Part shown: positions 1 to 64,000 of the stretch, piece after piece | Numbering within the stretch: position 1 is the first letter of the stretch | How the letters are laid out: every line of letters begins with the position of its first letter | DNA from: Coemansia sp. RSA 487 | Lineage: Eukaryota; Kickxellomycota; Kickxellomycetes; Kickxellales; Kickxellaceae | Reading direction: 5' to 3' | Assembly (NCBI GenBank): GCA_027577595.1 | Contig: JANBRJ010000017.1 | Location: 124,001 to 188,000, forward strand | Length of the DNA: 64,000 bases | The notes under the pieces: generated by a model | Database searches by the model: none | Told to the model about the DNA's origin: nothing | Seen by the model: the letters and a program-made list of their open reading frames with translations, nothing else | Made by a program: the position numbers and the translations under genes

Positions 1-2
1 GG

Positions 3-365
3 ATGCGCGAGGCCATCTATTGCCACACTACGGGGCCCTCGTTCGAAACAAGAGCTGAGTGTTTTGCGCTCCGCTCGCTTGGCGCAGAGGTCATCGGAAC
101 GTCGATTGTTCCCGACATTATTGTTGCACATCACTCGGGGCTCGACGTGCTTTGTCTTGGCCTTGTCACCAATGTCGTTGCCAAGGGCGACGAACCGTGC
201 GCCGAGGAGGCTGCACGTGCTGCACTGGCTGGAACAAAGGCTCCGAAACCAAAGGACGTCGATGCAGATGATGACATCCTGGCTCGCAAGGGGTCAGTCA
301 AAAAGGGCAGCCAGCGTGCTGCTGACCTCAACCTCCTTGTAAAGCGAATGGTCGAAACTATGTGA
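3..365 (+). CDS. Purine nucleoside phosphorylase, C-terminal part (5' end outside window)
   Basis: The gene enters from the left edge already in frame, and its last 120 residues are visible. They carry the block GPSFETRAE, then a segment reading GTSIVPDIIVAHHSGL and LVTNVV, which matches the phosphate/purine-binding and C-terminal core of trimeric purine nucleoside phosphorylase (human PNP has GPSFETVAEC, STVPEVIVARHCGL and LITNKV at the same spacing). The enzyme splits purine nucleosides with phosphate in the purine salvage pathway, in the cytosol. An extra lysine- and aspartate-rich stretch (about residues 80-100 of the visible part) precedes the final helix. The true start lies outside the window; the methionine at the left edge is probably internal. 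The stop codon is only 18 bases from the left end of the Fanzor transposon, so the natural 3' region has been displaced. Confidence 0.9.
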   Translation: MREAIYCHTTGPSFETRAECFALRSLGAEVIGTSIVPDIIVAHHSGLDVLCLGLVTNVVAKGDEPCAEEAARAALAGTKAPKPKDVDADDDILARKGSVKKGSQRAADLNLLVKRMVETM

Positions 366-383
366 ATGCTGTGTTTTGCAAAA

Positions 384-489
384 CTAGTTGTGTCGAATAA
401 AAAGGATATATACGCGTCGAATGGCGAAAGGTTTGCAGTGGTGATAATGCATTTTGCGACCCAAGAAAAAGTCGTTTGCGCAGGCGTGG
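384..489 (+). repeat. Left terminal inverted repeat of the Fanzor transposon
   Basis: This 106-base arm pairs with 3007-3112 in inverted orientation. The best-conserved stretch is the AAGAAAAAGTCGTTTG core near the inner end. It lies downstream of the Fanzor gene's 3' end. Confidence 0.85.
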
Positions 490-666
490 TATATGTATCA
501 GCGCAAAACAGGAAAACAAAAATGATTAGTACCATTGTCAAAAAGCAGTCACGGGTGTTTATCTCTTCAGCTCTCATTTGAGCACCTACCTGCAAAAGGG
601 ACAGCATCCTATCTTAGAACTAGGATTTGCCGCGGCTATAACCTTGGCTGAATTTCGTGGTGGTTG
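490..666 (-). ncRNA. Candidate guide-RNA (omega/fRNA) region of the Fanzor element
   Basis: In TnpB and Fanzor systems the guide RNA is made from the 3' end of the nuclease gene and the adjoining transposon end, with the guide itself lying just outside the element. Here that would be the minus-strand stretch between the Fanzor stop (667) and the left inverted repeat, probably continuing through it to 384, with the guide in the bases just below 384. This is a positional inference; I have not shown a fold or a conserved scaffold. Confidence 0.3.
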
Positions 667-2892
667 TTATTTGTTCGTCCTCGCCGTCTTCTTTGCCGCT
701 GTCATCTTCCTTTTCTTCTTGGGCTGCTGTTCATCGGTGGTAGCAACGGCTGCAGGCTGACTGCGACAGAAGCGCTCTGGAGTCTCACCATAGTCACGAA
801 GGCCATGGAAAATATGCCTGAAGTTGAGAACCGCTGCAAGATCTCGGCTGTACATGCGAGAACGAGGATTCAAAACACCATCCACTTCCACGGGCCCCAT
901 ACATAGTTCGTTGGTGCACTTAAGGAGACCGTGGCAAAGCACTTCTTTCATCTTCTCTCGCTGGTAGGGGCGAGGGTTGGGCACTTTCAGGAACGTCTCG
1001 AGAGTGCCGGTGAGGCAGTTCGGGCAAGTCTTTGACGTTCTGAATTCGTCAATAAGATAGACTCGGCACCCTTTTTCCTTAGCATTCGCCGAAATCCAAC
1101 CCCCCGTATAGGCTCATGGTAGCGAGCCATTGGCGCACTCAAGTTACCTAAGATCACAGTGGGGTTTTCAGCGTTGCATGTCACCCGAATGCACTTTGCT
1201 AGCTGCTCATCGGCTTGTTGTTGCTTGATGTGGGCGGATTGCCGAAGCTTGCGATGAATTGGCTGAAGGTTGTTCCCATTTTTGCTGGTGGTCATGGTGT
1301 TCGTGTAGAATTTACTCAGCACTGGCCAAACAGCAGCACGTGTCCTGACATATTGCTCATATTTACCTGGCAATACTGATGTGCACGAAAAAGCAGCCAA
1401 TATAGCCTCAGCAGCCTTGATTTCGTTGCTGTCTGGGTGCTCTTTCTTGACCTTTTCCCTCAGCTTGCGGTAGTGGGTTGTCCGGGTTTCTTTAGCCTTC
1501 TGGCTCCGTGTGTATCGGAAAAGCGCTTTCTCCTCAGAGGTGCTCCCATCCGTCATGCCAAAGACGATGTCCTGGCGACCTGGATCCATGAAAATCGGAT
1601 TTTCCATGTTGGCCAGCTGCTCTGGCAAAAGCTCGTGGGTATATGTGAACTCACCCGACTTCTCTTCTCCTGGCTTTTCTCGCTTCCTGGGCTTCTTGGG
1701 CTTCTTGGGCTGGTCCTCTGGCAATGAGCCAGTAGCTGTGTTCTCAGCTGGAGCCATCTGCCCACTTCCGCTGGCCTCGATGGAAGTATTTTCTTCAACA
1801 TCCCTTTTCTTCGCCTTCCAGCTGCTTTTTTCTTTGGCCTTTGGGGTCTTTTTGATCACAGACGCTGCCACGCCATCAGTCTGTATTGTGCCATAGAATC
1901 TGAAGCTATTTCTTATCCGTAGCACCCTCGATTTTTCGTTGAGAAATTTATACCAATAGATTTCAATGGGGGGACTTCGCGTTATAGCTCCAGCCCATTA
2001 TGCTTTTACATAATACCATGGTGTCAATCTCGATGTGCATTGGCACAAACGACTTCCGCAATGGGAAACATTGAAAAGATCTGTGGTTGTTCGTCTCAAG
2101 AAGCACTGCCAAGTAACAGAATGCTTTGAAGTGCTTTTTTGGATGCGCCTTAATATCGTAATAAATTCCTTCCTCCTCAAACTTGTAGTCGTTGTCGTAT
2201 GCTGTCAACACAGGTTCAAGCATGTCCCCAATGTTTTTGCCACCCACAGTGATAACCGGAAGAACGGCGTTGCGGTGCTTTATCGCCTCTTTCAACTCCA
2301 GCCCAGGTTTCCAAATTCGGTCTTCATACACTTCCTTTATCTCATTCGTTGTTCTGTCCTTCATTGCCTCCTCAAGGTCCCTCTTGTGCTCCCGAGTTTT
2401 CAGCAGAGCATTTACTGCACGCCGAAGATACTGACCAAACTTGGTCTGTATATTATTCACGTATGCAGTGTAAATTCTTGCTGCCTCGAACTGTGCTGTC
2501 TGGTTTGGGTTGGCTATATCAAACCTTGTGATGCCAGCAGCCTCCTTGTACGCATCTAAATGCTTACATATAACCCTCTTGTATTCCTGGATTTCAGCCT
2601 TGACATTCAGCCTGGCTTTCCGCTTAGTGAGGTGCAGGAATACCTCACCAAAAAACCTCTTTTCCAGGTACATAGAAGGATCAAACTGCTTTTGAGTAGC
2701 CAGCTCGTGGACAAATATCCAACGAGCCAGCCCATATGTGTGTGCAGAGGCTGCGTTCGCCACTACGACATAGTCGTTTACCTTGGCAATGTCATTTCTG
2801 TCATTCACCAGAGATTTTAGGGGGCACTTTATAACGCGTGTCCCTGTATCCAATATATCCTCATTGTCCATTGCAGATGGATGAGCAAGCAA
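667..2892 (-). pseudogene. Fanzor (TnpB-like RNA-guided nuclease) gene with two frameshifts
   Basis: Three consecutive minus-strand reading segments form one protein of about 740 residues. The N-terminal helical part is 2892-1963, the middle 1960-987, and the C-terminal part runs to the stop at 667. The middle part has the TDGV block and the RuvC-I motif MDPGRQDIVFGM (Asp codon near 1584-1586). RuvC-II reads VILGNLSAPMARYHEPIRG, followed by LIDEFRTSKTCPNC (Glu codon 1045-1047). The zinc-finger half NC...LCHG...C and RuvC-III YSRDLAAVLNF (Asp codon 841-843) follow. The usual TnpB glutamate position is occupied by Gly (LGN), with the Glu of IDEF probably replacing it, as described for Fanzors. 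One frame break sits in a G6 run at 1968-1973; the other is near 1060-1070, just before LIDEF. No catalytic residue is lost, so the decay is young, or the breaks are assembly errors. I considered plain IS607-type TnpB, but the length and motif spacing fit eukaryotic Fanzor1 better. Confidence 0.82.
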
Positions 2893-3006
2893 GAGAAGGT
2901 AACTAATATAATGTGTTGAAAGGTGTATTTGGTTTTACTAATAGAAATAAAATGTCAAAGGAAAGCCAAGGAGAAACAAAAGCGAAAAGGAAAAACAAAC
3001 AACTTG

Positions 3007-3112
3007 CCATGCCTGCACAAACGACTTTTTCTTGGAACGTAAAATGTGTTATCACCACCGCAAACCTTTCACCATTCAACGTGCATACATCCTTCTTATT
3101 TGACGCAATTAG
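3007..3112 (-). repeat. Right terminal inverted repeat of the Fanzor transposon
   Basis: Inverted partner of 384-489. It lies upstream of the Fanzor start codon, and its outer tip is about 190 bases before the PGK start. Confidence 0.85.
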
Positions 3113-3301
3113 CATCAACCCTCGTCCTAAAAGTGATGGCAGCAAGATAACAGCGAAAACTGATCAGAGCTTGCATTTTGAATACGAGCGAGATCCATCC
3201 TTTTCTTTTCTTCTTCTTCTTCTTTGTTTGCCGCAAGATATCTCCCACCTTTACTTCTTTCTCAGTCCACACCAAATCAAACAGAAACCTTAAAGCAACA
3301 A

Positions 3302-4561
3302 ATGACCATCTCCAACAAGCTATCGATCAAGGACATCGACGTCAAGGGCAAGCGTGTTCTTGTTCGCGTCGACTTCAATGTCCCACAGGACAAGGAGCTG
3401 AAGATCACTAACAACGCGCGTATTGCCGCAGCGTTGCCAACTATCAAGTACCTGATCGAACAAGGTGCCGCAGGTGTTGTTCTGATGAGCCACCTGGGTC
3501 GTCCCAACGGACAAGCTGTCGCCAAGTACTCGCTCAAGCCAGTTGCCGCCGAGCTGGAAACGCTCTTGGGAAAGCCCGTCACTTTCCTCAACGACTGTGT
3601 TGGCACCGAGGTCGAAAACGCGTGCGCTAGCCTGTCCGGTGGCAAGGTAATTCTTCTGGAGAATCTGCGCTTCCACGCCGAGGAAGAGGGTTCGTCTAAG
3701 GATGCTGCAGGCAATAAGGTCAAGGCCGACGCTTCCAAAGTCAAGGAGTTCCGCGAATCGCTGACCAAGCTAGGTGACATCTACGTCAACGATGCATTTG
3801 GCACTGCGCACCGCGCGCACTCATCGATGGTTGGCGTTGAGCTTCCGGTCCGTGCTGCCGGGTTCCTGATGCAAAAGGAGCTCGAGTACTTTGGTAAGGT
3901 CACCGAGAATCCGGCGCGGCCGTACCTGGCGATCCTTGGAGGCGCCAAAGTGTCGGACAAGATCAAGCTGATCGACAACCTTCTGGACAAGGTCAACATG
4001 ATGATTGTTACTGGAGGCATGGCGTACACTTTCCATAAAACGCTCGTGGACATGAAGATCGGCGGGTCGCTATACGATGCCAGTGGCGCCAAAATCGTCA
4101 ACGACCTTGTTGCCAAGGCCAAGAATAACAACGTCGAGTTTGTGCTTCCTATTGACTTTGTCGCTGCCGACGATTTCTCTCCCACCGCCAATACCAAGCT
4201 TGCCACCGTCGAGGGCGGCATCGAGGATGGCTGGCAGGGCTTGGACATCGGTCCCAAGTCTGTCAAGGTGTTTTCCGGTCTGATCGACCGCGCCAAAACC
4301 ATCGTGTGGAATGGCCCGTGCGGTGTCTTTGAGTTTGAAAAGTTCGCTGACGGTACCAACAAGACCATGGACGCCATCATCGAAGCACACGATAAGAACG
4401 GCGCAACCACAATCATTGGCGGCGGAGACTCGGCCACCGCTGCTGCTAACCGCAATGTCACTGACAAGTTCTCGCACGTGTCAACTGGTGGTGGTGCCTC
4501 GCTTGAGCTGCTCGAGGGCAAGGAACTGCCTGGCGTCACTGCGCTTTCCAACAAGCAGTAA
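3302..4561 (+). CDS. PGK1: Phosphoglycerate kinase
   Basis: A 419-residue protein, close to the usual 416. Phosphoglycerate kinase transfers phosphate from 1,3-bisphosphoglycerate to ADP in glycolysis, in the cytosol. Diagnostic blocks are [10 protein letters not shown] near the N terminus, [37 protein letters not shown], the hinge [26 protein letters not shown] and the nucleotide loop TIIGGGDSA. The reading frame is open from 3224, but the start at 3302 gives the canonical [19 protein letters not shown] start. No intron is present. The short upstream region has long CTT pyrimidine runs (3198-3222), as in highly expressed fungal promoters. The Fanzor transposon ends only about 190 bases upstream, so the promoter is short or partly inside the transposon. 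Confidence 0.98.
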
Positions 4562-4678
4562 TTAGTATATTTTTATTGTTGTTGAGACGTATGAACACTT
4601 CTTTTCCATCTTTCAATAATTAGTTTGTTGGAGTATTTGTTTAGTCGAATTAAGCTATTTAAATAAGGGAGGGTTGGG

Positions 4679-6064
4679 CTACCGATCAAAACGAGACCGT
4701 CGGTGACTGTTATCTGATCGCCGTTTGCTGTCCCCTTCAGGGCTTTTGCTGCTACGCCTACCACTGCCATGTCTGTGGCGGCCTTTGCGGTCCATGCTGT
4801 CCCATTGCGAGCTGGTGTGGCCTCGATCTCTGTCTCGATCTGCGTTATGCTCATAATGTCTCTCTGAGCGAGCTGAATCATGGCGCCTTTTGCCACGATC
4901 CCTCGAGTCCTTAGTATTAGAAGCTGTGTTCTGTGGAGCCTCAAACACAAAATCAAAAGCCTGGGCTCCCATGTTCCGGTCCTCTCCGCCCGAGAACACG
5001 TCGTCCCTGTACTTTCGTCTCATCTGTAGCTTGCCCTGCCTTCCTCCACCATCACCAACCAAATCATCAGCACCGGATCTGGCCCTAACCCACTTGCCAT
5101 TCAACCGGCTCACGCTCTGCGAGAAATCCACATGGATTCTGCGGTCATCGATAAGCACGTTGTCCATTTTGAAGTACGCTTCCTCGCACGCCTCCTTGGT
5201 CTCAAACTCGATGAATGCATAGCCTAAAGAATCGCCAGTGCCATTGTCCCTTACAATTTCACACGAAACTATCTTGCCAAACCGAGCAAAAATTGTTTCC
5301 AGGTCATCGTCCCGTGTGATTGCATTGAGCTTGCACACGAAAAGCACGGTATCCGGAGGCTTCACATCGGCGTATGGGAGATCGCCAATCATCTCCAGCG
5401 TAAGGGCTTGTGCCTTGGCCTCTTGTTCGCGCCTCCGCTTCTCCGCCATTTCTCTGTCTTCCGCCACCTCTATGCTGTCGCCAGCCTCTATTCGCATGAT
5501 CTCTTCTTGCTCTGCGGTAGGTAGTAAAGGCGAATGTGGAATTGAAGGAAATCCTGGCGGATCGGGGAACGGGTCATGAAGGACAATTGTGTGGCGTACA
5601 AGGATGTCGCTCAGAGGGCGACCCCCTTCGTCACAGATACTTGCATCCATCTTGTCCAAAGTATCCCAGCCCTCAGCAATCTCGCCAAATACCGCATGCT
5701 TATTGTCCAAGTAGTCAAGCCCATTTGACAGAGTTATAAAAAATTGGCTCCCTGACACACCCCTTGCATCATCGTCAAGAACAACCATCGATACTGTTCC
5801 ACGCCTATGTTTTCGTGAAGGAAGCATTTCTGGTGGGAAGTACTTTGATCCGCCCAAAACTCCAAAGACTGACTCTCCACCTTGTCCAGTCCCCGTCGGG
5901 TCGCCCATTTGCACCACAAATCCCGTTTCCACATGGTGCACAATCGTAAAGTTGTAGTACTTTAGCTTACATAATTTTAGAAAATTTTTAGTTGTCAGCG
6001 GCGCCGAGTCAGTGTACAGATCGATGACCAAGTCGCCAACGGATGTTTCTAGGAGCACACTCAT
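4679..6064 (-). CDS. PPIL4-type nuclear cyclophilin with RNA-recognition motif
   Basis: This 461-residue protein has three parts. Residues 1-165 form a cyclophilin-type peptidyl-prolyl isomerase domain ([18 protein letters not shown] start, [21 protein letters not shown]). Residues 240-318 form an RNA-recognition motif with RNP2 LFVCKLN and RNP1 LGYAFIEF. The C-terminal tail is rich in Arg, Ser, Asp and His. The order cyclophilin-RRM-charged tail is that of PPIL4 (fungal Cyp6), a nuclear protein tied to the spliceosome and transcription. The isomerase pocket departs from the classic cyclophilin A residues, as in PPIL4, so catalytic activity is uncertain. The gene has no intron and converges with PGK; the 3' ends are about 118 bases apart. 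Confidence 0.93.
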
Positions 6065-6727
6065 TTATACTTATATAAAATATCTACAATAAACAACAGA
6101 AAACATGATTATCACACAAGTACAAGCTTGTTTTTATGTACCTGTGACCGCAAGCTTTTTTATTTAGCTTTTTCATTTGGAAATGATGCTATTAGGGGAC
6201 TTTTTTTACAATGTTTTGCATGATTCATACTAGTTCCGCATTGGAACTACTCCGTTATTCCACTCTTAGCATTATGCGTATGCTATATTAGAATTTGAAT
6301 CGCTGGTCAAGTTTATATTAAAGATATGTGAGTTTTCTGACATAATCGAAAGCTTGGTTTACAGTTGTTAACTTTTTCTTCTTTGTCGTGTAGCATCGCT
6401 ACAATACAATGCATTGTGTTAAAAATTCGAGGCCGAATGTACAACTCGCTACGTTTCCTTCTTTTCTAGCTGAATAGGTCTATTTTTATAGAATATAAAC
6501 AATATTTCCAAAAATAAGAATAGAACAGCCATTCTTGGCATATGCAATCAAGAATAATATTAGCGATATCAGCTATATATTTTTAGAATTGTAGAAATGC
6601 CGATACACTCAGTTTCTTTTACATATAATGCTCTCTTTCATAGCTCTGAATTATAGATTTTTCGTTATTAGCCTCGATATCCTTTGCTGTCCTTTTACTC
6701 CTTGCTTGCTTCTTTCTAGATTATAGC
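6065..6727. other. Intergenic, AT-rich
   Basis: No coding signal was found. It holds the upstream region of the PPIL4-type gene and of the decayed ABC transporter; pyrimidine-rich bases precede 6728. Confidence 0.5.
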
Positions 6728-9700
6728 ATGGAGCTGATAGATTTCTCAAAGTTTGCTACGCAGGCACGCACTTTGAAGGATGCACCTTTTTATCTAACAA
6801 CCGACATTTCTCATATATTGATAGCAGTTATTATGAGTTGTCGCGTTAGAAAAACAACAGCAGTGATTAGTCAAGTCAGTTCTCTAGCTCAGTGCTGCTA
6901 CGCTATGCTTACTGCCCTTGCTATCATTCAATACTCAAGCTAGACCGAATTCCATTTCCCACTGTCTGTTGCTGTATTACCCTTGCTTACATTACAGCCT
7001 GCTGCTTATTATCCGTTCCAACTGACCAACCTAGTTGGAATGTACAGATCGTTGAGTGGTCATATCAGTGCCGATATCTGGCACCAACTGCGCTATGCCT
7101 TGATGCACTTATATCTGTTGCTCACAAACCTCGATACACAGGGCCAAAGCATTGTAAACGACTTAAAGCGGCTTGTTTTTTATACGCAAGAACGCCGTCT
7201 ACTTTCAATCCAAAAGCGTCGCAATGTCGAGTTCGATGATCTTGATGAACTTCCCGAACGCATGCGTCTCAGCTCAGCCGCCAAAGAATTTAAATACGAT
7301 GTCAACGAGTCCTTCTTTGCGATCCGTGCAATATTTCGGTCTACCTGGCGCACTATACTCCCTATTTATATCCTCAGATCTTTGCTTAGTCTTGTCAATG
7401 TGGGTTCATCGGTTTTAAACAGCCGCATTCTGTATATAATTGACTTGCCTTCAGAACACAGCTGGTATGAAGGCTATATTATTGTCATCATGGCATTTTT
7501 TGTCAATATCCTTAAAGAGCAGTTTAGTCGGATAAATTGGCTCCTAAATGAATAGTCAGACCGTATTATCAAAGCTGTTCAACTCGAACTGCTTCGTCTT
7601 CCACTTACAAACTCCGGCCTCCGGAAAGAACATATATGAAGGCCAGAGATGCAGCATACTTTCTGCAGCGCGACTTTTGGAATTTAGAGCATGTGATTGA
7701 AGAAGTGGCTGGTGCCATCGGTACTCTTGTCCTTATTTATAGACAGATCGGCTGGTTAGCATTTGTGCCTGTAGCAGTGTCCATAGCAATCAATATGGCT
7801 GCATGGGTGATAAAAACGCTGTTTGGTGAAAGCTACGAGCGGAAAGCGGATACAAATAATGATTATGATGTGGATGTCGAAGAGATCCACCACAATATAA
7901 AGTTCATCAAGATGTTTGGCTGGGAGCGCATGTATATGGATCCGGGGCTACAAAAACATTGGAAGGATGTGGCAGACATGAGAGATCTTCCATAGTATGC
8001 ACCGATTGTTCAAATTATTTGGGCAGCATTTAGCCTTCTTGGAATTTTTTCGACTCAATTTTCTGTTTATATCGCCATTTACCTCTGTACAGTTGGCAAT
8101 TCAGGCTCTACAGCGATTGTTTCCACTGCTGACATGTTTCAGCTTGATATACTGATGCGCAATCTAATTAGTATGCTTACTGCCCTCAAATGGCACCTAT
8201 CGACATTATAAAGCTTTGTCCTGAAAAAGGATGAGATTGTTCTCAAGGATATTTCTTTTAATGCTAAGGATGGAGAACTTGTTACGGTTGTCGGAAATAC
8301 GGACTCTGGCAAATAATTGCTCCTTTTGTCTATTTGTGGAGAGGTCGAGATGACAAAAGGCTCCGGTGCCGTTTTTGGCTCTGTTGCGCTCATGGAGCAG
8401 ACTCCGTGGATTATGAACGACACTGTTCGCGAGAACACTCTATTTGGTCGCGAGTACGACAAAGAACACTACAGACGTGTTGTAGAGGCGTGTGCTCTGG
8501 CAGATGACATAAGAATCTGGACCAACGGTGATAAAACTGTTATTGGTGAGCAAGGAATAAACATCTCCGGTGGTCAGAGAGCACGTCTGGCGCTTGCTCG
8601 TACTGTGTATTCAAAGGCCGACATCTACGTTCTAGACGATCCGTTGTCTGCAGTTGACGCTCATGTAAAGCGTCATATCCTAGATAATGTCATAATGGGC
8701 TCTGGGCTGCTCAGTGGCAAGATTCGCGTTGTATCTGTCAACGCCAAAAGCCTCTTGCCCTACTTTGACAAAGTGGTAAGGCTAAACAGTGGAAACTCAT
8801 CAGTAACGCAACAGAACCCCCAGAAATACTTACCAGCCACAAATATCATCTCATCAAAAGGCAATGAAAACAAACCCAAAGATCCTGGGTCTATTGCTTC
8901 ATCAGAAAACGTGTCTGAATCTCCAACTGGTGAATGTGCTGATAATCAAGAATCAGACTCAGACTCGGAAGAAAATTCCAGCAACAAGGAGGATTCAAAT
9001 CCAAAGATTCACGAATGGAGCAAATGGGACAACATGAAATATGTTTTAAAAACTTGTGGACCTACTTCATTGGTAATGCTTGCATCGGCTGGGTTTTTCA
9101 GGCCAATAATGAAATATATTGTTGATGGATACAAATTGGATTTGCTAAAATCTAGCAAAAAAGAAGGCGACTGTGCAAGCAATGATGCAGTATTAAAATA
9201 CTTGCGCATGAACATGCTAGGCAAAATTATACACATGACACTTGGTACGATTGAATCGTTTATTATGCAGATACTATCCGCTGAACACTTAGAAATTTGT
9301 CTAAAAAGTATGTTTATTGACAGCCTGATGCATGCACCATTATCCTTCTTTGATAGCACCACAAGCATGGACTTGTCATCTGCATATGCAGACAGCATCG
9401 AATCAATGTCGAATGGAATCCCAAGCTTCCTCATGACTGAAATTTCCAACATCTTAGGGATCCTGTTGTCATTATATAGAGTTACATGCAATGCACCACT
9501 GTTGCTGCTAGTGGTTCTATTTTTGAGTTTGTATAGCAATGAGTGCACATCGCAGTTTACCCCGATACGTGATTCATTAGTTGAACTCAGGAGAAAGGCG
9601 TATATCTCAATGCGCAAAATAAGGAGTATTATTTCTGACGGGAAACGACTTATTCGCCTGTTAAATGTCGAGCCATATTTTACAAAGCTGTATGTGGATG

Positions 9701-10674
9701 GAAAAGACACTGTGACTAGGAGATCATTACCTATTGATGCCATAATTTCTCTTACAAAAATGCTTCACAGCTCAATGGACTGGTTTAGTAAATCTGTGTT
9801 CAACATGGCTATTCTTGTTCAAAATCACCTCTTTGGCTACAATACTTCTTCTGAGGGACTCATCACATATATTGAGCTGGTGGAGATGTTTATTAACAAT
9901 GTCACTGCGCTCTTTGAGCTTCCTAGCCGCTTGATCTCTTTTAACAAGGGGATAAACATTTTTAGGCAATACATGGACATGGATCGTGACGATAACTCTG
10001 TTGAAAATACTGTGAAGCCACCATCTAGCTGGCCGTCGGCAGGAAAAATCGAATTCCGGAGCTTTAGCATGAAGTACCACAGGGATCTCGAGTACGCGCT
10101 CAAGAACATCAACTTCACTATTAATCCTGGCGAAAAGATCGGTATTGTGGGTCGAACCGGCGCTAGAAAACGTCACTCACTCGTGCAGTTTTCCGCCTCA
10201 TTAAGAGCAATAACTGCGAAGGATCTATTCTTTTTGATAGATGTGATATTTTCTCGATAAACACTAGTGATTTGCATCCAAAACTGGGCACAATCCCGCA
10301 GGAATCGACCCTGTTTAAAGGCTCATTTAAGCAGAACCTAGATATCCTGTTGGAATATTCAATTGAGGATATGTGGGCTGCTCTGATAAAATGCAACATC
10401 GTCGAGTTTGTTGAACCAAAAGCGCAAGCTCATTGTCCTCGATGAAGCCACAGCGGATGTTGACCTGGAAACGGACCGGGAAATGCAGAAGCTGTTCCGC
10501 AGCGAGTTCAAGGACTGCACAGTCCTGACTATTGCGCACCGCCTGGAGACCATCATGGGCAGCGACCGCATCATCGCCATGGACAATGGCACAGTGGTAG
10601 AGTTTGGCCCGCCAAAGGAGCTTATCGAAAAAGGCGGCTATTTTGCTGAGCTTGTCAAGGCCAGCGGCTTTTAG
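6728..10674 (+). pseudogene. ABCC (MRP/YCF1-like) transporter, decayed
   Basis: Fragments of a full-length ABC exporter lie in order. First membrane domain: 6983-7555 and 7636 onward. First nucleotide-binding domain: from about 8240. Second membrane domain: about 9000-9990. Second nucleotide-binding domain: 10036-10674. The first nucleotide site keeps the signature and Walker B (NISGGQRARLALAR, IYVLDDPLSAVDAH), but its Walker A reads GNTDSGK followed directly by a TAA at 8314. Other lesions are TAG at 7553, a frame change near 7635, TAG at 7993 and TAG at 8170. The second Walker A is altered (GRTGARKRHSL), with frame changes between about 10160 and 10407 and loss of the second signature; the Q-loop IPQE, Walker B LIVLDEATADVD and H-loop IAHRLE survive. 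Both linker arms are shortened. With at least six lesions this cannot make a working pump. The family exports glutathione conjugates, metals or bile-type acids at vacuole or plasma membrane. Confidence 0.88.
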
Positions 10675-10760
10675 CTTGTTTTATTGTACACTTTTCAAAG
10701 TACGAATGATATTTGCTTACATTACTAAATGGAGACTAGAGTTGGATGATGTTAATTCGC

Positions 10761-12269
10761 TTAATATACAAACCGGAACCGATGTCGGCTGTCAATATCA
10801 ATAGGGCTATCGGCGAATCCAACTGCTAACTGTGTCTCTTGTGCTTGCAGAAGTCTGTTGCGCCGGCCCATGGACAGGCGAGTAACAATACACACGACGA
10901 TTCCCAGAATCAGCAAGCCAATGTTCACCGAATGCCCGATGACAAACCTGGGCGCATCCTCGTTAAGAAAGACGTTTGAAGAAACAAAGCCGGAGGATGA
11001 TCCCATGAACACAGTCACTGCCGATGCAACTGCCGAATGCGCCACGCTTTGCGAATTCGCAGTAATGTTCCACCCAGGAAGAATTCCTAGGCCAGAGAAC
11101 CCGCCGGTACCAACCAGACACAGACCAATGATCCGCGCCGGGACATTAAGCGTCACTGCCATCATGATGCTTCCAACTAGCGCAATGCTCAGCGCCAGAA
11201 CGCCAGAAAGCCAATGGCTGCCACATAGCCTCACAGTGTGGCCGGCTAAGAGGATAGCAACGGCACCAAACACCGACGGCAGTGCGCTCATTGCCTGTGA
11301 TTGTGCTGGCGTAAATCCAAGCTCGTTGATCAGCTCTGGTGCAAAAACACTGACCGACCCACAGGCCGCACACGTAGCAAATGATGCAAACGACATAACC
11401 CAGAGCTGCCAATCAAGCAACGCGTGCTTCGTGTCTGAAAACGATAGCTGCTGGGATCCTCCAAGCGACCCTTCTTTCTTCTTGTACGAGATGATAAACT
11501 CCTTGTCGTCTTCATTCAGAAAAGTGCATTTCTCCGGGTGATCTTGCAGAATGTAGTACCCAAACAGCGAGACTACGATGGTTAGAACGCCCTCGAGGAT
11601 AAACACCCACTGCCACCGCTTAATTGTTGCGTGGTGGATATGCGAGAGCGCCGAGGCCAGCGGGCCAGAAAACACATTAGCAAGCGGCGAGCTCAGGTAA
11701 AAGAACCCGACCCGTGTGGTGAGCCGCGACTTTGGATAAAAGAACGACATGATGAGCAGTATTCCTGCAGTGAACCCGCACTCTGACATACCAAGCAGCA
11801 CACGCATAACGAAGAGCTGTGCTTTGGTACGAATAATGCCTTGCAGGGCACATACGCAGCCCCACAAGATCCCTAGCGTCGGCAGGAGTTTTGATGCGCC
11901 CACGCGCTTGAGCACAAAGTTGGAGAACACTTCCAGCGACAGATAGCCCACCGTAAAAAGCGTTGTGGCTATGTTGAAGTCGTTTTTGGTCATTCCCAGG
12001 TCGCTCTCCAGGCCGACAACCTTGGCCACGCCTATAGATCCCCGATCGCTTTGGTTGAGCACGCACAAGACGATCGCATATACAAGGATCCGCATATCTA
12101 CTTTGCGGCAGTAGCGAGATAGTCGCTTCTCAACCACGCTTGTGTCCTCGACATAATTGCTCAGCGTTTCGTCAGTACCGCTACGAACAATGTCGGCTGA
12201 TCGACGCAACTCATCTACCTCAATGTATTCGAACTTTGATGTCTCCGATCCTACGACCTTTTCGTCCAT
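10761..12269 (-). CDS. MFS permease, allantoate/anion:cation symporter family
   Basis: This 502-residue protein with about 12 hydrophobic segments has an N-terminal cytosolic arm of about 65 residues. The segment from RILVYAIVLCVLNQSDRGSIG into LGMTKNDFNIATTLFTVGY, and VMRVLLGMSECGFTAGILL in the fourth and fifth helices, match the DAL5/TNA1-like anion:cation symporter family of fungal plasma-membrane permeases. Known substrates in the family are allantoate, ureidosuccinate, nicotinate, pantothenate and other organic acids; the substrate here cannot be read from the sequence. A shorter loop is present between helices 6 and 7 (LQDHPEKCTFLNEDDKEF). The frame is intact and intron-free, in contrast to the decayed transporter that converges on it. 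Confidence 0.9.
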   Translation of the reverse strand: MDEKVVGSETSKFEYIEVDELRRSADIVRSGTDETLSNYVEDTSVVEKRLSRYCRKVDMRILVYAIVLCVLNQSDRGSIGVAKVVGLESDLGMTKNDFNIATTLFTVGYLSLEVFSNFVLKRVGASKLLPTLGILWGCVCALQGIIRTKAQLFVMRVLLGMSECGFTAGILLIMSFFYPKSRLTTRVGFFYLSSPLANVFSGPLASALSHIHHATIKRWQWVFILEGVLTIVVSLFGYYILQDHPEKCTFLNEDDKEFIISYKKKEGSLGGSQQLSFSDTKHALLDWQLWVMSFASFATCAACGSVSVFAPELINELGFTPAQSQAMSALPSVFGAVAILLAGHTVRLCGSHWLSGVLALSIALVGSIMMAVTLNVPARIIGLCLVGTGGFSGLGILPGWNITANSQSVAHSAVASAVTVFMGSSSGFVSSNVFLNEDAPRFVIGHSVNIGLLILGIVVCIVTRLSMGRRNRLLQAQETQLAVGFADSPIDIDSRHRFRFVY

Positions 12270-13459
12270 TTGATAGACGGTACCGAAAAGTTATATTGTA
12301 ATGTTATAGTAACAAGGGTTGTTGTGTATTTGGTTCAATAGAAGCATATACGCAATGTCTTCCCCTCCCGGCTTGTTGGTTTATATTGTTAAACCCACGA
12401 TGTCAGAAGGTGAATAAAAATAACAAGAACGAGAAGAAAAAAGTTCGGATGTTGAAAAAAAGGTCACTAGTGAATCCCAGAGGAAAAAGCAAGTGGTAAC
12501 CCTCACTGTTCTCGTTCAAATACATGGGAAGAACGTAAAAGCCAAAAAAAGAAAAGCAGTAAATGGCCATTCTTTGTTTCTTCGCCACCATTACTCGAGA
12601 ACATAAACGAAAAATGGCGGCAACAAGCCTTGCTTGCAAAGACATTTTACTCGGCCAAAAAAAAACAGAAGGCGTATTTTCGGCGTATTAGCCCTTGTGT
12701 TAGATTGTGCGTGCAAAGCACACGACTTTCAATTGAGAATGTCTTGACTTTATTTTTAGCACGGGTACTACTACTTCTAAATGTTCTATGGATAATACAA
12801 AGAAGAGGGGATGTAGGGGGACAAGCTTTCTCTGCGCTCTAGTCACAATTTCAATACCAACTATATGCTGTATATTTTTGTCGACCAAAGCAATGAGAAC
12901 AAAAGAAAACACGTGAAAAAAGGAGGGAGCAAACTTACCCATTAACTTTTTTTTTGAATGAGCTGTGAGCAAGCTTTTCCTTTATATTTGGCCGTATAAA
13001 TGTGTATAAATCGATTGACAATAAACAGGGGATACAAGGGAGATAGAAAAAGGCCGAACAAGATATATATACTGAAATACGGAAAGAAAAGAGAAGGTGA
13101 AAAAGCGTGATGGAATTCACCAGACAGAAAGATATCCTGTTTTCTTGATCCATGCAAAAAAAAGCCCAGCATTTCAAAAAACAATAAACAATAAACAAAA
13201 CCTATTGTAGCAATTAAAAGATGCAAGATTTAGACTGTAATCTTTCATCTATTGTGTTTTTTTTTCAGCATGGGTCGCAAAAATAAAACCCATACCAAAC
13301 GTACTGATGGTTACTTGGTCATATTTGATTAATGTAAAAACGACACCCCAGGCCATTTTGTCCACTATTCTGCTGCTCAGTCATTCTCTTTTTCAATTTT
13401 TCTTTTTCATCACACACCATTATTCGGAATTTACTCGGACATATTGAATAGAACAAACG
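12270..13459. other. Intergenic between two divergent genes, 1.2 kb
   Basis: AT-rich DNA with many A and T homopolymers. It must hold the divergent promoters of the MFS permease and of NOSIP. The short open frames inside have no codon-like composition, and I see no gene. Confidence 0.5.
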
Positions 13460-14419
13460 ATGGTGCGCCATTCAAAGAACAATACTGCGTCAGGGGTATT
13501 CACCTATGCCGAAAGGCAGATGGTCGACTACGGAACAAAGACCAAACGTCTCGGAAAGGATTCGAAACGGCCATTCGACTCATGTCATATGTGCCTCAAC
13601 ACATCACGCATGCCAATGGTATGTACAGAAGGCCATATATTTTGCAAGGAGTGCGTGATGGCCAACATCTTGGAGCAAAAGCAGGACATTCAGAGGCTTC
13701 AGAAGGAATTCAAAGAGTTTAAGAAGCGCGAGAAACGAAAGCTAGATGAAAAAAGGGCACGGATGGACGAGCTTGAGGTGAAAAAGTACATTAAGAGCGA
13801 GGCAGGGCTGAGCGAAACAGGCGGGAAGCGGAAGGACGATTCGGAACAGAGCATTTCTTTACAAGAACCGACTAAAAGGGTGCGTCTTTTGGAAGACAAG
13901 TCGTCGGAATTGTCGTCGCCGTCATCATCATCGGTGTTTGCACGGGGAAAGGAAAGAGCATTGCAGCGGACGCATGATACCCAAAGTAACGATGAAGACA
14001 ACAAGCGGCCATCGAGCTTTTGGCTCCCTAGCCAGGCACCCGAGGCCAAAGAAACACTCAAGGATCCGAGCCAGCTGTCTGTTCAATGCAAGGCGTCAAA
14101 CGACCCGCATAGCTTGAAGCTCAAGAACCTGACGGCCGTCCAGTTCAGGACCAGCTCAAAGGGAGAAAAGCTTTGCCCGTCATGCGACAAGCCCTTGCTG
14201 AACAGTTCAAAGATCGATATACTACGGCCATGCGGCCATGCGATATGCCATAGGTGCGTCAGTAACTTTGTCCTCCCGGCCAAGGAGTGCTTTGTGTGCC
14301 AGAAGAAAGTGTCGTCAGAGGCAGAAGACGTGATCCGTCTGGGCTCCGATGGTACGGGATTCGCTGGAGGCGGCGGCCAGATGGTCGCTTCGCGCTATGA
14401 CAGCGCATTGCAGGCATAA
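13460..14419 (+). CDS. NOSIP-family RING/U-box protein
   Basis: A 319-residue protein. The N terminus MVRHSKNNTASGVFTYAERQ matches the NOSIP signature (MTRHGKNCTAGAVYTYHEK in animals), followed by a first cysteine module, FDSCHMC...CTEGHIFCKECV (about residues 39-68), a charged coiled-coil (about 72-107) and a low-complexity linker. The C-terminal RING, about residues 240-282, reads CPSC...LRPCGHAICHRCV...CFVC. NOSIP is a nuclear E3 ubiquitin ligase found with late spliceosomes; the animal name reflects binding to nitric oxide synthase. The first module keeps more cysteines than many NOSIP proteins. The end GGGGQMVASRYDSALQA resembles the conserved NOSIP C terminus. No intron. Confidence 0.88.
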   Translation: MVRHSKNNTASGVFTYAERQMVDYGTKTKRLGKDSKRPFDSCHMCLNTSRMPMVCTEGHIFCKECVMANILEQKQDIQRLQKEFKEFKKREKRKLDEKRARMDELEVKKYIKSEAGLSETGGKRKDDSEQSISLQEPTKRVRLLEDKSSELSSPSSSSVFARGKERALQRTHDTQSNDEDNKRPSSFWLPSQAPEAKETLKDPSQLSVQCKASNDPHSLKLKNLTAVQFRTSSKGEKLCPSCDKPLLNSSKIDILRPCGHAICHRCVSNFVLPAKECFVCQKKVSSEAEDVIRLGSDGTGFAGGGGQMVASRYDSALQA

Positions 14420-14495
14420 ATACAGATATTTTCTTTTTGTGTATCACCATGTTATTAATAGAACTTAAAGCAAGCAAATGTATGCGTTTTGAGAG

Positions 14496-15926
14496 TTACC
14501 TTGAAGCCTTTGCTTTTGATTCCACTTCCTCGTCGGACTCCTCCTGCTGGTCCGATTCTTCCTCACTGCCGCTGTTCCTGCTCGAGCCATCACCGTCCTG
14601 GCTCTTGTCGCCATCTTCTTCATCTTGGCTTTCGTCGTCGTTGTTGTCGTCGTTGTTGTCGTCGTCGTCGTCATCGCCGTCGCTTTCCTCTTCTTCCTGG
14701 CTTTTGTCTTCGTCTTTCCCACTGTCGCTGCTATCATCTTCCTCTTCGTCGTCGTGGTTATCGGCGGAACCGTCAGAGTCATCAGATGCACTAGCGTCGG
14801 CATCCTCTTTGTTATCTTGGTTGCCAGGCAAAACACTCGATGCCTTGGGAACAAACCTGTTGATTCTGTCATCCACCTCGGTAGCCAGCTCCTCGGAGGC
14901 CAAGCGCAGAGCAAAAGTGATCGGGGTCTTTGTTTCGGGATCAATGTTAGTGAAGCGAACAAAGCGGCGCTCGCACGAGGCCTTCATTCCGGGGAACAGG
15001 CTGACATTAAGGATAAGGCGGAACGTCTGGTCTGTGCGCATCACCATGCGGCGGCGGTTGTGGTCGTCGTTGCGCTTGTTGATCTTGAAATGGCCGTTGC
15101 CTCTTTCCTTCCACGCATCGCCGACCAGCTCAAAGAGCTTGGCCTTGGTGGTGTACATACACGTCTCATCTTCCTCGTGTGTGCGAATCGGAACAACGGG
15201 AGCAGGCGACACATTTGCATGTGCCATGGCTGGGACCACCGAGGACAGCGCAACGTTGCTGGCTAGCGTCTCTTTGCCATCGGCCGTAAGAAGGTCCTCG
15301 AATGTCTTTTTGTTTGCGCCGGTCTGTTCGCCACCATCTCCCTCGACATCTTTGCTGTTTCCGTTGGTGGAGGAAACGTTGACGGCAGCCAGGGGGCTCT
15401 TAGGCGTATTTGCTACGCCTTCGTCTCCACCATCTGTCGAGGGCGTTGTTTCGGACGCGTACTTGGCAAACCCACTGGTTATTCCCGTGTATGCGGCAAA
15501 CGCGGGGGGCTTGTTCGGAGTGGCTCCAATTCCGCTGGCAAAGCCCAACCCACTGGAAAATTTGGACCCAAACACTGCGGCTGTCGCTGCTGCTGGCTTT
15601 GGCGCTGGTGTTTCTTTTTTCTCCGGCGCGGTGGACTGTTCTTCGAGGCTAGCATTCTCTTCCCTGGGCGAATGAACGACGTCATCGTCGCCATCCTCGC
15701 TTGTGCGTGGCCGCTTCACTGGGCTGGACCCATGTTGCTGCTGCTGCTGCTGCTGCTGCTGTGGCAATTCCTGTGTGGCTAAGCTATCAGACTCTGGGGT
15801 TGCTGAAACAGTGGTCGTAGCAGCTGTGGTCACAGCATCCGCAGTGTCTGTTGGTGCCTTTTCAGCGCCTTTGATGCTGTCTTGCCGCTTACGCTTATTA
15901 TCGACACTCTCCGTATCGCTGGTCAT
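14496..15926 (-). CDS. YRB2: Yrb2/RanBP3-like Ran-binding protein
   Basis: The 476 residues begin at the first ATG (MTSDTESVDNKRKRQ); the frame is open further upstream without a methionine. The N-terminal third is basic and Ser/Thr-rich with a nine-Gln tract encoded by a CTG/CAG run (15735-15761). The middle contains GLGFASGIG and a SGFAKYAS-type phenylalanine-glycine region. About residues 240-350 form a Ran-binding domain: EDETCMYTTKAKLFEL, WKERGNGHFKINKR, RMVMRTDQTFRLILN, followed by FALRLAS. The tail is a very acidic Asp/Glu/Ser stretch, an unusual addition. Yrb2, Hba1 and RanBP3 are nuclear cofactors of Crm1-dependent protein export. The 3' end faces NOSIP with only about 75 bases between the coding regions. 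Confidence 0.88.
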   Translation of the reverse strand: MTSDTESVDNKRKRQDSIKGAEKAPTDTADAVTTAATTTVSATPESDSLATQELPQQQQQQQQQHGSSPVKRPRTSEDGDDDVVHSPREENASLEEQSTAPEKKETPAPKPAAATAAVFGSKFSSGLGFASGIGATPNKPPAFAAYTGITSGFAKYASETTPSTDGGDEGVANTPKSPLAAVNVSSTNGNSKDVEGDGGEQTGANKKTFEDLLTADGKETLASNVALSSVVPAMAHANVSPAPVVPIRTHEEDETCMYTTKAKLFELVGDAWKERGNGHFKINKRNDDHNRRRMVMRTDQTFRLILNVSLFPGMKASCERRFVRFTNIDPETKTPITFALRLASEELATEVDDRINRFVPKASSVLPGNQDNKEDADASASDDSDGSADNHDDEEEDDSSDSGKDEDKSQEEEESDGDDDDDDNNDDNNDDESQDEEDGDKSQDGDGSSRNSGSEEESDQQEESDEEVESKAKASR

Positions 15927-16414
15927 CGTCAAACACACTACTGTTGGGTTTCTATTGTTGCAGATTGTTGAAAATAAACCCACAGAATATTAAATTGCCT
16001 TTAAAGTAATTGGCAATACGCGCTTTGTCTTTTTAAAAAAAAAGGAAACAATTTAGAAATCAACACAAATAAAATTAAAGAGTTGAGCAACGAAAAGGAA
16101 AAAGAAAGAAAAAAGTTTTTGTATTGTTTACACGAGAAGAAAAAAAGATAGGAAAATATACGCACACAACAGAGGATAAAAACAGTAAAATAAAAAAAGA
16201 TGGCAGCAACGGCGCATGAATCAGCTACAGCGCAAATCTTCTCTTTCTTTCTCGCCTTTTCCAAAGTAACTCGAGAGTTCAAGGTTGGCACACTGCTTTG
16301 TCTTTTTGTTTATACATAGCACGCAGTTTTGGATTCGCCACGTTTCTTTTGTTTACAATTATAGAATTTCTATGGATTACTCTAATCAAATAGGAATGGA
16401 ATCGATCACGAAAG
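15927..16414. other. Intergenic
   Basis: AT-rich with A-runs. It holds the YRB2 upstream region and the 3' region of the small membrane protein gene. No further gene is seen. Confidence 0.5.
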
Positions 16415-16618
16415 CTACTGTTCCTCAGCATCTTCTTGCAGTTTGTTGTGGTCAGTGAATGCAGCCAAACGGCGTTCGCGTTTGATGCGGCGGATCTCTT
16501 CTGCACGCCTCTTGTTATCCACAAGATCCTTGGCAAATGCAAATGTGCCGAACCCGACTGCAATCACTCCTGTAAACGCCAAGAGGATTGACTTTGGGTT
16601 GTTCTTGATTAGCGCCAT
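16415..16618 (-). CDS. Small single-pass membrane protein, 67 aa
   Basis: The protein starts MALIKNNPKSILLAF and has one hydrophobic helix at about residues 10-30 (ILLAFTGVIAVGFGTFAFA), followed by a strongly charged helix rich in Arg, Lys and Glu. This tail-exposed layout is common for small mitochondrial inner-membrane or ER proteins, but I do not recognise the family. The chosen start is the first ATG; the frame upstream has only GTG. Codon choice and the clean amphipathic pattern suggest a real gene despite its length. Confidence 0.6.
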   Translation of the reverse strand: MALIKNNPKSILLAFTGVIAVGFGTFAFAKDLVDNKRRAEEIRRIKRERRLAAFTDHNKLQEDAEEQ

Positions 16619-17654
16619 CACTTGTAGTCGTTTATTTTCTTCTTGCAGATGCCTCTAAAAAGTTATAAAGTAAAAGGCCATGAGAAACAAGAAAGGAAGC
16701 ATCACACATCCAATAGACTGAGAAAATCATATATTTTTATAATTTCCAAATTAAAGGCTATTGCTTCTTTGTCGAGTAATAATGCGGAGATCACATGACA
16801 AGATTGGCCTGTAAACTGCTCCCATTTTTTTAAGGCACTTGTGCCAAAAACAAATCGAGTGTGGAGGATCCCATTCTGTTGTGGCTCGCAAGCCCTTGTT
16901 TAACGCGTGGTTCATTTGATTGTGCGCAAATACAGCGGTAGTTGTATTGACAAACGAAACAGCCACGGAATCCCATCAATGACGTAAAAGCAGGGAGGCT
17001 GTTCCATACTAAAACTATTGTCTCCCCCTCTCATTAGCTTGATTCTAGCTGAGGCAACTATATAATGGTTTGGTTTTTTATTTTATTTGAACCAACACGC
17101 GGTAAAGAAAACAAACAAAAGACATTAAAACATTGCTTTTTGTTGTTTCCATAATATCAATTGTTTCCAAAAAATGAAAATACTGTATATGCCAATTTTA
17201 CCCTTGGAGGTTCCACATGTGCAAAACCAGTCCTGTTTGTTATAAGCAAGTCCTATTTGTTACAAATATGGCAAAGGGATGAGAGCAGAAAGGGAACAGA
17301 TCCGCCTTTATAGCAAGCCGATTGATTGTTAGGTTTTAGTCGAATGAATGGAAGGTGCTAAAGAGAATAATTACAGTAACACGATGCTTTTCTTTAATTC
17401 TAGTAATGCCTGGCTTTTTTAAAGAGAAGTAGTAGAATATTCTGTTTGTTCAGCGGGGCCCGAGGTAAAAGAAAAAGGAGGGAGAAAAAAAAGGTGTTCT
17501 TGAGAATGTAACAACATTCTTCAATCGCTTGTATAAAACCCAGTCGCCGCCCGATTGACAAGTTGCAAGGAGTTACTTGCAAAAGGTGTAACTTTTTTTT
17601 TTTCTCAACTTTTTCATATATTGCATTACATTTTCAAAATTTATCCATATAAGC
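16619..17654. other. Intergenic between divergent genes, 1.0 kb
   Basis: AT-rich. It contains the upstream regions of the small membrane protein and the ZIP transporter; T-rich stretches directly precede the ZIP start. A 71-codon open frame at 16751-16966 lacks coding character. Confidence 0.45.
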
Positions 17655-18998
17655 ATGCGCATTTGTACAATTTTATCGGCGGCTCTTGCATTGAGTGCAG
17701 TTGCAATCAGTCAGACCGTAGATGTGCCTGAGCAAGCGAACGACGGTGCAGTCCAGGCACCGGCCACGTCACAACACAACCAGAGCCCGCTGCCATCGGT
17801 TACCGGTGCCGCTAACCAAGAGTTTGAAAGCACGGATAACACACAGCCAAACGATGCGCGTGCACCAACAGAGTCGTCCTCGCCAGCAACATCTAAATCA
17901 GATGACAAGGCAGAATGCTCTGCAGCAGGAGTAGAGGGCTGGAACCGCGGGCTGCAGATCGGCGGGGTGTTTATGATCCTCGGGGTCAGCGCACTCGGGG
18001 TCATGGTTCCCGTTGGGTGCAAGTACATCCGGTGGCTAAACATCGACAAGCGGGCGCTAAACGTGGGGAAGTTCTTTGGCGCCGGTGTGATCCTGGCCAC
18101 GGCGTTCATTCATATGCTGGGCGAGTCGGTGGAAGCTCTCAAGGACGATTGTCTAGACGGGCGCATGGGCGACTTTGAGAGCTGGCCTGGGGCGCTGGCC
18201 ATGATGGCGGTTCTTGCGATGCACTTGATCGAGTATGCAATGTCGTCGTATCTAATCAAGCAATCCAAAAAAGAGGGCAACGCGCATAATAGCGTGGACG
18301 ATGAGGAGGCAAGCAAGCGGCGGATGCTTGGCGATAGCAGCGTGCGGCTGGCTGACGATGCAACAGCCGGACACGGAGGTGACACGCCGACGTTTGCGGG
18401 GGTGCGGGATATCTACGACACCGGCAGCAACAGCGACAACCAGTCGGAGAAGGGCGCTGTAGGGCATGTCCACGGCCCCTTGGTCCCCATGGGTGTGGCA
18501 GGCGACCAGGTGCGCAAACGCCTGTCGACGTACATCCTGGAGCTCGGAATCGCCCTGCACTCGATCATCGTCGGAATGACGTTAGCGGTGACGGGCGGCA
18601 GCGGATTCAAGACGCTCTTGGCAGCCGTTGCGGTGCACCAGTTCTTCGAGGGCGTGGCGCTGGGGACCCGCATAGCCGAGATCAACTTCCAGCGCAACGC
18701 CATTGTGCTTGCGCTGATGAACTGTGCGGTGTTTGCAGTGACCACGCCGATTGGCCAGGTCATTGGCATCTGCATCCGCGAGTCGTTTGCGCCTCGCGAT
18801 CCATCAACGCTGATCATCATGGGTGTGCTGGATAGCTTGTCTGCCGGAGTTCTCATCTATTCGGCGCTGGTCAACTTGCTTGTCGAGGAGTTTTCGGCTT
18901 CCGAATTCCGCAAGAGCCCGCGCCGTTTGCGCATCATGTACTTCGCTGCAATGTACGCCGGGTGTGCAACAATGTCTGTCATTGGAATATGGACTTGA
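17655..18998 (+). CDS. ZIP-family zinc/iron transporter
   Basis: A 447-residue protein with a cleavable-looking signal peptide (about residues 1-19, ending AVAISQ) and a low-complexity extracellular arm to about residue 80. Eight membrane segments follow. The metal-binding helices read ILATAFIHMLGES, LELGIALHSIIVGMTL (helix IV, with the conserved His and Ser) and AVHQFFEGVALG (helix V, with HxxxE). The long loop between helices III and IV contains HVHGP, a short His motif of the kind that binds metal. ZIP proteins bring Zn2+ or Fe2+ into the cytosol at the plasma membrane or from the vacuole. The GC-rich body differs sharply from the AT-rich flanks. Confidence 0.95.
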   Translation: MRICTILSAALALSAVAISQTVDVPEQANDGAVQAPATSQHNQSPLPSVTGAANQEFESTDNTQPNDARAPTESSSPATSKSDDKAECSAAGVEGWNRGLQIGGVFMILGVSALGVMVPVGCKYIRWLNIDKRALNVGKFFGAGVILATAFIHMLGESVEALKDDCLDGRMGDFESWPGALAMMAVLAMHLIEYAMSSYLIKQSKKEGNAHNSVDDEEASKRRMLGDSSVRLADDATAGHGGDTPTFAGVRDIYDTGSNSDNQSEKGAVGHVHGPLVPMGVAGDQVRKRLSTYILELGIALHSIIVGMTLAVTGGSGFKTLLAAVAVHQFFEGVALGTRIAEINFQRNAIVLALMNCAVFAVTTPIGQVIGICIRESFAPRDPSTLIIMGVLDSLSAGVLIYSALVNLLVEEFSASEFRKSPRRLRIMYFAAMYAGCATMSVIGIWT

Positions 18999-19977
18999 TC
19001 AACGCTGGCTTCAGCACTGCAAAATGTCGTTTAGTTTTCTTTTTGGCCATTGATAGCAAAAACGTCACCGCTCTGCTCTGTTGGAATCCAAAAAAAAGAT
19101 GCATGCGCAAGTAATAATCTCAGGCGAGAAACATGCGGAAATTAATTTGATGCTTCCAAATAGGAAAGTATGAATCACGGCAGACGATTGCGCTAATCAA
19201 AATAAGAAAAATAAGAGAGTGAAGCTGGCAGAACGTGGAGTTGATTTTCTCGGTGTTTTCTGAATATCAACTCCTTGAAACCATTTATAAGCATGAGTGT
19301 GGGTGTGGTTTGGATGCATTTGGAAGAAAACTAGCACGGACATGTGTATATATTACTCATACACAGGATGCAACTGCTATTGGCTGTTCTGAAACACTCA
19401 TTCATCCTGATGAAATTAAAACAGACAAACTTTTCTTTTTTGCTGTCCAAAATAGAATCCCGCTCGGCATTTGTGGCGAGAAAAAAGGATCGCTGTTCAT
19501 TACCTGGAAATGGAAAGTTCGACAAAGCAGCCTCATGCAAGGAGAAAGCGATCCGCGTGTTCGTGCATGTGCGTGAAGCATTTTTACTCAAACGCAAGCA
19601 TTGCAGCAGAGCACAGTCAAAAGAAAAAGACAACAAATGAAAAAGAACACCCGAGGCTTGATGTGCACCAATATTTGCAAGACTGAGCTTTTAGCATAGC
19701 ATCATAGAGCGGGATATAACACGGATAAGGGGATGTTTTCTCCTGCACTTGGCCTCTTATCTTTTTTGGGAAGGTAGTAATAAACCCCGGCATACAACCG
19801 CCTATTGAGTTCCACAACCGTTCATATAAACCTGCTGCCAGGGGGCCTCACGTACCCAGCAATTTCCGCCTCTTGCCTTTTCTTCTTATAGTTAGTTCCT
19901 AGCTTGCACTTTTCATCCTGCTCTTTTTCTATACACATAAACTGTACTTTACAAACATCCCTTGCACTACAACAACA
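18999..19977. other. Intergenic, about 1 kb, upstream of the PAS gene
   Basis: No gene is seen. The last 80 bases before 19978 are rich in C and T and then in CAA, as in many fungal leaders. Confidence 0.45.
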
Positions 19978-21156
19978 ATGCCTGTCTCATACATTCTGGT
20001 ATTTGAACGTACTCCTCCAGAGTACATTGTCTTTGCCTCGTCCAACTGCCTCAAGGCCATTGGTTACACGCCCGAAGAGATGCTTGGCACAAGCGCCCTG
20101 GACTACTCGAGCGACCCCTATGCGAAGCACTACAGCTGCGCGTGGCCCGCAGACAATCCCGAGCTGGGCGTCACAATGATGCCTCACAATCTGGTCCACA
20201 AGAACGGAGACTACGTGTTCACCCACTACATCGCTATAAATTGCAGCGGCTATATCTTTGCTCTGATCCATGCGTTCCCCGAGCTGGGTCGCGTGGAGAT
20301 GAACGGCGACTCGTTGCTCTACAAGCTCCAGCATGAGCTTTCGTTTGCTGAAGAGTATAAGGGCGAAAACGCACACGCTTCTTCGCCAGCTCCCAAAAGC
20401 CTTCCTGCTCGGCCTGTGGAGCAGCAGCCAGCTCAGGCTCAGGCTCAGGCTCAGGCTCAAACCGAGCCCCAGGTCCCGGAACAAAGCCAGCAGGAGCCGG
20501 AAAACGAGTCCCAAGGCCTGAAGCAAAGCCAAGAGCCCGAGAACGTCGCCGACCTCGTCAACCCACAGCACCCGCTGGTAACCAAAGAAACACTGCACAA
20601 GGCACACATATTCACGGCCCGCGCCGCGCGCGCAAAGGCGTGCTTCATCCTAAACCATGCAGACGACAGCATCGCCAGCCAGGGCCCAACAATAGATTTT
20701 GTGACAAACTCGGTCAGCGACATTTTTGGCGGCGACACAGACGGCCACGAGATCACGGACAAGCCATTCCTGTCTTTGGTTGCTCCCCAGGATGTCACAA
20801 AAGCCGCCGTGTATCTGGACAACCTGCACAAGGTGACAAAGCCCCAGCTCTGTGGGCTTCGCATTCTACACGACCCGATCGGTTCGTCCGCCCAGCAGTC
20901 GCAGGACGACAAATACATCCATGTCGAGCTCTTTGGTGCATCCTCGGGCGATAAGATCCTGCTGCTGTGCCAGAAGAGACGCGAGAAGGGCATGGCGGAC
21001 GCTCCTGCTGTGCCTGGAAAGATGCCTGTTGGCGAGGTCTCCAAGCTTCCTCCAACAGACGACGACATGGCCCAGTACATGACGCTTGAGCAGATCATCT
21101 CCTCAAACCCAGACACCACCGACATCGACGGCCACTGGTCTGAAGTCATGTTCTAG
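19978..21156 (+). CDS. PAS-domain protein 1 of a tandem pair
   Basis: The protein is 392 residues long. Residues 1-125 form a PAS fold: VFERTPPEYIVFASSNCLKAIGYTPEEMLG, DYSSDPYAKHY and KNGDYVFTHYIA are the usual strand-helix-strand blocks. A low-complexity linker with a Gln-Ala repeat, encoded by tandem GCTCAG units at about 20430-20462, leads to a second degenerate PAS-like region (about 215-335) with FVTNSVSDIFGG, PFLSLVAPQDVTKA and KILLLCQKR. The C terminus ends in YMTLEQIISSNP...HWSEVMF. No kinase, DNA-binding or LOV cysteine motif is seen, so it is probably a sensor or adaptor that acts by protein interaction. The next gene downstream is a clear paralogue. Confidence 0.82.
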   Translation: MPVSYILVFERTPPEYIVFASSNCLKAIGYTPEEMLGTSALDYSSDPYAKHYSCAWPADNPELGVTMMPHNLVHKNGDYVFTHYIAINCSGYIFALIHAFPELGRVEMNGDSLLYKLQHELSFAEEYKGENAHASSPAPKSLPARPVEQQPAQAQAQAQAQTEPQVPEQSQQEPENESQGLKQSQEPENVADLVNPQHPLVTKETLHKAHIFTARAARAKACFILNHADDSIASQGPTIDFVTNSVSDIFGGDTDGHEITDKPFLSLVAPQDVTKAAVYLDNLHKVTKPQLCGLRILHDPIGSSAQQSQDDKYIHVELFGASSGDKILLLCQKRREKGMADAPAVPGKMPVGEVSKLPPTDDDMAQYMTLEQIISSNPDTTDIDGHWSEVMF

Positions 21157-21736
21157 TGTTTAATCTGATTTATAGCTATAGCCAATATCAATTTACCACC
21201 TGCAGCTAGAGAACATTGTGTGGCTTTGGCTCAAGAAGAAAGGGAAATGCGTAGCCCACAGCCTCCCTTGCAGCACATCCAAGCCTTAATTTACATTTTC
21301 CAGCTCAATGAATGCCTGTCGTTTTCCTTTATGCCAGCCATTTTACATGCCAAATTCTCATTTATTTTGCAAGTTGTTGTATTGCCTTTTCTTGTTTTTA
21401 GACATTGAAGCATATGCGACAATGCAATAAATAGAAGAACGTCCATTGTTTTTATGCCCGAAAGTTCTGTCTTTGTTAGGTCTTTATGTTTCTATGAGAA
21501 AACTTTTGTACTTGCATTTCCGATTATTCAGCAACATAAATTACAGAGGGAGAAAGGGGTTTTCTTTAGCCCATTTTTCTTACATCTCAATGCTCTACTT
21601 GCTCGTTTGCTTACTCGATAGCTGTTTCATTTGCATATATCTTGTCTACTTCATTTCTTTTTTTTCTTTTCTGCCACCAAGACCGACTCCCATTTTACAT
21701 CAGCAAAAGTATATGCAACGCAGATCGTTTGCAAAC
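21157..21736. other. Intergenic between tandem PAS genes
   Basis: About 580 AT-rich bases with no gene. The open frame that continues upstream of the second PAS gene (from 21446) is hydrophobic, T-rich and most likely leader sequence. Confidence 0.45.
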
Positions 21737-22759
21737 ATGGGTTCTTTAACGAGCACAGACAGTAGCACACATATGTCTGGGGCATTTGTAGGAATTCACG
21801 ACAAGACGCCTGACATGCGCATCCTCTATGTATCGTCTGGTGTACAGCCGGTTCTCAATTACTGCCAGGAAGAGATGATAGGGCGTGAAGTACAGCTGTT
21901 TATGCTGCCAGATGAAAAAGACAAGTACCAGTTGGCGTTTGGGCCTCTATCGCAAGAAAACATTGGTTTATTTTATACATCGATCAAGAGGCACAACGGA
22001 GACTATGTGTTCATCCGCATCATCCATTTTGATTGTGATGGTGTGGGGCTCAATGCGTGTTTTGTGACCGATCCGGCCGAACATTCGGCAGGCTTGGCCA
22101 ACTCTCTGCAAGTAACTGCAAACGGTGGCCCCGGCCCCAACAGTGGACCCCAGCGAGTACTCACTAACTCATCGCTTGGCAACGGCGCCTTGAACATTGC
22201 ACGCGTCATTGCACGCCGCAATGCCGCTGATGCTCAGTCCTCTTCCGCGGATATCGGTCGATCGCCCACCAGGCGCGCATGCTTGATCATAGACAAAGTA
22301 ACGGATCCTAGGGAATACAACACAATGGGTCCACGCATAATCTTTGCATCGAACTCGCTTAGCCGGATCACAAACATCGACGCATGCGATATACAGGGTA
22401 CCCCGTTCATGTCGCTTGTTCCCCCAGAAGACGTTACCAAAACAGCTAGATTTCTCGAGCAGGTTTCTAAAAGTAACGACGTGGTCATTGACTGTCTCCA
22501 GCTTGCGGTCTTTGACGGAAACCATGAAAGTATGGCTGATTACCGCCGTTCTTTAGTAGCCCCTAGAACAATTGATGTTGAGGTCATGGCGGCTGGATCT
22601 GAAGATGGCATCATTTTGCTTTGCCAGCAGATTAGAAGCGGTCGCATGCTGCCCAATGGCACGTTTGACTCTGAAGGATACTTATCTCTCGAGGAGATTA
22701 TTTCCTCTGACGCAGAGTCATCCGATCTACCCAGCAACTGGACAAGTACACTATGCTAA
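21737..22759 (+). CDS. PAS-domain protein 2 of a tandem pair
   Basis: Beginning at MGSLTSTDSS the protein has 340 residues; another in-frame ATG lies at 21713. It parallels the preceding gene throughout: ILYVSSGVQPVLNYCQEEMIG for the first PAS block, KRHNGDYVFIRIIHFDCDG, then FASNSLSRITNIDACDIQG, PFMSLVPPEDVTKTARFL and GIILLCQQI for the second. The end, YLSLEEIISSDAESSDLP...NWTS, aligns with YMTLEQIISSNP of the neighbour. This shows an old tandem duplication with the same two-domain architecture. The linker differs: no Gln-Ala repeat, but a Gly/Pro/Asn-rich stretch instead. No output domain is seen. Confidence 0.8.
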   Translation: MGSLTSTDSSTHMSGAFVGIHDKTPDMRILYVSSGVQPVLNYCQEEMIGREVQLFMLPDEKDKYQLAFGPLSQENIGLFYTSIKRHNGDYVFIRIIHFDCDGVGLNACFVTDPAEHSAGLANSLQVTANGGPGPNSGPQRVLTNSSLGNGALNIARVIARRNAADAQSSSADIGRSPTRRACLIIDKVTDPREYNTMGPRIIFASNSLSRITNIDACDIQGTPFMSLVPPEDVTKTARFLEQVSKSNDVVIDCLQLAVFDGNHESMADYRRSLVAPRTIDVEVMAAGSEDGIILLCQQIRSGRMLPNGTFDSEGYLSLEEIISSDAESSDLPSNWTSTLC

Positions 22760-23026
22760 CTTTACAACAGGTGCATTGCATTATGCTCTGTTTCAACCAC
22801 ATTAATCAATTTTGCTTTTGTCCTTTCACATTTCCTCGGCCACTTTGCATACCAACACAAAAACGCTCTAGTATTTATTTATTAATCTCAAAGCAAAATA
22901 AACATACGAAATATATGTTACTAGTAGAGCGTTCTAAATATGACAAATCTCAATCCGATTTAAATAGAATTGCACATTTACAAGCTATAAATCTCCTCCC
23001 CAAACATGTGTGGGATCGATGAATGG
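22760..23026. other. Short AT-rich intergenic region
   Basis: Lies between the convergent ends of PAS gene 2 and the lysine-rich small gene. Nothing else is visible. Confidence 0.4.
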
Positions 23027-23332
23027 CTACTTTTTTTTTGCTTTGACCACAACTTCGCTTACCTTGTATGTTCTACCCAATGCAGCAAGCTTTTTTTTGT
23101 AATCCGCGGAAGCAAGTATTTTATTGTTTTTAGTGAACTTTATTTGCAAATCCTTTGTTGTTAGGTTTGATTTATCATGGTCATTTATCTTTTTCAAAGC
23201 CTTTTTTAATATGTCGTTGCCAGTATCGTCTATAGTGAATGTTAGACCACCAATCCTCTGTTTTTTCCCATCAAACTTTACAAAGAGATTATATTTATTC
23301 GTGGCTTCCTCCTTTGTAGTTGCAGATGACAT
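23027..23332 (-). CDS. Lysine-rich small protein, 101 aa, unknown
   Basis: Starts MSSATTKEEATNKYNLFVKF and ends VVKAKKK; about a quarter of the residues are lysine. The pattern of alternating strands, a central helix (NDILKKALKKI) and DLQIKF is loosely like a ubiquitin-type beta-grasp fold, but no specific motif supports this. A TATA-like box on the minus strand (GGATATAAAAAG, about 23475-23485) lies about 150 bases upstream, the same arrangement as in the small charged-protein genes at 35-46 kb. It may be an isolated member of that class. No function can be assigned. Confidence 0.6.
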   Translation of the reverse strand: MSSATTKEEATNKYNLFVKFDGKKQRIGGLTFTIDDTGNDILKKALKKINDHDKSNLTTKDLQIKFTKNNKILASADYKKKLAALGRTYKVSEVVVKAKKK

Positions 23333-23962
23333 GATTGATTTTTTTGTAAATGTGGTTGAATCAAACTAAAAAATATTGCTAAATATCTAGCATGTAGAAG
23401 CAAAATATAATAATGTAATGGGGATTTTCAGATAGATAAAATGCACGAATAGAAAACTAGTCTGCTACGTCACTTTTTATATCCAACATGCAAAAATGTC
23501 AAATCATCCCAGTCAACGAAAATATTATAGGTGCTAGAGGATGGTACAGATGTTTCGCATTGGGTTTTCTAGACAGTGTAGGAAAGCACCCATGTGCTGC
23601 TTTTATTTAATCACATGTACACTAGAAAGAGAAAAGGTTCATTTAGACCCACACACATTGAAAACCGCTACAATGAAACAAACGGAAGAAGTCCAGTGAA
23701 AAGGTGACAATTACATGAATCGTGCAATCTTGGTGTATTGTGAAGCAACTCAATGTTACACAAGACTTTTTCATATGTTTGCTTTTTATCATCGATAGTA
23801 GAAAAAAACCAAGATATAAAGACAAGTAAAATGACACCGCACAACCAAGTTATGAATTGATGCATTAGTAATTTATAAAAAGAATTGAATGGAAAAAATG
23901 TCCGACACACGGACGTAAAGAGAGTAACAAAGAATGAAACATTAAAGTCATCAAGCTTTTTT
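23333..23962. other. Intergenic
   Basis: Upstream DNA of the 101-aa gene and 3' region of the 1757-aa gene; AT-rich, with no other gene seen. Confidence 0.45.
23470..23488 (-). promoter_or_regulatory. TATA-like box of the 101-aa gene
   Basis: On the minus strand this reads GTTGGATATAAAAAGTGACG, about 150 bases before the ATG. It closely resembles the boxes of the island genes. Confidence 0.4.
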
Positions 23963-26900
23963 TTAGCCAAGAACAACAGACCACCATCTCTTGTGTTTCC
24001 TGGCACCACCGCTGCCGCCACCGCCGTTCAAATGGCCAGCATTTTCTGGTAGTCTATTGATCCCGTTAAAGTCTCCTCCTCGCGGGTTGCGCGGTAGCTC
24101 GCGAGTATCCGAAACCAATGCGTTCTCGGAGCACTCGTGTACATGCGAGGAAGAGGAGGAAGAGGAAGAAGAGGGCTCTTTTGGCGGTTCATCTAGCTGC
24201 CCACCCAGGGCTTTGTTGGCTATAGTATTAGTAGAAGTGCCCTTGGCTTCTTTGAATTGCCAAAGGAGACTGCGCCGCTTGTGCTGTGCCGAGCCAGCTA
24301 CTCGCGACAGAGCAGGGTTTTTAGCCTGTCCCTGTTTTGTTTTTGAGGTGTCCACAGTAGCTGCCGCCTGTTTGCTGTCAACGCGGATACACGATGCTCG
24401 TTTACTGCTCCTCCCCTCGTTGCTATCGAGTTTGCGCTCAGATTTGGATGCATGTTCGTTGTCACTGTGTATGAGCGAGTCGCTGATGTCGTCGGACTCT
24501 GGCAGCGGCTCGACTTTTCTGAACGCATTTCGCGACATGCGCAAGCTGAGCGACCGGCGAGCAGCAACTGTCAGTTCATCGGAGTCAGGTACAGTTGTAT
24601 CCTCAAAGAACCCCAGCGGGCGGGATGGGGGCGTGCCTGGCCGGGAGTGCGACGGTGATAGGGGGAATGTACGTGACTCGGAGAATTTAACAAGCTCCCA
24701 CGGGCTCCCCGAGCCACCACCCCCACCACCACGGCCAGTAGATGAAGACGGTCCACCACCACTGCTAGCAGCAGCGGCTGCTGCCGCTGAAAACCCGATA
24801 GACCCATGTGGTGACCGATACCTCGATTCCTCACTTGGCCTCCGGCTGTAAGATGGGCGTCGTTCAATAGAGTCGATACTTCCTCTCGGGGACCACGAAC
24901 TGCCGACAGCAGCTCCAGCAGTCGGTGATCCCAGAGGCCCCGCATGGTAGTTCAAAGAAGGCGGCGCCCAAAAAGCAGGCGCCCATTTACGCGCCGAAGA
25001 ACCGTCGCTCTGCACACTAGCACCAGACGAATGTCTTATATGGCGGGTAGGCGTGCCGCCATTAGTGCTGGCAGCAGGCGATTTCCCATCCTCAGTGCCG
25101 CTGTCCTTCCTGGTAGGTGTGGCGGGTGAATGCGAGCCGGTGGTCTGTGTTATGGATGGCAAGAATGATATAGGAGTGCGGTCACGCCGAGCGACACTGA
25201 CTCCGAGCCCAAGAGATGCTGTGCTTGGCCTGGCCAATGTGCTGTCTCTTGACGGCGATTCACTAGTAGATATGACAGAAGCAGTGGTGGTGGTGGTGAT
25301 GGGAGGAGGTGGATTGAGGCGCCGGATGGTTGGCCCGCTTGCGTCCCGCTGTCTCCAGCGGCTAATGGAATGGTCCACCGACTCATCCGCATCAGAGTCA
25401 TCATTAGTCGGGTGGTCCTCGTCCTTAGGGTCTGTGCTTGATGCAGCAGATCTAGTGCTACAGCGCTCCGATGGTTCGGAGGACGCCGAGTGAGAGTTAG
25501 TGCTTTCAGCGGCAACATCGCCCTTCTCACTCCCATCAAGTCTGGTACCCGAGAAAGAAGACTGCTGAGTAGCTCGCACAGTTCCATTGAGTGCATCTAG
25601 AGTCTGCTGACGGACCTCAGCTACAGACATTGACACACGGTTGGCGCGCTCCTCGTCCTCGCCGCTGACATCAATGACATCCTCGAGGACGCCGCCAACA
25701 CCGACATGCGTGCCGCCGCCGCCATCTTCTAGCCGCAAACGTCCAAGGAACTGCGTAATCTCATCGCTCGACTGTGTAAGCACACGGCGTCTTCTGGATA
25801 TCCTTCTCCCCATTCCATCGTCGTCAACAGACCCATGGTCCGATGTATCACCATCGTCATCGTTGCTGTGCTCAGACGACGCAGCCGATTCAACAGACGA
25901 GCTGCTGTTAAACCACTGAAACAGCCACGACTTCCTTCTAGCTACGCGCATCGACTGTGGACGCGAGGGCGCCGAGGTTGAACGACGCGGCTGGCTCGTA
26001 AGACTCAGTCTGTGAGACAGACGACGTCTCGTATCGCGTTTAGCCGACACTTGGCCAGCAGATGTCGCCACTGAGGCCGCCTGGTGAGTATTATTGCGTG
26101 TGCGGCCCGTCGTGGACGATGCCTTGGTGCTCGACTGCCTCGATGTAGCCGCACTAGAGTTTTCGGTCGACAAGCCAAGACCAGAAGGATAGAACCTAGA
26201 GCCAGAGGATGGCTGTTTATGGAGCGTATGCTGCTCTTTTTGGTGCGACTTGTGTTTTGCAATACCTGGAAGTAACGTCGGGCAAGATGCTGCAAGCGAA
26301 TCGCCGCTGTTGGAGCGAGATCGTGCGCCCCCAGCCAGAGCATTGACTTCGTGAAGAGCCACTGAGGTGGACCGCTGAGTTGCACTGCCTAAGGTAGTTG
26401 CATTGCTGTGGAGCTGATTTGGCTTACGCGTGCCCAGCGACACGCTGCGGCGCTTGCTCTCCAGCTCTGTCTCACCTTGTTGTTGTTGTTGCTGGTCTCG
26501 CGCAGAAGGCGATGAGCCTCCAAACGTCGACAGTCGGAGCATGGACAGGAACCGGCTGCGACGCTTGGGTTCCTGGGGTGACTCTGCACCGTCTTCCCTA
26601 GCGTGTCTCCTTCCTTGAGTATCGGCGGTTTGCTGACCGCTCTCTGTATGTGCAGCATCAGCACGGATTTGATCGCGGATGTTCTGGTCGTCCTCGGCCA
26701 TCTTGCTGGCAATGATTTCCTCCACCGAAGTGTCGTCAGACGGCATTGAGGTGATGGCGGTTGCCAGGGCCTCCACCGAATGCTCCATCGCCTGGACGTC
26801 AGTCGTGCTGTAGTCGCCCGAGAACACACGTGGGAGCTGGTGCACTGGTTTGGTCTTCAGATCATACCGTGTAGTGTAGCCGGAGAGCGGACGGTTATTG

Positions 26901-29236
26901 CGCTTGGACTCCTGGTTAGCCGGGTTGCCAGCGGGACTGCCGGGGCCAGCCATCCGTGGAGCTGCTACTCCTGGTTGTTCGTTTTTCTGTCCAGTCGATG
27001 CTGAAAGTTTCACAGCAAGTCCTCCTGAGCCCATGCTATGGGCATTGTCCTCTTCATTGTTGTTGCTACTATCGTCTGGTTGTGCGCTCAACAAGCTGTC
27101 GTAGTCAGCACCCTGGGCCTGTCTCCCAGACGCGCCGTCATCGGCGTCAACTTGCGCTGAGCTAAGGGCAGATGACGCCGGCCCCATCGAGTACCGCAGT
27201 GACTCGATACGCTCTCTTTGCTCCTGTGTCAGCAAGGATTCCACAAGCACCAGCCGCTGTTGCAGCTCCATGTTTGCCATCTCGAACTGCTCAAGGCGGT
27301 CCTCTTTATCCTGAACCACCTGCTTAAGCGCCCCAATGGCCGAGCGCGCGTGCCCGAGGTCGCGGATCAAGTACTTGTGTTGCTCGACAAGCATGTGGTT
27401 CTCCACAGCAAATCGGAGCTCCCGCGTGCTCAGCGAGTTGTAATCGGCTGCACCTGAGCTGTACACCTCAGCCAGCGACGTCATGGGCGCAAGCATGCGT
27501 GCGTCGGGAAGCACGGGTCGTGTGGCGCGTGCATACCCGTGGTGCGGCATCTGGTGCACTCTCGAAAGGTCGATGGGCTCGTAGACCGGGAGCGAGGAAA
27601 CCAGGCGGCTAGTTAATTGCGCACTGTCCACCATGCCATTGCTGCTGTCTGTACCATTGGTTGGTGGGCCATTTGCTTCGTACCAGTTGTCGGCCTGAGA
27701 ATAGCCGCCGCCATCACCTGCTCCAGCATCAGCCATGCCGTTTGTGGCTACTTGACCAAGCATGTTATTGCTTCCGTTGCCATGTTGCATATAGTAGAAG
27801 TCGCCCAGGTTAACGGGATGTCCGTTAGCAGTGGCAGCAGCAGACGGTGCCATGGTGGCAGAAACATGGGGCGGGTTATCGCCAGCAGATTCCATGCCCA
27901 CTGTGGTGACTCCCAGACACTCAATGTTGCCATTCTGCATGCAGAAGACGCCCGGTTGCTGTTGAACATGGTCCGCGCACTGGATACTGTGCCCATCAGA
28001 TGCAGTATAGGTAGATACTGCGGCCGTCATACACACGGGCGGATACTCTGCGCTGCACACATTTGGCGGTGAAAATCCAGTCCCGTATACGTGGTGCTGG
28101 TGATGGTGCTGCTGGTGGGGCGGAGACAGACTGGCGGACAGTTGGTTATATTCGGCCGCTGCACTGTCGTCAAACTCCTGCGGCGACGTGCCGCCCACCG
28201 ATCCATGCGGTCTGGCAGTCTGTGGGGTCCCTGGCGAGTGAGCAAACTTCTTAGAGCCAGCGCTGTCTGCAGGTGATGCACCAGCAGCGTGCGGCGACTT
28301 TGCGCTCCGCGCTGACCCACGCAGCAGATGCGAAATAAACCCAGAGGCCGACCGCGAGTCACCACCACGCAGCGAGTGGCGCTTCTTGCTTGCTTTGGTA
28401 GCAGGGGATGCAGCAGTCCTTTCTCCGGAATTCTCTGGAGACCTGGCAGCGTCAGACTGAGGCGGCAAGACGCGGACCGATGGCCTGCTTGTCTGAGGCC
28501 GCAATTGTCTTGTGTGGTCCGCGCCTCCAAGCTGGGTGGCCGATGGAGTACGCGGTATCATTGTTGCGTCGTCCACCGACACAGGCATTGCAGATACTTC
28601 AGCGTATGCCAGGTGGGTGCGCTGCAGTCCCGCTTGTTTGCGTTTACGCATCGACCCAGAGGATGCCGAGTGCGCCAGCGTGCGCTCGCTGCGCGCAGTG
28701 TCCCTGGATGAGCCCTCAGATGACGTCGGTGACCCCGATGGCGAGGCCGATGCCGAGTGCCTGAGTCTTCCGAGCAACGAGGCCGACCGCCTGTGCGTAG
28801 ATCCATGCGTGCCATTCGGTCCTCCACTTGCGTGCTGGGTGGGTGCGCTGGGAATCGCCAAGCCTGGGCTGCTACTGCCGTCGTTTCTGGCATTGATGGT
28901 AACTGACGAATAATTGGCGCTATTGTTGTTTGTTGTGGCCCAAACCGTCGAAGAGGTGGTTCGTTTATCAGCGGGGATGTTGCGGCTACTAAGCCTCTTG
29001 CCAGTTGTGTTGGCTGCAGCTCCAGCTGGCGCTACGTCCCTCGCCAACTGCCTGTATTTTCCTGTCTGATGCAGCTGCTGTTTCTCCCGCATAATAACCG
29101 CGGCGGGTGCATTTGCGCTTCTGCCTAGCACCATGTTGTTGGTGGTATCGGGATAGGTGTCGGTCGATGTTTGTGAGTACACAGAGTTGTCTGGATACGC
29201 GGACCTTTGGTGGCTATAGAGTAGCGAGCTATTCCG
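23963..29236 (-). CDS. Large serine-rich protein with a central coiled coil, 1757 aa
   Basis: The first ATG of the frame (MRNSSLLYSHQRSAYPDNS) gives 1757 residues. Most of the protein is low-complexity: Ser, Thr, Gly, Pro and Arg, with many RRxS and SP sites typical of phosphorylated, disordered proteins. The one ordered-looking stretch is a coiled coil of about 80 residues encoded near 27190-27440 (LRFAVENHMLVEQHKYL ... VVQDKEDRLEQFEMANMELQ). A poly-Gly/Ala tract and a poly-Ser run lie near the C terminus, which ends KHKRWWSVVLG. There is no catalytic domain. The layout suggests a scaffold or polarity protein, but I do not recognise the family. A 5'-leader intron appears to precede it. Confidence 0.75.
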   Translation of the reverse strand, partial: RNSSLLYSHQRSAYPDNSVYSQTSTDTYPDTTNNMVLGRSANAPAAVIMREKQQLHQTGKYRQLARDVAPAGAAANTTGKRLSSRNIPADKRTTSSTVWATTNNNSANYSSVTINARNDGSSSPGLAIPSAPTQHASGGPNGTHGSTHRRSASLLGRLRHSASASPSGSPTSSEGSSRDTARSERTLAHSASSGSMRKRKQAGLQRTHLAYAEVSAMPVSVDDATMIPRTPSATQLGGADHTRQLRPQTSRPSVRVLPPQSDAARSPENSGERTAASPATKASKKRHSLRGGDSRSASGFISHLLRGSARSAKSPHAAGASPADSAGSKKFAHSPGTPQTARPHGSVGGTSPQEFDDSAAAEYNQLSASLSPPHQQHHHQHHVYGTGFSPPNVCSAEYPPVCMTAAVSTYTASDGHSIQCADHVQQQPGVFCMQNGNIECLGVTTVGMESAGDNPPHVSATMAPSAAATANGHPVNLGDFYYMQHGNGSNNMLGQVATNGMADAGAGDGGGYSQADNWYEANGPPTNGTDSSNGMVDSAQLTSRLVSSLPVYEPIDLSRVHQMPHHGYARATRPVLPDARMLAPMTSLAEVYSSGAADYNSLSTRELRFAVENHMLVEQHKYLIRDLGHARSAIGALKQVVQDKEDRLEQFEMANMELQQRLVLVESLLTQEQRERIESLRYSMGPASSALSSAQVDADDGASGRQAQGADYDSLLSAQPDDSSNNNEEDNAHSMGSGGLAVKLSASTGQKNEQPGVAAPRMAGPGSPAGNPANQESKRNNRPLSGYTTRYDLKTKPVHQLPRVFSGDYSTTDVQAMEHSVEALATAITSMPSDDTSVEEIIASKMAEDDQNIRDQIRADAAHTESGQQTADTQGRRHAREDGAESPQEPKRRSRFLSMLRLSTFGGSSPSARDQQQQQQGETELESKRRSVSLGTRKPNQLHSNATTLGSATQRSTSVALHEVNALAGGARSRSNSGDSLAASCPTLLPGIAKHKSHQKEQHTLHKQPSSGSRFYPSGLGLSTENSSAATSRQSSTKASSTTGRTRNNTHQAASVATSAGQVSAKRDTRRRLSHRLSLTSQPRRSTSAPSRPQSMRVARRKSWLFQWFNSSSSVESAASSEHSNDDDGDTSDHGSVDDDGMGRRISRRRRVLTQSSDEITQFLGRLRLEDGGGGTHVGVGGVLEDVIDVSGEDEERANRVSMSVAEVRQQTLDALNGTVRATQQSSFSGTRLDGSEKGDVAAESTNSHSASSEPSERCSTRSAASSTDPKDEDHPTNDDSDADESVDHSISRWRQRDASGPTIRRLNPPPPITTTTTASVISTSESPSRDSTLARPSTASLGLGVSVARRDRTPISFLPSITQTTGSHSPATPTRKDSGTEDGKSPAASTNGGTPTRHIRHSSGASVQSDGSSARKWAPAFWAPPSLNYHAGPLGSPTAGAAVGSSWSPRGSIDSIERRPSYSRRPSEESRYRSPHGSIGFSAAAAAAASSGGGPSSSTGRGGGGGGSGSPWELVKFSESRTFPLSPSHSRPGTPPSRPLGFFEDTTVPDSDELTVAARRSLSLRMSRNAFRKVEPLPESDDISDSLIHSDNEHASKSERKLDSNEGRSSKRASCIRVDSKQAAATVDTSKTKQGQAKNPALSRVAGSAQHKRRSLLWQFKEAKGTSTNTIANKALGGQLDEPPKEPSSSSSSSSSHVHECSENALVSDTRELPRNPRGGDFNGINRLPENAGHLNGGGGSGGARKHKRWWSVVLG

Positions 29237-29282
29237 CATGACTAACCTGGTGTCAACCACAGGACGCAATAGAGGAACGTTG

Positions 29283-29384
29283 CTGCGTGTTAACAAAAAC
29301 GAATAAATGTGAATGCTAGGTGCGTATGCATGTGCGATATCGCAATATCCGATGACTATAGTAAATCCCTTTAGTCCTACTTAC
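29283..29384 (-). other. Probable 5'-leader intron of the large serine-rich gene
   Basis: On the minus strand a consensus donor GTAAGT starts at 29384, and an acceptor AACACGCAG ends at 29283, giving 102 bases, in line with other introns here. The first ATG lies 47 bases downstream. The exon upstream has no start in frame, so it would be untranslated. Confidence 0.5.
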
Positions 29385-30713
29385 ATGTGCAGAGTTGAGG
29401 ATCGCAAAGAACACAATACGAATAGTATAGATATGCCAAGGGCGTGAGACGAGGCGTCTATGTGTAAAGGGGATAGGATATAGAAATGAAATATTGCCAC
29501 AAGTGTAAAGCAAAAATAAAAAGACAAACGAAGAATAGTTTTTTTTTGTTTTGGAGAGCATACGAGTTTCCTCAATACGCAAGCTCTAACAGTTTTTTTT
29601 ATTTGAAACGGAGAGGGGGAAAAGACCGCAAGAAAAATGTCTGTTTTCTTTTCGTTTGTTGCAGGAAAAGAGCAAAGGAGGCGCTTGCGTTGTATTAGAA
29701 GGTCTCATTGCTGCGCTTTTATTCTGGTTATGTTGTCGAGTTTCTGGAATTTCAAGCCATGTAACCAAAATAAAACTACCCGGATAAGTGGTGGTTGGAC
29801 GGCGTGGGCTTATGTTTGGCTTCGCCACGCGAGCCACATCAGGCTGGCTTATCATACAGGTTTTAGGTTGGTCTTCCAGAGCAATGACACCCTAACGAGC
29901 AAGAAAGGATATATGGCCAACCTACTGCCAAGGGGAGACCGCAATGCCAGAGACCAAAGACCGCCCATGCAATAGCGTTCAAATAAAGTGCATATCAGTG
30001 TTTTCCTTTGTACTTTTTGAATTGAATTACTGCAGCGTAGAGTGTAAAGATCGTAAATAATTAGGGAGTCGGGGAGGACACTTTATTCTTCGCTCGTTCT
30101 ATTGTTTGCTTGTTTTCTACTTTAATTCGCCTTCAATGGCAGACTCTCGCCGTGTTTTTGTTGTTTGCATCGAAAGAACAATGTCCAAAAACACAACCTT
30201 TCCAATTCCTGTCTGTCCCATTGTTGATGAAAGAAAGCACAATCGCAAAATGGAAAACAATTGAATTCCGTACATACAGCGTCGATTCTTGTTTAGCTTG
30301 AAATGCTCCGCCTCCTATCGCTAGATGCTGACTCTTGTGTCTGGAAACATAGGCGCCGAAATATCGGACACGGAATAAATGTCTTCAAAGATCGCCTTTT
30401 ATTACCACTGATCACACAGCTCCGACTGGAATGGGGTGTAGGTGATTGTACAGCTCTTCGCTTCTTCAATTTGCAAGATCACCATATTAGCCGTATTCCG
30501 TTCCGTCACAGACCAAATGCCGATCTTTTTGCTGGAATTACACATTGAAGATCCCAATCGATACATATTATAAAGAACACATTAAAGGTAGCGGTATAAC
30601 TTGTGTAAAAAGGTGTAATGCTAAAGTCTCCTCGCCACGACAACAACAACCAAGGCATGTTGCTGTGGCAAAGATTGATGTGCGTTTCTGCTGTGACGGA
30701 GCAAGGTTACGAA
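29385..30713. other. Intergenic, 1.3 kb
   Basis: Leader and promoter of the serine-rich gene plus the 3' side of the mitochondrial carrier. Several short open frames show no codon bias, and I see no gene. Confidence 0.45.
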
Positions 30714-31806
30714 TCACCAGCCGACAATCTTTTGCTGGAGGTCGTACATCATCAGAGCGATTCCAAAGAGTGGAGCCATTGTCAGGCATCGCGGAACCGT
30801 GCCCTTGAAGAATGCCGATGGCCCCTCAGACTGGAGGATCCGTGAGGCACAGTCGACAACGCCACGGTACGGCGGGGACGGCTGGGACGACGACTGGAGC
30901 CGTGTTTTGACAACGTCTGCCGGCGTGACCGCGCCAGAGGCAAGAACGCCAGCCACGGTGCTGCCTGCCAGAACAGCCAGCGTCGAAGGTTTAGTCGATC
31001 TATCGCCGTCCATGCACCCGTGGATCTTTTGTGCAAACATTGCCTGGAGCGGGAAGAACAGCATCGAGAACGGCACATCGCGGAGCAGCGTGGCCACTGT
31101 GCCCTTGTACATTCCGCGCACCCCCAGCTCGCGCACGATGCCCATGGCAGTGACGTTTGCGCGAGGAGAAGTCGCGGCCACTTGCATCTGGATCTTGACT
31201 ATCTCCATAGGGTTTGTCGCAATTACTTGGCAAAGTCCTGCTGTTGCCCCTGCCAACGCACCGTATGACACCGGGAGCTTGTCGGGTGTCGTCCCGGCCC
31301 TGGTCGCAAGCACTCCGCGCATTATGTCGTTTGCTGCCAGCTTGATCGCCTTCTCCGGTGTCACGCCCGCTAAGTTGGGAACCAGCCCCCGGTACAGTCC
31401 GCGCACTCCCTCGGTGCCCACTATCTTTCGGAAGCAGTCGATCGCCCCGGAGTATGGAAGCTTACCGCCTGGCATCGTTGGCTTTTGGTTTTGCAGCCGT
31501 GTCTTCACCATATCCAGTGGAAATATGATTGATACTCCAGTGACGCCTGCAACTGCTCCATTACCAAGCTTCGCAAGTAGTCTACAAGCATGTGGTAAAG
31601 GCTGCGTTATTGTTGTTATTAGTGTGAGCCCAAAGCAATATGCTGGTTGTTTACAGAAAGAGGACAGTATCGAGTCACTTTTGTCTTTTGAATTCCGGCC
31701 CAAACAACGCTCGGATATTAGAAAAAAGGCGCACTTACCGTATTGCGGGGGAGGGCCCTGCTGTCGTGTTGCCAAGCTTGGCAGTCTCCTCACTTGCCAT
31801 AGCCAT
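30714..31806 (-). CDS. Mitochondrial carrier, glutamate/aspartate-carrier type (one intron)
   Basis: Spliced from exon 1, 31806-31739 (MAMASEETAKLGNTTAG start), and exon 2, 31581-30714. The intron, 31738-31582 (157 bases), has donor GTAAGT, a CTAATAAC branch-like site and acceptor TTGTAG. The product has three carrier repeats with signature PLDMVKTRLQNQ, PMEIVKIQMQV and PADVVKTRLQSS, each followed by the acidic/Gly half (GVRGLYRGLVP, GVRGMYKGTV, GPSAFFKGTVPR). Contact-site residues and the overall blocks (PEKAIKLAANDIMR, DVPFSMLFFPLQAM) resemble SLC25A18/A22 glutamate carriers and the carrier half of aspartate/glutamate exchangers, without EF hands. It probably exchanges glutamate with H+ or aspartate across the inner mitochondrial membrane. 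Confidence 0.88.
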
Positions 31807-32387
31807 GTTTGCTCGTGCCAGAAAAAGTCTTTTTTTATCCAAATAAACAAAAAAGTACAACAAATATAATGAAAAATGATATAAAAGAAGCGGAAAATAT
31901 AATGCTTATTAGTAAGAAAAAGATAAAAAAAAAAGTGTCAGCCAACATGAGATGTGGCGAAAAGGCCGAAAGCCGATAGTGACTGGTTTTCTTATTTTTG
32001 CGTTAGTGACCAACATTTTCCCATCACCCTTGCCCTCCCCCAACTTTCTTGCACATCATGTGTCCAACAATGACAAGTCACATCGTTTGTTTCTCTACAG
32101 CACACACGCTCTCTTTTTCTTATATAGTATTAGCAGCGATTAAGAACACTGCGTCATAGCCTTCTGATATCAGCACCTCATGCCTCTGGACCTCATATCA
32201 GAAACATTCCAGATAAACGGAAACCGCACGTTGCGTGATGAGGGGGCTGCAGGAGGAAGGAGCGTCCCACTCCTCCTTCAGGTCGTGTGGGTAATTACAA
32301 GTATCTTTGACAAATATCCCAGCATGGATCATGTTATTCAGATCAACTAATCAACTAGCCTAATAGAAATAACACCAGTTTTATGCC
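31807..32387. other. Intergenic
   Basis: Upstream region of the carrier gene and 3' side of RPB8. No gene is seen. Confidence 0.45.
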
Positions 32388-32855
32388 TCAGATGCTCTTT
32401 ACCAACAGGTAGACCGAATCGCCAACAACAAAGTTCTGCAAGTGCCGGATATCGCCTTCCAGACACATAAGCAGACCACCAAAGGACATGAATGCCGAGA
32501 CCTTGGACCCCGAGTCATCATCGTATCTATATACCCTTCCAAACATAACGTAGTCGTAGTCATCCGCCAATGACCTTTCGTCGCCATTGATATACGAGCG
32601 CCAGTTGGCTTCTCCTTTGCCAAACGCAGCCTCCTTCCCACCATCTGTCAGAGACAGTGTCGATGCCAGCGTAAGCTTGAATTTGTCTCCAGCATCCAAA
32701 GGGTACAGCTCCGAGTTGATATCCAGGATCAGACTCATGTCGTGTGTTTGGCTGCGTCCGTCGATCCGCGATATCCGGTCAAACTTCTTGCCACCCTTGT
32801 CAACGTCCTTGACGTCAAATGTATCACTGAATAGGATGTTGTCTCGCTTCTCCAT
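32388..32855 (-). CDS. RPB8: RNA polymerase I/II/III shared subunit Rpb8
   Basis: At 155 residues this is the normal length for Rpb8 (RPABC3), an OB-fold subunit common to all three nuclear RNA polymerases. Recognisable blocks are LFSDTFDVKDVDKGGKKFDR, MSLILDINSELYPLDAGDKF, LTLASTLSL, DYDYVMFGRVYR, FMSFGGLLMCLEGD and the final VYLLVKSI. No intron. Its promoter faces away from the BLOC1S1 gene's 3' end. Confidence 0.96.
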   Translation of the reverse strand: MEKRDNILFSDTFDVKDVDKGGKKFDRISRIDGRSQTHDMSLILDINSELYPLDAGDKFKLTLASTLSLTDGGKEAAFGKGEANWRSYINGDERSLADDYDYVMFGRVYRYDDDSGSKVSAFMSFGGLLMCLEGDIRHLQNFVVGDSVYLLVKSI

Positions 32856-33063
32856 TTCTCCTCTAGTTTTGTGGTATCAAAAAAATTAGTATTGACAAGA
32901 ACTAAAAAAAATTTTCTTTACTTGTTTTGTTTCGAAAAAGGCAAAAAAATACGATTCCCAATTTGGTAATATCGAGTAGGTTTATCAGAAATATGCTGGT
33001 TGTGGCACCATGTCACGTGGAAATGCAAAGGATATACTATCACCAGTTTTGGCGACAAAAGTG

Positions 33064-33513
33064 CTACGACGGCGGCGACGGTGCAACATCGTTCTGCGGG
33101 TTAAGCGACGAGTGCACAAGCTCCAGGGTCGCAGCGACGTCCAGCATATCGCGTTCGATGACCTGAGCCCAGTTGCGCACATCACCCAGCTCCTTGAGGG
33201 CACCGTTAAACTGGTCCACAAGCTTTGTCCACTTTGCCGTGCTCCTTGTGTGCTGCTGAACCAGGTGGGCGCAGTCGCGTGACAGCGATTCTATTTCGCG
33301 CTGGTTGTCCAAGACCCGCGCTAATTGAGCGGACAGCGATGTGGTGGTGGCGTCGCAGAGATCGCCAATATCCCTGATGGCGTCCTTCCGCAGCTGTTCT
33401 GTGCCTCTGCGGTGCTCAAGCTGTGTGTTCTGGTGCTCGCGTACGATGTCGGAGAGCGTGGGTGCTGCTGCCGCCGCCGCTGCTGCCGCTGTAGGCGTCG
33501 ATGACGAAGCCAT
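33064..33513 (-). CDS. BLOC-1 subunit 1 (GCN5L1/BLOS1) homologue
   Basis: The 149-residue protein begins at MASSSTPTAAAA; the longer open frame upstream is leader. After a poly-Ala tract encoded by GCC/GCT repeats, the whole protein is one helical domain. The blocks LSDIVREHQNTQLEHRR, RKDAIRDIGDL and WTKLVDQFNGALKELGDVRNWAQVIERDM match animal BLOC1S1 ([25 protein letters not shown]). BLOC1S1 belongs to the BLOC-1 and BORC complexes, which act on endosomes and lysosomes, and has been linked to mitochondrial acetylation. It is divergent from chorismate synthase, with which it shares an upstream region of about 430 bases. Confidence 0.9.
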   Translation of the reverse strand: MASSSTPTAAAAAAAAAPTLSDIVREHQNTQLEHRRGTEQLRKDAIRDIGDLCDATTTSLSAQLARVLDNQREIESLSRDCAHLVQQHTRSTAKWTKLVDQFNGALKELGDVRNWAQVIERDMLDVAATLELVHSSLNPQNDVAPSPPS

Positions 33514-33945
33514 CAAGTGTGGTTTTCTTTTTGTAAAGAGTGCGTTGGAATAGTGAAGAAGCTGGTGGATGTAAATGAGAGTTGTACAAGCCCCAGATTC
33601 GGAGCATAGCAGCAAGTCCGTTTTAGCTTGCCAGTCTGTATGATACACGCTTATACTTTGTGATCATGAGAAGAAGGGTGATTTTTTTCCCGAAAAAGAC
33701 AGCAGACAAGAGACAGCTTTTCGAATTGTCAGTTTCAAAAGTGCTCTGAATATTGTTGGGAGCCACAGTATAATTAGAGTGACTCATAAAACCAGCGTAC
33801 AACGAATTCAGCTTTCAGCTTCCAGTCTTCTTTTCTTTGCTCTCTTGCACAAATTAAAGCTTCCTTTTCTTTCCTTATTTTGGAAATTCATTCTTGGCCG
33901 ATAGCTAGTAGTTTTGCTGATATCCAAATCTACCACCCCTCCACG
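33514..33945. promoter_or_regulatory. Shared divergent promoter region of BLOC1S1 and ARO2
   Basis: The starts of the two genes face away from each other with 432 bases between. The chorismate synthase side contains a CTTCTTTTC-type pyrimidine run (33820-33890). No specific operator was identified. Confidence 0.45.
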
Positions 33946-35115
33946 ATGAGCACCTTTGGAAAAGAGTACCGCGTCACGACCTACGGCGAATCGCACTGCA
34001 AGTCGGTTGGCTGTATCATAGATGGCGTGCCGCCGGGCCTAGCGCTGACAGATGAGGACATCCAAGTGCAGCTGACTCGTAGAAGGCCAGGTCAAAGCGA
34101 CCTGACGACGCCGCGGAACGAAAAAGACCGGGTCACCATCCAGTCCGGGTGCGAGTTCGGATACACGCTGGGAACGCCCATCTGTCTTACGGTGCAGAAC
34201 CAGGACCATAGGCCCCGGGACTACACGGAAACGGATCTGTACCCGCGTCCATCGCATGCAGACTGGACGTACCTGCAGAAATACGGCGTCAAGGCATCCT
34301 CTGGCGGTGGAAGATCGTCGGCGCGCGAGACGATTGGCCGCGTGGCAGCCGGTGCTATTGCAGAAAAGTTCCTCCACGAGGTCTATGGCGTCGAGATCGT
34401 TGCCTTTGTGTCCAGCGTAGGGGCCATCGAGATGCCCCTGGGCGAAGGTGGCGTCGGAGGCGAGGAGTTCCAGACGCTGTTGCGCGGCATTTCTCGTGAG
34501 CAAGTGGACGAATCTACCGTCCGCTGTCCTCATGCCGAGACTGCAGAGAAGATGCGTGACGAGATCCTTGAGTGCAGCCGCGAGAAGAACTCGACCGGCG
34601 GTGTGGTGACTTGCGTGATCCGCAATGCGCCAGCCGGGCTGGGCGAGCCGTGCTTTGACAAGCTAGAGGCAGTGCTCGCGCATGCGATGATGTCGATCCC
34701 AGCAACCAAGGGCTTCGAGATTGGGTCCGGATTCAGCGGCACGAAGATGACTGGTGACCAGCACAACGATTTGTTCGAGTCCAACGGGAACGGCGGTCTG
34801 CGCACAAAGACCAACCACTCGGGCGGCATCCAGGGCGGCATCTCCAACGGCGAGAGCATTTACTTCCGTGTTGCATTCAAGCCCCCAGCCACCATCTCTC
34901 AGGATCAGCAGACCGCCAGCTACCAGGGCGAGAGCGGCGTCCTTGCTGCTCGTGGCCGCCATGACCCTTGCGTGGTGCCACGTGCCGTGCCTATTGTTGA
35001 GACAATGGCGTCTATTGTGCTTATGGATGCTGTGCTGCAGCAGAATGGTCGCCATGCCACACGCTCGCTTCTGAAGCCTGTCCCATCCGAGTTCAAAGGA
35101 ATTAAGCCTGTCTAG
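33946..35115 (+). CDS. ARO2: Chorismate synthase
   Basis: The 389-residue protein begins [20 protein letters not shown]. Chorismate synthase converts EPSP to chorismate with reduced FMN, the last shared step of aromatic amino acid synthesis. Diagnostic signatures are [29 protein letters not shown] with ERxx-type phosphate contacts, [29 protein letters not shown] and [14 protein letters not shown]. It is fungal-type, with only the synthase domain visible: no flavin reductase domain is fused, but fungal enzymes of this size carry that activity themselves. No intron. The upstream in-frame extension from 33880 is not needed. Confidence 0.97.
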
Positions 35116-35313
35116 CCATTGATGATATGGAGACAACTATAAGAGGATAGTCACAGTATTGTCTGTTTTTATACAGCACCAACATATATTTCTTCTTGTC
35201 AAATACTACCAACTATTGAATAGAATGACTTTTCAACTAAGAGTACAGTATACTGAAAAAATATTATTAGGAAGAATTGGATTGCATGCAGAATCGGCTG
35301 CAATTAACAGTGT

Positions 35314-35595
35314 CTATTCTCTATCCGTGTTGATGAGTGTTGTTTTGTTCTTTGCATTTGCATCTAATGGCCATCCGTTATATTTATAGTCGTTGTTCGC
35401 TACAATTTCAGCAGAATTGTCGCTGGTCTCATCGTTAATACTGCTGCTGTTGCTGCTGCGACTGCTACTTTTGTATGTGAATTGCCTATCTTTTATAATA
35501 TTTCGAAAGTAAGCTCTCATCATTTCCCTATCCCTCGCTATTTGCTCTTCGTCGAACCTGACTTTCTTAATGATTGTTTTCACTTTCCCTGACAT
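35314..35595 (-). CDS. Microprotein a: charged 93-aa protein with an RVxF-like motif
   Basis: Starts MSGKVKTIIKKVRFDEEQ. Residues 10-15 (KKVRFD) fit the [K/R]-V-x-F docking motif used by protein phosphatase 1 partners. A basic/acidic helix follows, then a Ser/Asn-rich half ending LINTDRE. A TATA box (GTATATAAAGG on the minus strand, 35743-35752) lies about 150 bases upstream, next to a perfect ATACCGCGGTAT palindrome. No homologue is recognised. It is the first of the series of small charged-protein genes in the AT-rich island; the translated part is noticeably richer in GC than its flanks. Confidence 0.55.
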   Translation of the reverse strand: MSGKVKTIIKKVRFDEEQIARDREMMRAYFRNIIKDRQFTYKSSSRSSNSSSINDETSDNSAEIVANNDYKYNGWPLDANAKNKTTLINTDRE

Positions 35596-36687
35596 TTTCT
35601 GATTAAAGGTTGGTTTGCAATTTTTTTTGCAGAATATTAAAATGGGTTGAACGGGTGTGTCGATTTAGTTGTAATATGCTTAGAATGTAACGGGTTATCA
35701 GTCGTGTAAACCGCATATACGCGCGAGCATACCGCGGTATATCCTTTATATACCTACCTTATTCTTGCCTTTTCAGTAGCGGATGTGTATTCCCCTCAAA
35801 CAAATACATGATATTTAAAGTATTCACTAATAATAGGCACCATATACTTGATTTGACTTGGCTTTAGAATGTGGACATTTCTGTATATCCCCAGGATGTA
35901 AAGTAGGAGCGCTTTGGGGGTGTGATATTTCTGCTGCATGTGTATTGTTGCGTGCGTGTTATACTCAACATTTATCTTTTGAACAAACAAGGACAAACAA
36001 AAACGCTATGGCTTGACATTGGAAAAACTAGCTTGTCTTGTTTTGTCCACATACAACAGATGAAATATTGTTTCTTTAGAGAATTCTTACCTTGGTAGGA
36101 AATCTTGCTAATGACTTCAAGCATTTTGCATGCATCTGCATTAATTATTTTTGTATAGGATTCGGATGTACTCACTCGCTTGCCTTAACATTCAAGTCAG
36201 CTTGTCACAGTCACGGCTACAAGAATGGAATTATTCAGAATATGCAGTGCAGCCGGCTTGCCAATATTCTCAAATATGAACCTCATACTTTAAGTAGTAT
36301 TGTTTAGACACTTCATACTCATCGACATATCCTTTAGAGCTCTGTATACTGGTGGTAAAATAAATTGAACAAAGAGCTTAATATCCAAAGGATGAACTTG
36401 TCAGGGCCAAATCCTCATTGTGAAGGGATTGCTGGTAGCTCATTTTCATGATTTTTATGGTTTATATCTATTCAAAACAAAGCAAAGCTGTAAAAAGACA
36501 AGAGATTAAAGAAACGACTATCCTTTTGGCATGCCCATGAGCGTATGTAGTTATCAACGTTTGCCTATTACTCTTATCGAGTATTAAATTGTCTGTCCTA
36601 TCTGTCGTTGCCCAGCAATGATAGCAACTCCTGTAGACCCCACATGGTTCAACATTGTCAAACTATTAACAAGGAGAAGCAAAAACA
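35596..36687. other. AT-rich intergenic DNA
   Basis: Contains the promoter of microprotein gene a; otherwise no gene is seen. Two overlapping open frames of about 66 codons near 35800-36175 look random. Confidence 0.4.
35743..35752 (-). promoter_or_regulatory. TATA box of microprotein gene a
   Basis: Minus-strand GTATATAAAGG. The palindrome ATACCGCGGTAT lies just downstream at about 35730-35741. Confidence 0.5.
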
Positions 36688-36900
36688 TTAACCCTTACCG
36701 CGTAGTTTGTCAAAAAGTGAACGATTCTGTTTCTTAATCACATAATCTTCCCTACTTACCGCTGTTTGCACCATTCCGGGTTTATAACTGTTGCTGGAAT
36801 CGTCTTTCTTTTTGCCATTTGGATGTGACTTAGCAACAAATGCGATGTGTTCATTTCTTCTAGATGGATCACTATTTGTGCCACTATTGGCACTTGACAT
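36688..36900 (-). CDS. Microprotein b: charged 70-aa protein
   Basis: Starts MSSANSGTNSDPSRRNE and is rich in Lys, Ser, Asn and Asp. A TATA box (GGATATATAAAGC, 37048-37059, minus strand) lies about 150 bases upstream. The end LFDKLRGKG is followed directly by the stop, but a donor-like GTAAGG overlaps the last codons and an acceptor-like TTGTTAATAG lies about 40 bases on, so the protein may end differently after splicing. The start resembles microprotein d (MSSSNDGTKASP). Function unknown. Confidence 0.5.
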   Translation of the reverse strand: MSSANSGTNSDPSRRNEHIAFVAKSHPNGKKKDDSSNSYKPGMVQTAVSREDYVIKKQNRSLFDKLRGKG

Positions 36901-37899
36901 TGCTGATTAGGTATCGGTTTTGTATTATTGGCAATAGTTGCCTATAAAAGCTTTGAGAAATATGATTATAAATGCCAGTTTGTCCGCGTAAAATGCAAGT
37001 TGTGGATTTGCCTGAGAACATGGTGGAGCAAACACTGCTGGACCCTGCTTTATATATCCAACTTTTCTACGTCAGTCATAGCAATAGTTTAATTGACTGA
37101 ATGATTATTTAAAACCGCTGGAAATAAATAGTGTATCTATTTTTATACCATATAGGTGAGTGAGTCGCAAATATACACTATTGTGCGAATCTTGCCGATG
37201 AATTGAAGCTACTATAATTATAAACGTTTAAAAACAAGGTCACCTGGGATACTAGCAGGTACGTATTTCTAAGTTTAGGACATGCATTCACTCTAAACTC
37301 GTACTTTCTATTTTAGCAGCATTGAACTATCAATACATGCTCCTCAGTCAGGGTGAAATGATATGTTCAAGTCTTATTATAAAACATCTGACATGGTGAG
37401 CACGCTTTTTTATTCAGCTTCTATTTTTGGCATTCACTATTTGTATCCGATTTAGCCAAATATACGTGCCACATCAACAGCCACAAACAATTCAATTACA
37501 TGTATGACATAAGGCTGTTTCCTTTTTGCATGAATTTTCCACTCTTTGTTGCTTGCATGAGTCATCTCTAAAGTCTCGTTTCTTATTTCGCAATATGCTA
37601 AGGAAATGTGAGTATTACTTGTACAAGGATGAAACCACACATTGCTTTGTAAATTCCACTAGCCTTTACAATACATCAGAATTTTACTCGCCTTGGTGAT
37701 ATTTTGTAATATACATATATTATATAATTGAAAGAAAATATAAACCATTTGTCACATTTACGCGCTTATATGTAATGTAATTCTCCTTAAAGTCTTTACA
37801 AAGAGTAGCTAGATACTGGTGATACAAATAGCCAAATATGTGCTACCGCGAGAAATGCTAATGAGTCATGCTAAACTTAAAGGGGTTTTGTTTGACAGG
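36901..37899. other. AT-rich intergenic DNA
   Basis: Promoter of microprotein gene b and about 800 bases without recognisable coding sequence. Confidence 0.4.
37048..37059 (-). promoter_or_regulatory. TATA box of microprotein gene b
   Basis: Minus-strand GGATATATAAAGC, nearly identical to the boxes of genes g and h. Confidence 0.5.
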
Positions 37900-38091
37900 C
37901 TATTTACTAATAGTGCCAGTAGTTAACCAGCGATACACCAATTTTTGTTTCTTTTGGTTTGCTAAGGCTTGTTGATTTTCTAAGGCTTGACGCTGCTCTT
38001 CTAAGGCTTGACGTCTTTGTTTCTCACGCAATCTCGCTCTTTCCTTTTTTTTATCTAACTTTTTTTGGGTACTATTAGGTTTACCAGCCAT
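37900..38091 (-). CDS. Microprotein c: 63-aa Lys/Gln-rich helix with internal repeat
   Basis: Starts MAGKPNSTQKKLDKKKER. Residues 27-47 contain a repeated QALEEQRQALENQQALANQ pattern, mirrored in the DNA as tandem copies of TTCTAAGGCTTGACG (about 37978-38014). The sequence predicts one long charged helix. A TATA box on the minus strand (GATATATAAGC, 38239-38248) lies about 150 bases upstream. Function unknown. Confidence 0.5.
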   Translation of the reverse strand: MAGKPNSTQKKLDKKKERARLREKQRRQALEEQRQALENQQALANQKKQKLVYRWLTTGTISK

Positions 38092-39183
38092 TGGCTAATA
38101 AATATTGGTTTGATTTGTCGATGCTAGATAATATGTGAGATCTGATAGAGTATGCTTGTAGGGGAATATTTTTATATGTAAATAGAAAGAAAACTGATAT
38201 ATAAAGAATGCACTATTCAATAACTACTGAACAGAAGCTTATATATCTAGTTTTAACCTGACTGCCATGCAGTTGGGTTACATGCATGTTAAAAATACAC
38301 ACCATGGAATATTTTGATGCCTCTATTTTTAAATTCTATTTGAAACGCATATATCATATTGACACGGGAACTAATAGGCAGCTCAATTGGTTGCAAACTT
38401 TACTCCGAATATGTGGTATAATTGATATTTGCATTTCAGTCAGCGGAATTAGAGTATATTCAAGATATATTCCGCAGCATATGACAAACGTAGCCTTAAT
38501 TTTCTTTAAAAATGTGTTCCATTTAATAAAACATGCAAATTATATAGACAGCTTTTTATATTACAGCAGCACTTGTGCTTTGTAGGGTTTGGAGCTGGTT
38601 CTCTTACACCAGTGTGTCATTGCACTGACGCTAGATTTGCTAATCTTACAGTTCTGTGCATCCACTAAAACACGATATATAACAATAATTTACTTCTTTA
38701 AAGTTTTGATTTTCTGGTTTAGCTCCATCATATTATTTTTTACTTTATGTCTATAACGTATCTCTATTCAATATCAAATGGCCACCATCATTATCAGACT
38801 GTTGTACATAGAGCTTTAGCGGCTATAAAAACCAATGTTTTGTTTGAATATAATCAAAGGATTTTTAGGTCCGTTTTAAAAAACTCCTGTGAAATACTAA
38901 CAATGTGATAATGATCGGCATGCGAGTTGCATGGTGAGTCACAATCACAGGTTTAATTACTGTAGTGTTTTGTATCGGTACAAAAGCCAGATTGTTCATG
39001 GAAAATAAAGTTAAGGAACTTTAGTTCCGTCAAGGCTTTTATTTGTAACAAACAATTATTGTGAAAATCTGATACAATTGAATTTGACAATCAACAGTAA
39101 CATTTACAAATGCTATACTCAATAGGTATATCAAAATTTATTATATTTAGTTTTTAGTCTGCTGTCTCTCTGCTTCCCACTTT
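38092..39183. other. AT-rich DNA between microprotein genes c and d
   Basis: Holds overlapping opposite TATA boxes near 38.2 kb, a 99-codon plus-strand frame (38286-38585) that I doubt, and a degenerate short repeat at about 38800-38901 sharing a CTATAAAAACCA core with repeats near 45.5 and 45.9 kb. Confidence 0.4.
38239..38248 (-). promoter_or_regulatory. TATA box of microprotein gene c
   Basis: Minus-strand GATATATAAGC. A second box, GATATATAAAG on the plus strand at about 38193-38203, overlaps this promoter and points the other way; no convincing gene follows it. Confidence 0.4.
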
Positions 39184-39744
39184 TCATTTTAGCTTGTTGT
39201 GCTTCCCTTTTGCTTTTTTTCTTTTTTCGTATTCATCTTTCTCCACTTCCTTATTGAGGCGTCATAGTATTACTGTGATACGAAATCTAATTACCGGATG
39301 TATGTTTACCACTATTTAACAGCATGCCATGTCATCACAGATAGATTGTGACGAATCGAGCATGGACCTGGGATGGATAACAAGGAGTATTCAGATGATG
39401 TTTTATCTTTTATTTCCTTTCCATAAAAACCAATGAAATAAAAATAAATCCCTCCATTTTCTCAAAGGCAATGTCCAAGGAATGTTGCCCTTTTATATGT
39501 AACAGAGAGAGCCGTTACATATAGTGCACTATTACAATGTCCACAACCAGTGATTGCCCCAACCCATCTGTATGGAAATCAGCCCTGCATATGACAACAC
39601 ACTAGCGTGACATAGATAGACTTTTCTCCTCTGGTTTCGGTCTTCAGTTTTTATAATATACTTTTATTCATATTAAAATTACTTTGTTTTACCTGGTTTT
39701 CCTTGATTAGGTGAAGCTTTTGTGCCATCATTAGAACTAGACAT
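39184..39744 (-). CDS. Microprotein d, possibly spliced across a mobile-element insertion
   Basis: The unspliced frame, 39744-39679, gives 21 residues, MSSSNDGTKASPNQGKPGKTK. Its last codons overlap a good donor, CCAG/GTAAAA at 39693/39692. If spliced to an acceptor at about 39237, the protein would continue as a charged tail (EYEKRKKAKGKHNKLK) and end at 39184. The putative intron contains the 133-bp LTR-like element with its nested passenger; without them it would be only about 47 bases, short for this genome. A TATA box (ACATATAAAGC) lies at 39841-39850. The start resembles microprotein b. Which version is real cannot be decided here. Confidence 0.35.
39274..39677 (+). mobile_element. 133-bp LTR-like element, copy 1, interrupted by a nested element
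   Basis: Begins TGTGATACGAAATC and ends TTCATATTAAA, with perfect 5-bp target duplications ATTAC on both sides (39269-39273 and 39678-39682). Without the insert at 39347-39612 and its duplicated TAGAT it is 133 bases, the same as copies 2 and 3. The 5-bp duplication and the TG start suggest a solo LTR-like relic; the right end is not the usual CA. Very similar to the other copies, so recent. Family not determined. Confidence 0.65.
39347..39612 (+). mobile_element. Nested solo-LTR-like element, 266 bp (TG...CA, 5-bp target duplication)
   Basis: Starts TGTGACG and ends CGTGACA, flanked by TAGAT on both sides (39342-39346 and 39613-39617). It sits inside copy 1 of the 133-bp family; uninterrupted copies show the empty site. 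The TG...CA ends and 5-bp duplication are typical of a solo LTR. It contains an inverted motif TATATGTAAC/GTTACATATA (about 39495-39525). A related, older relic lies at about 44028-44281. No internal retroelement genes are present. Confidence 0.7.
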
Positions 39745-39841
39745 TTTTAAATATAAAGTTGGCTAAAACTGCAATTAACATATGCTTGTTATAATGTTTT
39801 TGTTGCAAGAAAAAGCGCAAAATAAGCCCAATAGAACTACG

Positions 39842-39850
39842 CTTTATATG
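39842..39850 (-). promoter_or_regulatory. TATA box of microprotein gene d
   Basis: Minus-strand GGACATATAAAGC, about 100 bases upstream of the ATG. Confidence 0.45.
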
Positions 39851-40531
39851 TCCAGAATCCTCCCCTTGCTAGCCAAACAATATTCTTATTTGTGCAATGT
39901 GAACAACATTTTGAAACAAATAATGTGCTTTTTTGTTCTATTATGGTATTTTTGGATTACATGGAATTGTATATTGCAAATATAGACTGAATGTGGATAC
40001 GATATTTATAAACTAAGCTTCACGTAAAAAGGTACACATTTGATAGCCTATAAATATTGCTGTTGATGTAATAATAGATATATTTTTGGCTGTAGAGTAT
40101 GCTCATGTTCTTAGCTAATTTACAAAAATGTGAACATAATATTTTCTGCTTTGCATCTACGCTTGTAGTCTGAACTAGTTCTTTTGATAGGGCTCCATCT
40201 TGCTGGCTGATCATTACATTGCTAATTGTGTCTGTACAGTGTTCATTAATTATTTTTTCATTTTATTTCTTGTTTTATTACTTTAATTTGCTTCAACAGG
40301 AAACTATTTTATTCTTTCTTCAAAACATTTACCAACAATGACACATAGTGTAGCCATTGAAAGCTTCAACGCTCAATAGTTGCAGTTTCTATGGCTCATA
40401 TATTTGCAGCTGGTAATGCTTCATTGTTGGTCTGCTTGTGCATAAGCCTATTAAATATGCTGAGCCACAAAGGTAAGAAGCTTGATTTACAAATTGTATG
40501 TGAGACAGGTATGTACCATCTTTCTATTTGC
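39851..40531. other. AT-rich intergenic DNA
   Basis: No convincing gene. Open frames here are AT-rich and hydrophobic, as expected by chance. Confidence 0.4.
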
Positions 40532-40696
40532 TTAGTCTTCACGCTGCTGCCCCATCTTCTTTTTTTCTCTGTCCGCTTTTCTTTGTTCTTCTCTTTTCCT
40601 CTTTTCTGCTGCTATTTTATTTGCTTTAACCTCTTCAGGGCTGAAAACTGTCCCATTACGAGCAGTTTGAGAACCATTTTTCCTTTGTCGAGGCAT
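40532..40696 (-). CDS. Microprotein e: 54-aa highly charged protein
   Basis: Starts MPRQRKNGSQTARNG and continues into a Lys/Arg/Glu helix ending MGQQRED. The frame is open to 40756, but the TATA box GTATATAAAGTAC at 40762-40773 (minus strand) lies just upstream of that point, so the first ATG after it that gives the MPRQRK start is preferred. Function unknown; same design as its neighbours. Confidence 0.5.
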   Translation of the reverse strand: MPRQRKNGSQTARNGTVFSPEEVKANKIAAEKRKREEQRKADREKKKMGQQRED

Positions 40697-40761
40697 TTTG
40701 AGTATGTATTGGTTTAGAATTGCTAGTGGTAAAAAATAGCAATTATGCCATAGCAAAACAG

Positions 40762-40773
40762 TACTTTATATAC
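40762..40773 (-). promoter_or_regulatory. TATA box of microprotein gene e
   Basis: Minus-strand GAGTATATAAAGTAC, about 70 bases upstream of the chosen ATG. Confidence 0.45.
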
Positions 40774-41454
40774 TCAGCCTTTGCTTCTTTTCAATCTTTC
40801 AATATTGTTAATTGCACAATATAGAGATAGAGCACAGAAACAGATATGATTTATTATTAGTTTATTATATTTTGGATTCCTTGGGTTCATGATCTTAAAA
40901 TGTGTAATGTTGGATGTGGACACAATCCTAATATTGAGCGTGCTTTAATAAGAAGCATATTTAAAATTAACATCTATGAATAGATATTGCCACCTAGTAT
41001 ATAATGTACATACAATATTACATTGAGATATGCAAGCTTGGTTTATTTATAATTTTGTGCATTATTATTAAATAATATTCAAATTATAGGATTCAGCATC
41101 CAACAAATGTAATCTGAATCTTTTTGATCACAAGCACAGCAATATTTTGGAGCGGGTTTCAAGATCTGTTTCACAGCTAGTCAGGTTTATACGTGCCATA
41201 TGCTTCTTTGTATAAATGTTTAGGTAAACATATCGCCGTTGCTGCTCTTTTAAGAATTGGTATGAATATATAGACGCCAAAAAAGCATAATGCTTTAATT
41301 ACTTTCACTAGCTAAGAATGGCTCAAAATAATAAAGCAAAGTGTGCACTTCAAAGTTAATTATGAAGGCAAGACAAAAACAGCATCAGTGTTTTTCAGGT
41401 GTCGCTGTCACCGCTAATCCTAACGGTTCAATCTTCTACAGGTACCATTTTCTT
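40774..41454. other. AT-rich intergenic DNA
   Basis: A stretch near 41090-41160 resembles DNA near 46430-46500 (a CTGAATCTT...GGTCACAGG-like block), probably from an old duplication. No gene is seen. Confidence 0.35.
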
Positions 41455-41736
41455 CTATTTGAATTGTTGCATGTTTTGCTCTCGACTCCATTTCTTTTGT
41501 TCCTGTATCCATTTTTTCCTATCCTGAGCCCTTCTTTTCTCCTCCCGATTTTTTTGGAATTTATCCCATGCTTTTTGTTTCTCTTGATAATCTCGTGCTT
41601 TTTCTTCCCTTATTTGTTCTTCTTCATTCCTTTTTATCTCTTCCTTTCTCAATTTCTCATCCTCTTTTTTGCTATACATCTTCATAGCATCTTTATCAAA
41701 CGTCACTCTTTTACTACTACCAGAATTTTTACGCAT
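41455..41736 (-). CDS. Microprotein f: 93-aa charged helix with an RVxF-like motif
   Basis: Starts MRKNSGSSKRVTFDKDA; residues 9-14 (KRVTFD) fit the protein phosphatase 1 docking motif at nearly the same place as in microprotein a. The remainder is one long helix in which over half of the residues are Lys, Arg, Glu, Asp or Gln. A TATA-like box (TTAATATAAAAGG, about 41819-41832, minus strand) lies about 90 bases upstream. No homologue is recognised. Confidence 0.55.
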   Translation of the reverse strand: MRKNSGSSKRVTFDKDAMKMYSKKEDEKLRKEEIKRNEEEQIREEKARDYQEKQKAWDKFQKNREEKRRAQDRKKWIQEQKKWSREQNMQQFK

Positions 41737-42737
41737 TTTAAACTATGACCTGGGTTTAAAAGTAGCTGCTAAAGATGCTTGGTAAAGCTCTGAAAATATA
41801 TGATTGTAGCCGTGAATTACCTTTTATATTAAACAAATGTTGATGCTGTGAGAGAAAAGTGCCAAGAAACAAGCATTGCTGCAAATTCTTTTTATATACA
41901 AAATTCGTGATGTCTATTATTCTTGCATTTCAATGAAGAGTGTGCCATACGAAATGTATACAGAAACAGAAAATATTTCTCGCCATATCCACTTGTGCTA
42001 TTTATGTATAGTGTGTGCGTTTCAGCTCCAAATAAGAGTAGTATCAGATATATATGATTCATTTTATACAACTATATTGGTGTGATAATGCAAATAGTCC
42101 TGATAAAGAACGTCTGGTTATTTTCTTCTGTTCACAATCCAGCGTGTCTGGAATTTCTATAGCAGTGTAAACAAAAGAGCGATTTTAATAGTGTATTCCT
42201 CATTACATTTCTTTATTGATTTAGCCACTTTAGCTTTCACGTCATTTTATACCTGACTTCATATATTTAGCATTTTTAAACTTTCATTCGTAGCCAGGCA
42301 ACACATTTCCCAGTACAGATCAATTAGTTCTACGCATAGTTTATTGATATGATTTCAAATTAGGGCTACAAATCTTTGATTTTTGGGTTAATGGATAGGA
42401 GAATATTAGAATACTGTGGTGCAATATCCATTTGAGCTCACCTAGGATGATATCTTAAACTATAAAAATATAAAAGTAGGGAGGATTTGGCCCACCAAAT
42501 CTGCTTCACTATATTAAATCAACTTTTGGTGATTGAAGAGCACTGAAAGTTGTAATACATTTGCACAATCAAACCATAGAACGCGGGATTTCTACCAATA
42601 TTCAGTGGCCAGAGGGAGATGAATACTTGCTTTCAGCAATGCTCACTGAAGGTTGGAGCGGATGCCAAGGGAGATTTTGGTGAACCATAGAACCCCCTAT
42701 ATTTTATTATCTTTTGTAAAGTTTCCAGGTTAAAACC
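41737..42737. other. AT-rich intergenic DNA
   Basis: Promoter of gene f and about 900 bases with no gene. A block of more mixed composition near 42480-42700 has no open frame. Confidence 0.4.
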
Positions 42738-42870
42738 TTTAATATGAATAAAAGTATATTATAAAAACTGAAGACCGAACCCAGAGGAGAAAAGTCCATC
42801 TATCTGTGATGACATGGCATGCTGTTAAATAGTGGTAAACATACATCCGGTAATTAGATTTCGTATCACA
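42738..42870 (-). mobile_element. 133-bp LTR-like element, copy 2
   Basis: Minus-strand copy of the family at 39274-39677, exactly 133 bases, flanked by AAACC (plus strand) on both sides at 42733-42737 and 42871-42875. Almost identical to copies 1 and 3, so recently inserted. Confidence 0.7.
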
Positions 42871-42929
42871 AAACCAATCTCCATATATAATAATTGACCA
42901 TATTAAGTACAAATTTTATTTGATAATTT

Positions 42930-43290
42930 TAATAAAGCGTGAGTGGTGTATATTAACATGCTTTCAAAATAATATAGCATGTGTATCTTATTTCCTTTTC
43001 TTACTTGTTTGAATCACCGAAACATGTTTTCAAACTTATTATTTCATTGAACCAATATCTAACTATAAAGTAATATCCATTCTTGGTGCAGCTATCAAAT
43101 CAATTGTTTTCTGTTACATAATATGTGAGAATTTCTGACCACTTGATTTATTTTCAGGTATTGGTGGATAAATTGTTTGCGGCTCCTGCAATTTGAAACT
43201 CTACTGAATCCTAATCAAAATTAGCAGTTATTTTTCTCTGTAGCATTAGTACCGGCGGTACTGCCGAGCATCATCATCTGTTCTACATCC
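42930..43290. repeat. Direct repeat A of a segmental duplication
   Basis: Matches about 44318-44685 at high identity, including long identical runs such as ATTTCTGACCACTTGATTTA. Copy B lies downstream of the stop of microprotein gene h, so copy A may be the relic 3' flank of a further copy of that gene. Confidence 0.75.
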
Positions 43291-43305
43291 ACGATATTTG
43301 TGCCA

Positions 43306-43433
43306 TGTGACACAAAATCTAATTACCGGATTTATTTTTACCATTATCTAACAGTATGTCACGTCAACACAAGTTGGGCATGTCTTTTCCTTTTTGCGAG
43401 TCCCTTCTTCAGTTTTGATAATATATATATATA
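43306..43433 (+). mobile_element. Diverged copy of the 133-bp LTR-like family
   Basis: Starts TGTGACACAAAATCTAATTACCGG and ends in an AT repeat. It shares the family's order of blocks but is clearly older than the other three; no target duplication is evident. Confidence 0.45.
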
Positions 43434-43436
43434 TAC

Positions 43437-43850
43437 AAAAATAAATGTGTATAATACAAAAATATCACACAAAAGCAAATATAAACAATATCAGTTTCTA
43501 AAAGTTATATATAACACAAATATTAATAGACACAATATAAATAATGGATATATAAAGCGCTGTTCAGCCACACATTTTTTCCACTTTTCTTTAAAATTGC
43601 TGCATCTACAACCGAGTCATATTCATCTTTATTCAAGCACAACACAGGTAATTATAAACTAGGTTTTTCAACTGAACTGGGCAGATTTCAAGCCGGCAAA
43701 AACATTACATTTGGTTATAAAATCAAATGACAATTACGAACCAATACTTACATATTAGCATATTGAACAAGCTTGGTAACGAAGTAGGCGTAACAAGTTG
43801 AGCAAGTAAATAAAAGCAAAAGCCAGGAGAAATGCCGCTATTTGGAAAAA
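43437..43850 (+). repeat. Left arm of an inverted duplication (promoter and leader of gene g)
   Basis: Pairs with about 44798-45240 on the other strand. The conserved part covers DNA upstream of the TATA box, the box itself, the leader and the first codons. Confidence 0.75.
43549..43557 (+). promoter_or_regulatory. TATA box of microprotein gene g
   Basis: ATGGATATATAAAGCGC. The same string occurs in gene h. A donor-like CACAG/GTAATT at about 43648, conserved in gene h, suggests an intron in the long leader. Confidence 0.55.
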
Positions 43851-44038
43851 ACAGGCAGAGTACCGAGGATAAAGCGAGAGCAAAAGAAGAGAAGCGGCTT
43901 AATAAAATAAGGAAGCAGCATGAAGCGGAAATCGTGAGGCAGCAGCGTAACGACCCGAAGTGGCAGGATAATGTAGAACAAGCGAGGACATATTATAACT
44001 CGTCAGTTGCTGCGAATAGAATGGTACTACCACGCTAG
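43832..44038 (+). CDS. Microprotein g: 68-aa charged protein
   Basis: Starts MPLFGKNRQSTEDKARAKEE, followed by a Lys/Arg/Glu/Gln helix and the tail YYNSSVAANRMVLPR. The first codons (MxLFGKxR) are shared with gene h, which lies inverted about 0.7 kb away. The last three or four codons and the stop fall in an old LTR-like relic that begins near 44028, so the present C terminus may have been captured from that insertion. Function unknown. Confidence 0.55.
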   Translation: MPLFGKNRQSTEDKARAKEEKRLNKIRKQHEAEIVRQQRNDPKWQDNVEQARTYYNSSVAANRMVLPR

Positions 44039-44281
44039 TGTGCTGCCATATGAAAGGCTGATCCTTTCAAATGGTTGAGGAGCTACTTATTGTGGACATT
44101 GCAATAGTGTATTTACGCAACAGCTCTCCGTTACATATAAAGAGCAACATTTCCTCGGACATCGCCTTTCTCGAAAAGGGATGGATTTTTACTTGTTTAT
44201 TCTGTTAGCTAGTTGAATAAAAGTAAATGTATCTCTTTATTCCCTGTTATCCATCCCGGGTCCCTATTCGTGTCGTCGCAA
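44028..44281 (-). mobile_element. Older solo-LTR-like relic related to the nested 266-bp element
   Basis: On the minus strand it shares with 39347-39612 the blocks GGGATGGATAACA, CAATGTCC, TATATGTAAC and CACACTAGCGTG in the same order. It is more diverged, and no target duplication is visible. Confidence 0.55.
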
Positions 44282-44317
44282 TAATTGATCATATGAATTA
44301 CAGATATTATTTAATGG

Positions 44318-44685
44318 ATTTAATGAAGCATAGGTGGTATATGTTAACATGCTTTCAAAATAATATAGCATGTGTATCTTATTTCCTTTTCTTACTTGTT
44401 TGAATCACCGAAACATGTTTTCAAACTTATTATTTCATTGAACCAATATCTAACTATAAAGTAATATCCATTCTTGGTGCAGCTATCAAATCAATTGTTT
44501 TCTGTTACATAATATGTGAGAATTTCTGACCACTTGATTTATTTTCAGGTATTGGTGGATAAATTGTTTGCGACTCCTGCAATTTGAAGTTCTACTGAAT
44601 CCTAATCAAAATTAGCAGTTATTTTTTCCCTGTAGCATTAGCGCTGTGGGCATCCCGAGTCACATCAGCTGCTCTACTTCCACGC
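44318..44685. repeat. Direct repeat B of a segmental duplication
   Basis: High-identity partner of 42930-43290, in the same orientation. It covers the 3' flank of microprotein gene h. Confidence 0.75.
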
Positions 44686-44726
44686 TCTTCCGCGAACATG
44701 ATACAATAACCCTTTCCCTCTTGCTT

Positions 44727-44816
44727 CTACCTTGCAAGGTCACTCTCCTCTTTCTTCTCCTGACGCCTCCTCTCTTCCTCCCTACGCTGCTTCCTGCTTT
44801 TTCCAAACAATCTCAT
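44727..44816 (-). CDS. Microprotein h: 29-aa charged paralogue of microprotein g
   Basis: Reads MRLFGKSRKQRREEERR and onward, ending ESDLAR. The promoter (TATA at 45121-45128, minus strand), leader and start context match gene g closely, but the coding sequence diverges after a few codons and is shorter. It may be a degraded copy or a genuinely variable protein. Confidence 0.45.
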   Translation of the reverse strand: MRLFGKSRKQRREEERRRQEKKEESDLAR

Positions 44817-45240
44817 TTCTCCGGACTTTTGCTTTTATTTACTTGCGCGGCTTGTTACACCTACTTCGTTACCAAACTTGTTCAATATGTTAATATGCAA
44901 ATATTGGCTCATAATTGTCATTTGATTTTACAACCAAATGCAATGTTCTTGCCGGCTTGAAGTTTGTGCAATTCAGTTGAAAAACCTAGTTTATAATTAC
45001 CTGTGTTAAGTACTTGAATAAAGATGAATATGACTCGGTTGTAATTACAAATTATATTATTTGTCATGTAGATGCAGAGATTGTAAAGAAAAGCAGAAAG
45101 AACGCATGGCTGAACAGCGCTTTATATATCCATCATTTATATTGCGTCTATTAATATTTGCGTTATATATAACTTTTAGAAACTGATATTGTTTATATTT
45201 GCTTTTGTGTGATATTTTTGTATTATACACATCTATCGAC
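44798..45240 (-). repeat. Right arm of an inverted duplication (promoter and leader of gene h)
   Basis: Inverted match of 43437-43850, with about 30 extra bases near 45046-45075. Confidence 0.75.
45121..45128 (-). promoter_or_regulatory. TATA box of microprotein gene h
   Basis: Minus-strand ATGGATATATAAAGCGC, identical to that of gene g. Confidence 0.55.
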
Positions 45241-45783
45241 TCTAGATGTCCAATTTTACATGATATAAAAATGTATGCCTTTTAAGTTTTGAAAAACTAG
45301 CTCCAATTATGTTTTGATATTTGCATTGCATATTAGCACTACAAGTAAACTCCATATTTCAGGAGTCGCTGTAAGAAATCATGCCATGGCCTCAAACACA
45401 AAGGCATATTATCCTGATTATACTTGTAATAATTCCTCGATGCCCGAGCCGAGCCACAATATGATTGACTTGGCATGAATATCATATTGTTGGGAAGCAT
45501 ACAATATATGCTTCCTAATTATTATAAGCATTCCTTTTTAGCGATTTAACGACTATAAAAGCCATATTTTGTTTTGTTCCAAAACAAGAGAGGCTTCAGT
45601 TCCGCCTAGAAAATACTCGTCATAATACTCTCCAATTGGAAATAATTCAAAACATTGTAATTTCTAGTCTACTACTAAACACCTCGAAAAAAGCAAATTT
45701 CTCATCCAGTTCTCTTGTTGCCAACAGTTGTGGTCAGCCATTTGCCCACATATCCATTGTTCCTCTTCTGTTTTATACCATTC
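45241..45783. other. AT-rich intergenic DNA with a short repeat
   Basis: Includes a region starting TGTTGGGAAGC at 45488 (about 135 bases) that shares a CTATAAAA(A)GCCAT core with 45846-45974 and is perhaps another short LTR-like relic. No gene is seen. Confidence 0.35.
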
Positions 45784-45843
45784 TCAATATTTCTCCATTT
45801 TTCTCTCCTCCCGTTGCCGCCTTTGTGCCTGATCCTCATTCAT
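45784..45843 (-). pseudogene. Microprotein i: 19-aa charged reading frame, probable fragment
   Basis: Reads MNEDQAQRRQREERKMEKY, then a stop. A TATA box of the family type (TATATATAAAGC, 46084-46094, minus strand) lies about 240 bases upstream, separated by a short LTR-like insertion (45846-45974) that starts right next to the ATG. Composition matches the other island proteins; probably a broken gene. Confidence 0.35.
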
Positions 45844-45845
45844 AT

Positions 45846-45974
45846 TGTTGGATAGATTACGGCATACGCTAGCCAACTATTCGAATAGTTTGCATTTAAT
45901 TCTAGTGGCTATAAAAAGCCATGACTTATTAAATAAATGATAAGGAATTTTAGTTCTGTATTGGTAAACTTACA
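45846..45974 (+). mobile_element. Short LTR-like relic (TGTTGG...TTACA), 129 bp
   Basis: TG...CA ends with an imperfect 5-bp flank pair (CATAT/TGTAT). It shares its GGCTATAAAAAGCCAT core with similar DNA at about 45488 and 38800. Assignment tentative. Confidence 0.35.
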
Positions 45975-46208
45975 TGTATTGAAATACTAATAATAATTAT
46001 GAAATTGTGTTTTTTAGAACATGTTTGTAGTATAAGAATTTATGTTGAAAGAATAAGGTTCAAAGCAAATGCACATGCAAAATGCTTTATATATATACAA
46101 CATTTGTAGCGCTCCTTATACCTCCAAATTAATTATACATGCATTATAAGAAATACACCTAGAACCAGAAAATGCTGTTAGCTTTTTTATGTTGCAAAAT
46201 TGATTCTA

Positions 46209-46341
46209 TGTGATACGAAATCTAATTACCGGATGTATGTTTACCACTATTTAACAGCATGCCATGTCATCACAGATAGATAGACTTTCCTCCTCTGGGT
46301 TCGGTCTTCAGTTTTTATAATATACTTTTATTCATATTAAA
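46209..46341 (+). mobile_element. 133-bp LTR-like element, copy 3
   Basis: Uninterrupted 133-base copy flanked by TTCTA on both sides (46204-46208 and 46342-46346). Starts TGTGATACGAAATC, ends TTCATATTAAA. Confidence 0.7.
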
Positions 46342-46346
46342 TTCTA

Positions 46347-46750
46347 ACTATATTTCAAGCTTGATTTAGCCCATCATCATTATAGATAATTGCATTCCAG
46401 TTAGTGGATAGGGGTATATTCAAAGCAAATTGTGCAGCATCTGGCAGATATAAGCTGAATCTTATTTGGTCACAGGTAATGCAGCTACATGATTTGGAGG
46501 CATTCAAGACATGTGTCTAATTTAACCAGATATATATTCTTTGTCGGCTGCTTTTACGTTTTTTGCTGATACTATTATTATTAATTTGTCGTATTCAAAC
46601 TATATGTTTAATATCTGCCTTGTTACTTGAAGGACAAAAGATGTTCATAATAGCAAAGCAATCACTCTAGTGTGTACTGGTATAGTGCGTACAATTTGGC
46701 TAGTTAACAATTATTAATTATCGTCGAAACAAGAAAGCGATATAAATAGG
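46347..46750. other. AT-rich intergenic DNA at the right edge of the island
   Basis: No gene. It contains blocks resembling about 38420-38460 and 41090-41160, suggesting older duplications. Confidence 0.4.
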
Positions 46751-47998
46751 CTATTTCAGAGAATTTACAAAAGCTGTTATTTGCTCAAATGCTTGCTTGG
46801 ATTCTTCTCTGTATAAAAGCCTGTGGAACACATGGAACATGTCGGGGTATTCTTCGTAGATTATTTGATCTCCCATATCCGGATTATCTTCCTTGATTTT
46901 ATCGCGAAGCCTCCTAACGTCATCTACAAGAATCTCGCAGGTGCCACATTGAATAAGCGTGGGCGGCATATCAGCCATCGAACCATTGGCTGGTGTTAGA
47001 ATGGGAGACTCTAGCTCGGAAAGATATCCTGGCGTGTACTTTTGACCTGGCCGGTATAGCAAACGTATTGGCGAGGTTGGCCATTCTGTTGGAATTGGTG
47101 TCAAATAGTCAAAGTCCCTGTTATATTGAAGGCTCTTTCCCTTTAAGCTAAGCCCCGGCATCGGAGAAAGCAATATAATTCCTCGAACATTGGTACCTTT
47201 CGGGAGAAAGCCATGGCGAAGCAAAAGGAATAGATCAAGCGATAAATGACCGCCGGCGCTATCTCCTGCCAAAATGATATTCGATGGCTTGAATCCTAAA
47301 TCCAACATATAGTTAAACGATATCAAGGCATCATGGAGCTGTGCGGGGAACGGGTTCAGTGGAGCAAGACGGTAGTCTATAGAAAACGTGCGCATCTTTG
47401 TAGCCTTGCACATTTCACCAATATGCTCACGGTGAGAATACGGACCACCAAGCAAGTACGAACCACCGTGGAAATAAAGTATGATCTTTTCGTTCTCGGA
47501 TAGCGGATGTGGGTCCAGTGCCTTTGAATAGTCGCCGGTACGAGATATGCCTTCATATCCTTCACATGCATTCCATGACGCCACTAGCTCAAACGGTACC
47601 AACCGACCACACAAAAGCCTGGAACTAGCAACGTCGTGATCTATTATTTGTTTGTCTTCTTCGATAAGCGCATGTAAGGCTTCCTCACCGAGCCCAAATC
47701 CGGCCAACTTATCTCTGTCGATGTGCACTTTGCTTGCTTCTATGTTTAAAGCGGCATACACCCCCGTGTCGGGATTCACTTCGGTAGTGGGCATTGGATT
47801 TCTTTTATAGAAATTGCCAATATCGTTATAGTTGATTCCTTCAATACTATTATCTGTGGATTCAGGAAACAAGAATATGGTGTGGTTACGTACAACATCA
47901 CAAAATAGCTGCAACTGTAAATCCCAGCGCGGTCTTCGCCTTCCAAATACCAGATAAGACAGAAAAGTCTTGAGAGCTACAAAATAATGCGAAGGCAT
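46751..47998 (-). CDS. Alpha/beta hydrolase, hormone-sensitive-lipase type
   Basis: A 415-residue protein. The oxyanion motif is HGGSYLLGG (about residue 176) and the nucleophile elbow GDSAGG (about residue 245). Acid and His are probably in the C-terminal GTCEILVDDVRRL and EEYPDMFHVFHRL, as in arylacetamide deacetylase and the hormone-sensitive lipase family. A hydrophobic N terminus (FVALKTFLSYLVF) suggests membrane association. It probably hydrolyses acyl esters or steryl/aryl acetates; the substrate is unknown. No intron. It borders the AT-rich island and is itself intact. Confidence 0.88.
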   Translation of the reverse strand: MPSHYFVALKTFLSYLVFGRRRPRWDLQLQLFCDVVRNHTIFLFPESTDNSIEGINYNDIGNFYKRNPMPTTEVNPDTGVYAALNIEASKVHIDRDKLAGFGLGEEALHALIEEDKQIIDHDVASSRLLCGRLVPFELVASWNACEGYEGISRTGDYSKALDPHPLSENEKIILYFHGGSYLLGGPYSHREHIGEMCKATKMRTFSIDYRLAPLNPFPAQLHDALISFNYMLDLGFKPSNIILAGDSAGGHLSLDLFLLLRHGFLPKGTNVRGIILLSPMPGLSLKGKSLQYNRDFDYLTPIPTEWPTSPIRLLYRPGQKYTPGYLSELESPILTPANGSMADMPPTLIQCGTCEILVDDVRRLRDKIKEDNPDMGDQIIYEEYPDMFHVFHRLLYREESKQAFEQITAFVNSLK

Positions 47999-48341
47999 TT
48001 TACACGCTTATGTTTCTTGAATAGAATATAGAGCAAAAGAAAAATGCAAAAAGTAATCAAAACAGACAAGAGACAAGAGACAAGAGATAGCGCAAGATTG
48101 TTCCGACATTACTTTTATTTTTGTATACAAGGCTTTTGGCTTGAAGGCTATATACGGCTGGGCCTGAAGCCACAATTAGCACAGTGTGTGTTTTTTCTAA
48201 TTTTTTTACCATTGTCTCAAATAGCCTTACTGCGCCATGCACATTTCGCTCATTTTATTGAGGAAATAGCTCAAAAGTCAACACAAGAGCATTCCAAGCT
48301 TGACAAGCGGCAGACCAGTTAAAAGAAAAAAAGAGAAAATA
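47999..48341. other. Intergenic
   Basis: Upstream side of the hydrolase and 3' side of the LysM gene. No gene is seen. Confidence 0.45.
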
Positions 48342-48972
48342 CTACTCTAAGCAAATATTTTGACCAATATAGAGATTTGAGCAACCCTTCCAGGATGGCA
48401 AATGCCTGTTTGCCTCCATGAGTTTGCCAACAGGAACGTTGTTTTGCGCGGCGATACTAACACACATGTCGCCTTCCTTTACTGTGTAAGAGTTGCAGTT
48501 CAGGTGGGATGATTTAGCTCCCGGGAATATATCGTAACCGTATTCATTGTTATAATCGTCGTTGTCTCCCCATCCACTGCCCCAGCTAGGCGGCGAGAGC
48601 GGAATCAGGCAGACGCTTTGTCCGACTTGTAGGTTTGTGCAATCGATCCCGGGATTCTGATTGAGAAACTGTTGGTATGTGATTCCGTTGCTGATGGCTA
48701 TCTTGTAGCAGTAGTCTCCGGGTCTGACTTCGTACATGATACAGGCTATATTGACATTTGATACGCGCAGTGCCGTTACAAAAAGTAGATTAGTCGCCAA
48801 CAAAAATTTCTAATTAATGAAAATTGCACAATTATGTTTAGTTACGCTTACACTGACTGTGGTACTTGTCACGGTATCTTTGCTGTTCTACAGGCATTGT
48901 ATCTTCAGCGGCCACAAAAAATGGTGCTGCCAGGGCAATAAGGAGCCCAGCGGTGAGTCTCAGCCCAATCAT
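48342..48972 (-). CDS. Secreted protein with two LysM domains (one intron)
   Basis: Spliced from exon 1, 48972-48852 (MIGLRLTAGLLIALAAPFFVAAEDT: a signal peptide cut after about residue 20), and exon 2, 48745-48342. The intron, 48851-48746, has GTAAGC, a CTAAT branch-like site and AATATAG. The product is about 174 residues. LysM 1 reads YEVRPGDYCYKIAISNGIT...LQVGQSVCL and LysM 2 YTVKEGDMCVSIAAQNNVP...LYIGQNICL, separated by a Tyr/Asp/Gly-rich linker. Each LysM has the paired cysteines typical of fungal secreted LysM proteins, which bind chitin and can shield fungal walls or act as effectors. A TATA-like GTTATATATAATC lies about 40 bases before the start. Confidence 0.88.
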
Positions 48973-49672
48973 TTTTTGGTTGTTATAAAGTGTATGTCTG
49001 GAGATTATATATAACGAGAAAAACGAACAGTTGTCCATCTAAAGCCAATGTTTGCGGGCATTTCCTGCCTTTATAATCCATGTTTAATAGAAAAAAGTAG
49101 CCACTGTTTTAACTAGCGTGTTTGTTTTTTCTTGTGTTCTTATCTTTTAGGAAATATTTCGGGACAACACTTAATTAAATTATGCATGGCAATAGAGACT
49201 AAAGAAAAGTCAATAGAAAAAGAATGCCGAGTATAAACGACAAAGAAAAGGAGAAAATTGAGCCGACAGATGGAGGCAACTTGATATTCTGGTAATGGTG
49301 TTTGATTTTGGAAATGGCATATTTAGGCATTCTCCTCACATACTGCATGCATAAATGGAAAATAAATTTATATAGGGTATGCTGTCTTGGTATGTCCAAA
49401 ACTACAGCGCTTTATATACAAACACCATTAACAAAACAAGACACTAGAAAAGAATCGGGAGGCTAATTCGGTAGCCATATGAATCCCTGTTGCGATGGTG
49501 TCTCTCGATAATATCTTGTCTTTAGTACAAAGCAAATACTACGGTTCTCAAACTCCACACACCCTCTCTGCCAAGATTTGACGATATGAATACATAGTCT
49601 TTAGAGATAACAACAATATATAGAATGCATGCAATGTACCCTTCAGCTCGGCACTCGCAAGTGTATTTTTGA
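48973..49672. other. Intergenic
   Basis: Contains the LysM gene promoter (TATA near 49005-49015) and the 3' side of the Cys-cluster gene. No other gene is seen. Confidence 0.45.
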
Positions 49673-51307
49673 TCAGTGCAGCCAGCGGCCACTATCATCA
49701 GTGGTAGTTGTGATAACAGCCCCAGCAGAAACGGAATCCACGGCAGACATTGGCGTGGCAGAGGTGGCTGCATGAATGACAGAACGCCTGGCATGCGCAT
49801 CTTCCTCCCCAACGGCAGTCTTCACTGCCTGTGCAATTATTGTCGTATCGTTTGAGAAAAAGCTGTTCTGGGTTGCTGATGAGGAGAGACTCGACCGGTG
49901 GCTGCGTATGTTTGTGCACGGATTACACGGACAGTCACTGTGACATTTGCAGATACAGCGGTCGCTTACGAAGCAAAACTCGAGAAAGTTTCCCTTTTTG
50001 CAGTGGACACAGCCGTGCTTTGCCAGTGTCGCTAGTTTTGACGCCTGGGGCGGTAGCGCAGGAAGCTGCGCGACGTCGTCCTTTTCGTAGTGATGGCGTT
50101 TGGTGGGTCGACGCAGGGACATGGGGGAAACCAGGCTTGGCAAGAGCTCACGCTGTCTTCGGTTGCTGAAGTAGTGGCTGGCTTTCTGTTCGGCACGAAC
50201 AGTAGCGTCAGTGGCAGAATTAGCAGTAGCACCGGGGGAGTCCATGGTTGTTGCTGACGACGATGACGATGACAACGAGGCGATCGGCTTCTGCGGATAG
50301 GCAGTAGTAGGGGACGCGGTTGCCGACTTTGCCATTGTCTTGAACGGGTTTGTCATGGGCTGATAGTGGATGAGCTGTAAGCGATCGCAAATAGCCCGAG
50401 AACTGTGGTGAAGGCTTTTTGTTTCAGGCGCAGACATCGGCGCAGGACAAAGCAAGTCGTTGTTTGTTGCAGAAAAGGGGGGAGTCTGAAGCGCTCTGCG
50501 TGATGTCAGCGGATGCCCTTGCATTTGCTGCACCCGCTGCTGCTGATGCTGTTGCTTCTGCTGCCATGTTTGATGGTTCCTCGTGCTCTGTTGCTGCTGA
50601 AATGCGATTGTGTGCCTGGGTGGAGAAACGGTGGTGGGCAATTCAGCAGGCGCAACCGCATAGTTCACATGTACATAAGGGCCGTCACAAAGCACACCAT
50701 CTTCATCACACTCTTTATCGGAAACTGCATCTGCATCGCTACACTCAGGCGCAACGCGGCGCGCAAAAAAGCCCTTTGTGTTGAGTTTGAAAGAAGCAGT
50801 CATTGCCAATTCCATCTGCGTGGTGGAGAGAAAATTAGACGAAGAGGACAGGGACGATGATGCGGAGGAGGAAGAAAAGTCGCGGGAAAGAGGGTCACGG
50901 CCGCAGTCCCAAAGCCTCTGTGCCAGAGCATCCACCGCTAGCGGCCACGACGAGTCGGTTGTGTAGTCGCTTTGCCTGCTGCTGCTGCTGTTGCTGATGC
51001 TACTGGTGGTAGTTTCCGGGTCATCCTCGTCGTCATTTGCACCTAACGAGCGTTCTTTGAAAGATGAGGCTGGTGGCGATAGGGCAGGAGTGGTGGAGGC
51101 GGTTGTTGATGGCGCCAGCTGCGTTTGGGGACAAGAAAGGTCCCGGTTGTTTTCAGCATCGTGGTGCTGCTGTCCTGGGGGTTTATGGTGCCTATCCTTG
51201 TCGCCTCTGGTGCCGTCTGCGCCAATCTGTTGTTGTGGCTGTGGTGGGTGTTTTGAGAACAAACACAAAGAATGCACCGACGTCGCGAGCGTAGCTGTGG
51301 CACTCAT
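49673..51307 (-). CDS. Ser/Gln-rich protein with a compact cysteine cluster, 544 aa
   Basis: Low-complexity (Ser, Thr, Gln, His, Pro) for about 420 residues, then a tight cluster at about residues 429-460: CVHCKKGNFLEFCFVSDRC, then ICKCHSDCPCNPC. Nine cysteines in about 32 residues, in a C-x2-C...C-x5-C-x-C-x3-C-x-C-x2-C arrangement, suggest a metal-binding module (zinc or copper), but the spacing fits no family I know well. Two short conserved-looking segments, WPLAVDALAQRLWDCG and LAMTASFKLNTKGFFARRV, may be interaction sites. A regulatory, nuclear role is possible. The gene has no intron. Confidence 0.65.
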   Translation of the reverse strand: MSATATLATSVHSLCLFSKHPPQPQQQIGADGTRGDKDRHHKPPGQQHHDAENNRDLSCPQTQLAPSTTASTTPALSPPASSFKERSLGANDDEDDPETTTSSISNSSSSRQSDYTTDSSWPLAVDALAQRLWDCGRDPLSRDFSSSSASSSLSSSSNFLSTTQMELAMTASFKLNTKGFFARRVAPECSDADAVSDKECDEDGVLCDGPYVHVNYAVAPAELPTTVSPPRHTIAFQQQQSTRNHQTWQQKQQHQQQRVQQMQGHPLTSRRALQTPPFSATNNDLLCPAPMSAPETKSLHHSSRAICDRLQLIHYQPMTNPFKTMAKSATASPTTAYPQKPIASLSSSSSSATTMDSPGATANSATDATVRAEQKASHYFSNRRQRELLPSLVSPMSLRRPTKRHHYEKDDVAQLPALPPQASKLATLAKHGCVHCKKGNFLEFCFVSDRCICKCHSDCPCNPCTNIRSHRSSLSSSATQNSFFSNDTTIIAQAVKTAVGEEDAHARRSVIHAATSATPMSAVDSVSAGAVITTTTDDSGRWLH

Positions 51308-52568
51308 ACTGAACTAGTAAATATGAAAAGAGGGGTAACAACAAGAATAAAGAAGAAAAACAAGAACTGAGACAATATCAAGGCATGGAGAAATGATACA
51401 TAATACAGAAAAAGGAGGGAAAAAAAGAGGTTTATGTCGTCAATGCGGTAAAGAGATTTTTTCTTCGCAAAAAAAGAACAATTGGACAAAAACATCCTTT
51501 TGCGTCCTTCCTCTGTGCGTCTTGTCGGGGTTCTTTTATTCATTTAAAAATTCTGGCCCGAGCGACGAACAGCAGCTTTCCTTTCCGTTCCCCGAGCAAG
51601 GCGTGCGCGTGTATATCACGCTGCTACTTTCTGAACAATGAAAATTTTGGCCTCCAGCTTTTTTTTATCTCCAAGAAAGGTTGGTCATGTGGTCGTTTCC
51701 TCTGAGCACCTTTTTTTTCCATGCTCATGTCTTGCTGGCTCTGTCTGGCCAGCCTCAGCTCGTTCAGACCCTTTAGCCTGCCCAACAGTGGGCCACGTAT
51801 CTGGATTCATCTGCGGCTGGTCGGTGCTTGCGAGTGGATCCTCCTGTGAGGCTCTAGAACGTATTTTAAATGGAAGACCCTGCCGTTGCCACTATTCTTC
51901 CACAATCTCCACTGAACTGAACTCTGGGTGATAAATCCGCTCCCTGGATGTTCAGGCACTTGAAAAGATGCAAGCATTGCGTCACGCATGATTTCTTTTT
52001 CTTCGGTCAAAGCCAATGCATGCAACAATCGAAAAAAAAACAACAGCTGTTAATTTGCCACCAATGCAAATCGTGAGACAAAGAAGCAGTGGAATTACCA
52101 ATTTACTTGATGTGGTTGGCTGCACTTTCGATTATAATATACCTGCAGGCGCAGATGACATTTGCAGAATAACTGGGTTTTCTATATCAAATTCTGCGCT
52201 GATCCATGTAATCTGGACCATTGCCTAATGCGTTTACACGGGTAAATTAATGAAACCATTATTTATAAGTATGGTGTGTCATGCAGCTTGTAAAGTTTCT
52301 CCTCACACATGACACCTTTTTCTTTGTACAAGCCAACTCAATGGTGCTCATGGTGCTCGTGTTTACTTTTTTTACTCGGCAAAACAAAAAGAAAGGGGTA
52401 TTATAAAAATCAAAGAAAGAAAACTAGAAAGCTTTTTTGTGCTTTTTTGTTTTGTGGATTTTTCTGCTGTTTTTTGGAAAAATAAAGAGCCCGTGGTTAG
52501 AGCAGGAATAGGTAAAAAAAATAGAAAAGTGTGGTTCTGCTAGGGACCTACAAAGCTCTCGTAGATAG
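51308..52568. other. Intergenic, 1.26 kb
   Basis: Upstream of the Cys-cluster gene and 3' of the F-box gene. Frames of 70-97 codons here have no coding character. Confidence 0.45.
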
Positions 52569-54173
52569 TCACTCCCAATAAGCTTGATCATAAAACTTTG
52601 AAATACAACCTGGGATCAGGTTGTCTACATACATCATCAGTTTATCCATCTTCTCATATGTATAATCAAAAGAGCTTGCGAAGCTAAAAGCCCTTATCTT
52701 GGATGGTATGGACTCGACATTTGGCATTTCATCCGCTGCTTCAGTGGACAGTTGTCCATTGTCCTCCATTTGCAAGTCATCGATATATACGTTTTCCAGG
52801 TTTGGCAGCTTTAGAAGTAGCTTCTTTAGATCTCTGACATTCAAACTAGCATACAACTCCATATCCATAAGATATCTCCAGTTAATTTGCTCAATATCAA
52901 AATGTTCGTAACTAAACCCAACCTTGGCTTTTGTATATTCTGCTAAATTGGGTACACCACATATATCATTCACATAAGCATACACGTTAGCGATTTGGAT
53001 TTCATCTTGGCTTACTTTAGCATAACTGGAAAATAATTCTCTAGATATGTTCAAATTAAGGTTTGTGAAATAAAGATATGTTCCACGCATTTCTAACGCA
53101 ACATGTTTAATCGACTCTATACCTTTTATCGACGATAAAAGTGAAAGAGTAAAGGGGCAAGTGCTTAGAATCACATTTTCAAGCTTTGGTGCTATAATTT
53201 GATAATTGAATTTGCATGCAGACAGTCCGTATTCCCCAGTTTCATTATCAACCATATCTTCCTCTAACTCGGGTTTTATCTGTAGCCGCTTCAAACTATC
53301 AAAGTGTAAGATTCCTAAATTATCTCTGTCTCCAAACGAACTCCAATCAAAACTACGATGTATATATTCCATGTTAAGCTCCACCAAATTCTCTGCGCAT
53401 ATCTGAGGCAAATAGCCTGATGGACAGCGGTGGCCACCTATTTCAACATGTTTGAGATTGTCAGAAAAGGAGTTTACACCTCCGAGCGCTTCCTGTGGAT
53501 ATTCAAGCCTTGTTAACTGGTGTGAATAGCATTTTATAATTGATTTTGCAAACTCAGCTGCCACCGGTGCATCCTTACTTCCCACCAGCTTAATAGACTG
53601 AACCGACGGGAAAAGCTGGGACATCTTCTGGGCTAATAAACTGGCTTCTGAAACATTAGAAGGCTCAGTATGATCAGGTTCCAATATAAGTGTTAGCTCC
53701 AGTTTTCTTACCAACTTTAACAAATGGCCATGATACTGTAACTTGTTCAATAGCTCGTTCAAGCTATAAATCAGATTGTAGGGTGCACTGATATATACAT
53801 TTAGTTCCTTGACCAAGTGTATACTTCTGTTGTCGATAATATCCAAGTTAGACCTTACTGTACAGGATTCTTCAGAAGTTTCAACCAACTCATCAGAACT
53901 GCTTGTATAATCCGAACCCTCAGGATAGGAGCTATATACATTTGTATGATTATTTTCACTCGTGCGTCTGGTGGTGTGGGTGGAAGCGATAAATGATATT
54001 CTGTGTGCGCTTAAAAAACCCAACGCTCTCCACTTTCTGCATACAGCCAGCAACGCTAGCTTGGTTTTCCATATTGTAGGTGTATATAAGTTAAACATAA
54101 AAGATCCATCGTCGGCGTATGTCCAGTCAATTATTTGTGCAAGAACAACATCGGGAAGTTCGTTGAAATGCAT
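52569..54173 (-). CDS. F-box protein with leucine-rich repeat-like body, 534 aa
   Basis: Starts MHFNELPDVVLAQIIDWTY, a degenerate F-box, continuing to the tryptophan of KLALLAVCRKWRALGF. The rest has irregular leucine-rich strands (LVELNMEYI, LENVILSTCPF, LKKLLLKLPNLENVYIDDL), the layout of substrate-binding F-box proteins in SCF ubiquitin ligases. The upstream open frame from 54257 is hydrophobic and not needed. Such genes occur in large, fast-evolving families in early-diverging fungi; the target is unknown. Confidence 0.7.
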   Translation of the reverse strand: MHFNELPDVVLAQIIDWTYADDGSFMFNLYTPTIWKTKLALLAVCRKWRALGFLSAHRISFIASTHTTRRTSENNHTNVYSSYPEGSDYTSSSDELVETSEESCTVRSNLDIIDNRSIHLVKELNVYISAPYNLIYSLNELLNKLQYHGHLLKLVRKLELTLILEPDHTEPSNVSEASLLAQKMSQLFPSVQSIKLVGSKDAPVAAEFAKSIIKCYSHQLTRLEYPQEALGGVNSFSDNLKHVEIGGHRCPSGYLPQICAENLVELNMEYIHRSFDWSSFGDRDNLGILHFDSLKRLQIKPELEEDMVDNETGEYGLSACKFNYQIIAPKLENVILSTCPFTLSLLSSIKGIESIKHVALEMRGTYLYFTNLNLNISRELFSSYAKVSQDEIQIANVYAYVNDICGVPNLAEYTKAKVGFSYEHFDIEQINWRYLMDMELYASLNVRDLKKLLLKLPNLENVYIDDLQMEDNGQLSTEAADEMPNVESIPSKIRAFSFASSFDYTYEKMDKLMMYVDNLIPGCISKFYDQAYWE

Positions 54174-55530
54174 TGTCAAGATATTGAAATGTATGAAAAA
54201 GAAATAAAAGTGTGCCAAAAATTGAATAGCAAGAAAAAGGGGGAAATTTGTGCACAAGAAATAATTTCTATTTTCTAATTTTGGATATGAAAGATAGACC
54301 TTTTATATAAACCCACGTCAAAAGAATGGTTGCTGTTTAAAATGCAAAAATCTCTTTGTAATCTCTCTAACATCTAGTTTTCAAATTAGCCTGCAAAATG
54401 TGGATAAAAATACATAAACTAGTTTAAATATACTTTGCCCTGACACAAATAGCAAACACGACAAAGTTCAATGAAACATATATGTGGTATATATTTGCAC
54501 GACTTATCAGTACTAGTTCTTACGGGTCTTTACTTGCTTCATTTATCCTAATATATATATATATATATATATATTGAGCTCAGTAATCTCAAATGGCAAG
54601 GGGAGGTACATCGCTGTCATCGCCAGTGTCGACAGGGCCAAGCTTTGGGGCGTATGGAGCGTTCTGTTGGTCCATTGATTTAGCTGGGGTATAATAAAAC
54701 TATTTGTGTTGATGTTGAGGCTTGAGAGCTTAGTAATTACTTTACAAAACAAATGTCAAGAATACGTTTACTGTGAAAAGCATGATAAACGACGAAACCC
54801 GCGCAACAGGGAATACCAGGGGGAACAGTGTTACTTATACACTATCAAGTGTGTATCTTCAACGCATGTGTGCTATTTAAAAGTACTTCCTATTCAAAGC
54901 CATTTTCATTTTTCAACGAGGTCAACCTTGTTCATTGTTGTATTTATAATAGCAATAGTGGAAATACGAATATATGCAATTGCCTCCTTGTGTCTTATTG
55001 CGTTTATTCCATTTATTTTCCGACAAGCATGACAACACCAAGCACATGTAAGCTCATGAGCAAAGGGGTTGTATTCCTCATGCATTCATTTTCATTAACT
55101 CATTGTTTGCCTTCTAAGCTAGAAACACTACACAGCTTAATATAATAAAAATGACATGCAAGCAGACCAAATTAGTCTTGCTACATGTTAGCTCTGAATC
55201 CTTACGCATACCCAAAATAAGGTTGTCAGTTGGCCACTGCCCCTTCTTTTCACGCTTTTTGGCAACCAATTAGGATATCACGCCATTATCCTGCGTCCTT
55301 ACATGAAGGATGGTTCCATGTTTCGTCGTGTGTTTACGTTTGGCCATAATGGAATCCGAATAAAGTTTAAAGATGCATATGATGTTCAAGGCGCAAAGCG
55401 TGTATTTGCTGGCTTTTTTCCGCGTCATCTGCCAGCTCCCTATTCTCCTGCATCCTATTCATACCCAAAATTAATTTAAAAGCACAAGATATTCGTGCTT
55501 TGTGCAGCATTGTCACAACTCCGCCTTGGC
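54174..55530. other. Intergenic, 1.36 kb, with possible coding remnants
   Basis: A (TA)n run lies at 54550-54574. On the minus strand 54589-54690 reads like the end of a protein (AKSMDQQNAPYAPKLGP...) after an acceptor-like CAG. On the plus strand a frame open from about 55198 to 55479 contains GHNGIRIKFKDAYDV. Neither can be joined to a gene with confidence. Confidence 0.3.
54550..54574. repeat. (TA)n simple repeat
   Basis: About 12 tandem TA units. Confidence 0.9.
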
Positions 55531-56052
55531 TTAAACATAACAAAATGCAAGATTAGTCGACGGTAAATATCCTTTTGGAAGGTGAGAGATGCATGGAGAG
55601 CATAAGAACACCCAAAACCAGACATCGAGCACTATATGCGGGAAAGAAAAGAAAATAATAAACATCACAAGTATAGCTGCACAAAAACAAACAACAGCAA
55701 AAGCAGCAGCACACTTATACTCAATTATTTCCACAATAGAAACTGAAACAGCTAGAGACAATATCCGCTACTCCACAATGCCACAGATACTGGCCGGGTT
55801 CTGACTAAACATTCGTACCGAGATCACGCAGAAATAAAGAGATGTTGATGCAAGGTTTTGCAGCTGCCTGGTCCGCATCCATTGCAAAATATTGTGGCTA
55901 TGCAAGCAAACTTTGTGGTGCTGCTCTTCTAGCCTGAACACACAGTGAATAACAGAATACGAAAATAACGTGGGTTTTCTTATTATGTTTAGGTAGGACG
56001 CAATAAAGCAGAGGAAAGCCGCAACTGCTTCTGGCTGGATCCAACTTAACAA
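55531..56052 (-). pseudogene. Multi-pass membrane protein with an in-frame stop, perhaps DUF599-like
   Basis: One reading frame covers 174 codons, broken by a single TAG at 55768-55770. Hydrophobic segments occur at VAAFLCFIASYLNII, near LASTSLYFCVISV, at AFAVVCFCAAILVMF and onward. The order TM, LQNLASTSLYF block, then paired TMs recalls DUF599 membrane proteins of unknown function, but the match is weak. No ATG opens the frame; the first in-frame start is TTG. It is probably a broken gene; splicing around the stop cannot be ruled out. Confidence 0.35.
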
Positions 56053-56106
56053 ATATATGGTGGTTCTAGGAATCGCACGTATCTTTGCTCTCTCTCCCTG
56101 AAAAAG

Positions 56107-56821
56107 TCAAAATCTTTTGAGGTTCTTTTTACGCTTGTCCTTTGCAGTGGAAGACGTAACGGCTGGCACAGACTTGGAGGCAGCTGACGGATCCCTGTTC
56201 TCGGACCCAGAATCCCGAGCAACATCGCCCTTCCCGCACAGTTCCGTCTTTGTCGTTTTGGGATTTGCATGGATTTCAGTCATTAGCTTTGCATGACGCG
56301 CATAATCTTGGTAGCGCTCAAGCAAAAGTCTCCCAGCTTCCTCATTGAGTGCCGATTCTGGGTTTGGATAAATCAAAAGGCACTTTACAGTGACCAACAC
56401 ATGTTCAATGCCATAGTGTTTTTGCCAGTCCTTTTTCAGCGTATTAACGCAGATCTCTCCTTGTTCAGAGACGTTCGGGTGGAATATTTTGGTGACAAAA
56501 ATGCCCTTTGGTGGCGTGTCGGGAAAGCTGTCCTCAATTGTCAGTCGTATCAGGAACTTTCCTCCTTCGTAGGGCGTGTCCTTGGGTCCATCAATCGTTG
56601 CCTCGATATCCGTGATAGCGTCTTCGTTAACTCTGACGCTGATGCCTTCTGGTGGGCTCGATTGTAGTTTGCCCAGCTCTGCGACTAGTCGACGAAGTGT
56701 TCCTCCACTTAGACGCTGTGCCTATAAATTCCAAACAACAATAGAAACTAATTAGCAGCTAGTACAAAGAGAAAGCAGATAAACAATTTTGTGTTTTGTA
56801 AAATTTCAAACCACTTGCCAT
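56107..56821 (-). CDS. Ubiquitin-conjugating enzyme E2 S (UBE2S) homologue, one intron
   Basis: Exon 1 appears to hold only the ATG (56821-56819). It is followed by an intron, 56818-56722 (97 bases), with a GC-AG donor, GCAAGT, a GCTAAT branch-like site and acceptor TTATAG. Exon 2, 56721-56107, gives 204 more residues. The UBC fold shows IEATIDGPKDTPYEGGKF, FPDTPPKGIFVTKIFHPNV, the active-site Cys in GEICVNTLKKDW, and VKCLLIYPNPESALNEEAGR. Human UBE2S has the same KIFHPNV...GEICVN...HPNPESALNEEAGRLLLE blocks. UBE2S extends Lys11-linked chains on substrates of the anaphase-promoting complex. The basic tail ends NLKRF, close to the LRRL end that docks human UBE2S on the complex. Yeasts lack UBE2S. 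Confidence 0.9.
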
Positions 56822-57102
56822 TTTGGTTAAATTACAAGGAAAAAAATAAAAGTAAACAAACGAGGGGGAAGGATTGAAAAAGCAATATAGCTTGAACCAA
56901 AGTTTTCCTAATAGAATTTTTTGTCGGTGCTGTGAAAGGGAAAAAAAAGACTACGTCACATTTTTCTTGCACTATCTGTGGATTTCTACGCAATCTCCGC
57001 TTTGTCTTTAATTCCCTTTTCAATACGAGGATTTTATTCCAATTTTTGTACTCTAGTTTCTTTAATCTAAAATATTTAATTCTTATTTGCATAAACGTCG
57101 AA

Positions 57103-58398
57103 ATGCAGTGTTCGAAGAAATTTCCAACAAGCGCAGCAGTACTACCAGCAGAGGTTTGGATCATGGTATTCGAAAAGCTCCCTTCTTTGAAAGCTATTTG
57201 CGAATGTAGCATGGTATGTCGTGAGTGGCGAGCATTAGCAAGCAACGATGCCGTATGGGGTGCGCTGCTCCAAAGCACATGCGTAGACATAGAGAAAGAG
57301 ATCAATAGCGATTCCAAGCTACAAACGGCAGATCCGACAGATCAAAGCAGCATATCTGTCAGCAGAAACAAACGCATCTACGCTGCGTGGCACCAGCGCT
57401 ACTACGGGTTTACCGACAGCTACACGCGCATGCGCAGAGCAATACTACGTTTAGAGTCCTGGGCCAGCGCCAATTGCGAGCCGCTGATGCAGAGCTTGGC
57501 ACCAGGGTTGGCCTGGATGGAGTACGAAACTATGCCTGTCAGAGAGCTTTTGGGCGTTGTGAGCGATTCTCCGGCAATGCGCGACTTTATCATCCTCTAT
57601 CACTTCCACGATGGGCAGCGGCGGCGACAACGGTATCTGCCTTACGGACTATTTGGATCTTACGAGTGCTACGGCGAATTCTGTTCCTTGTCATGGCTCT
57701 CGTCGCGCATGCTTCAGGTCATAAACATGGGAAAGGTCAGGCTTCTTATTTTTGCCTGGTGCCATACGAGCAGAAACTACCTGGGCGTTGTCATCGATTG
57801 CGCAGCCGCACACATTAACCACCTTTTGCACCACGTTATCCAGATGCAGCCTCAGAGCTACCGCTTTGTCGACAAGGGCCTGTTTGGCGATTTTTTTGTA
57901 AACTATGTCGATGAGCTTGTCTCGGGCAGCCACGATGTTCACGATGGAATCATATCCATGTTTCCAAACCGTGGTCCACATACAAACACCAGCATTTCGC
58001 ATGGGATCCGGACCACCGTATCTGCAATGTTTTGCACTGACGAAACACCACGCTTCCACGTCTACCGCTACGAGGTGACCTTTGAGCTGCTAAGCGCCCA
58101 TTTATTGGGCTGCCCTTCTGCCCAGATAAAGTCGCGCAGATGGTTGCTACACTACGCCAACAACGAATATGCGCACAGCGGAGGCGCTGGCGTTGTTGGA
58201 CAGTTTCCGATTATATCCAACGATGAGCCATATTACAGGTACTGCGCGCGGTTACAGGACGAGGACACTGGTATGATGATACTGGCATTCGAGGGTCAGA
58301 TAATAATGGTCCCCGGATCCCTGGACCGCCCACAGGGCCCCGAGTTCTCTCTGGATATTCCTTACACTGAACTACCTGTTCCTATGGAGATCATCTAA
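57103..58398 (+). CDS. FBXO3-like protein: F-box, SMI1/KNR4-like and ApaG domains
   Basis: Beginning at MQCSKKFPTSAAV the protein has 431 residues. Residues 13-60 form an F-box (LPAEVWIMVFEKLPSLKAI, SMVCREWRALASNDAVWGAL). The middle (about 95-290) resembles the SMI1/KNR4 (SUKH) domain: LGVVSDSPAMRDFIILYHFHD, LPYGLFGSYECYGEF. The C-terminal 120 residues form an ApaG/DUF525 beta domain: RRWLLHYANNEYAHSGGAGVVGQFPII, with GPEFSLDIPYTELP at the end. This domain order is that of FBXO3, a substrate receptor of SCF ubiquitin ligases. The frame is open further upstream, but that part is hydrophobic leader. It is divergent from UBE2S with about 280 bases between starts. Confidence 0.9.
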   Translation: MQCSKKFPTSAAVLPAEVWIMVFEKLPSLKAICECSMVCREWRALASNDAVWGALLQSTCVDIEKEINSDSKLQTADPTDQSSISVSRNKRIYAAWHQRYYGFTDSYTRMRRAILRLESWASANCEPLMQSLAPGLAWMEYETMPVRELLGVVSDSPAMRDFIILYHFHDGQRRRQRYLPYGLFGSYECYGEFCSLSWLSSRMLQVINMGKVRLLIFAWCHTSRNYLGVVIDCAAAHINHLLHHVIQMQPQSYRFVDKGLFGDFFVNYVDELVSGSHDVHDGIISMFPNRGPHTNTSISHGIRTTVSAMFCTDETPRFHVYRYEVTFELLSAHLLGCPSAQIKSRRWLLHYANNEYAHSGGAGVVGQFPIISNDEPYYRYCARLQDEDTGMMILAFEGQIIMVPGSLDRPQGPEFSLDIPYTELPVPMEII

Positions 58399-58551
58399 AA
58401 CACATTCACAAAAGCAGACATCATGTGATGTTAATATATAACTATTGCTTGTGCTACTGTAACTTTACATTCTAGATTGAATATTTTTCAATTTCTATAA
58501 TAATCTGTTCTCTATTTCTGTTTTGTTTATAAAAGCATTAGTTTTTAAATA

Positions 58552-59856
58552 ATGGCTGGTGTTGATCGGCGCAAGATTCACAAGCGAGTGCGTTTTGCCG
58601 CTGGTTCAAGGGATAATGGGACCAGCGAATACGATACTGGCGAAGGACGTTCCAACTACATATATAGCCAGGGCAATGAATATGATAGCTATGAGGATAA
58701 CGGCGACGATAATGACGATGGTCTTGAGGCTGATATTTCATCTAGCCGTCAACGCAATCGGCGCATTAATATGGATGGCTACGGAAGCGATGCAAGTGAC
58801 CAGGACGAGGTTGTCAACATGAGCGATTACAGTGACGATGCAGAAGATCAAGGGGTCGAAGAAAAAGCTGGCAATTCTGACCAGCAGCATGTAAACGAAG
58901 GTAATGACGATATGTTTTCCGACGAGCAAGACAACTCGCCCTTGGCTCGTGCTAATGGCAATGCAGATAATAAGCGCAAGAGGTACTTGGGCCTTGACGA
59001 TATTGAGGGCCAAGAGATGAGCTCGACATCGCGGGTAGATATGGCGCAGGATAGCTTTGGATTGAGCGAAGGAAGTGACCACAAAGGCAAGCAGCCTGCC
59101 TACGCTACAGGCGATGGACTTGCCGACAGAGACAGCGACGAGGACAGTGACATCGAAGGAAAGGGAGTGACAAAAATAGAGGCATTTAACATGCGAGATG
59201 ATCTGGAACAGGGCCAGTTTGATGCTCACGGTAACTTTGTTTGGAACAAGAAGGACCCTAATGATTATCAAGACAGCTGGCTCGACGGTGTGTCTGTGAA
59301 GGCGATAAAGAAAGCAAGGGACTCCAAAGTGCGGCAAAACCAGGACCAAACGGTGCAAGAAAGCAGCCTTCTGCGGCGCTGGGATACTATTTCGAACGAC
59401 GATATAATTGTGGCAATTATAAACCGCCTGCATTCGCGTGAGACCATCCTTTCTGCCCTTGCACGCATCGGCGGGCCCAAGAAAAAAAGCAAAAACAAGT
59501 GGAGCAAGAAAGCGAAAGCGAAAAAGATTGGTACTGCCTACTCAATCGACAGCGAGGAAAGCGAAAAGGAGAGACAGAGGAAAAAGGATATTGACGAGCT
59601 GACAGAACTCGCAGATCAGGCAATGGCGCGGGGGATCGTCGATATATACGACCACACGTACGAGCAGCTAGTACGCCAGATGCGGATGACAAACCGTATC
59701 CCAGAAGACTGGGTGCCAGGGACAACGCTTCTTACACATGCTTTTGCGGAGGAAGCAAAGACTGACGATACCTCTAATTTAGACAACAAGAAAGAGGAGG
59801 AAGGAGGAGATGGCGGCTTGCTCGATGACCTGGATGATCTAGGTGAAATACATTAG
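58552..59856 (+). CDS. LIN1: CD2BP2/Lin1-like U5 snRNP protein lacking a visible GYF domain
   Basis: The protein is 434 residues long. The N terminus MAGVDRRKIHKRVRFAAG carries a KRVRF motif as in CD2BP2 (human KRKVTF), the site for protein phosphatase 1. An acidic stretch follows. The diagnostic block IEAFNMRDDLEQGQFDAHGNFVWNK with DSWLDGVSVKAIK matches CD2BP2/Lin1 (FNMKEEMEEGHFD). The helical part RIPEDWVPGTTLLTH near the end is where CD2BP2 and Lin1 go on to the C-terminal GYF domain (GPF...MxxW...GYF), but this protein stops soon after at DDLDDLGEIH, with no GYF motif. Lin1 links U5 snRNP to other factors. Confidence 0.85.
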   Translation: MAGVDRRKIHKRVRFAAGSRDNGTSEYDTGEGRSNYIYSQGNEYDSYEDNGDDNDDGLEADISSSRQRNRRINMDGYGSDASDQDEVVNMSDYSDDAEDQGVEEKAGNSDQQHVNEGNDDMFSDEQDNSPLARANGNADNKRKRYLGLDDIEGQEMSSTSRVDMAQDSFGLSEGSDHKGKQPAYATGDGLADRDSDEDSDIEGKGVTKIEAFNMRDDLEQGQFDAHGNFVWNKKDPNDYQDSWLDGVSVKAIKKARDSKVRQNQDQTVQESSLLRRWDTISNDDIIVAIINRLHSRETILSALARIGGPKKKSKNKWSKKAKAKKIGTAYSIDSEESEKERQRKKDIDELTELADQAMARGIVDIYDHTYEQLVRQMRMTNRIPEDWVPGTTLLTHAFAEEAKTDDTSNLDNKKEEEGGDGGLLDDLDDLGEIH

Positions 59857-60016
59857 AACTATTAGCTATTTGGTTTCATGTTAGATGAGTTACGAAGGAA
59901 ATGTTAGAAAACTGAACTATTAAAAAATGCTTTAAATATATCACAATAGAGAAAAATGCAACAAATGTTGAATAAAGTAGGGAAAAGCCATACACTTTGT
60001 TGTCGCAAAGCATCTT
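59857..60016. other. Short convergent intergenic region
   Basis: The 3' ends of the LIN1-like and Med12-like genes face each other across about 160 AT-rich bases. Confidence 0.4.
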
Positions 60017-63000
60017 CTAGTCGCTTGGTCCAAAGGCTGACTCGCACTGCGCTCGCCAGACAAGACGGGTTTCCGAATCCATTCGGCGTCGCTTGCCGCC
60101 AAACAGGCACCAGGGAATAGACGTCTCAGCCAAGGGGAAAAGAAACGCCGGTTGCATCGGGAAGTAGGGGTTTTCAAGGTATTGCAGACGGCGCACAGAC
60201 GCCACTTGGCTTCTTCGCATGGAATTGGTGCCACGGCTGTCTCTATCCTGGCCAGCGGAGCGAGATGTATTGAATCGCAGGTTGGCCAAGTATCCTGTAG
60301 CAACCCCACCAGCCCCACTCCTTGCCCCACTGGTCCTTTCGCTACAAAGGGCATTCTCGCGCTCAAGCGTTCCACGCAAAGTAAATGGTGTCATGCCCTC
60401 AAGCCCGCCGTTTGGTATCGACGAGCTGATCAATGAAGCCAAGGGAACAAACTCCAGCGACTCTATCCACACCCACGGATTGTCCAGCGCACAGGACGGA
60501 GTGGAGGAAAGCAAAGGCTGGATGTCATGAGTAGATGCAATTGAGATGTCGAATGGGAACAGCCGCCCAAGCATGTCAGCGTACTTGTGATTGCACGCCG
60601 CAGACCGTGCAATGGGCGAAACCAATCGAAGACGTTCCAAGGTGTGCTTGCGTATCGACGATGTAATGCTTTCGCTGATCACTGCTGTAAAGTCTAGCAG
60701 AAATAGGTAGAATTCGTAGTCCGGCCGATCACCTGGTAAGCCTTCGGGTCCGCATTTGCCGCTCCTAGCGTCGTTCGCTTGCAGCCCTTGCGCCGGTGAC
60801 AACGGTGGCTGGCATATTGGCGATAGGCACAATGTGACCAGAGTCATTAGCCACTCTCCAACCCCAAACTCTTCTGGATACTCACGCATTATGTGACACA
60901 ACGGCTGGGCAACTTGGAGTCGCCAGTATATTGCCAGGCGCATGCGCATATCTTGCAGATTAGACCTAGATACACCTTTCGCTTGGAGATCACGCTGCTG
61001 CTGATTTTGCAGGCCAAGCACAGGCTCGTTGCTGGAAATAGGTTCTGCACTCAAATAAGATGTTGACTGTATAGGCGAAAAGGAGCTGCTTCCAGGTTGA
61101 TCGGGCGAACGTGAAGCAAGCGTGAGCGATAACAACTCTGCTACGTTTGGATTTATAACAACAGCAATTGCCTGCAGCTGTCCAAGAATACCACAAGCAA
61201 AATCACGCAATGTAGATAGCAGGCTCCCTGTAGAAATTGACTTGGATCCAACAACGCTTGGCGGGCTTTGTTGCTGCTGCTGCTGATGTGCCTGGACACT
61301 CGTGTCACTCGCAGAATCAGAACCAACGGATTCACAAAGAGTCGAGACAAGCTGCTGCGTAAGCTTCGCCAAAGCCGCACCACGTATCGCAAAATCAGCA
61401 AACGAGGATTTGTCCAACACGCCGCTAGAACCCCCACCAGCTGGTGGTGTATCAACATCCATCTCGTCCGACTCAGTTGAGCTCTCGGGCGCAAACGACA
61501 TATCAAGCAACCTCAAAACGTCGGTAGGATGCGAGTGTTTGAGTATAGCTGATACTCGTTTATCTAGCTGTGGCTGCGATTCTTGTTGTGTTTGTTGCTT
61601 CTGCGAGTGCTCTGATGGCTTATCAGCACCTTTACCGACAGCACTCAAGCGTATGACATCTAAAGCCAATAGTGAACACGCAAATGTCCGAACAAACTTT
61701 AGTAACGTATTGGCGCTTAATGCAGAGAGCGCATCCGTTAAACCAGCACACTGGCGAGAGAACGCAAGCTTCAATCCAGAACTTGCATGACAGCTAAATG
61801 GCCCGGAACCGACAATGGTGTCCTTGATGTATATTGCCAGACATGCGGTGGCATTGGTCACAAACTGCATCTGGTAGTCATCGTCGCCAGCCCTCTGCGT
61901 TACGCACTCAGCATCTTGACAGCTACCGCTAGGATCCACGCCATCGGCACGAGCACCTGTGATGCCAATAACACCGGCGCCTGCGGCGACAGCAAAGGCA
62001 TCGGTAGAAGTCTCGCTCTCCTCCAGTGCAGTGGACGAAAACATCAACAACGAGCTCAGGATAGTAGCTAGCTTTGATACTGCTGTTGTCGCCTTGCCTT
62101 TGACCGCCGGACCATTCCAGAACCTACGGACTGTTTCCTGCAGCCTGTGCGCAACCTCTGCTGTTGTCATTGCGGAAAACCCTTCATCAGCCGGATCAAC
62201 GCCTTCGCATAGCACCATCAGCACGCGCAACATCGCCCGCTTAACTGACAGCGCCGTCCCTGGATCCTCGATCTGCTTTTCAATGTTGGCGCGGTATATC
62301 TCAAGCATGGTGTAGTACTTTTTCTCCGAAGCGCTCTGCGCAGTATGATCGCCCTCCTGAATCGATGACGGGATACAGTCAACAGCAAACTGCACCCACG
62401 CCGACTGAGCTAGCGCAGCGGCTGCTTGCATCGAAACGGTAGCTAGCTGCGAAGCGCCGATAGTTCGAAGACGTCCCGAGGCAGATGCGCTGATGAAGAC
62501 AAGCTCGACCACCTGTATCCGCAAAACTTGGTTTGTTGCTAGTGCTGTGCTCCAGCACGAACCAATCTCCAATAGCTCGTACTGGTAGCGAATGTCAGCC
62601 GTCCTGCTGTAAAGGTCGTTGCTGCTGTCGCCATTATCTCCATCGCTGGCATCGTCATTGCTGGCTTCAAGACTATCTGCATTCCCACCTGCCGCCAAGC
62701 CTGCTGACGTATCGTCTGTGTCTGCTTGTCCAAGTCTGTGCGATATAGGCATCCCTAATGCGTAGATAATACCAGTCAAGCACGTATATCTTGCGATATT
62801 CAATGGAGTGACTTCCTCGCGACACTGTTCTATTAACCAAGGTACCAGTTCGTCGATCCGTAGGCATCCGTAGGCAAGTAAACTGTTGATCCACATGCTC
62901 GACACATGCATCGATACATCAATGTCTTTTACAGAGTAAAGCGGCGACCCGACAGCTGATGACGAAGAAGACGCCCTGGTATCGTTTTTGCCGATAGTCC

Positions 63001-64000
63001 AAGCATTGATCGTCTCTGACAGCGATGCCAAAAGCAAATGACCAATGTACTCTGGCGACTTTGCAAGGCCAGCATTAATCGCAAACCAACGAACATAGAG
63101 CGCACACGACTCAACAAAGCATCGTAGCAGTTCAGTGTCTTTTGCTCTGTCCGGCGAATTTTCCGGTGCTAGAGACAGACCCTTACCAGTCAACAGCGCT
63201 GCCTGCGTAACATCTGCGACAATGTGCGAAAGCATACTTTGCAGCCTTGGTTGCCGTGCAGACTGGTTTGCGCTCGGCGAGTTTGGGTGCTCAGCCTGAA
63301 CCCCGCCGACAGGGCTGCTTACATACTCAACTCGCTGTGTGACGCCATGTGCACAGCGCGTAAGCTTTTGGAAGCAGGGCAGTATGGCCCAGTCAATCTC
63401 ATCCGCTGTGGATCCAATGCTCTCGCGCACCCTATCGCGAACTAGCTGCTGGGCCAACTGCAAAATTTCTTTGCTCGCACTAGCGCTGCCAGGGGCATGG
63501 CCGCTCTGAAGCAGTGCGTGCGAATGCGAGCTTACAAAGGACTCGTAATCGTTGCTGACTAGCTCGAATAAGTTGACAGCATCCTGCTTGTCGCTGTCGT
63601 TGTCGTTGTCACCTTCTGCCGAATTGTGCCAGTGTTGAGCTGTGCGGTAGTACTCGAAATCAAAAAGATCGGATCTAACTGCATTCGACGCGTACACCTT
63701 GCTAGTCTCGGATATAGCATGCTTAAACTTTCCTAGCAGCATCCATATACGCGTATAGCGGCGCAGTGTGCGATGAGCCAACGACGCTACCTGAGAAACA
63801 CGTGTATGGCCAAGCAGCCAAAGTAGAAAGTCGAGCAGCTGTGTAAAATATCTCGCCTCAATCAGAATCCGCACAATTACTGCTGTCTGGCGCCTGTTCA
63901 GCAACGATGTTCCTGGCTGTGTAATTACGCGCCAGTTGTCCACGCCTACTTTAATATCCTTGACCACGTAGTCATAAACTATAGGCATCAGACGCTGGTT
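60017..64000 (-). CDS. Large protein, probably Mediator subunit Med12/Srb8, C-terminal 1327 residues (5' end outside window)
   Basis: The minus-strand frame runs without a stop from the window's right edge to 60017, so at least 1327 residues are present; the ATG at 63988 is probably internal. Near the start of the visible part, QTAVIVRILIEARYFTQLLDFLLWLLGHT and VSSMWINSLLAYGCLRIDELVPWLI resemble the helical repeat body of Med12 of the Mediator kinase module, which docks on cyclin C-CDK8 and represses or tunes RNA polymerase II transcription. The rest is helical with Ser/Gln/Asp-rich insertions. The sequence ends SAFGPSD. No catalytic motif is seen. Another large helical scaffold is possible. 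Confidence 0.6.
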   Translation of the reverse strand, partial: NQRLMPIVYDYVVKDIKVGVDNWRVITQPGTSLLNRRQTAVIVRILIEARYFTQLLDFLLWLLGHTRVSQVASLAHRTLRRYTRIWMLLGKFKHAISETSKVYASNAVRSDLFDFEYYRTAQHWHNSAEGDNDNDSDKQDAVNLFELVSNDYESFVSSHSHALLQSGHAPGSASASKEILQLAQQLVRDRVRESIGSTADEIDWAILPCFQKLTRCAHGVTQRVEYVSSPVGGVQAEHPNSPSANQSARQPRLQSMLSHIVADVTQAALLTGKGLSLAPENSPDRAKDTELLRCFVESCALYVRWFAINAGLAKSPEYIGHLLLASLSETINAWTIGKNDTRASSSSSAVGSPLYSVKDIDVSMHVSSMWINSLLAYGCLRIDELVPWLIEQCREEVTPLNIARYTCLTGIIYALGMPISHRLGQADTDDTSAGLAAGGNADSLEASNDDASDGDNGDSSNDLYSRTADIRYQYELLEIGSCWSTALATNQVLRIQVVELVFISASASGRLRTIGASQLATVSMQAAAALAQSAWVQFAVDCIPSSIQEGDHTAQSASEKKYYTMLEIYRANIEKQIEDPGTALSVKRAMLRVLMVLCEGVDPADEGFSAMTTAEVAHRLQETVRRFWNGPAVKGKATTAVSKLATILSSLLMFSSTALEESETSTDAFAVAAGAGVIGITGARADGVDPSGSCQDAECVTQRAGDDDYQMQFVTNATACLAIYIKDTIVGSGPFSCHASSGLKLAFSRQCAGLTDALSALSANTLLKFVRTFACSLLALDVIRLSAVGKGADKPSEHSQKQQTQQESQPQLDKRVSAILKHSHPTDVLRLLDMSFAPESSTESDEMDVDTPPAGGGSSGVLDKSSFADFAIRGAALAKLTQQLVSTLCESVGSDSASDTSVQAHQQQQQQSPPSVVGSKSISTGSLLSTLRDFACGILGQLQAIAVVINPNVAELLSLTLASRSPDQPGSSSFSPIQSTSYLSAEPISSNEPVLGLQNQQQRDLQAKGVSRSNLQDMRMRLAIYWRLQVAQPLCHIMREYPEEFGVGEWLMTLVTLCLSPICQPPLSPAQGLQANDARSGKCGPEGLPGDRPDYEFYLFLLDFTAVISESITSSIRKHTLERLRLVSPIARSAACNHKYADMLGRLFPFDISIASTHDIQPLLSSTPSCALDNPWVWIESLEFVPLASLISSSIPNGGLEGMTPFTLRGTLERENALCSERTSGARSGAGGVATGYLANLRFNTSRSAGQDRDSRGTNSMRRSQVASVRRLQYLENPYFPMQPAFLFPLAETSIPWCLFGGKRRRMDSETRLVWRAQCESAFGPSD

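Follow-up and report, generated by a model that had tools for sequence, protein, structure and literature searches.

A decayed Fanzor1 element of Coemansia sp. RSA 487 and its transposon family, in which the nuclease rather than the adjoining transposase appears to have been under selection

A decayed gene for a Fanzor nuclease, enclosed by long inverted repeats in a fungal genome, raises the question of what kind of mobile element carries it, whether that element is whole, and what the nuclease may have done for it. The gene lies in a stretch of 64,000 nucleotides of Coemansia sp. RSA 487 (contig JANBRJ010000017.1, positions 124,001 to 188,000), here called the window, in which inverted arms of 106 nt at 384-489 and 3007-3112 are 84% complementary and three long open frames stand between them on the minus strand. 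A preliminary description had presented this locus as a complete-looking transposon that consists of a Fanzor gene, 106-bp inverted ends and no transposase. The arms are as it described them and recur in other copies, and between the arms of the window copy there is indeed no transposase; the claims about completeness, about the boundaries and about the family fared differently, as set out below.

All three frame segments match the Fanzor1 of Parasitella parasitica (PpFz1) in the PDB (E 9e-44, 1e-22 and 7e-24) and, more weakly, the Spizellomyces Fanzor1 (SpuFz1), which bears out the proposed Fanzor identity and narrows it to Fanzor1; a fungal host is in keeping with the Parasitella match. The C-terminal segment lies just above the cut-off of the Pfam model Cas12f1-like_TNB (E 4e-6, 27.3 bits, cut-off 26.3). 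Homology to Fanzor1 thus extends over the N-terminal, RuvC and TNB parts, and the RuvC aspartate, the alternative glutamate beside the zinc ribbon and the aspartate of the RD motif are all present. These acidic positions and five zinc-ribbon cysteines can still be read in a minus-strand gene whose decay had been noticed; it is broken by two single-base frameshifts. The LIDEFRTS glutamate and the SRDLAAVLN aspartate are presumably E541 and D606 of SpuFz1 in the numbering that we assume for it, and we take the PKKKRK stretch to resemble a classical nuclear localisation signal. The catalytic residue set of Fanzors is given in PMC10432273. PpFz1 (PDB 9cf0-9cf3; PMC11423790) is the best PDB match and has the same RuvC motifs and zinc ribbon, but about 106 residues between its RuvC matches (chain 987-1092) are shrunk to about 7 here. 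In the PDB alignment, query residues 236-244 span chain 986-1093 and no FRI-like insertion is seen; the stretch 987-1092 of PpFz1 is presumably the FRI domain. Chance open frames are ruled out by the Pfam TNB and PDB Fanzor1 matches, and introns in place of the frameshifts are ruled out by a majority frame of 20 copies that is open throughout. An AlphaFold model of five aligned copies was discarded (pLDDT 31, pTM 0.18).

The ends of the element were located from its relatives. The tips found in other copies read C[A/T]GTGTTTTGCAAAAC, with variants, mostly adjoin TA or TG, and lie about 15 bp beyond the arms of the preliminary description, which had let its boundaries stand or fall with the ends of other copies; the claim that the element ends at 384 and 3112 therefore fails. 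Because other copies end at this motif beside TA or TG, the left tip of the window copy is placed at 369. On the right side similarity ends at 3112, ~16 bp short of the full tip, so that 3112 is a truncation and not an element end. Judged by this comparison, 384 is internal to the element. In longer relatives the part from window position ~3000 to the right terminal inverted repeat (TIR) is larger by ~1.2 to 3.7 kb and includes a DDE transposase. The window copy has its deletion junction in common with the copy L020, and another junction is common to L035 and L043. With an internal deletion and a lost right tip, the window copy is not complete, and the two tips and own transposase of a complete autonomous transposon are not found together in it. 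The Fanzor gene could nevertheless be intact if its frameshifts were sequencing or assembly errors; each changes a single base within or next to a homopolymer run, and many indels of other copies are also of 1-2 nt. We regard this as improbable, given that a copy with many stops and indels (L015) exists, and the truncated right tip and the absent transposase would stand in any case. The element has as neighbours, on one side, the end of a gene that matches the phosphorylase superfamily PNP_UDP_1 and, on the other, a phosphoglycerate kinase gene. Elsewhere in the window, G+C is 33-36% over the 10 kb of 36001-46000 against about 48-50% in the preceding 6 kb.

Table 1. Features of the Fanzor1 element in the window (window coordinates)
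Feature	Position	Strand	Remarks
Predicted guide (flanking host DNA)	350..366	-	From position and by analogy with Fanzor1 guides (as reported in PMC10711439)
Insertion-site dinucleotide, left side	367..368		TG here; TG or TA in 49/57 left ends; 3' end of the predicted omegaRNA scaffold
Predicted omegaRNA scaffold	367..606	-	RNA sense 606 to 367; from covariation
Predicted closing stem, 3' arm (site dinucleotide and TIR tip)	367..380	-	From covariation
Left TIR, true tip CTGTGTTTTGCAAAAC	369..489		Arm of the preliminary description begins 15 bp inside
Predicted closing stem, 5' arm (inverted near-copy of the TIR tip)	591..606	-	From covariation
Fanzor1 gene	667..2871	-	ATG 2869-2871, stop 667-669; single-base frameshifts near 1973 and 1075
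PKKKRK basic stretch, NLS-like	706..723	-	C-terminal; in 5/5 aligned copies
RuvC-III aspartate (SRDLAAVLN)	841..843	-	SpuFz1 alignment
Zinc ribbon (TNB) cysteines, CPNC ... C ... C ... C	901..1026	-	Five cysteines
Glutamate of LIDEFRTS	1045..1047	-	Aligned with LLDEYKTS of SpuFz1
RuvC-I aspartate (MDPGRQD)	1584..1586	-	PpFz1/SpuFz1 alignment
Deletion junction	2995..3010		About 3.7 kb of L003 (Gypsy fragment and transposase) absent here
Right TIR, truncated	3007..3112		Last ~16 bp of the tip missing after 3112

A search of the host genome (17.8 Mb, 184 contigs), as the preliminary description had proposed, uncovered a multi-copy family, with tips elsewhere than at 384 and 3112. The element query matched 93 times at the 40 places scored among 211 candidates, and a 110-nt TIR query gave 239 first-look candidates, 40 of them scored. 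Copies L003 to L008 were completed with flanking stretches, L003 being joined with L021. The longest copies reach about 6.4 kb (the L003 element spans 1486-7924) and are arranged in the order left TIR, Fanzor (minus), Ty3/Gypsy protease/RT fragment (plus), DDE transposase (minus) and right TIR. In L003, Pfam identifies DDE_3 (E 3.5e-19) and RVT_1 (E 6.9e-32), and the D-to-E spacing counted there is 34 residues (DD34E); the Gypsy protease matches, read in L008, are under the curated Pfam cut-off. DDE_3 with DD34E, characteristic of Tc1/mariner (IS630) elements, is thus present in L003 and absent from the window copy, and the family has the terminal inverted repeats of that group. Lack of a transposase is therefore wrong as a family trait, the longer relatives carrying one in decayed form. 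The Gypsy fragment, at about 5018-7071 of the oriented L003 and L021, recurs as the same part in L004-L008 and L127; it is fused to the transposase C-terminally and was amplified together with the element. Copies L002, L009 and L011, of about 4 kb, have no Gypsy part and an incomplete transposase; the window copy has neither Gypsy part nor transposase. The transposase was studied over its DDE part (237-298 aa). When all 132 candidates of a 237-residue DDE query were scored, only C19 and C81 were stop-free over at least 220 residues, C19 (L003) over all 237 and C81 over 17-237, and both frames enter the Gypsy fragment directly past WSKVK. An intact source of transposase may exist elsewhere.

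In the open-access literature we found no paper on selection within Fanzor families, no comparison of Fanzor and transposase within the same copies, and no covariation support for a stem of target-site duplication (TSD) and tip. One preprint reportedly deals with RNA-guided nucleases and insertion sequences in plasmids. PMC3627910 already reports Fanzor1 genes within Tc1/mariner elements, elements with TA sites that carry Fanzor1 only, and Fanzor ORFs that stayed intact over long times. SPu-1 of Spizellomyces punctatus, the organism of SpuFz1, resembles the present family in its Fanzor1-only elements, TIRs, TA sites (here beside part of the tips) and many copies, with 17 full-length copies, 9 of them intact, as reported (PMC3627910, PMC10432273); its TIRs are given there as 33 bp against about 110 bp here, the longer relatives here retain a transposase, and the proteins are only distantly alike. 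In PGv-1 and PUl-1, a Fanzor1 adjoins a Mariner-like transposase (PMC3627910), but PGv-1 is described there with an additional GIY-YIG nuclease, and in the present family the transposase has degenerated and is linked to a Gypsy fragment. CMe-1A is an old Fanzor1 family, described as non-autonomous, with some copies intact, and the authors of that study argued for a function from the long-lived intact ORFs (PMC3627910); the difference is that here the copies supply internal neutral controls of their own in their transposase and Gypsy stretches.

The majority Fanzor frame of 20 aligned copies has 734 codons and no stop; each copy is 4-8% off the majority. Seven of the 20 copies are without stop or frameshift over the part covered, four of them at full length (L003, L005, L006 and, with a 9-codon in-frame deletion, L014); L011 is out of frame over its first ~20 residues, and L017 and L019 cover the gene in part. 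Eight Fanzor stops were observed, half of them in L015; a neutral fall of the observed substitutions would have produced 57.9. The median pairwise dN/dS is 0.285 for Fanzor (190 pairs), compared with 0.65 for the transposase (36 pairs) and 0.63 for the Gypsy RT (14 pairs). Parsimony-informative differences fall at codon position 3 in 125/224 cases in Fanzor against 23/66 in the transposase of the same ten copies (Fisher p 0.003), and in 77/129 against 11/32 in the Gypsy RT of the same six copies (p 0.016). A larger set, in which eight loci were added to give 18 transposase rows, many of them partial, gave 51/164 for the transposase against 221/449 for the 20 Fanzor copies (p 7e-5). Singletons behave differently, with 176/482 at position 3 in the 20 Fanzor copies (p 0.077 against one third), 173/436 in the ten matched copies (p 0.003) and 66/204 in the transposase. 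Since shared differences concentrate at position 3 only in Fanzor, Fanzor was selected while the transposase drifted, and since singletons are nearly flat over codon positions, most resident Fanzor copies are now decaying. These patterns of substitution suggest to us that Fanzor was under selection during the spread of the family, when the adjoining transposase already evolved neutrally, and that most resident copies decayed afterwards.

The same constraint could arise in an ordinary passenger of a Tc1/mariner family that is moved by autonomous relatives, if the source lineages happened to be Fanzor-intact and no guided retention took place, and the near-neutral singleton changes in Fanzor would suit such a passenger. 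Yet sources kept intact for other reasons should keep the transposase too, and in the very same copies the codon-position patterns of the transposase and the Gypsy stretch are flat at similar depth; the copies, moreover, each differ from the majority to the extent given above. We therefore think this alternative rather unlikely and prefer selection on Fanzor itself.

A guide RNA had been expected between the Fanzor stop and the left end, and covariation is what supports it. Across 37 left ends, the block 591-606, 230 nt inside, is the pairing partner of the tip and of the dinucleotide just outside it. The pair 370/603 is T-A in 21 ends, A-T in 8, A-A in 6, C-A and G-A in one each and never T-T (p 1.3e-4), the strongest association of the tip among 240 other variable columns (next best 0.006). 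Over 13 stem pairs, 93.6% of 481 cells are paired and 10 cells are changed on both sides, whereas slid versions of the stem are 31-69% paired. The observed values of paired cells, double changes and covariation score were reached in 0/500 shuffles; the other two of the five covariation measures were unremarkable (84 and 77 of 500). Among 6761 column pairs, 370/603 has rank 4 by corrected mutual information and rank 1 when only column pairs at least 80% pairing-compatible are considered. In a second set of 18 left ends from 20 fetched regions, 201/227 cells pair, and 370/603 is T-A in 10, A-A in 5, A-T in 2 and T-T in none, with p 0.15 for this set alone and p 2e-5 over all 55 left ends. A tree of the 55 left ends places 8 changes at the inner site and 16 at the tip. 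The rows that change together are separated by few supported branches, and on this sparsely supported tree no independent pairs run in the opposite direction. The pair 368/605, which takes in the insertion site, is formed in 34/37 ends if wobble is counted, with A.C on the plus strand in 11/37. The wobble cases fit an RNA of the minus strand.

The inner block resembles the tip sequence, and it could be an inverted remnant of the TIR tip that is gene-converted or used by the transposase, a matter of DNA and not of an RNA stem; gene conversion would also yield identical co-changes. This explanation seems doubtful to us, given that the target-derived dinucleotide pairs too and that its wobble is of the kind allowed in minus-strand RNA. 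TIR and TSD are, in addition, reported as parts of Fanzor1 guide RNA scaffolds: in the reRNA of the ascovirus SfAV Fanzor1, both are predicted within the scaffold, there from small-RNA data and a predicted fold (PMC10711439), here from covariation. The comparison of left ends thus supports an omegaRNA on the minus strand that is predicted to begin at about 606, or further upstream, and to end at 367, and 613-666 may be part of its 5' portion. As its closing stem would take in the site dinucleotide and the TIR tip, the guide would be the host DNA left of 367, and Fanzor1 guides are reported to comprise about 15 nt beyond the duplicated site (PMC10711439). The proposed scaffold is far longer than that of PpFz1, reported as the smallest known (PMC11423790).

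RNAalifold, applied unaided to the 37 left ends, did not return the proposed stem and gave a competing outer helix between columns 34-39 and 358-363 (-8.33 kcal/mol, with a covariation term of -0.03) that crosses it and may be an alternative fold. Rfam had no match at E up to 1 in window positions 1-4000. Divergence among 11 Fanzor-bearing copies is 0.105 in the inner block (586-612), 0.069 in the spacer (613-666) and 0.153 in the middle; the variable middle fits a report that the region between first stem loop and guide varies among Fanzor1 RNAs and is perhaps unconstrained (PMC11423790). Six MITEs of ~1 kb gave 0.189, 0.128 and 0.141 for inner block, spacer and middle, which is not clearly lower, and functional MITEs that would carry only the guide RNA are unsupported, the omega region of these six (0.14) comparing with 0.15 in their own Fanzor remnant. 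Between the Fanzor stop and the stem block there are one to three 15-nt palindromic units like ATCCTAGTTCTAGGA (A1 columns 1-48, around window 613-626 and upstream).

The flanks were read toward the element from 123 tips that passed a fuzzy tip match, 120 of them used; the set omits one L018 tip and both C83 tips of L073, 20 short right ends and four further ends received their side by manual assignment, and the 20 short right ends were counted irrespective of the inner block in their element. A stands at -3 in 35/47 right flanks against 18/57 left flanks (p 1.4e-5), and AT at -3,-2 in 29/47 against 17/57. The A-T-R of the right flanks fits the TAM of PpFz1, reported as ATN (PMC11423790). In MITEs without the inner stem block (12 elements; 9 usable right and 7 usable left ends), A is at -3 in 7/9 right and 3/7 left flanks (p 0.30). 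As these MITEs share the asymmetry, it was rejected as proof of guided retention, and it would equally suit the passenger explanation; the bias may reflect a transposase preference that the TAM followed, or a shorter RNA may suffice. The insertion site is TA in 19 and TG in 30 of 57 left ends, and TA in 29 and TG in 10 of 47 right ends; in the 12 MITEs without the inner block, TG:TA is 2:5 on the left and 8:1 on the right. TG beside the tip is not accounted for by a TA-duplicating transposase. The base adjoining the tip (A or G) is side- and subfamily-specific, as if partly inherited with the element and not renewed at each insertion. A MITE subfamily of ~560 bp (L048, L051, L053 and L069-L077) consists of the left ~185 bp followed by the right ~380 bp and lacks the inner stem block.

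The Fanzor protein query also finds a second multi-copy Fanzor1 family in this genome, about 40% identical to the first. The six loci that were fetched (L121-L126; G000 C113, C101, C54, C23, C66 and C81) each hold one uninterrupted long frame of 763-816 codons, counted whatever the start codon; across 743 codons their proteins are 85-90% identical, and codon position 3 has a share of 0.538. A terminal inverted repeat was not apparent in the three copies of this second family that were checked.

Taken as a whole, we consider it probable that the element in the window is a dead deletion copy, with Fanzor as its sole gene, of a Tc1/mariner-type family (DD34E, presumably TA-inserting) that carries Fanzor1 and is present in many copies. 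The sequences show one ancestral open Fanzor frame, with Fanzor and not the adjoining transposase selected during the spread of the family; covariation supports a minus-strand omegaRNA, the closing stem of which would include the insertion-site dinucleotide and the TIR tip. We infer that the Fanzor-omegaRNA complex of intact copies would recognise an A-T-N TAM on the Fanzor-upstream side and cut the empty target site after excision or on the homologue, which would favour retention or copying of the element. Because cutting would aid retention or copying, elements with a working Fanzor would be favoured even when their own transposase is dead, and such elements would be moved by transposase supplied in trans. 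In the window copy itself, guided retention would have been lost. More tentatively, and as a possibility that we would not put at even chances, the family may be a case in which selection kept the RNA-guided nuclease and not the transposase, the cutting of empty sites spreads or retains transposase-dead elements, and the target duplication is part of the guide-RNA stem. This family is a natural experiment on what Fanzor does for eukaryotic transposons, with dozens of copies in which Fanzor appears selected and the adjoining transposase not. It offers MITEs with and without the guide-RNA region, flanks that can be set against the TAM, and a stem that can be mutated.
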